Source: a virus
Reading direction: 5' to 3' (one strand)
DNA length: 20,913 nucleotides
IMG/VR virus record: IMGVR_UViG_3300031223_000923
Location: 1-20,913 of that record
Below, one piece after another: positions 1 through 20,913 of the stretch. Both the position numbers and the translations under genes were made by a program. Position 1 is the first letter of the stretch. Each line of letters starts with the position of its first letter. Below the pieces are notes generated by a model that was not told where the DNA came from, searched no databases, and saw nothing but the letters and a program-made list of their open reading frames with translations.

Positions 1-855
1 TTATGCGGCGAAGATGTGAGCGCTATTCGCCGGCTTGGGTAAACAGATCTGGCTGGTGTTAAGAAGTACCTTGTTTGCCATTTCAAGACCGGCGCATTGC
101 TTTGACAGATGGTTAATCCGAGCCCGCAACTGCGCTTCCTCCTCATCCGCTCTTATCAGGCTCTCTTCATAGCCACCGATGATGCGAGATGATGCAGCAA
201 GTTGTTCGTTTTGTTCCGTTAGCTGCTCTTTGAGGCGACTTGCGACCCCTTCAAAATGACCCGCAGAGGTGAGAGCGTCGGCAATTTTGGCTTCAAGATT
301 GTTGATCTGTTGCTGATCCTGTTGAATTCTGAGCAGATTGACGTCTCTGTTGGCTTCCAGTTCTCGGATGTTTCCTCTCAGAACTTTGACATCTTCAACA
401 TGCTGTTTGCTGGCTGCCTCAGAGGCATCAATTGTTCTTGATAACTCAGTGATGCACGCATCAGCCTCAGGAAGCAATGCATGGTACTGGTCCGCCTCGG
501 CGCATGCCTCATCAAGTGCCTCCTCCTTGGTAGCCATGGCAGCTTTGTACCCAGCTTCTAACTGTGCGCAGCGCTCATTCGCCCTCTGGGCCATGAGTTC
601 CGCAATTTTCGAGATCAAATCGAGGCCGTGTCTTTCCACTTCTGGCGTCACTTCGCGAGAGATACGCGAAGCGATAGCCTTGACTGCCTCCTGCCAGGCT
701 TTGAGGTGTTTGTTTATCGTCGATAAGGAACCGCGATTGCCACATTCGGCTCGAACGGAATCCTGGGTTACATTGTCGCCACGATCACGAATTGCGTCTG
801 CAGCCTCAAAAACCTCTCCCTTGGTAAGATTTCCTGTGCGGGGTGTATTGGTCAT
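1..855 (-). CDS. KfrA-like DNA-binding coiled-coil protein
   Basis: This 284-residue protein has the architecture of the plasmid KfrA family: an N-terminal helical DNA-binding domain (about residues 8-60, with VFEAADAIRDRG and GSLSTINKHLKAWQ) followed by a long Glu/Gln/Ala-rich coiled coil (about 75-265). Characterised KfrA proteins bind direct repeats at their own promoter, repress themselves and help stabilise plasmids. I chose the ATG at 855. An upstream ATG at 948 would add a 31-residue tail with repeated Asn-Thr-Pro, which is just the translation of a tandem DNA repeat. Neither start has a strong Shine-Dalgarno sequence; GAGAAA lies before 855. The gene is divergent from the possible replication gene at 1476. 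KfrA-type proteins also occur on transposon-like elements, so it does not prove a plasmid. The family call is good; the role is inferred. Confidence 0.82.
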   Translation of the reverse strand: MTNTPRTGNLTKGEVFEAADAIRDRGDNVTQDSVRAECGNRGSLSTINKHLKAWQEAVKAIASRISREVTPEVERHGLDLISKIAELMAQRANERCAQLEAGYKAAMATKEEALDEACAEADQYHALLPEADACITELSRTIDASEAASKQHVEDVKVLRGNIRELEANRDVNLLRIQQDQQQINNLEAKIADALTSAGHFEGVASRLKEQLTEQNEQLAASSRIIGGYEESLIRADEEEAQLRARINHLSKQCAGLEMANKVLLNTSQICLPKPANSAHIFAA

Positions 856-931
856 TTGTTTCTCGTTTCTTAATTGGATTTTACAGGTGTATTGATGTGT
901 ATTGGGTGTATTGGGTGTATTGGGTGTATTT
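843..931. repeat. Tandem GTGTATTG repeats at kfrA-like start (probable operator)
   Basis: The octamer GTGTATTG occurs at 843-850, 887-894, 897-904, 906-913 and 915-922, with a one-mismatch copy (GTGTATTT) at 924-931. The last five copies are spaced 10, 9, 9 and 9 bp. The copy at 843 lies inside the first codons of the kfrA-like gene and the others lie 30-80 bp upstream of its ATG. KfrA proteins are known to bind direct repeats upstream of their own genes, so an autoregulatory operator is the simplest reading. Iterons for the nearby initiator-like gene are an alternative. Confidence 0.6.
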
Positions 932-1446
932 CTGCGGAGCCTCCCCATCGTTTCGACGTAACTGGAACATCAGATCGATTTTATGGATTGGAATGCTGGT
1001 TTGACTCGAAAACCTGCGACCAAAAATGTTGATTTATACTGGTGGATGCAGTTTTGGCCCAATCTGAAGGGCACGCCGTCGGTTAGCTACGAACCGGGCC
1101 TGGTGTTTCTAAAATCGATGTGGGTTGGCGTTGCGCCAAGGAGTTCTTCTGAACAGGAAAATCTCTGCGTAACCTCCTTTCGCTGCCGCTTGGGAGATAA
1201 ATCCAATCAAAACCAAGTGAGCCGAAGGCCATTTCTGGATTTCTGGATTTCAGTAATTCTTAAGTTCCAGTAACGATTAATTACGTTAAATCAGCCGCTT
1301 GATCGATATATGACCACATGAATGCGGGCAAGCGCATCGCAGATCTCAGGACGTGCACATCAATGCGGACAACTACCCAAGGATCTGGCCAAACGCATTT
1401 GCATGCCTATCAAACCCAAATTTGCACCGCTGATTTCCGATCCACA
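932..1446. other. Divergent intergenic region without a convincing gene
   Basis: About 500 bases separate the kfrA-like repeats from the hairpin before the next gene. Open frames here (983-1273 and 1318-1518) have low-complexity, unconvincing translations and no recognisable domain, so I do not call them. The region must hold the promoters of both divergent genes. Its AT-rich stretch around 1255-1320 could suit an origin or promoter, but I see no clear iteron series or DnaA-box cluster. Confidence 0.4.
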
Positions 1447-1469
1447 TCCTTTTCAACAACTGAAAAGGA
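1447..1469 (+). promoter_or_regulatory. Hairpin sequestering the ribosome binding site of the next gene
   Basis: Bases 1447-1455 and 1461-1469 form a perfect 9-bp inverted repeat (TCCTTTTCA / TGAAAAGGA) around the 5-nt loop ACAAC. The 3' arm contains the AAGGA Shine-Dalgarno sequence, placed 6 nt before the ATG at 1476. In RNA the ribosome binding site would be paired. This suggests translational control, which is common for plasmid initiator genes, though pairing in vivo is inferred. Confidence 0.55.
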
Positions 1470-1475
1470 AAAATC

Positions 1476-2255
1476 ATGGTTCAAGATAACGGCAAGTTCC
1501 GCATATCTCTTGCGATAGCAGAATATCTGAAATTTTCACCCTTTGCTGTGACGTCCAAAAAACTTCTACTTGCTTTGATATATCTTCAGGACATCGAAGA
1601 AGAAGCGTGGCCGAAGGCCTGGCTCAGTGAGGCAGGCGATAGCGACCAGTTTTACGATGAACCTCTAAGACAGCATTTTTGTCATGTTGCGCATCTTCAT
1701 TCGCTCGGCTTTGCGTCAAATTCGAAAAGCAGCCGTTTTCTGACAAAGCCGGTGGCTGATCTTCTACAGTTCAGCGGTTTTTTTGATGAACTCACTTTGA
1801 TACCAGGCAAGAACGGCTACCTTTCTTGGAAGTTTGGCTTATTACCCGCAGCTCTAATGACCAACATGGATTCTTACGCCCTCATGGAGAGCAAGGATAT
1901 CGCCCACTGTTCGGGTGATCTTGATGTGGCGCTGCTGACGCAAATCACCCTTCGGTACAAAATGCGGTTCCCAGTCTTTTCGCTCTTAACCGTAGATCCG
2001 AAGACGTGTTGGGCGATTGAGCCGAAGACCCCACCAATTTTAGATCAACGTCCTTTCAAGACAAAGCTCAGACGGTCTCTTCAAAAATGGGCAACCCTAA
2101 AGAATTGCCGGCTGGTGGCTGAGCTTGGGCAGGATGGGACAGCACCAGGTATCACCTCTGTGAACATTAGATTATCCCACGCAGACACAGAGTGGTCCAA
2201 TCGCCAGCTAAGCAAGTACCATCCTCGCAGCATCATCATAGATGTGATGCCCTGA
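1476..2255 (+). CDS. Possible Rep_3-like replication initiator
   Basis: The product has 259 residues with no signal peptide or membrane segment. The layout suggests two winged-helix domains. The second (about residues 115-175, from YLSWKFG through DVALLTQITLRYKMRFPVFSLL) resembles the segment of Rep_3/RepB-type initiators in which a fixed-length helix precedes the 'yaIRLYELL' motif. The C-terminal part (about 195-245) is basic, with a FKTKLRRSLQKW helix. Such proteins bind iterons and start plasmid replication. The neighbouring KfrA-like gene fits a plasmid-derived module, but no parA or parB is present and the resemblance is weak. ATG 1476 is supported by AAGGA at 1465-1469. If it is not an initiator, it is an uncharacterised DNA-binding protein. 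Confidence 0.5.
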   Translation: MVQDNGKFRISLAIAEYLKFSPFAVTSKKLLLALIYLQDIEEEAWPKAWLSEAGDSDQFYDEPLRQHFCHVAHLHSLGFASNSKSSRFLTKPVADLLQFSGFFDELTLIPGKNGYLSWKFGLLPAALMTNMDSYALMESKDIAHCSGDLDVALLTQITLRYKMRFPVFSLLTVDPKTCWAIEPKTPPILDQRPFKTKLRRSLQKWATLKNCRLVAELGQDGTAPGITSVNIRLSHADTEWSNRQLSKYHPRSIIIDVMP

Positions 2256-2366
2256 ATTCCCATGAGTTCCTGTTTTGGGCGTGCCGCGTCGCCCTTAGCT
2301 TCCTGACCGCCCGTTTTCCCATCAATAAAGTTTTTCTCAATCGGCGTTTGGACCCATTTGTTCTTT

Positions 2367-2777
2367 ATGAACAAACGCCTGTTAAACCTCAGAAAATCTT
2401 CTAAAGCCCTCGCAGGGTTGCCTGTGCTCTCCCAAACTCAGATCTCGAAGCGCTGGAAGCTTGATCCGGATACTGTTCGCAAGCTTCTGCGTGATCACAG
2501 CATTCCGACGGCACCGGGCCCCTGGAAAAGGGCCCGCTACGCCATATCGGAGATCTGGCGCGTCGAGGGCGTCAGCGCTGCAACGATGAGTGATCCTGAA
2601 CATCACACGGCGCTCTTTGAGCCACTATTGACGGCGAATGATCTTGCGGAATTGTTGGATTGTGTTCCTGCGACCGTCCGCAACTATGCACGCGATGAGC
2701 TTCTGAAATCCATTCGTCTTGGGACTACGATCCGCTTCCGCAGATGCGATGTGAGCGCAGTTCAGGATGGTGTGTGA
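2367..2777 (+). CDS. Small two-domain helix-turn-helix protein, excisionase-like
   Basis: This 136-residue protein has two HTH-like segments. The first (about residues 20-55) reads LSQTQISKRWKLDPDTVRKLL. The second (about 88-132) contains LLTANDLAELLDCVPATVRNYARDE, then a short wing and IRFRRCDV. The second segment matches the excisionase/MerR-like fold used by recombination directionality factors and small repressors. It lies 229 bp upstream of two tyrosine recombinase genes on the same strand, so a role in controlling recombination direction or transcription is plausible. ATG 2367 is chosen; a TTG at 2358 in the same frame would add three residues. Neither start has a good Shine-Dalgarno sequence. 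The exact family is not recognised. Confidence 0.6.
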   Translation: MNKRLLNLRKSSKALAGLPVLSQTQISKRWKLDPDTVRKLLRDHSIPTAPGPWKRARYAISEIWRVEGVSAATMSDPEHHTALFEPLLTANDLAELLDCVPATVRNYARDELLKSIRLGTTIRFRRCDVSAVQDGV

Positions 2778-3006
2778 GGGGCCTAAGGCCGACATCCGCA
2801 CCAAATGTCGAACGGCAAAAAGGTGAGGAAAAGGCCCGCTGAATGTCATCTGAACACGTTTGCTGTCCTTTTTCCTCATTCCGTTTTGAAAACGCCGAAA
2901 TGCGAAAAAAACACCTCAATACGCGTCTTGGTATTTTGAAGTTTTGGGAAAGTGCCTGGTGGACCCACCTGCCGAGTACCCCAGAAGGAAACAACAGGAA
3001 AACCTC

Positions 3007-4776
3007 ATGTCAAAGACCCTCGCCGAAGCTGTCTATAATCTGAATGCAGGCGCATACCCGTATTCTGCTGCCAACGGAAAAAAGATCCGCGGATCTGCTA
3101 ATAAATGCCCCCGCATCCCGGCCTATAACTGTCCGATAGAAATGATCCCTGTGGACGTCGATGCCTTCGTGCGGAAATGGGCAAAGAATGTTGCAAACAA
3201 GGATACGCCAGAAGGCTTCGATAATTTCAAGAAATTCAAAACCTGGCACAGCAATGTCAAAAGCCTGATGGGTCATGCCTCGGGCCGCTACGCAGAGGCA
3301 AAGCGCATGCGCGGTCAGGACGATGAGTGGAAACATCTCTTTGAGAAAGTTGAAGCCTTGATCGCGCCTGCCGGCAAGGGATGCGGGATACAAAGCCCCG
3401 ATCTGATATCACTCAAAGTCCTGCAATCGGTTGCGCGGGAAAACGGCATCCAGCCTCGGGCGTTGACGTCTGATCAGTTGACGATGTGGATGCATGATTT
3501 GCAGGACGTCGGACGTCGCAACGCTCTGCGCAAGGGGGCGCTGGTCCTCGACAAGCTGCATGTCTTCTCCGACCGCATTGACCCGGACCTGCTGCCTGCG
3601 CGCATTGGCGAGTTGCCACGCGTATCACATGGCCGCCAGACACCGGTGTTTCCGAGCTCGGTAACGGAAGCCGTCACCGCATATCTCGACGAGTTGGCAG
3701 TTGGCATGAAATACAAAAGCCTTGCATCCAACCACAGCCGCAAACCGTTGGCACCAAGGACGATTACGTCGATCAAAGAACAGCTGGCGTGGTATTTCAC
3801 CTGTCTGATCGAATTGGGGCGGCTTGACCCCGAGGGTCAGCCTGACGTCAGCGAGCTGATGGTCCTGGAAAACATCCTTGCGGCCTTCGATGCGGAAACC
3901 GCCGGTGAGTTCTACTGGAAGCCGCTGGCCGCCCGAACAAACCGCAAAAACATGGGGGCCGTGTTTCGTTTTGCGCGGCTTTTCCACCCCGATCTGTTCA
4001 CGGTTCAGACAGAGTTCTTCAAGGGCAGCTATTTTGCCGGTTGGGACACGATGACCGAGGAAAATCAGAATTTCTGCCGACGTCTCGTTCGGTCCAAACC
4101 AAGAATGCACAAGTTCCTGAATCTGCCAGGAAAGCTTTTTGAACAGTCCGTTGATCTAATCGAGCGATTTGACAGCTTAACTGAGGGTCAAAAAACCAAC
4201 GCGCTGAAACTCGCCGTTGCGACGGCTGCGGCCGCCATCCTGATGTTCTTGCCTTTGCGTGCCAACACCTTGGTTAATCTGTCGGTAACTGGAACCGATG
4301 CCAATATATTCTTGCCGCAGAATTCGAAAGACGTGCATCTGAGCATTCCTAAGAAAATGATGAAGAACCAAAAATCGTTGGTCGCCGAATTTGGCCGCCG
4401 CGGGAAGGTAGACCCCCGAAAGATCTTGGAGTGGTGGATGCGCAAGGCACGACCGCTCGTGATGAAACAGATCCAGACGCCTGACCCCACGATGTTACTC
4501 GGCGGGGCAAAGTATCACTATCTGGCGGCTGGCTGGCGGTATGCCACCGCAGATCAGGACATCTACATGACGCTGCATCAGGTCCGCCACGGCATTGCGT
4601 CCATTTTGATCAACGAGCCGGGCGCAGACGTCGACGTCATTGCGGCCATTTTGAACAACTCGCCCGGGACGGTCCTCAAAACGTATGCCTTTTTTGACGC
4701 GGAGAAGGGTGTGCAGCGCGGCATGGAAGGCCTCAAGGACGTGAACGCGGCACTGGAAAAAGGAGCCAAGAAATGA
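3007..4776 (+). CDS. Large tyrosine recombinase (first of an overlapping pair)
   Basis: The 589-residue protein has a C-terminal tyrosine recombinase domain. The first catalytic Arg is in LPLRANTLVNLSV, the candidate beta-hairpin Lys lies in IPKKMMKNQK, the HxxRH box is LHQVRHGIA, and the nucleophilic Tyr is in TVLKTYAFF. The usual His of the 'LGH' box is replaced by Asn (AAILNNSPG), a tolerated position in this superfamily. The long N-terminal half (about 380 residues) should hold arm- and core-binding domains. ATG 3007 has AGGA seven bases upstream; a start at 2944 would add 21 unlikely residues. Its stop overlaps the start of the next recombinase by 4 bp (ATGA), so the two are translationally coupled and may work together. 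Pairs like this occur in Tn554-type transposons, but I cannot assign a family. Confidence 0.8.
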   Translation: MSKTLAEAVYNLNAGAYPYSAANGKKIRGSANKCPRIPAYNCPIEMIPVDVDAFVRKWAKNVANKDTPEGFDNFKKFKTWHSNVKSLMGHASGRYAEAKRMRGQDDEWKHLFEKVEALIAPAGKGCGIQSPDLISLKVLQSVARENGIQPRALTSDQLTMWMHDLQDVGRRNALRKGALVLDKLHVFSDRIDPDLLPARIGELPRVSHGRQTPVFPSSVTEAVTAYLDELAVGMKYKSLASNHSRKPLAPRTITSIKEQLAWYFTCLIELGRLDPEGQPDVSELMVLENILAAFDAETAGEFYWKPLAARTNRKNMGAVFRFARLFHPDLFTVQTEFFKGSYFAGWDTMTEENQNFCRRLVRSKPRMHKFLNLPGKLFEQSVDLIERFDSLTEGQKTNALKLAVATAAAAILMFLPLRANTLVNLSVTGTDANIFLPQNSKDVHLSIPKKMMKNQKSLVAEFGRRGKVDPRKILEWWMRKARPLVMKQIQTPDPTMLLGGAKYHYLAAGWRYATADQDIYMTLHQVRHGIASILINEPGADVDVIAAILNNSPGTVLKTYAFFDAEKGVQRGMEGLKDVNAALEKGAKK

Positions 4777-6449
4777 AGAAATATACTGTGACAGAAGCAG
4801 AATTGCCAAAGCGCATGCGGAAGTTTCTCTCCGATATCGACGAAAGAAAGGTGTTTAGCGCGAAAACGCTGCGCAACAACCGGGCGGGCGTCTCCTCTGC
4901 CTTGCGCGGTCTGATTGAAACAGCGCGTCGTCACCAATTGCCCGACAAGCTGGGCCAGGACACGGCTGAGGCGTTTCTCGCTCGTCTGACGGAGGAGGGC
5001 TGGCAAAAGGGCAGCCTCATCGGGCTAAAAACGCTGCTTCGCCACTACGCCTATGAAACCGGCGAAGGTGTTGATTGGGCTCTTGCGAGTGGAGCAACGG
5101 ACCGCCGTCCGCTGGCCTTGGTGTTCAGGGCCGCGCATTGGGCACCGTTCCGGGGATTGCTCTCGGATATAGAAGCCAGCTTTACACCGCCTGAGATCCG
5201 CATGGTGGACCGCTGGCTGCGGCATAGACAGGCCCACGTGAGGGTCGACGAGGAAATGGCGGGACGGTTTGGTGGCGACGCCCGGAACTTCGCAAAACTC
5301 TCTGCGATCATGACCGTGATTGATCCAGAAAATCCCGATAATCTCGTGCTTCAACAGGTACAAAGGAAGCGCCGGCAAGCAGCAAGAGGCTACGTCAAAA
5401 AGGCCCCGAAGCTGCCGTATCATGATCTTCCGGAGCCATTCTTCGCCCAGATGGCCAAGCTCTTTGCTGGAAATTCGGGCCTGTCAGTATCGCGGCTCAA
5501 GTCGATGTGCTCAGCGCTGCGTCGTCTGTGTAGCGCCTGCGAAAGTGCTCAGATCCCTGTCGGGCTTACGATGGAAGCAGCAGAGGCCTTCGTGAACGAT
5601 CTGTTCGAAGACGATCTCGAACTGCGCAGCGTGGCGGGATATTGCGATTTTCTGGGATATTTTGCGAAGAAGGCAGGATACCCGGATGACGTATATGCGG
5701 CGCTTCTGGAAGTGCATAACGCCGTCAAACTCGACGCGAATACGGAACTGCGCCGTAAAGAGCATAAACTGGCGCAATATCCCATCGATCTCGTTGATGT
5801 CGCACTGACCGCACACACATTGCTTGATCTGGCATCTGATCAGGATGACATCCGCAATCGCAGACGCGATTACGTCCTGGCCGGTGCGGTCGCGCTGCTG
5901 AGCAAACTGCAATTGCGCAGCTTTGACCTTACACATGGTGTGGTGGGTCGTGAGTTCAGGCGTGACAGTGAAGGCTGGGTTGTCGATTTGGAGACATCCA
6001 AAACCGGCACGCCAATCAAAGGTCGTTTGGCGCCGGAGCTCACGCGTTATCTGGACGCCGTCTTGCTGATGGATGTGTCCGAAACGCACCTGTGGTCAGT
6101 GTATGGTCGAAGGATTGGTACTGCGCTTTTTGGCAATCCTGCCCAAGGCTGGACGCCGTTTGGCAAGACCTGGCTTTGACGCAATATGACAGAGCGTCTC
6201 CACCATGGCCCGCACATTGTGCGCACGTTGATCTATGACGCTGTTGCTGCGGATGCAGAACTCGACGTTGCTGTGGCACAGGCCCTTTGCGGCCACGGCC
6301 ATTTTGCAAGCCGGAAGTACTACGAGATCGGCGCCGATCGCCATCGGCGCAAGGCCGGCCTCAATACCCTAAACGCAATCGCCAGTGGGCTGGATCAAGA
6401 GGGTCCTTCTGTCCAGCACGCCCAGCACTTGAACCCGTCCGGGGCATAG
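4773..6449 (+). pseudogene. Second tyrosine recombinase, interrupted by in-frame TGA
   Basis: Reading through gives 558 positions, with a TGA at 6177-6179 in the same frame. The upstream part (468 residues, 4773-6179) has the N-terminal domains, the first catalytic Arg (LQLRSFDLTHG) and a Lys (ETSKTG). The downstream part (frame open to 6449, with an ATG at 6186 seven bases after the TGA) carries HIVRTLIYD (HxxR), GHGHF and the nucleophile in RKYYEI. Neither piece alone has the whole active site. A single C-to-T change of CGA would explain the TGA. Suppression, or rejoining of two separately made chains, cannot be excluded, but no good Shine-Dalgarno sequence lies before 6186. The gene starts inside the end of the first recombinase gene. 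Most likely this is a recent nonsense mutation or a sequencing error. Confidence 0.72.
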
Positions 6450-6459
6450 CAAGTCTGGG

Positions 6460-6476
6460 GCGGGGCGATGCCCCGC
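6460..6476 (+). terminator. GC-rich hairpin after the recombinase pair
   Basis: GCGGGGC (6460-6466) and GCCCCGC (6470-6476) form a 7-bp stem with the 3-nt loop GAT, starting 11 bases after the recombinase reading frame ends. No T-run follows, so it is at best a weak terminator or an mRNA-stabilising structure. Confidence 0.35.
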
Positions 6477-6518
6477 GCTGAGGCGAATAAAGGATGGGCT
6501 GGCTTAGTTTCTGTTTTG

Positions 6519-6544
6519 CTTGCTGCCTCTTTGTGAGCAGCAAG
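6519..6544. repeat. Perfect 8-bp inverted repeat in a 207-bp gap
   Basis: CTTGCTGC (6519-6526) and GCAGCAAG (6537-6544) are perfect inverted repeats around a 10-nt loop. They lie between the second recombinase and the next gene. There is no U-tract on either strand, so an operator or a recombinase-binding site is as likely as a terminator. The rest of the 6450-6656 gap holds a strong AAGGAGG at 6596-6602 without an obvious start codon to serve. Confidence 0.35.
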
Positions 6545-6656
6545 AAAAACATAAAATCAGGCCTGCTTGACGTAAATGAAACCACGCGAGGGAGAAAGGA
6601 GGAGTCCGACCTCGTGCTTGTCCGCCAGCGGAGGCGGGAAAACGAAGGATATCCGA

Positions 6657-7031
6657 ATGACACGGACACACTTACTGGCGCTGATAAAATCCTACATCGC
6701 GCAATACGATATCGACATCCAGCACGCAGTTTTGCTGCTTGGCGGCCGTCCCGCTTTAATGCGGTTGCAACGCTTTCGGCGCGCCATGGCTGGGAAAAAC
6801 CCCAAGCTCTACCACCTGCGCCGTGAGCTCAACTGGCTGTGCGATTTGCTCAGCCTGGAACACGTCGGAGACATCGACAGCGATGAGTCTGGCTACTTCG
6901 CCGACATCGACCCAAACGACGATGCTGTTTGGACGATATGCATACTGACCGACATCGCACAGGGGCTACTGGACGGGTTTGACGACATCTCTGACGCAGT
7001 TTGGGATGATCAAGGCGAGGTGGCAGCATGA
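6657..7031 (+). CDS. Small acidic protein of unknown function
   Basis: The product is 124 residues and I do not recognise it. It has a basic N-terminal third (LRRELNWL, RLQRFRRAM) and a very acidic C-terminal half with Asp-rich stretches (DIDSDES, DIDPNDDAVW) and a hydrophobic segment TICILTDIAQGLL. There is no signal peptide. ATG 6657 has GAAGGA seven bases upstream. Its stop overlaps the next start as ATGA at 7028-7031, so the two genes are translationally coupled and their products may interact. It follows the recombinase pair on the same strand, so it may be an accessory protein of that element. An acidic protein coupled to an Arg-rich partner also resembles the layout of an inhibitor or antitoxin pair, but nothing in the sequence proves that. 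Confidence 0.6.
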   Translation: MTRTHLLALIKSYIAQYDIDIQHAVLLLGGRPALMRLQRFRRAMAGKNPKLYHLRRELNWLCDLLSLEHVGDIDSDESGYFADIDPNDDAVWTICILTDIAQGLLDGFDDISDAVWDDQGEVAA

Positions 7032-7441
7032 GCTATATTCGCCGAGTAGAGACCCTCGAAACGATGGCAGCACGCGCAATCGGGGAGGGCTGTAATTTTG
7101 GAGATGCTTACGCTCGCATCGGCCCAAGTCTCACCACCCATCACCGCCGTACGTTGCCGCAGACGTTGGCGCGGTTAGAGTGCGGCAATGTCATCGACGA
7201 GCGGGACGACGACTGCATCGCAGCCATGGGTGACGCACTCGTCGAGGCCGCCAACGAGCGGTCGGCCGGCTACGGAACCCGCGTTCTCAATGTTTCCACC
7301 TACGAAGACCTGCTCTTTGACAAAAAGCTCGAAGAATTACGGTGGTTGATCCTGCGGTGGGACAGCTTCGCCCGGGTCCGCAGGCAGGTGCGGGCGCGGT
7401 TGGCTGCACGGCTGTTGCTCGCGGACGTTGGCGAGACCTGA
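7028..7441 (+). CDS. Small protein of unknown function, coupled to the previous gene
   Basis: This 137-residue protein is not recognised. It looks all-helical. An N-terminal helix (MSYIRRVETLETMAARAI) and a segment resembling an HTH (GDAYARIGPSLTTHHRRTL, about residues 25-43) are followed by an acidic stretch (VIDERDDD). The C-terminus is strongly basic (LRWDSFARVRRQVRARLAARLLL). A nucleic-acid-binding role is possible. Translation starts inside the previous gene's stop (ATGA), and a hairpin follows 16 bp downstream, so this appears to be the last gene of the unit that includes the recombinases. Confidence 0.55.
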   Translation: MSYIRRVETLETMAARAIGEGCNFGDAYARIGPSLTTHHRRTLPQTLARLECGNVIDERDDDCIAAMGDALVEAANERSAGYGTRVLNVSTYEDLLFDKKLEELRWLILRWDSFARVRRQVRARLAARLLLADVGET

Positions 7442-7456
7442 GTTCTAAAAAGTAGG

Positions 7457-7477
7457 AAGCCGCAACAGTGCGGCTTT
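7457..7477 (+). terminator. Probable intrinsic terminator
   Basis: AAGCCGC (7457-7463) and GCGGCTT (7470-7476) pair perfectly around a 6-nt loop and end in TTTC, 16 bases after the stop of the preceding gene. The T-run is short. The remaining sequence to 7659 holds no gene I can support. Confidence 0.5.
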
Positions 7478-7659
7478 CTGCGGCTTTCAATGGGAATGAA
7501 AGGACGCCGGGAGTTGTCTTTGGGTAAGTTTCAGTCGGCTTTGCAACAAAAGAGACCTGTGTCAAAAGATCACCCGACTGATACGGTCTTTCAGACTGTG
7601 GCCTTGGACTATGCCCTTAGCATCTCTCTTGAAAAATTACGGGGCCAGTAACTTGCCAG

Positions 7660-8292
7660 TTATTCAGTGATTGCCTCGGAGGTGTACAAAATGGGGCCAA
7701 TATTCGTGTTTGGGCCAAAATTCCGATTTAGCAATTGACCATCCGCAATATAAAGATTGCGTAACAGATAGGTTTGAGTTTGGCCCATAACTTTTAGGGC
7801 CATTGCGTCACCATCATCCGTTGGCACAATCGTTATTGCCGCGTCTGCCGACGCGACGCTCTCGACAACTCTTCTCACCTCATATGGATCAGTGATCCGC
7901 TCTACCTGAAAATAACAAGCTCCCTCAAAGGCTCCAACGCCGATGATTGCTATACCCCCTACAACAATTGTTGCGGGTGCCATTAGAATTGCTCCAACGG
8001 TCCCTGCAATGCCGCTCGAACCAGCGATTATCCCGACCGTGCCAGCAGCAGACGCGCCAGCAGCGGTAGAGCCAAGCATGGTAAGACCAGACCCTGCGTG
8101 AACCAAAGTATAATAACCGGCTGCTTGCATACCGACGCCAGCGGCAGCGCTGCCACCTGTTATTGTGGCTCCCAACGCAGTGGCAGCACCGCCGATAAGA
8201 TTTGAAGGCTTGTAGTCGCACATCTCTGCATGCGCATTTCCAGCGAGAATGATCGCAATAGCAGCATAAGTTGAAGTCGCTAAAATTTTCAA
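7660..8292 (-). CDS. Secreted Gly/Ala-rich protein of unknown function
   Basis: The 210-residue product begins with a clear Sec signal peptide (hydrophobic core YAAIAIILAG, likely cleavage after AHA at residue 22). The mature part starts EMCDYKP and then runs through about 95 residues of Gly/Ala-rich hydrophobic sequence with many GxxxG-type spacings (GGAATALGATITGG, GSTAAGASAAGTVG, VVGGIAIIGVGAFEG). This glycine-zipper-like pattern suggests membrane insertion or oligomerisation. Two Cys (in EMCDY and GACYF) could form a disulphide. A soluble domain follows, ending near ILYTSEAITE. The start is a TTG at 8292 with AGGAA five bases upstream. It has no operon partner: its neighbours end or start over 180 bp away. 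It may be a cell-envelope or pore-type protein carried as island cargo; that function is inferred. Confidence 0.65.
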   Translation of the reverse strand: MKILATSTYAAIAIILAGNAHAEMCDYKPSNLIGGAATALGATITGGSAAAGVGMQAAGYYTLVHAGSGLTMLGSTAAGASAAGTVGIIAGSSGIAGTVGAILMAPATIVVGGIAIIGVGAFEGACYFQVERITDPYEVRRVVESVASADAAITIVPTDDGDAMALKVMGQTQTYLLRNLYIADGQLLNRNFGPNTNIGPILYTSEAITE

Positions 8293-8475
8293 AGCGGTTC
8301 CTAACTGGCCTGAATCTGGATGTGCCCGATCTTAAAAGACGTTTTTTACAGTGCCGCTATTTTGATTTCCATTCAACTGAATAAAGTAGAGTACCATATC
8401 GTTTGGGGTTTAATCGCGACCAGTAATCCAACGTGAAGGGCTTATGTTTGCTTGCGATAAGTCGAAGATAAAGGG

Positions 8476-10614
8476 CTACCTCACCAGTCGAAGCGGCGAT
8501 TGCGCTGCACTACCTTCGGCACGATCAATACGCTTTCCAAAGGGACTTTTAACCATTGAAAGATCAAATGCGACCGCCTCGATAACTACATTTAGGGTCG
8601 CAACCGAGATACCGTTCTGAGAGTAAGAAATCTCCCCTTCATCCAAAGGGCGATGCCCAAGTATGCGGCGCTTAGCGTAGCCCGGAACCAATTTATCAAT
8701 GAGTGCGTGGTGAAAAGTCGTACGCAGTGCATGAAAATCAAGCCCGCGCCAGTAGACATTGTTTGCTTGCCGATACTTGGTAAAGTCTTTGGTGAAAAGT
8801 TCTGAGTAAGTTTGCTTGTTTTTGCCGCGTTGAAGGTATGGAAAGAGGCGGGGTTCCCCCTCTTTGAGACGGAGGGCGACCAGTTCCAACAAGCCGAGGC
8901 GAATAAGCTCAGGATGAACTGGAATGAGCCGGTGGCCAGATTCTGACTTGATGCTCTGTCCTTCTCCGTTTGTCAGCCGATAATAGTGTATTCCACCATC
9001 GGCTTCGAAATCTTTTGGTGAAAGCTGCAAAAGTTCTTCCTGCCGGGCTCCTCCTAAAAGTGCCATCAAAGGTGCCCAAAAAAGGGGATCGCCAACTCCA
9101 TCAGTCTGGCCTTGGAAAACGCAAGTGTTCAAGAGCTTATAGATCCGATCATCCCAAGGACGGCGATCACGTTTCTCTTCCTGTTTTCGCATAGCAGTCT
9201 CCGACCTTGCGCTGATCATGTGCTTTACAAAAGGGCTGGCAGCCACTTCACCCAGCTTTACCAACATTTTTCCTGGACGATTTAAGGCTCGAGTGTGTTT
9301 CACGATCGTTTCCACACGCAGTCGTGGGATGCGGGCGTTAAGTTTTGCTTGTTCTATTTTGGCAGGGGAGGCGCCGGCCATCTTTGCATTGTTAACGGCA
9401 ATCTCGATCTCGCGTGCTTCTTTTACGTCGGTTTCTAACACCAAACTGCGCAGATCTCGCGTTTCCGAACAACTTTTGCCATGCGTCTCTGGAAGACGCC
9501 TCATCAGCGCCTTCGCTTCTCTAACATCCTGATCAAGAATTTCAAAATACGGTCTGTTTCCTAACAGGCTAACCCAAATGCGCTTGCCTACAAGCAACCC
9601 GTTTTCACTTGATTGGGCCCATTTTTTTCCAGTCGCGGCGTCAGGCACCTCTTCGCTACCAAATTCATCAGTGTATCCGGATTTCTTCCTGGTGATGTAT
9701 TGGTCGAACGCATCTGCAAGCAAAAGCGGTTCAGTTTCGGATCGCTCTGATACGATAATGCGATCTGAACGCATTGGATCGTTCGCTGGTACGCCTAACT
9801 GCGGACTTGCAGGGAATTCTTGCACTGCCTTTGATGCGTTAACTGGTTGATCTGCGATCTCAGAAGCGGGCAGTTGCTCCACGGGGAGAGTGATAGGGAG
9901 CGACGATACGCCTGTTTCTGCCAAGCGAGAGGTGGTCGTTTCGCTCTCACGACACTCTTGATGTGTAGACGCAAAGCCTGCCGGTGAATATGCCGCTTTC
10001 TGAGAATTAGGGACTGGGGCTGTCCGTGGTAGATCCATGTTGGTTGCATGCCGAAAATAAACAGAAGGACCATCATAGTCGCCTCGATCGAGCCGCGCGC
10101 GTTCCTCGCTGATGTTGATAAGAACGCGGGTCGCCTCGACAGCGAGAGTATTCCAAGCTTCAATGCAGTCAGGAAGATCAACGCCTAATCGAGCGGCAAC
10201 GTAGGCAAGAGGCGCTCGCGCAACGTTCCAATTACGCAAGAAGATGGCTTCACGCAGCGTCTCTTGCAGTGCGACCTCACGCTTCGATGCCATTTCAGCT
10301 TGAACAAGGCTGCGAGGTCCAGAGGTCGCGCGACCTTGTTCGAATGCCGCAATTTCAAAGCGAACCAATTCGGTCAGTAGCGTCATCATCAAAACTGGAT
10401 CCATATCAGGACATCCCCTCGCATAATCTATGGCGAGGGAGCTCAACGCCGTAAGGCGCGCGGCTAATTCTCTCGCGTCAGAGGGGACGTCGGTTCGCAA
10501 AGAAAAAATAAGAATGCGGTTTGACCCGCAATTTTTTGGGCTTGGAAGACGGCGACGCCAGTAGAAATTGCTTGGACGTTTTTCCAAATGAGGGGTGCGA
10601 TTGTACCGTTTCAC
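8476..10614 (-). CDS. Large tyrosine integrase beside tRNA-Asn
   Basis: The 712-residue protein has a complete tyrosine recombinase C-terminus: Arg in GGARQEELLQL, Lys in SIKSESGHRLIPVH, HALRTTF (HxxR), LGHRPLDEG and the Tyr in EISYSQNG. Its N-terminus (HLEKRPSNFYWRRRLP) is the 'Y-x-RRR-x-P' region typical of DUF6538-type integrases. An unusually long linker with low-complexity stretches separates it from the core-binding domain. I place the start at GTG 10614, which has AGGAAG nine bases upstream. A longer frame to 10704 would begin inside a terminator stem. It reads away from the tRNA-Asn fragment only 137 bp upstream, the usual position of an island integrase next to its attachment site. 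It probably belongs to a different element from the one on its right. Confidence 0.85.
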   Translation of the reverse strand: MKRYNRTPHLEKRPSNFYWRRRLPSPKNCGSNRILIFSLRTDVPSDARELAARLTALSSLAIDYARGCPDMDPVLMMTLLTELVRFEIAAFEQGRATSGPRSLVQAEMASKREVALQETLREAIFLRNWNVARAPLAYVAARLGVDLPDCIEAWNTLAVEATRVLINISEERARLDRGDYDGPSVYFRHATNMDLPRTAPVPNSQKAAYSPAGFASTHQECRESETTTSRLAETGVSSLPITLPVEQLPASEIADQPVNASKAVQEFPASPQLGVPANDPMRSDRIIVSERSETEPLLLADAFDQYITRKKSGYTDEFGSEEVPDAATGKKWAQSSENGLLVGKRIWVSLLGNRPYFEILDQDVREAKALMRRLPETHGKSCSETRDLRSLVLETDVKEAREIEIAVNNAKMAGASPAKIEQAKLNARIPRLRVETIVKHTRALNRPGKMLVKLGEVAASPFVKHMISARSETAMRKQEEKRDRRPWDDRIYKLLNTCVFQGQTDGVGDPLFWAPLMALLGGARQEELLQLSPKDFEADGGIHYYRLTNGEGQSIKSESGHRLIPVHPELIRLGLLELVALRLKEGEPRLFPYLQRGKNKQTYSELFTKDFTKYRQANNVYWRGLDFHALRTTFHHALIDKLVPGYAKRRILGHRPLDEGEISYSQNGISVATLNVVIEAVAFDLSMVKSPFGKRIDRAEGSAAQSPLRLVR

Positions 10615-10699
10615 GCTGCGACTCTTCCTGTCTTCGGGGCGCGCAAATGCGCCAGTTGTGACGAGCGGAGTGCACCAGATGTGCCCAGAAACGAGAAAA

Positions 10700-10723
10700 G
10701 GCACCCGCAGGGGTGCCTTTTTT
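10700..10723. terminator. Bidirectional terminator downstream of tRNA-Asn sequence
   Basis: GGCACCC (10700-10706) and GGGTGCC (10711-10717) form a 7-bp stem with loop GCAG. Six T follow on the plus strand (10718-10723) and four on the minus strand (10699-10696). It lies about 30 bases beyond the tRNA 3' end, so it would end minus-strand tRNA-Asn transcripts when a complete gene sits here. Confidence 0.75.
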
Positions 10724-10750
10724 CTTTAAAACCATACACTTAGGAGTGTT

Positions 10751-10799
10751 TGGCTCCGACGGTAGGGATCGAACCTACGACCAATTGATTAACAGTCAA
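10751..10799 (-). other. Attachment-site core: 3' fragment of tRNA-Asn(GTT)
   Basis: On the minus strand this reads as tRNA positions 28-76: the 3' part of the anticodon stem-loop with anticodon GTT, variable loop, T arm with GGTTCGATCCC, the acceptor 3' strand ending CCGTCGGA, and GCCA. Identity breaks at position 27, and the sequence to the right has no D arm or 5' acceptor strand. It is therefore a 49-bp fragment, not a working gene. Such a fragment is the att copy left when an element integrates into a tRNA 3' end. The complete tRNA-Asn should lie at the other end of the element, beyond the window. Confidence 0.85.
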
Positions 10800-10901
10800 G
10801 TTTTATATCCAAACTGGCCCTAACTATGTAAAACTATCGCACTTGATATGCGCCATGTTTTGTTAGCTATTGCGTGTCATGTTAGCCTTTGTTACTAACT
10901 T

Positions 10902-10948
10902 GGGGTAACGGGCCTTAACCGGCTAATCCGTTACCCCAGTGTTACCCC
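10902..10948. repeat. GTTACCCC repeats upstream of integrase (probable arm sites)
   Basis: GTTACCCC occurs at 10930-10937 and 10941-10948, and its inverse GGGGTAAC at 10902-10909. The first two are extended to a 10-bp inverted repeat (GGGGTAACGG 10902-10911 and CCGTTACCCC 10928-10937). Related GTTAG/GTTAC words continue back to 10862. The cluster lies between the att core and the integrase start. That suits arm-type integrase binding sites or an autoregulatory operator. Confidence 0.6.
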
Positions 10949-10964
10949 AGAGGGAAAATTGACT

Positions 10965-12197
10965 ATGGCAAAGGCACTCACGACAAAGGCGATCGAGGTC
11001 GCGAAACCCAGCGACAATCGCCGCGAAATCCCCGATCCAGCATTGTCCGGGCTTTACCTTGTTATCCAGCCCAGCGGCGTGAAATCTTGGGCCTTGCGCT
11101 ACCGCTACGCTGGCAAGCATAAGAAGCTGACCCTTGGGCGCTGGCCGGTGATGGGGTTAATGGATGCGCGCGCCGCCGCGACCGATGCTATCGAAGTGGT
11201 GGAGCATGGGAACGATCCGAGCGTGGCCAAGAAAGCGACCAAGGCCGCGCGGATGGAAGCGCAGCTATCTGAGCGAGACAAGATCAGGACGCTGGCGGAG
11301 CAATTCGGCCAGCGCCACCTGTCCACCCTGAAATCAGGGGAGACTGTAAAACGCGAATTGCACAGGCATGTTGTGGCGGTCTGGGGTGAACGTGACATTC
11401 ACGACATTGCAAAGCGCGATGTGATCGACCTGCTGGACGGGATAGCCGACAGTGGGCGGGTTGTGACTGCAAACCGGGTTCGGGCGTATCTGAACAAGTT
11501 TCTAAGCTGGTGTGTTGAACGCGATATCATCGGCCAATCACCAGCAATGGGCGTTAAACCTGTTGCCAAGGAAAAGAGCCGCGACCGCGTTATGACCGAC
11601 GACGAAATCAAATGGTTCTGGCAGGCCTGCACCATCGAGGGCCAGCCATGGGGGCAGCTTGGCCACATGCTGTTGCTGACCGGCCAACGGCTTGGCGAGG
11701 TAGTGAATATGACCGACCGCGAAGTTAGCGGCGATCTGTGGCACCTGACCGCCGACAGGACAAAGAACGGGCGCGCCCATGATGTGCCGTTGTCAGACGC
11801 CGCACGGGACGTTCTGGGGGCCGTGGAGCGCGTCAAAGGCGATGCGGGCTATGTGTTCACCACGACCGGCGAAAGCGCGTTACAAGGCTACCACAAAGGC
11901 CGAAACCACATTGCAAAGCGCATGACAGAGATTGCGGGGCAGGAGATCCCGCACTGGACGTTTCACGATCTCCGGCGCACGGCGGCAACTGGCATGGCGC
12001 GGCTTGGCATTCCGGTTCGCGTTACAGAGGCAGTTCTAAATCATGTCAGTGGCACCGGCGGCGGGATTGTTGGCGTCTATCAGCGCCACGACTATGCCGA
12101 CGAAAAGCGGCAGGCGTTAGAAGCATGGGCGCACTTTGTTGGTGATTTAGTCGAAGGCACTGCGGGCAACGTGGTGCGTTTGGTGGAGGCGCGTTGA
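10965..12197 (+). CDS. int: P4-type tyrosine integrase of the satellite
   Basis: This 410-residue integrase has the N-terminal arm-binding domain of the P4/DUF4102 type (about residues 1-90, including GLYLVIQPSGVKSWALRYR and LTLGRWPVMGL), a SAM-like core-binding domain (about 105-185) and a full catalytic domain. Catalytic residues are Arg242 (TGQRLGEV), Lys267 (DRTKNGR), His334 and Arg337 (FHDLRRTA), His360 (VLNHV) and Tyr372 (GVYQRHDY). It would integrate the element at the 3' end of tRNA-Asn, whose fragment lies 166 bp upstream. ATG 10965 with AGGG ten bases before is preferred to the in-frame TTG at 10959. It reads into the element and overlaps the next gene by one base. Confidence 0.92.
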   Translation: MAKALTTKAIEVAKPSDNRREIPDPALSGLYLVIQPSGVKSWALRYRYAGKHKKLTLGRWPVMGLMDARAAATDAIEVVEHGNDPSVAKKATKAARMEAQLSERDKIRTLAEQFGQRHLSTLKSGETVKRELHRHVVAVWGERDIHDIAKRDVIDLLDGIADSGRVVTANRVRAYLNKFLSWCVERDIIGQSPAMGVKPVAKEKSRDRVMTDDEIKWFWQACTIEGQPWGQLGHMLLLTGQRLGEVVNMTDREVSGDLWHLTADRTKNGRAHDVPLSDAARDVLGAVERVKGDAGYVFTTTGESALQGYHKGRNHIAKRMTEIAGQEIPHWTFHDLRRTAATGMARLGIPVRVTEAVLNHVSGTGGGIVGVYQRHDYADEKRQALEAWAHFVGDLVEGTAGNVVRLVEAR

Positions 12198-12847
12198 TGG
12201 CAAAACGGATCAAAAAGGGCGTGGGTATGACAGAGCGTGTTGTCATTCAACGCGATGAGTCGGATTTTCTAAACAGCGAGAGCTTTGCAAGTGCATTTTT
12301 TGAAGCTCTAGAAGCAAATTGTATCGCCAAGAATGTTAGGGCCGAAAATGCAAAACGCGCCCGCAAGATACTTGCAGAGGCAGGTCCAGAGCAAGGCAAC
12401 ATAGAAGCGAGTCTCTGCCTTGGTGGATACAGTGAAGACAAAGCCGAAAGTTTAGTGGCAGAATGGCTGCGCACGTTTCATCACATTGAGAGTTTGAAAG
12501 TGAAAGCGGCAAGTGGTGACACCTTGGCCGTATCAGATCTTATTGATGAGGCGGAACACCTTGGCGTCATTCAAGAGCGTTTGTGGTGGCGGTGCGGTCT
12601 CGATTACTCGACCGGCGAAAAGCGTGAAACTCTGGCAATCAGTGGTCGCGAATATAAGCGACGATCTGACGAAGGTGCAGAAAAACGCCGGGGTGAAATT
12701 GCCCCTCATACAAGTGATGTGCCGTCTACAATGCGAAGGCTTGTTGAGGCTGGACACTCAATTTCAAATGCGGCTCGCATTGCCGCCAAAAATGGAATCG
12801 GCAAGAGCGAGAAAGCAAATCGTGCAATCTGGTATCGGCGTAAATAG
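12197..12847 (+). CDS. Unknown protein with C-terminal HTH-like segment
   Basis: The 216-residue protein is not recognised. It is helical and charged, and its last 45 residues (MRRLVEAGHSISNAARIAAKNGIG) resemble an HTH such as those of resolvase tails or terminase small subunits, so DNA binding is plausible. ATG 12197 overlaps the integrase stop (TGATG) and has GGAGG seven bases upstream, so it is co-translated with the integrase. Its base composition is AT-richer than the integrase, suggesting a separately acquired gene. Candidate roles are integration control or, speculatively, DNA recognition for packaging, since no small terminase is visible elsewhere. Confidence 0.6.
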   Translation: MAKRIKKGVGMTERVVIQRDESDFLNSESFASAFFEALEANCIAKNVRAENAKRARKILAEAGPEQGNIEASLCLGGYSEDKAESLVAEWLRTFHHIESLKVKAASGDTLAVSDLIDEAEHLGVIQERLWWRCGLDYSTGEKRETLAISGREYKRRSDEGAEKRRGEIAPHTSDVPSTMRRLVEAGHSISNAARIAAKNGIGKSEKANRAIWYRRK

Positions 12848-12852
12848 AAAGC

Positions 12853-12925
12853 TGTGACACACCCCTGAACTGTCACAAATCAGTCTGGATACTTGAGAAG
12901 CCTAACGCAATCAAACGCAAGGCTT
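12853..12925. promoter_or_regulatory. Inverted and direct repeats upstream of alpA
   Basis: TGTGACA (12853-12859) and TGTCACA (12871-12877) are perfect 7-bp inverted repeats with an 11-bp spacer. Further on, AAGCCT (12898-12903) pairs with AGGCTT (12920-12925), enclosing two AACGCAA copies ten bases apart (12904 and 12914). The AAGG ribosome binding site of alpA lies in the second structure. The 82-bp gap probably holds the promoter and operator of the alpA operon. Confidence 0.45.
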
Positions 12926-12929
12926 CACA

Positions 12930-13130
12930 ATGGAACAAAAACTAATTTCTGCGGCAGCGGTTCGCGATCTATGCGGCGGCGTCACCGATATGACAATCTG
13001 GCGTTGGCTACATCATCCGACTTTAGGCTTTCCAAAGCCCATTAAGATCGGGCGGCGCAACTATTGGCGCGAAACTGAATTGTCAAAGTGGCTGGAACGT
13101 CAGGCCGAAGAGTCGCGGGGGGTTATGTAA
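12930..13130 (+). CDS. alpA: AlpA-family regulator/excisionase
   Basis: A 66-residue protein with the AlpA/excisionase layout: LISAAAVRDLCGGVTDMTIWRWL (helix-turn-helix), FPKPIKIGRRNYWRETEL (wing with the family's 'FPkPi.ig.r..W' signature) and a short final helix. AlpA proteins act as transcriptional activators or recombination directionality factors, and in Gram-negative phage satellites AlpA is the usual activator of the replication and excision genes. ATG 12930 follows AAGG by seven bases. Its stop overlaps the next start (TAATG), so it leads a coupled operon through the helicase gene. Confidence 0.85.
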   Translation: MEQKLISAAAVRDLCGGVTDMTIWRWLHHPTLGFPKPIKIGRRNYWRETELSKWLERQAEESRGVM

Positions 13131-13576
13131 TGATCCCCAAAATAGAAACCCCCGGTGCGTCTGGTAACGCGACCGAGGGCGAATTTGAAACAGGGCAGTT
13201 TCTCACTTCACAATATCGCATCCGCAAGGAATGGGCAATCGCGGCGTGGTTCGCACTGGATCATTGCGACCGGCAGGACATACTGCATATCTGCGAAACG
13301 TTGCTTGCCGATCTTGTAACTGATGGGCCAACGCTGGGCGATCCGTTTGGCATGGTCGCTTCTGATGCGCTGTTTTGGGCTGAATGCGCCCCTGCGCATG
13401 AGCTTGCGGCTTATGGCTGCGCAGCACTCGAAAAGCTGCATGGCCGTTCGCTTGGTATCAATATCCGAAAGCGGCTGTTTGCGAAGCTCTGGAAGGCTTT
13501 TGACAAGCGCGATCGGCTGGCATTTCTGGCGCGTGTCGATGTTGAGGGCAAGTTTCTGAATCGGGGGGCAGTATGA
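13130..13576 (+). CDS. Unknown protein between alpA and helicase
   Basis: The 148-residue protein is not recognised. It is mostly helical with no signal peptide, and its segments are a hydrophilic N-terminus, EWAIAAWFALDHCDRQDILHIC, LFWAECAPAHELAAYGCAAL and the basic RKRLFAKLWKAFDKRDRLAFLARV. The position between AlpA and a RepA-like ATPase, with ATG-stop overlaps on both sides (13130 and 13573-13576), argues for a replication or regulatory accessory role. A G-run at 13117-13122 serves as ribosome binding site. Function is unknown. Confidence 0.65.
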   Translation: MIPKIETPGASGNATEGEFETGQFLTSQYRIRKEWAIAAWFALDHCDRQDILHICETLLADLVTDGPTLGDPFGMVASDALFWAECAPAHELAAYGCAALEKLHGRSLGINIRKRLFAKLWKAFDKRDRLAFLARVDVEGKFLNRGAV

Positions 13577-14724
13577 ATATGCACGATCCTTTTGCAGACT
13601 TGCCCCCGGATGATCGTTTCGCACCGATGGACAGTTATTCCCCCTCACAAAGCACATCTGCACCCTTCGTTTTTGTTGCCGTGGGTGATCTGGAATATAA
13701 AGAACCAGAATTCCTAATTGACGGGCTAATCGAGACGGACACTTTAGGCATGATCTTTGGTGATCCGGGATGCGGCAAGAGCTTTGTTGCTGTGGATATC
13801 GGCCTGAGCGTTGCCAGCGGCACTCCTTTTCACGATAGGCCGGTTAAGCAAGGATCTGTGTTTTTCATCGCTGGAGAGGGTCACAACGGGCTGGCGAGAC
13901 GCTTTGCAGCATGGGCGAAAGATAGGGGCGTGTCTTTGGCCGGGGTTCCGCTGTTCAAATCCGAGCGAGCGGCACATTTTCTTGACGCTGCGAGCGCAAA
14001 GGCTGTGTCAAAGTCTGTCGATGCTTTGGCTAAGTCGCACGGTGAACCAACGCTCATTATTGTCGATACCGTTGCGCGCAACTTTGGTGCGGGCGATGAA
14101 AACTCGACAAGCGATATGAGCAATTTCATCGCAGCAATCGACGATCTGAAAGCGCGCTATCCGGGCTGTGCCGTGCTGCTGGTGCATCATTCGGGCCATG
14201 GTGACAAACAGCGCGCGCGCGGTGCTATGGCATTAAAGGGCGCGTTGGATTGCGAGTTTCGAATTGAACCGGCGGAAGGCGTCGCAATGCAAATCGTCAA
14301 TACGAAGATGAAGGATGCAGAACCACCTGCGCCAATGGCTTTCGTCTTTCATCCTGTGGATCTTGTTGGCGGTGCAAAGAGTGTGGTTCTTAGGGCGACG
14401 GAAGCACCGGAGCGGCAGACCCGCGTTTCCCCGTCGCAAAAGCTGGGAGTTAAAACCTACACCACCGCAGCGACCAGCGGCGGCGTTTGGGATGATGGTG
14501 CGTTTCGTGGCGTCCATGTCGATCATTGGCGTGATGCTTTCTATGCCAAGCACACCGGCGATAATACAGATGCGAAGAAGAAAGCATTCCAGCGGGTTCG
14601 TTCTGAACTGGTTAACAGTGGTAAGATGAAGGTGGAAAGCGATGTTTACCTAATAACTGACGGGACTATTCAAACCGAAATCATGGTTGAGCGGGACAGA
14701 CGGGACATAGCGGGACATTCGTGA
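13573..14724 (+). CDS. RepA-like hexameric helicase ATPase (AAA_25)
   Basis: The 383-residue protein has the RecA-type core of RSF1010 RepA-like helicases: Walker A GDPGCGKS (63-70), FIAGEGHNG (98-106, contributing the catalytic Glu), Walker B LIIVDT (161-166), LVHHSGHG (203-210) and the arginine-containing loop RARGAMALKGALD (214-226). Such enzymes unwind DNA at the origin. The C-terminal 90 residues look like a separate winged-helix-type domain (FRRVRSELV equivalent near 340-350). It is the last gene of the alpA operon, and its 3' end runs into a dense repeat cluster that could be the replication origin. No primase accompanies it. Start ATG 13573, or ATG 13579 two codons on. Confidence 0.82.
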   Translation: MNMHDPFADLPPDDRFAPMDSYSPSQSTSAPFVFVAVGDLEYKEPEFLIDGLIETDTLGMIFGDPGCGKSFVAVDIGLSVASGTPFHDRPVKQGSVFFIAGEGHNGLARRFAAWAKDRGVSLAGVPLFKSERAAHFLDAASAKAVSKSVDALAKSHGEPTLIIVDTVARNFGAGDENSTSDMSNFIAAIDDLKARYPGCAVLLVHHSGHGDKQRARGAMALKGALDCEFRIEPAEGVAMQIVNTKMKDAEPPAPMAFVFHPVDLVGGAKSVVLRATEAPERQTRVSPSQKLGVKTYTTAATSGGVWDDGAFRGVHVDHWRDAFYAKHTGDNTDAKKKAFQRVRSELVNSGKMKVESDVYLITDGTIQTEIMVERDRRDIAGHS

Positions 14725-14843
14725 AATTGTCCCGACGCAGAAGCCGGATGAGACGGGACAAGCGGGACAAGCCCTTAAGGGCTGTCCCGTGTCCCGCCTG
14801 CTCTGACAGCCTGATGAGTGAATTATGCGGGACAAACGGGACA
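14692..14843. repeat. CGGGACA repeat cluster (candidate origin or packaging region)
   Basis: CGGGACA occurs seven times on the plus strand (14692, 14701, 14711, 14754, 14763, 14828, 14837) and three times inverted as TGTCCCG (14728, 14783, 14790). Neighbouring direct copies are 9-10 bp apart. Between 14763 and 14789 an inverted pair flanks the perfect 14-bp palindrome AGCCCTTAAGGGCT (14770-14783), making a long near-perfect hairpin with one bulged base. The cluster starts in the last codons of the helicase gene. It looks like an iteron-type origin for the helicase; packaging-site or operator roles are alternatives. Confidence 0.6.
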
Positions 14844-14851
14844 CAAAGCCC

Positions 14852-14884
14852 TTGAATAAATAGGTATCATACCGGACCTATATA
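14852..14884 (+). promoter_or_regulatory. Possible promoter/operator of the capsid operon
   Basis: TTGAAT (14852-14857) and CCTATA/TATATA (14877-14884) could be -35 and -10 elements, with longer than ideal spacing. Between them lies the perfect palindrome GGTATCATACC (14863-14873), a good size for a dimeric regulator. It sits 35-65 bp upstream of the first packaging gene. Confidence 0.35.
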
Positions 14885-14918
14885 TGGTAAGCAATGCTGA
14901 CCTATATTGGGAAATATG

Positions 14919-15461
14919 ATGCTGACGATCGAGCGCACACCGATAGCAACCGGGCCAACCGTAGAGGCGGCATATCTCAATGAGCATATGCGTCTCGATG
15001 ATGATCTGTCGGATGGCGTGGCGCTGTACGTTGATGCGGCATCTGCGGAGGTAGAGGGCTACTGCGCGCTGGCCTTGCTGGATCAGACAATCACCACCAC
15101 CACCGACAACCTACCGGATCAGCACCTTGCCTTGCCTATCGGGCCAGTGGCAGCGGGCGCGACGATCACCGTCGACATGCTGGAGATGGACGGCACCACC
15201 ACACCTGTTGAGGGCTATTGGCTGGAGTACGGGCGCTATCCCGTCCTGCACTTCACCAGCACACCCGGCGGGCGTCTGCGGATCACCTACACCGCAGGCT
15301 ATGGCGACACATCGGCGGACATTCCGGCGGATCTGCGCATGGCTGTCTGTGACCTAGCTGCACGGCTGTACGATTACCGCGCGAGTGAGAAGGCAGCGAC
15401 CATGCCAGCGGCCACGGCGCGGATCTGCGCGCGCTATCGTCGTGTGAAGGCGGGCGCGTAG
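14919..15461 (+). CDS. gp6-like head-tail connector (phiE125 gp8 family)
   Basis: The 180-residue product matches the gp6-like connector layout: an N-terminal 'yLn.hmRlddd.sD..l..yvdaA...vE.yc' helix pair, a middle beta region starting LALPIGPVAAGATITVDML, then LRITYTAGYGD and IPADLRMAVCDLAARLYDYR, the family's C-terminal helix. Such proteins form a ring between the portal and the tail. It opens the packaging operon and is followed one base later by the terminase. ATG 14919 has GGGA six bases upstream; ATG 14916 and TTG 14907 are in-frame alternatives. Confidence 0.8.
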   Translation: MLTIERTPIATGPTVEAAYLNEHMRLDDDLSDGVALYVDAASAEVEGYCALALLDQTITTTTDNLPDQHLALPIGPVAAGATITVDMLEMDGTTTPVEGYWLEYGRYPVLHFTSTPGGRLRITYTAGYGDTSADIPADLRMAVCDLAARLYDYRASEKAATMPAATARICARYRRVKAGA

Positions 15462-15462
15462 A

Positions 15463-17049
15463 ATGGTCCCAATGCCCCCGATTGTGAATAGGGCCCGGAC
15501 CGTTGATGGGACTAGCGATTGCGCGCGTTCTGATGATCTGGCCGACAAAACTTTAGACTTTATCCGCTCGCTTCGTATCCCCGAAGGGCCATTGCACGGG
15601 CAGCATTTCAGCCTTGCGCCATTTCAGGAGGAGTTCGTTCGGGGCTTTCTTGCGCCCGATGTAATGACGGCGATCCTCTCGATCGGGCGCGGTCAGGGCA
15701 AGAGCATGCTGTCGGCGGCGTTGTGTTTGGCGCACCTGATGGGCGTGAGTGATCCGCAACCACGGCGGCAAGTGATCGTCGCGGCCAGGGTAAAAGAGCA
15801 GGCACGGATTGCGTGGGAATATGTCCAGGCGCTTGTGCAGCTCTTGCCCGAAGAAGAACAGGAGCTGTTCACGTTCCGGCAGGCACCACGGCTAGAGATC
15901 AGCTATGAAGGCAACGGCGGCGGGATGATCCGCGCGGTAGCGGCTGACGCAAAGAACCTGCTAGGACTTTCGCCCACCCTTATCTGTGAAGATGAGTTCG
16001 GACACTGGCACCCTGACAAGGGCATGCAACTGCACGCGGCGCTGGAAACATCGGCAGGCAAGCGGCAGGCAAAGACAATCATAATCAGCACAAGTGCCAG
16101 CGACGACACGCACCCGCTGTCGCAGATCCTCGACACGCCACCGCCTCACAGTTTTATCATTGAATGTCGCGCACCTTTGGGCATGCCTGCTGATGATCTG
16201 GACGGATTGAAGGCGGCAAACCCCGGCTCTGAGCATGGCATCGGGCCTTCTCTGAAATGGCTACAGGAGCAAGCACGTGTTGCTATCCAACGCGGCGGAC
16301 AGGCTCTTACCGGGTTCCGGCTGTACTCCCTCAATCAACGTGTCTCTGATGTAGGCAAGGCACAACTGCTGACTGTAGACGAATGGCAGGCGTGCGAGGT
16401 CGGCGACGATGAATTGCCCCCGCGCGATGGCATGTGCATCCTTGGCGTGGATCTGGGCGGTTCCCGTTCAATGTCGGCGGCGGCGCTGTACTGGCCCAAC
16501 ACTGGCCGATTGGAGGTTCAAGGGGCGTTCCCTCAAAACCCCGGCTTGGCGGAACGTGGCGAGGCTGACGGCGTAAAAGATCGTTACCTACGCATGCACG
16601 AGCGCGGCGAGCTGACCACCACCGGGGAGCGCACGGTTCAAGTCGGGCCTTGGCTTCGTCAAGTCTGGGATGAGCTGGTAAAGGAGGCCGAGGTTACGGC
16701 GCTTATTTGTGATCGGTATCGCCAAGCCGAGCTATTAGACGCCTTGGCGGCGGCTGGTATTCGCGTCCCTGTTATCTTTCGCGGGCAGGGTTTCCGGGAT
16801 GGCGGGCAGGACGTGGAAGGTTTCCGCAAAGCTGTCTTTGACGGCGTAGTGCAAACCCGGCCTTCCCTGCTGATGAGATCGGCGGCGGCTGATGCGCTTG
16901 TGGTCATTGATGATGCGCAGAACGCGAAGCTCACAAAATTGAGAAGCCTTGGTAGAATTGACGCAGTAGCGGCTTCCATCCTTGCGGTAGCCGAAGGCCA
17001 GCGGCGTATCGCGGCACCGACAAGAAAGGCGCGTTTGGCATGGGCATGA
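15463..17049 (+). CDS. terL: Phage terminase large subunit
   Basis: The 528-residue protein has both TerL domains. In the ATPase, the Walker A-type motif is GRGQGKS (75-81) and Walker B TLICEDE (172-178), with a coupling-type motif at TIIISTSAS. In the RNase H-like nuclease, acidic residues Asp330 (LGVDLGG), Asp417 (LICDRY) and Asp483/484 (VVIDDAQNAKL) form the expected metal-binding set. It pumps DNA into the head through the portal and cuts it. Length and motifs suggest a complete, working gene. It starts two bases after the connector stop and overlaps the adaptor start by 10 bp. No small subunit is adjacent, although one normally precedes TerL. Confidence 0.92.
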   Translation: MVPMPPIVNRARTVDGTSDCARSDDLADKTLDFIRSLRIPEGPLHGQHFSLAPFQEEFVRGFLAPDVMTAILSIGRGQGKSMLSAALCLAHLMGVSDPQPRRQVIVAARVKEQARIAWEYVQALVQLLPEEEQELFTFRQAPRLEISYEGNGGGMIRAVAADAKNLLGLSPTLICEDEFGHWHPDKGMQLHAALETSAGKRQAKTIIISTSASDDTHPLSQILDTPPPHSFIIECRAPLGMPADDLDGLKAANPGSEHGIGPSLKWLQEQARVAIQRGGQALTGFRLYSLNQRVSDVGKAQLLTVDEWQACEVGDDELPPRDGMCILGVDLGGSRSMSAAALYWPNTGRLEVQGAFPQNPGLAERGEADGVKDRYLRMHERGELTTTGERTVQVGPWLRQVWDELVKEAEVTALICDRYRQAELLDALAAAGIRVPVIFRGQGFRDGGQDVEGFRKAVFDGVVQTRPSLLMRSAAADALVVIDDAQNAKLTKLRSLGRIDAVAASILAVAEGQRRIAAPTRKARLAWA

Positions 17050-17381
17050 GTGCAAGCAAACTCGACCGCCGTATCGTGATCACGCGGGCCGAAATGATAG
17101 ACGATGGTTACGGCAACGTGACGGGCGAATTTGAACCGATCGGCACCATCTGGGCAAACCGTTCCGACATTAAGGACGGCGAAAAGGTATTGGCGGGCGC
17201 TGTCACGTCTGACCTGCAAACCCGCTTCACCGTGCGCAGTTCTGCATTTTCGCGGGGCATAAACCCGACCGATCGTATCTGGCACGCTGGCCTAGAGTTC
17301 AACATCACGGGCGCGAAGGAAAGCGCAGACGGGCGGCTAAACTTTATCGAGCTGACCGCGACCGCGAGGAACAACGGATGA
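17040..17381 (+). CDS. Head-tail adaptor / head closure protein
   Basis: The 113-residue protein has the SPP1 gp16-type adaptor pattern: an N-terminal LDRRIVITRAE strand, DGYGNVTGEFEPIGTIWANRSDI, then ARFTVRSSAF-like strands and RIWHAGLEFNITGAKE, ending LIEL-type. These small beta-barrel proteins close the filled head and dock the tail. It overlaps terL by 10 bp and the HNH gene by 4 bp (ATGA), so it is in the same operon. A second ATG six bases on (17046) is an alternative start. In a satellite it would provide the interface for a helper tail. Confidence 0.8.
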   Translation: MGMSASKLDRRIVITRAEMIDDGYGNVTGEFEPIGTIWANRSDIKDGEKVLAGAVTSDLQTRFTVRSSAFSRGINPTDRIWHAGLEFNITGAKESADGRLNFIELTATARNNG

Positions 17382-17710
17382 AAGAGCATTTCCGTCATAG
17401 CAAGCGCGTCACCTCGACGAAGCGATGGCAGGCTGTTCGCCATGCCGTCCTAGAGCGCGATGAATGGGCCTGCGTGCAGTGCGGAGATCGGCGGCGGCTG
17501 GAGGTGGATCATATCCACCCGGTACGCACCCACCCGCAGCACAGTTTCGACCCGGCGCAATGCCAGACGCTATGCGCGTCCTGTCACACCAAAAAAACCA
17601 GAATTGAGTGCGGACACAAACCGACACCACCCGACCGCCAAGCGTGGCGGGATTCTATCAGCGCAATGATGCGCGAAACCACCGAGCATAAAGGAAAACA
17701 CATTGCTTGA
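17378..17710 (+). CDS. HNH endonuclease of the packaging module
   Basis: The 110-residue protein has the compact HNH fold: CVQCG (first Cys pair), LEVDHIHPV (DH metal/catalytic pair), then CQTLCASCHTKKT (second Cys pair and final His). HNH proteins next to terminase genes are needed for DNA cutting and packaging in HK97-type phages and in capsid-forming satellites. It is coupled to the adaptor by an ATGA overlap and its last 8 bp overlap the capsid gene. An unlinked homing nuclease is unlikely given the operon position and size. Confidence 0.88.
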   Translation: MKEHFRHSKRVTSTKRWQAVRHAVLERDEWACVQCGDRRRLEVDHIHPVRTHPQHSFDPAQCQTLCASCHTKKTRIECGHKPTPPDRQAWRDSISAMMRETTEHKGKHIA

Positions 17711-18938
17711 ATCATTGAAAATCACCCGCCGTCAATCCGAGATCCGCCAGAACCTTGCGGAGCTGGTAGGCAAACCGACACCCACCGAGGACGAAACCCG
17801 CAGCATGGATAAGCTCGATCAGGAATACCGCACAAACGAAACGCGGTTCCGTGCGGCGCTGGTATCCGAGGACGAACAACGCGACGAAGCCAAGGGCGAG
17901 CTGGAAACCCGCAGCGGCAAAGAATGGGCCGAAATGATGGGCAAATTCGAGCTGCGGCAAGTGGCGTTTGCGATCGACGAAGGCAAGGCACTGAGCGGGG
18001 CCACCGCCGAGATCGTGGAAGAAATGCGCAACGCGGGCGGCTATCAGGGCATCCCGGTTCCCTACGCTGCATTGGAAACCCGCGCGGGCGAAACGGTATC
18101 AACCGGGACACCATCCCCCGAAATGATCCGGCCCATTATCGACCGGATCTTTCCCGGCAGCGTGGCCGAGCGTCTGGGCGTCCAACGTATCAACATCGCG
18201 CAAGGTTCTGTGGCTTTCCCTGTCGCAACGGCTGGCGCTGTGTTCGGATGGCAGACAACCGAGCTTGGTGACGTTGGCGCTGCTGCTGCTTACGCCACCA
18301 GTGAGCGCAGTTTGGCACCGGATTACACGGGCGGCGCGCAAATGGTTATCAGCCGCAAGACGCTGAAACAATCTGGCGAAGGTTTGGAAGCTGCTATCCG
18401 CCGGGATCTGAACGCGGCGATCGGCACCGAGCTGGACCGCGTGGTTATCAACGGCAGCGGCGCGGCGGGCCAGCCTTTGGGGTTCATCCCCGGCGCTGTC
18501 ACCTATGGCATCGCTGTGGAGGACGTGAGCGCAGCGGCAACATGGGCGGCGTTCCGTGCCGAGATCGTGGCGTTTATGGAAGCCAACGCGATCACCAGTG
18601 CAAGCCAAGTCAATCTGGCCTTTGATCCTGCGATCTGGGCAGATCTGGATGATACGCTTATCAGCGGGACCGCCGTGAGCGAATGGGACCGCCTGACAAA
18701 GCACGTTGGCACCCCGGCGATCAGCAATGTGATCCCGACCGAAACGGCGATCATGACGGCCAACGTGCAAGGCATCGCGCCGGGTTACATGGGCCTGTAT
18801 GGCGGCGTGGATCTTATCCGCGACCCCTACACCAAGGCGGGATCTGGGCAGCTCGTTTTGACTGGCCTTGTCACTGCGGACTTTGTGGCACCGCGTGGCC
18901 TGCAAACCCGTATCCTGACCAACTTGGCGGCAGCATAA
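17703..18938 (+). CDS. HK97-family major capsid protein
   Basis: The 411-residue protein has the HK97 capsid arrangement: an N-terminal coiled-coil delta domain (about residues 1-100) that the protease removes, then the shell domain with SPEMIRPIIDRIFPGS, the VINGSGAAGQPLGFI signature of the family, and the C-terminal GVDLIRDPYTKAGSGQLVLTGLV. It forms the icosahedral shell. The start is TTG at 17703, with AAGGA seven bases upstream; it overlaps the HNH stop by 8 bp. The rare start codon on a highly expressed structural gene is odd. Its stop overlaps the protease start (TAATG). Confidence 0.9.
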   Translation: MLESLKITRRQSEIRQNLAELVGKPTPTEDETRSMDKLDQEYRTNETRFRAALVSEDEQRDEAKGELETRSGKEWAEMMGKFELRQVAFAIDEGKALSGATAEIVEEMRNAGGYQGIPVPYAALETRAGETVSTGTPSPEMIRPIIDRIFPGSVAERLGVQRINIAQGSVAFPVATAGAVFGWQTTELGDVGAAAAYATSERSLAPDYTGGAQMVISRKTLKQSGEGLEAAIRRDLNAAIGTELDRVVINGSGAAGQPLGFIPGAVTYGIAVEDVSAAATWAAFRAEIVAFMEANAITSASQVNLAFDPAIWADLDDTLISGTAVSEWDRLTKHVGTPAISNVIPTETAIMTANVQGIAPGYMGLYGGVDLIRDPYTKAGSGQLVLTGLVTADFVAPRGLQTRILTNLAAA

Positions 18939-19492
18939 TGCTTTGGGGCGGTAACAAAGGCACGCTGGAGATCAGGGCCGAGGGCGGTACAACCCGCCTT
19001 CGTGCCACGTTCCCCTATGGTGCAGAAACCGAGCTGGCACCGGGGCGGCTGGAAGTTATCGCCCCGCGCGCCTTTGCCGATCGTATCAATGGCGGCGGCG
19101 AAATTCACCTACTGGCAGGGCATAGCTATGACAAACCATTGGCAAGCCGATCAGCCGGCACTTTGCACCTGACCGACACCGACGAAGCGTTACAGATCGA
19201 GGCCACCCTCGACGATGGCACGAGCTGGGCGCGGGACTTTCTGGCGGCAAATGCGGCCGGGTTAATTCGCGGCCTATCCCCCGGCTTTCGCGTGGCACCG
19301 GATGGCGAGCGGATCGAGCGGCGCGGCGACGGTATGTTGCGCACCATTGGCAAGGCGGACTTGATGGAGATCAGCGCAGTGACGCGCGGGGCATATCCAG
19401 CGGCACAAATTGAGGCGCGGGCGTGGGGCGTCTGTACCAAGTTGGTACACAACGATGGCCTGCACCGCACCCTAAACCGATGGAGGGCATAA
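18938..19492 (+). CDS. HK97-family prohead protease
   Basis: The 184-residue protein fits the prohead serine protease family (U35): the catalytic His62 in LLAGHSYDKPLAS and Ser114 in RGLSPGF, with the family's 'G.l.G.S.gF' form. A Glu/Asp third partner is likely in ADLMEISAVTRGAYPAA near the C-terminus. It cleaves the capsid delta domain and itself during maturation. ATG 18938 overlaps the capsid stop (TAATG); a longer upstream frame inside the capsid gene is a shadow. It lies between capsid and portal, the reverse of the usual portal-protease-capsid order. Confidence 0.88.
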   Translation: MLWGGNKGTLEIRAEGGTTRLRATFPYGAETELAPGRLEVIAPRAFADRINGGGEIHLLAGHSYDKPLASRSAGTLHLTDTDEALQIEATLDDGTSWARDFLAANAAGLIRGLSPGFRVAPDGERIERRGDGMLRTIGKADLMEISAVTRGAYPAAQIEARAWGVCTKLVHNDGLHRTLNRWRA

Positions 19493-19493
19493 C

Positions 19494-20567
19494 ATGGGCC
19501 TGATGGATATTTTCCGGCGCTCTACCAACTTGGTAAAGCACGAAACCCGATCATCCGGCACGGGCTACACGGCGACAATCATGGCAGCGCGTGAAAGCTG
19601 GTTCTCTGGGCAATCGGGCATGGCGGAGCTAACAAGCACCGTGCAAAGCTGTGTAAGTCTCTGGGAGGGCGCATTGGCGGCGTCTGATGTATCCGGCACC
19701 GACATGCTGGACAGACGCACGATGGCGCTGGCGGGGCGTTCTCTGGCCTTGCGTGGCGAGTTCGTGGCGCTGATTACCGGGGACGGCATTGTCCCGGCGT
19801 CTGACTGGGATATTAGCACCCGCAACGGCATCCCGCGCGCATATCGCGTTAGCATCGCAGAGGCAGGCGGCGCGAGATCCGAAACGGCATTGGCGGGCGA
19901 GATCCTGCACTTTCGCATTGGTTCTGATGCTGTGACACCGTGGACCGGGCAGGCACCTTTGACACGTTCGGGGCTGTCGGCATCCTTGCTGCAAGAAGTC
20001 GAAACCGCCTTGCGTGACGTGTTCCGGGATGCGCCGATCGGTTCGCAGATTGTGCATCTGCCCGATAGTTCCGCCGAGGATATGGAGATGATGCGCGCGG
20101 CGTTCCGGGGTAAGCGCGGTTCAACCCTTGTGATCGAGGGCGTGGCGCAATCGACGGCGGCGGGCATGAATCCGCAGCTAGGGCAAAAGCCTGACCAACT
20201 GTCACCGGATCTGCAAAAGGCGATGCACATAGAGGCGCTGGCAGCGGCACAGGACGGCGTTGCGCTGGCCTTTGGTGTGTTGCCGTCAATGCTGACACGA
20301 TCGGCACAGGGCAACACGATCAGGGAAACAGGCAGACAACTTGCTGTGTGGACGCTGCAACCCATTGCGGATCTGATGGCCGAGGAAGCCACCGCCAAGC
20401 TGGGCGGCACCGTCTCGATCGACACCATGCGCAACCTGCAAGCGTTCGACGTGAGCGGACGGGCGCGGGCCATGAAAACGATCATCGAAGCGATGGCAGC
20501 GGCAAAGGCGGCGGGAGTTGATCCGGCGGCGGCGCTGCATCTGGTAGACTGGGGCAAAAATGACTAA
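19494..20567 (+). CDS. HK97-family phage portal protein (short)
   Basis: The 357-residue product has the features of HK97-type portals: an N-terminal MDIFRR, SCVSLWEGALAASDV (matching the family's 'v..cv..ia..va..p' helix), a beta core with ILHFRIG, SLLQEVETALRDVF, then a long helix with TIRETGRQLAVWTLQPIADLMAEEATAKLG, the family's C-terminal hallmark. It forms the vertex channel for DNA. It is about 60 residues shorter than typical HK97 portals, mainly in the N-terminal half, and this may be a satellite adaptation. GGAGG lies eight bases before ATG 19494. It is the last gene of the operon. Confidence 0.82.
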   Translation: MGLMDIFRRSTNLVKHETRSSGTGYTATIMAARESWFSGQSGMAELTSTVQSCVSLWEGALAASDVSGTDMLDRRTMALAGRSLALRGEFVALITGDGIVPASDWDISTRNGIPRAYRVSIAEAGGARSETALAGEILHFRIGSDAVTPWTGQAPLTRSGLSASLLQEVETALRDVFRDAPIGSQIVHLPDSSAEDMEMMRAAFRGKRGSTLVIEGVAQSTAAGMNPQLGQKPDQLSPDLQKAMHIEALAAAQDGVALAFGVLPSMLTRSAQGNTIRETGRQLAVWTLQPIADLMAEEATAKLGGTVSIDTMRNLQAFDVSGRARAMKTIIEAMAAAKAAGVDPAAALHLVDWGKND

Positions 20568-20577
20568 ACGAGTTAAA

Positions 20578-20913
20578 TCAGTTGAAGTCTTCAAGTGCGG
20601 CCTTTTTAGCCTGTGGCTTGGTGGAATATCCGTCCCCAAATTCAGGCGAGTCCGTCACACCGTCAGCAATATCTTCGGCGTCGAGGATTTCCGAGGTGCA
20701 ATAGTTCCAACCACCATCTTGCTTAAAGATTGTGATCCTGAATCCGTCAATTTCAGTTGTGTCGTTGCCTTTTTCGGATTTTTGCCATTCTACCTTTAAG
20801 GCGGCGGCTTCCTTTTCTGGTTTGGGCTTAGAAGTGGCATAGGATGCTACCTTCTGTACTTTTTTTATCGTTCGAGCACTTTTCTTGCCCACGATGAGGT
20901 CCAGCCATCCCAT
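20578..20913 (-). CDS. Small unknown protein, convergent with portal gene
   Basis: This 111-residue protein is not recognised. Its N-terminus is basic (GKKSARTIKKVQKVASYATSK). It has an amphipathic Lys/Glu-rich middle and a C-terminal domain with two likely strands (FRITIFKQDGGWNY) and an Asp/Glu-rich end. The ATG is at the very end of the window (20913-20911), so upstream signals are not visible. It faces the portal gene with a 10-bp gap, is clearly AT-richer than the packaging genes, and sits where satellites carry cargo, between the morphogenesis operon and the distal att. A regulatory, tail-hijack or anti-phage role is possible but unsupported. Confidence 0.55.
   Translation of the reverse strand: MGWLDLIVGKKSARTIKKVQKVASYATSKPKPEKEAAALKVEWQKSEKGNDTTEIDGFRITIFKQDGGWNYCTSEILDAEDIADGVTDSPEFGDGYSTKPQAKKAALEDFN

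Follow-up and report, generated by a model that had tools for sequence, protein, structure and literature searches.

The window, an IMG/VR virus record of 20,913 nucleotides, very probably carries a capsid-forming phage satellite that borrows the tails of a helper. It holds the larger part (about 10.2 kb) of an element of about 10.3–11.4 kb integrated at a tRNA-Asn gene, and the family to which this element belongs, present in many alphaproteobacteria, most likely spreads by means of the tails of other phages. An initial annotation had listed a gene set running from a tRNA fragment to a portal, and each of these features was found in its place (Table 1). It had also remarked on the lack of tail, lysis and CI/Cro genes; likewise, the stretch at 10751–20913 yielded no recognisable tail or lysis gene and no repressor. 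The record opens on a stop codon, and its last bases, at 20,913, are the start codon of an ORF on the minus strand. As the distal tRNA lies beyond the end of the record, the satellite idea was tested on relatives.

Table 1. Features of the element within the window, with their positions, strands and supporting matches.
Feature	Position	Strand	Match
Left att site: the tRNA-Asn(GTT) 3' half	10751..10799	-	49/49 bases match both L159 att copies
Tyrosine integrase, 412 aa	10959..12197	+	PF13356, PF00589
217 aa protein, its ORF overlapping the stop codon of the integrase gene	12194..12847	+	no Pfam, PHROG or NCBIfam match
AlpA-like HTH regulator/excisionase, 66 aa	12930..13130	+	phrog_66 E 2e-6
Conserved helical protein, 147 aa from second start (ORF listed from 13088)	13133..13576	+	
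RepA-like AAA_25 replication ATPase, 383 aa	13573..14724	+	PF13481 E 3e-36
Iteron cluster, 10 x CGGGACA, both orientations	14692..14843 (152 bp)	.	
Head-tail adaptor (connector)	14907..15461	+	TIGR02215 E 2e-21, phrog_442 E 1e-26
Terminase large subunit (TerL)	15463..17049	+	phrog_9 E 6e-70
Head closure (stopper) protein, presumably tail-facing	17040..17381	+	PF05521 E 9e-19
HNH endonuclease, packaging module	17378..17710	+	PF01844 E 9e-8, phrog_144 E 5e-18
HK97-type major capsid protein, N-terminal helical part	17703..18938	+	PF05065 E 3e-12, TIGR01554
S78 prohead protease	18938..19492	+	PF04586 E 2e-21
Portal protein	19494..20567	+	PF04860 E 3e-15
ORF, 111 aa, runs to record end	20578..20913	-	no Pfam or PHROG match

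Integrase and att sites, which belong to the definition of cf-PICIs (capsid-forming PICIs), were represented by the integrase gene and by a left att corresponding to the paired att of L159, while the right att of the window lies beyond the record. One of the two L159 copies sits in an intact tRNA-Asn(GTT), and the window att showed 1 mismatch in 51 bases against L152, L153, L154 and L088. The integrase was 88–90% identical to those of the same four loci and of L127. Judging from its position, the 217 aa protein probably belongs to the integration module; ORFs of about 190–265 aa come after the integrase gene in many related islands.

The AlpA-like regulator, a weak match in Pfam (PF12728, E 4e-4, under the Pfam cut-off), was 94% identical in L127 and the RepA-like ATPase 92%. 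The cf-PICIs carry alpA and Pri-Rep; matches of the Rep-like protein of the window to primase-helicase families span the helicase part alone. The 147 aa protein falls in a cluster from 19 elements, the window included, and a fold search with a relative's model of this protein family gave no match. The CGGGACA motif occurred 12 times in the window, 10 of them in the cluster, against 2.6 expected window-wide, and 0 of 100 shuffles reached 12. The first three copies of the cluster still fall inside the rep gene, at its 3' end. The region has a folding z of -3.95, and its position makes the cluster the likely replication origin.

Of the further features that characterise cf-PICIs, capsid, protease, portal, connector/adaptor, TerL and HNH were found. 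The family TerL profile matched the 6z6d terminase (E 2e-48), and the weak capsid model (mean pLDDT 63.5), with helices in residues 2–110, fell short of what a fold search needs. No small terminase (TerS) was recognised among the scanned window proteins with Pfam, PHROG or NCBIfam; one weak HNH-domain match pointed to a PHROG named small terminase. The 147 aa protein, considered in this connection, had no fold match, and a TerS may be present in a form that these families miss. The minus-strand ORF after the portal gene is possibly a cargo gene.

The relatives showed how such elements are bounded. A related TerL was present in 74 genome loci. In 34 of them the block is flanked on one side by a complete tRNA gene and on the other by a duplicate of that gene's 3' end, the two lying 9.3–11.4 kb apart (mean 10,250, sd 428); 11 tRNA isotypes serve as sites. 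A tRNA repeat of at least 15 bp was present in 36 loci, 34 of which were used; L065, which spans 4.3 kb and has a truncated TerL, L057, which spans 10.9 kb and has its repeat within the tRNA, and L020, with a repeat of 13 bp, were left out. By tblastn, integrase, TerL, HNH, capsid and portal were detected in 34/34 bounded loci and the protease in 33, that of the remaining locus, L063, being assigned by cluster. A minus-strand tRNA to the right of TerL was absent in 29 of the 74 loci, where the contig or stretch often ends; L030, L034, L047, L068 and L075 are full-length loci without it.

The compact block at tRNA-Asn that the initial annotation had suggested seeking was recovered in five relatives (L088, L156, L159, L026 and L017), in which the complete tRNA lies 0.3–1.3 kb beyond the portal gene (1.2 kb in L159). 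The intervening ORFs were family-scanned in L088, L026 and L017 and listed in L156 and L159. Tail or lysis genes in this interval would have told against a satellite, and none of the 15 Pfam families that 144 ORFs to the right of the portal matched in all was of this kind; a PHROG with the name tail fiber was matched by at least one of these ORFs, among the 25 of 42 PHROG families listed. The right-hand scans took 144 of 182 ORFs, excluding TerL frames and small ORFs, and the left-hand family scans took 124 ORFs, including two that were added manually. Fourteen PADLOC families also matched right-hand ORFs (e.g. Control_protein, capH, RmrA, mad1 and HTH_VI); we take these for regulator-type matches rather than defence genes.

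Values of dN/dS were 0.05–0.28 across all 25 gene comparisons, some with rough dS values above 1, and at this level the compared genes are under purifying selection. That selection, together with the recurrence of a block of near-uniform size in the 34 bounded loci, speaks against an ordinary prophage remnant from which the tail and lysis genes were deleted. The head genes are of the ordinary HK97 kind and a few members are decaying, with TerL split in L079 and stop codons in some other TerL genes, as a remnant would predict. Searches of 50,697 phage records, at the sensitivity applied, found no intact phage with these genes, and we consider this origin highly improbable. Equally improbable is a minimal virus or vesicle-like particle that is self-sufficient and does without a tail. 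The lack of recognised tail genes and the tight genome size would suit such a particle, but the adaptor and stopper, to our knowledge found solely as head-tail joining parts, are retained under selection (dN/dS 0.10–0.28), and no lysis gene was recognised.

The capsid-forming satellite reading was further examined by the distance of the element from phages and plasmids. A complete phage with the same head genes, the other finding that would have spoken for a prophage, did not emerge from the 50,697 records: the best-ranked phage TerL was 28% identical, capsid matches reached 27–32% over part of the capsid length, and the portal had no match. Near-DNA searches of phages and plasmids with the element returned nothing. 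In plasmids, TerL matched at 29% identity across 90% of its length and at 33% across 35%; the exception was one Pseudorhodobacter plasmid, compared by two genes, with TerL at 53% and capsid at 56%. The head proteins are thus distant from those of phages except for the stopper and, to a lesser degree, the HNH protein. The window stopper, whose family (PF05521) we take to be tail-facing, was 48.5% identical to that of Paracoccus phage Pthi1 and 42% to that of Shpa, and all 30 family stoppers with a profile score above 100 matched the Pthi1 stopper at 35–49%. Shpa-like phage genes, including a similar stopper, were also present in two satellite-carrying host genomes (L108 and L109). Among the head proteins the stopper comes closest to phages that share these hosts, and it appears to be the best clue to the helper, with phages like Pthi1 or Shpa as candidates; its likeness to phages could also reflect old ancestry and not a tail partner. 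Both phages differ from the element in being complete, at 38–40 kb, with the order HNH-TerS-TerL-portal-protease-capsid-connector-stopper-tail. The Pthi1 HNH is 38% identical to that of the element, and its other head proteins except the stopper are barely recognisable.

Two mutually exclusive adaptor types occur in the family, each paired with its own stopper type where a stopper was found, and at least three exchanges between them were placed on a TerL tree of 71 rows, which omits TerL pieces shorter than 1,300 bases and the majority of viral contigs. Type B, represented by the cluster 21 protein, counts as a candidate adaptor only, the profile comparison with type A giving a probability of 7% and E 0.005. 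A more novel reading, less likely than not, is that the family forms an independently evolved alphaproteobacterial satellite lineage, not derived from published cf-PICIs, in which the head was long kept and the neck repeatedly swapped to suit the tails of different helpers, possibly including those of gene transfer agents (GTAs).

A GTA is a head-tail cluster without an integrase of its own; the element carries its own integrase and att repeats, with no tail genes recognised, and was rejected as a GTA. That the satellite docks on the tails of its host's own GTA, and not on those of a phage, is very unlikely. The family adaptor profile does match the RcGTA adaptor Rcc01688 (E 3e-15), although few adaptor structures have been solved; an adaptor match lies 5.6–5.9 kb from a GTA_TIM gene in 9/9 hosts tested, and GTA_TIM is present in 33 of 38 hosts. 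GTAs are common in these bacteria, however, so their co-occurrence with the satellite says little. Moreover, the stopper resembles those of siphophages more than that of GTAs (E 0.014; 29% in G009), and the host of L037 (G012), with a type A neck, had no GTA_TIM match.

The initial annotation had proposed a "roseobacter-type cf-PICI". The kind was right, whereas membership of the published family stays unproven, as no TerS was recognised and size and order differ. The order adaptor-TerL-stopper-HNH-capsid-protease-portal, with the adaptor before TerL and capsid-protease-portal last, departs from that generally known for cf-PICIs. True membership, by shared ancestry of the head module in other hosts, is a finer question within the satellite reading and seems rather doubtful to us. 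Extracts of PMC10690885, PMC10448857 and PMC11389934 describe cf-PICI gene features, and those of the first two support membership by gene kind: cf-PICIs such as EcCIEDL933 are likewise integrated and carry AlpA, Rep, major capsid protein, protease, portal, connectors, TerL and HNH, with no tail genes; the counterparts of AlpA and Rep in the element are an AlpA-like HTH protein and a Rep-like ATPase. The missing TerS, the order and the size count against it, the element measuring about 10.3 kb where the part of PMC10803314 consulted gives a cf-PICI average of 14 kb. The two adaptor types also set the family apart from cf-PICI descriptions, and its alphaproteobacterial hosts are not among the main cf-PICI hosts named in that part of PMC10803314. 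The cf-PISP satellite-plasmids of Vibrio, as outlined in extracts of PMC13230959, share the tail-less capsid-forming gene set, but the present family is integrated at tRNA genes, shows no parA and spans about 10 kb against 15.8 kb. According to extracts of PMC10690885, the Mulch/Flayer satellites of Streptomyces also have their own small heads, and MulchRoom bears helper-like tails; these differ from the element in hosts, gene set, virulent helpers and direct terminal repeats. A literature search on Rhodobacteraceae and Paracoccus phage satellites found nothing relevant, which does not make the family unpublished.

From the gene content, a cycle can be proposed. The integrase would insert and excise the element at the 49-base 3' end of the tRNA; the paired att sites are seen in relatives. 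By analogy with Gram-negative PICIs, the AlpA-like protein may turn the element on under an active helper phage, and the RepA-like ATPase would then drive replication of the element, beginning at the iteron cluster located where the rep gene ends. The capsid, protease and portal would form a small head, into which TerL and HNH would package one genome. The adaptor and stopper would seal this head, the stopper docking a helper-phage tail, and the lysis genes of the helper would free the hybrid particle.

On this reading, tail-stealing satellites are placed in a major marine and soil bacterial group. The family offers a natural experiment on how heads and tails meet, in that heads stay and necks change, and which tail a satellite can borrow therefore becomes directly testable. 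The neck of a satellite may predict its helper, and 10 kb "incomplete prophages" in such genomes may be complete satellites.

The tRNA-Asn att site is shared with other islands. L199–L202, L207 and L208, which are classical PICI/SaPI-like islands, use it; L199–L202 have the integrase of the element (72–87%) and an AlpA-like gene, all except L200 have a capsid gene of another lineage, and no match to the family TerL or portal was found in the six. A strict empty site with both flanks joined was sought in the genus of L088, where matches covered only the tRNA and right flank. The tRNA-Asn region was present in 81 of 84 genomes of this genus, and by row count 13 of them besides that of L088 had a second tRNA fragment 8.8–21.4 kb away on the same contig. 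A follow-up of 15 genomes found the family TerL anywhere in 5 and at the tRNA-Asn site in 2 (G034 and G1183), so most islands there are other elements. In the host family, TerL was detected in 36 of 394 sampled genomes, counting the carrier used as centre, and carriers include Paracoccus sediminis, P. lichenicola, Aliihoeflea, Thioclava and Roseovarius.

The window is a single IMG/VR virus record comprising 20,913 bases in total, and its first base lies on the stop codon and its last base on the start codon of two different minus-strand genes, as would a provirus excised at gene borders. From position 10,751 onwards, the gene order was the 3′ half of a tRNA-Asn gene (minus strand), an integrase, a 217 aa protein, an AlpA-like helix-turn-helix (HTH) protein, a 147 aa conserved protein, a RepA-like ATPase, an iteron cluster, an adaptor, the large terminase (TerL), a stopper, an HNH protein, the capsid, the protease and the portal, with a minus-strand ORF of no recognised family at the end. 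All the components listed in the initial annotation, from the tRNA fragment, integrase and AlpA through the RepA-like and repeat region to the head genes, were present. The window contained no recognisable gene for a small terminase, a tail, lysis or a repressor.

A search with TerL recovered 13 viral contigs and 74 genome loci. The genome loci were mostly from Rhodobacteraceae, and the remainder were other alphaproteobacteria by record title (Aliihoeflea, Chelativorans, Hoeflea, Nitratireductor, Hyphomonas, Reyranella, Methylocystis and Algimonas, among others) or carried a phylum-level name only. At a threshold of E 1e-80 or better, and with the P. lichenicola carrier at the centre of the sampling counted in each set, TerL was found in 36/394 genomes from the GTDB family to which P. 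lichenicola belongs, 2/385 of its class and 5/398 of its phylum. Several genomes (P. lichenicola, Mameliella sp., G132, G017 and G019) held two copies. The head-gene order was constant across the relatives in loci of sufficient length. Given that the tRNA fragment of the window is on the minus strand, a minus-strand tRNA was expected to the right of TerL, and a minus-strand tRNA or tmRNA was located there in 45 of the 74 genome loci. Many of the other loci end at contig borders and some do not; L018 and L019 carry a plus-strand tRNA-Cys instead. The 3′ part of the tRNA (15–56 exact bases) was repeated to the left of the block in 34 loci, which occupied tRNAs for Asn, Cys, Ser, Arg, Phe, Thr, Tyr, Glu, Lys, Met and Leu. 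All 34 bounded elements had the integrase, TerL, HNH, capsid and portal; the protease was present in 33 and, by cluster, in the last. The repeat-to-repeat size was 9,317–11,365 bases (mean 10,250, sd 428), a narrow range of the kind that a fixed small head would be expected to impose.

The att segment of the window was identical to both att copies of the relative L159 and differed by one base from those of L088, L152, L153 and L154. The initial annotation had proposed looking for tail or lysis genes between 20913 and the distal tRNA-Asn; in the relatives, an intact tRNA-Asn followed the portal at ∼1.2 kb (L159, L156, L088), 1.1 kb (L017) or 0.3 kb (L026). The ORFs in this gap were family-scanned in L088, L026 and L017 and listed as ORFs only in L156 and L159, where a tail module would not fit into 1.2 kb. 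Based on these distances, the right end of the window's element should lie between 20.9 kb, the end of the record, and ∼22.1 kb.

The family scan to the right of the portal covered 144 of 182 ORFs from the 34 bounded elements. None of the 15 Pfam families matched was a tail or lysis family; they represented integrase parts, HTH regulators, small cargo-type domains and a stray portal match. The PHROG scan of the same ORFs matched 42 families, and the 25 listed comprised integrases, regulators, HNH, unknowns, a partition ATPase and one match named tail fiber, in a single ORF. For 124 left-hand ORFs, the 25 of 94 families listed were adaptors, primases, helicases, integrases, regulators and unknowns.

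An element lacking recognised tail genes could also be a prophage remnant. The dN/dS values were 0.05–0.28 in all 25 gene comparisons of the window with the related contigs L126, L127 and L128, although some dS values, being above 1, are approximate, and the matched frame of the L128 TerL has one stop. Homologous full prophages, which the initial annotation had named as a refuting finding, had no counterpart among 50,697 phage records at the sensitivity of the searches: the top-ranked phage TerL was 28% identical (among the best 20 of 86 matching records), all 12 capsid matches reached 27–32% over part of the length, and the portal had no match. A remnant is therefore very unlikely. Plasmid TerL matches were 29% over 90% of the length and 33% over 35%, and one Pseudorhodobacter plasmid (TerL 53%, capsid 56%) is presumably a further family member.

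The stopper is the exception among the head proteins of the window, which are otherwise far from phages. It shared 48.5% identity with the Pthi1 head-tail adaptor and 42% with that of Shpa, both complete Paracoccus phages with canonical gene order. Against a tiny set of 12 Pthi1 proteins, to which the E-values apply, the stopper scored E 3e-27, HNH 7e-12, the capsid 4e-4 and the portal 0.002, while TerL was not significant. All 30 family stoppers with a profile score >100 (near-copies included) matched the Pthi1 stopper at 35–49%, and two satellite-carrying host genomes (L108, L109) also contained Shpa-like phage genes, including a similar stopper. The family adaptor, in turn, is a relative of the gene transfer agent (GTA) adaptor Rcc01688 (profile E 3e-15), and an adaptor match lay 5.6–5.9 kb from a GTA_TIM gene in 9/9 hosts, as would suit an element docking on GTA tails. 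We regard this as a minor alternative to phage tails, given that phages are indicated by the stopper and that GTA_TIM had no match in one host of a type A member.

Two neck types were distinguished: type A, with the adaptor before TerL, and type B, with a candidate adaptor (cluster 21) between protease and portal. Among 71 TerL rows, 46 were type A, 21 candidate type B, four neither and none both, and the adaptor type required at least three changes on the TerL tree. Where found, the stopper type matched the adaptor type (30 A with A, 12 B with B, none mixed); 25 type A and 11 type B loci were without a stopper match and 10 loci without an adaptor match. Integrase position required eight changes on the tree, unclear rows excluded. 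The window combines a type A neck with an integrase-AlpA-Rep module resembling that of L026 and L088, both type B. We infer that modules are exchanged to suit helpers.

The closest syntenic twin of the window, the 10,455-base contig L127, shared 90% identity in the integrase, 94% in AlpA, 92% in RepA, 77% in the adaptor, 81% in the stopper, 94% in the capsid and 91% in the portal, but only 52% in TerL. L126 was 98% identical in the capsid, 97% in HNH, 95% in the portal and 52% in TerL; its portal is followed by small ORFs, an integrase (family profile E 2e-95) and a minus-strand tRNA-Arg. Across L126, L127 and L128, a TerL at ∼52% adjoined an adaptor and stopper at 71–87% and a capsid at 89–98%. 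TerL has thus been replaced within an otherwise close head module.

Gene content, size, selection and mosaicism are observed, as are the att repeats of the relatives; beyond these, a life cycle can be proposed. The AlpA-like protein would be the switch, an activator role of AlpA having been described for a Gram-negative PICI (PMC6092414), and the iteron cluster at the end of rep the probable origin. TerL and HNH would package the element DNA, a small head would form, the stopper would dock the tail, and release would occur via helper lysis. The same strategy is described for capsid-forming PICIs (PMC10690885, PMC10448857, PMC11389934, PMC10803314); compared by description, the present family differs in gene order and size and in having no recognised small terminase. 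The satellite reading is further supported by a block of head genes in Chelativorans intermedius (G006), where HNH, TerL, capsid, protease, portal, stopper and an integrase (identified by family profile) stand in a row directly before the host GTA cluster. Compared with Pthi1 and Shpa, this block held no similar tail gene; its TerL, capsid and protease were 27–37% and its stopper 40% identical to those of the window. It looks like a second, distant lineage of tail-less head-makers.

Coordinates of features in the window and in related loci
Sequence	Positions	Strand	Feature
Window	886-930		nine-base tandem repeat
Window	2944-6179		two large ORFs
Window	8476-10704	-	integrase-like protein
Window	10,751-10,799		att segment
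Window	15463-17049		TerL
L211 (G006)	10482-19304		head-gene and integrase block
L199	5009-6178		HK97 capsid, lone-capsid island
L201	1500-2900		HK97 capsid, lone-capsid island
L202	6227-7471		HK97 capsid, lone-capsid island
L207	6020-7384		HK97 capsid, lone-capsid island
L208	1498-2892		HK97 capsid, lone-capsid island

Of ten islands (9–11 kb) at the same tRNA-Asn in the genus that includes Roseovarius sp. A-2, five carried an HK97 capsid of another lineage. These capsids were 34–40% identical to the L202 copy (PF05065, E 3e-78), and the TerL and portal of the satellite family had no match in these islands. All five share the att site, and L199–L202 also share the integrase, with the family; the tRNA-Asn islands that were scanned include small terminases and primases. 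The lone-capsid islands look like classical PICI/SaPI-type satellites. Two plasmids are possible satellite-plasmids in alphaproteobacteria: a 16.9 kb plasmid of Roseomonas mucosa (L185, CP099479.1), with annotated head and packaging genes and no tail gene listed, and a 17.5 kb plasmid of Paracoccus marcusii (L186, NZ_CP157016.1), with annotated head and packaging genes, HK97 gp10 and DUF3168 and no tape measure listed.

To the left of the satellite, the window may contain another island. A 742 aa integrase-like protein (DUF6538 match under the cut-off) is encoded right up to the tRNA-Asn fragment, and L152 and L153 have 31% similar stretches next to their att site. Further left, two successive ORFs of 610 and 468 aa had no Pfam or PHROG match, and the C-terminus of the former was judged by eye to be tyrosine-recombinase-like. 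A tandem repeat of the unit GGTGTATTG (4.9 copies) lies where a KfrA_N gene begins.

What the first reader, a model, noticed from the sequence alone, without database searches (positions are those of the whole stretch)
14692..14843. Ten CGGGACA repeats with a long hairpin at the end of the helicase gene
Seven direct and three inverted copies, many 9-10 bp apart and centred on a near-perfect palindrome, begin inside the helicase's last codons. This pattern fits an iteron origin used by the RepA-like helicase or a packaging (cos/pac) region next to the capsid operon.
Basis: partly seen in the sequence, partly recalled or inferred. Interest (0 to 1): 0.6.

Follow-up and report, generated by a model that had tools for sequence, protein, structure and literature searches.

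The report
Satellite replication origin read by helicase
The repeats are almost certainly the docking sites where a virus-like satellite's own DNA helicase starts copying its DNA; many related elements use the same layout with different 'letters', and the letters change together with a few amino acids in the helicase, which makes this lock-and-key pairing directly testable.

Summary
In detail: ten exact CGGGACA copies (7 direct, 3 inverted) in 14692-14843, three of them inside the helicase's last codons, around a palindrome with a CTTAAG centre. Chance is excluded. In relatives L004 and L007 the copies are 98-100% conserved while the spacers are only 37-49% identical.

The best explanation is an iteron-type replication origin bound by the adjacent AAA_25 (RSF1010-RepA-like) helicase through its own C-terminal winged helix. 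Dense arrays lie at the 3' end of 42 of 59 non-redundant homologous helicases, against 5 of 120 control gene ends. The layout is often kept while the repeat word differs (CGTGACA, CGTTACA, TGTCCCA, AAGTGGG and others). The word tracks the predicted recognition helix better than the rest of the protein. In 86 enterobacterial loci one helix residue (Asn/His/Gly) pairs without exception with AAGTGAG/AAGTGGG/AAGTGCG; there helix and array are swapped together as a cassette.

The cos/pac reading is not supported: Rhizobium phage 16-3 has such an array 3.6 kb from its annotated cos.

The principle (origin directly 3' of rep, read by Rep's C-terminus) is known from SaPIs and other PICIs. New here: the helicase family, a conserved CT-W(1-6)-AG palindrome, occurrence in ordinary phages, and a readable code. 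No experiment was run.

The parts
13573..14724 (+). AAA_25 (RepA-like, RecA-fold) helicase, 383 aa, proposed initiator
   Evidence: Pfam AAA_25 E=3e-36; only solved relative RSF1010 RepA 1g8y; AF2 model pLDDT 84
14431..14655 (+). C-terminal winged-helix domain of the helicase (aa 287-361)
   Evidence: AF2: H287-303, E310-315, H316-326, H332-348, E352-355, E358-361; winged-helix folds at the top of the VIA-align list, Z up to 8
14566..14616 (+). predicted recognition helix (aa 332-348, TDAKKKAFQRVRSELVN)
   Evidence: 11-column windows within aa 331-347 rank 1-6 of 337 in predicting the iteron word after correction for core divergence
14692..14717 (+). iterons 1-3, direct, spacing 9 and 10, inside the helicase CDS
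14728..14734 (-). iteron 4, inverted
14754..14769 (+). iterons 5-6, direct pair, spacing 9, left side of the palindrome
14770..14782 (.). palindrome core AGCCCTTAAGGGC (CT-TA-AG dyad)
   Evidence: CT-W(1-6)-AG dyad with arms of at least 4 bp in 27 of 48 arrays, 0 of 342 control gene ends
14783..14796 (-). iterons 7-8, inverted pair, spacing 7, right side of the palindrome
14828..14843 (+). iterons 9-10, direct pair, spacing 9
   Evidence: kept in L004, L007, L015, not in L006
14844..14918 (.). A+T-rich stretch between array and next gene; possible but not conserved melting region
   Evidence: not A+T-rich at this place in L004
10959..12197 (+). tyrosine integrase of the element
   Evidence: Pfam Phage_integrase E=7.6e-17
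12930..13130 (+). AlpA-like HTH protein (excisionase/regulator)
   Evidence: HTH_17 E=4e-4 and PHROG 66, both weak
14907..20567 (+). head and packaging genes: head-tail adaptor, TerL, head completion, HNH, HK97 capsid, prohead protease, portal

Best explanation
The array is the element's replication origin. Each CGGGACA is a binding site (iteron) for the C-terminal winged helix of the RepA-like helicase encoded just upstream. Several helicase subunits bound to direct copies about one helical turn apart, and to inverted copies on either side of the CCTTAAGG palindrome, would nucleate helicase rings at the palindrome, open it and start replication after excision. Shown: the array, its conservation, its position behind this helicase family, and the covariation of iteron word with recognition helix. 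Inferred: direct binding, opening at the palindrome, ring loading and bidirectional start.
For: Dense repeat arrays at the 3' end of 42 of 59 non-redundant AAA_25 helicase genes versus 5 of 120 control gene ends. Layout '+++ - ++ [palindrome] --' recurs with different words. Partial Mantel, 33 loci: iteron word vs recognition helix r=0.51, p=0.0005 after removing helicase-core divergence; core after removing helix r=0.18, p=0.07. Scan of all 337 protein windows: recognition helix ranks 1-6. L020 vs L023, helicases 90% identical: one base of the word changes (GGGGCA to GGGACA) throughout the array, with a substitution cluster in the helix. 86 enterobacterial loci: Asn/His/Gly pairs one-to-one with AAGTGAG/GGG/GCG (36/45/5, no exception), and 10 of 10 independent tree pairs agree, p=0.002. 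Iterons 98-100% conserved against spacers 37-49% in L004 and L007. Predicted winged helix. Precedents: the PICI origin lies immediately 3' of rep and a cloned rep-ori replicates (PMC6092414); SaPI Rep reads iterons with its C-terminal domain (PMC7581432).
Against: No binding, replication or coverage data. 17 of 59 helicases fell short of p 0.01 in my array test (e.g. L029, L032, L055, L087), so the arrangement is not universal or my detector misses some. No conserved A+T-rich melting region is flanked by the window's iterons. GC skew was uninformative. The helix and the array sit close together and are exchanged together in enterobacteria, so linkage contributes to that part of the coupling. 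Iteron words and 11-residue helices for one search were curated by hand, and the words for too.
Confidence: 0.82

Rival explanations
1. Packaging start: the array is a cos or pac site next to the head operon, recognised by the terminase.
For: It lies between the replication genes and the head-tail adaptor/TerL genes in the window, and repeats next to cos are known for other phages (general knowledge).
Against: Phage 16-3 has a 15-site array behind its helicase at about 56.25-56.6 kb while its annotated cos is at 60186-60195. In phage CRP-406 the terminase genes are not next to the array. In L014, L020 and L030 the gene after the array does not look like a packaging gene (my reading of the sequence). 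The word covaries with the helicase helix.
Confidence: 0.04
2. Operator: the helicase, or AlpA, binds the array to repress or time transcription of the downstream head operon, with no origin role.
For: Position between early and late genes; a helicase that reads the sites could also regulate.
Against: No sigma-70-like promoter or terminator was found within the array or just downstream to 15000. Arrays are kept whatever gene follows (phages and E. coli islands). An AlpA operator would not covary with one helicase residue.
Confidence: 0.06
3. RNA element: the hairpin acts in the transcript as terminator, attenuator or stability structure.
For: The stretch folds better than shuffles (DNA parameters, z=-2.8), and changes on both arms keep pairing.
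Against: No U-tract terminator in the array and no Rfam family above its gathering score. Direct, non-pairing copies change in concert with the inverted ones, which a hairpin does not require.
Confidence: 0.03
4. Incompatibility or copy-control locus (handcuffing iterons) that titrates the helicase, with strand opening occurring elsewhere.
For: Iterons commonly do this in plasmids (general knowledge); no obvious A+T-rich opening region is conserved in the window's group.
Against: The conserved CT-W-AG palindrome between inverted iterons looks like a start structure; the functional PICI origin occupies the same place (PMC6092414).
Confidence: 0.05

Closest known systems
Gram-negative PICI origin, e.g. 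EcCICFT073 (PMC6092414; CFT073 1,377,930-1,388,654)
   Same: Iterons immediately 3' of the replication gene. E. coli islands with an AAA_25 helicase (L042, L136) have much the same gene order: Icd-like, DUF4222, rep, ori, SSB, capsid.
   Different: EcCICFT073 Rep is a D5_N/DUF5906 (SF3-type) protein with GTAGAC-type iterons around an A+T-rich stretch. Here the helicase is AAA_25 (RecA/RepA type), and in the window group the centre is a CT-W-AG palindrome instead of a long A+T-rich region.
SaPI Rep / ori
   Same: Initiator helicase reads iterons directly downstream of its gene with its C-terminal domain (as summarised in PMC7581432).
   Different: Different Rep family; here the specificity is traced to particular recognition-helix residues and their bases.
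RSF1010 RepA/RepC/oriV
   Same: Helicase core is homologous to RepA (1g8y, E=8e-9).
   Different: In RSF1010 a separate protein (RepC) binds the iterons (general knowledge); here a winged helix is appended to the helicase itself.
SCCmec Cch2 / putative ori (PMC7581432)
   Same: C-terminal domain of the helicase binds direct repeats downstream of the operon.
   Different: Cch2 is a 3'-to-5' helicase, treated in that paper as an equivalent of SaPI Rep; no iteron recognition code was reported in the passages I read.
Capsid-forming PICI (cfPICI) satellites
   Same: Integrase, AlpA-like protein, rep, HK97 head and packaging genes.
   Different: Element ends and helper phage not established here; the cfPICI reference paper was not held.

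Membership tests
PICI-type replication origin | Lies immediately 3' of the rep gene | tested here: met
   Array overlaps the helicase stop codon and follows 42 of 59 homologous genes
PICI-type replication origin | Multiple iterons in more than one set | tested here: met
   Ten sites in several sets
PICI-type replication origin | Two iteron sets flank an A+T-rich region | tested here: not met
   The window has a short CTTAAG palindrome between inverted pairs and no long A+T-rich stretch between sets; E. coli AAA_25 relatives do have an A+T-rich middle
PICI-type replication origin | rep plus ori drives autonomous replication | not testable with these tools
   Needs an experiment; among Gram-negative PICIs shown for EcCICFT073 (PMC6092414)
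Iteron origin read by its own initiator helicase | Initiator has a DNA-binding domain specific for the iteron | tested here: met
   Indirect: winged helix predicted and helix/word covariation; no binding assay
RSF1010-type oriV | Separate iteron-binding protein RepC beside RepA | tested here: inconclusive
   No RepC-like Pfam, PHROG or NCBIfam match among the element's proteins scanned; the iteron word tracks the helicase itself
cos/pac site | Site coincides with packaged genome ends | tested here: not met
   Relative only: in phage 16-3 the array is 3.6 kb from the annotated cos; not tested in the window element
cfPICI satellite | int, AlpA, rep and HK97 head/packaging genes without tail genes | tested here: inconclusive
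   All listed genes are present (AlpA-like match weak) and no tail gene was identified, but the right attachment site was not found in the window
cfPICI satellite | Induced and tailed by a helper phage | not testable with these tools
   Experiment needed

The most novel reading that the evidence does not exclude
A widespread class of phage and satellite replicons in which a RecA-type (RepA/AAA_25) helicase is its own origin-recognition protein. A C-terminal winged helix reads the iterons by a simple residue-to-base code (in the enterobacterial group Asn-A, His-G, Gly-C at one position). The central CT-W-AG palindrome is where the helicase rings are loaded. Specificity evolves by exchange of a 'recognition helix plus array' cassette that leaves the motor intact, independently of whether the attached primase is Prim-Pol, Toprim or absent.
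Probability: 0.55. Interest if true: 0.72.

Novelty: new variant of a known kind. Interest (0 to 1): 0.56.

Why it matters
It identifies the likely replication start of a large, mostly unannotated family of phage and satellite replicons from sequence alone. It names the protein domain and the residues that read the start site, and gives a natural set of specificity switches. That makes origin recognition, replicon compatibility between co-resident satellites, and helicase loading without a separate initiator testable in simple E. coli plasmid assays.

Tried and rejected
cos/pac reading: rejected because phage 16-3's annotated cos is away from its array. Terminator/promoter/RNA family: none in the array; the only Rfam hit, mir-7558 at 23 bits, is far below its gathering score of 80. 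GC skew as an origin test: in the two genomes where the minimum is clear (L133, L134) it falls near the transcription divergence, 1-3 kb from the array, and the window shows no switch; uninformative. Attachment-site repeat between both element ends: none of 11 bp or more found in the flanks searched. Foldseek against PDB with the C-terminal domain gave only weak winged-helix regulators (E at least 0.05); the VIA second look gave generic winged-helix domains, including origin-recognition-complex subunits, at Z up to 8, too general to name a relative. Automatic motif seeds were wrong for L008 and L063, so words for the test were set by hand and L008/L063 left out. Literature: no paper found that describes iterons for AAA_25/RepA-type phage or PICI helicases, but the figure with E. 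coli PICI iterons in PMC6092414 cannot be read here and the cfPICI reference paper is not held, so an earlier description of the E. coli type is possible.

Full report
Observation. Three lie in the helicase frame before the stop at 14722-14724. Shuffles of the whole window give 2.6 copies on average; ten in 152 bp is not chance. The hairpin is CGGGACAAGCCCTTAAGGGCTGTCCCG, one unpaired base from perfect.

Context. The window is an IMG/VR virus record. It carries an integrase, an AlpA-like HTH protein, an unknown 162-aa protein, the AAA_25 helicase, the array, then head-tail adaptor, TerL, head completion protein, HNH, HK97 capsid, protease and portal. This fits a capsid-forming satellite, but the right end is not delimited.

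Relatives. Homologous helicases were collected from genome and viral contigs, phages, plasmids and whole genomes. In L015, L004 and L007 the ten sites are 98-100% conserved while the spacers fall to 86, 49 and 37%. In others the same place holds the same kind of array with another word: CGTGACA (L017, phage 16-3), CCGGACA (L014), TGCCCCA (L020), TGTCCCA (L023), CGTTACA (L073), GGGGTACA (L075), AAGTGAG or AAGTGGG (E. coli islands) and more. Of 59 non-redundant helicase loci, 42 reach p<=0.01 in a shuffle test, against 5 of 120 other gene ends in the same loci. The layout '+++ - ++ palindrome --' recurs, with small variations, in L047, L054, L064, L073 and L075 among others.

Palindrome. A dyad CT-(A/T)1-6-AG with at least 4 paired bases on each side occurs in 27 of 48 arrays and in 0 of 342 control gene ends. 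CT/AG is the commonest of all 16 possible dyad dinucleotides; the next has 10.

Which protein reads it. AlphaFold gives a RecA-like core and a C-terminal winged helix, helix 332-348 being the recognition helix. Across 33 loci the iteron word follows the 11-residue helix (partial r 0.51, p 0.0005) after removing helicase-core divergence, while the core adds little once the helix is known (0.18, p 0.07). A scan of all 337 windows of 11 alignment columns puts the recognition-helix windows at ranks 1-6. Between L020 and L023, helicases 90% identical, one base of the word changes throughout the array, together with a cluster of helix substitutions at aa 572-583.

Enterobacterial test. In 86 loci the residue Asn, His or Gly in the first turns of the helix pairs with AAGTGAG, AAGTGGG or AAGTGCG as the array's commonest word, with no exception (36, 45, 5); a few arrays hold a single odd copy (L164-L166). 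On a tree of the helicase without its last 46 codons the label changes 16 times; ten independent pairs on well-supported branches all agree (sign test p 0.002). Cores 98-99.8% identical can carry arrays only 64-74% identical and 3' ends 77-94% identical, and near-identical arrays sit behind cores 82% identical. The helix and array therefore move as a cassette. This explains how all copies change at once. It also means that physical linkage contributes to the coupling here, so the deeper families are needed as independent support.

Not a packaging site. Phage 16-3's cos is annotated at 60186-60195; its array lies at about 56.25-56.6 kb. Terminases are not next to the array in CRP-406. In complete phage genomes the words cluster at the array.

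Known precedent. PICIs have their origin immediately 3' of rep, with two iteron sets around an A+T-rich region, and the EcCICFT073 rep-ori segment supports plasmid replication (PMC6092414). Its Rep is a D5_N/DUF5906 protein with GTAGAC-like repeats; sibling E. coli islands have the AAA_25 helicase with AAGTGNG repeats in the same slot. SaPI Rep reads iterons with its C-terminal domain (PMC7581432). The window's array thus works like a PICI origin, but one listed feature (an A+T-rich region between iteron sets) is not met, so I file it as a variant.

Confidence. Iteron origin read by the helicase: 0.82. Shown by computation: array, conservation, association, covariation. Inferred: direct binding, opening at the palindrome, replication start. 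No experiment was run.

Noticed in passing
window 10751-10798 (- strand): Looks like the 3' half of a tRNA-Asn gene just upstream of the integrase, a likely attachment site; ARAGORN finds no complete tRNA in the window and no matching repeat was found at the right end.
   Followed up: partly
L003:9120-9280 (also L016): Mixed array with both CGGGACA and CGGGCCA copies behind a helicase with the usual AFQRVR helix; possibly an array in transition or decay.
   Followed up: no
E. coli islands L141-L220: Helicase 3' end plus array is exchanged as a cassette between elements with 98-99.8% identical helicase cores.
   Followed up: partly
E. coli islands L042/L136 vs EcCICFT073 (L221:6242-8285): Same slot between DUF4222 and the SSB operon holds either an AAA_25 helicase with AAGTGNG iterons or a D5/DUF5906 protein with GTAGAC iterons: whole replication modules are interchangeable.
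   Followed up: partly
L029, L032, L055, L072, L074, L076, L087: AAA_25 helicases without a detectable array at their 3' end; their origin may be elsewhere or the repeats too degenerate for the test.
   Followed up: no
L134:19400-20150 (Alteromonas phage PB15): Another array behind a Toprim-AAA_25 helicase, word GGTTCAC around ACACCTTATAGGTGT.
   Followed up: no
window 1-10704: Left of the satellite: a KfrA_N-domain protein (1-948, -), two large ORFs without Pfam match (2944-4776 and 4773-6179) and a DUF6538/tyrosine recombinase (8476-10704, -); probably another mobile element or host island.
   Followed up: no
L009:7974-8975 and L044:4346-5491: Helicase frames look interrupted (truncated C-terminus in L009, split frame in L044) while an array is still present downstream.
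   Followed up: no
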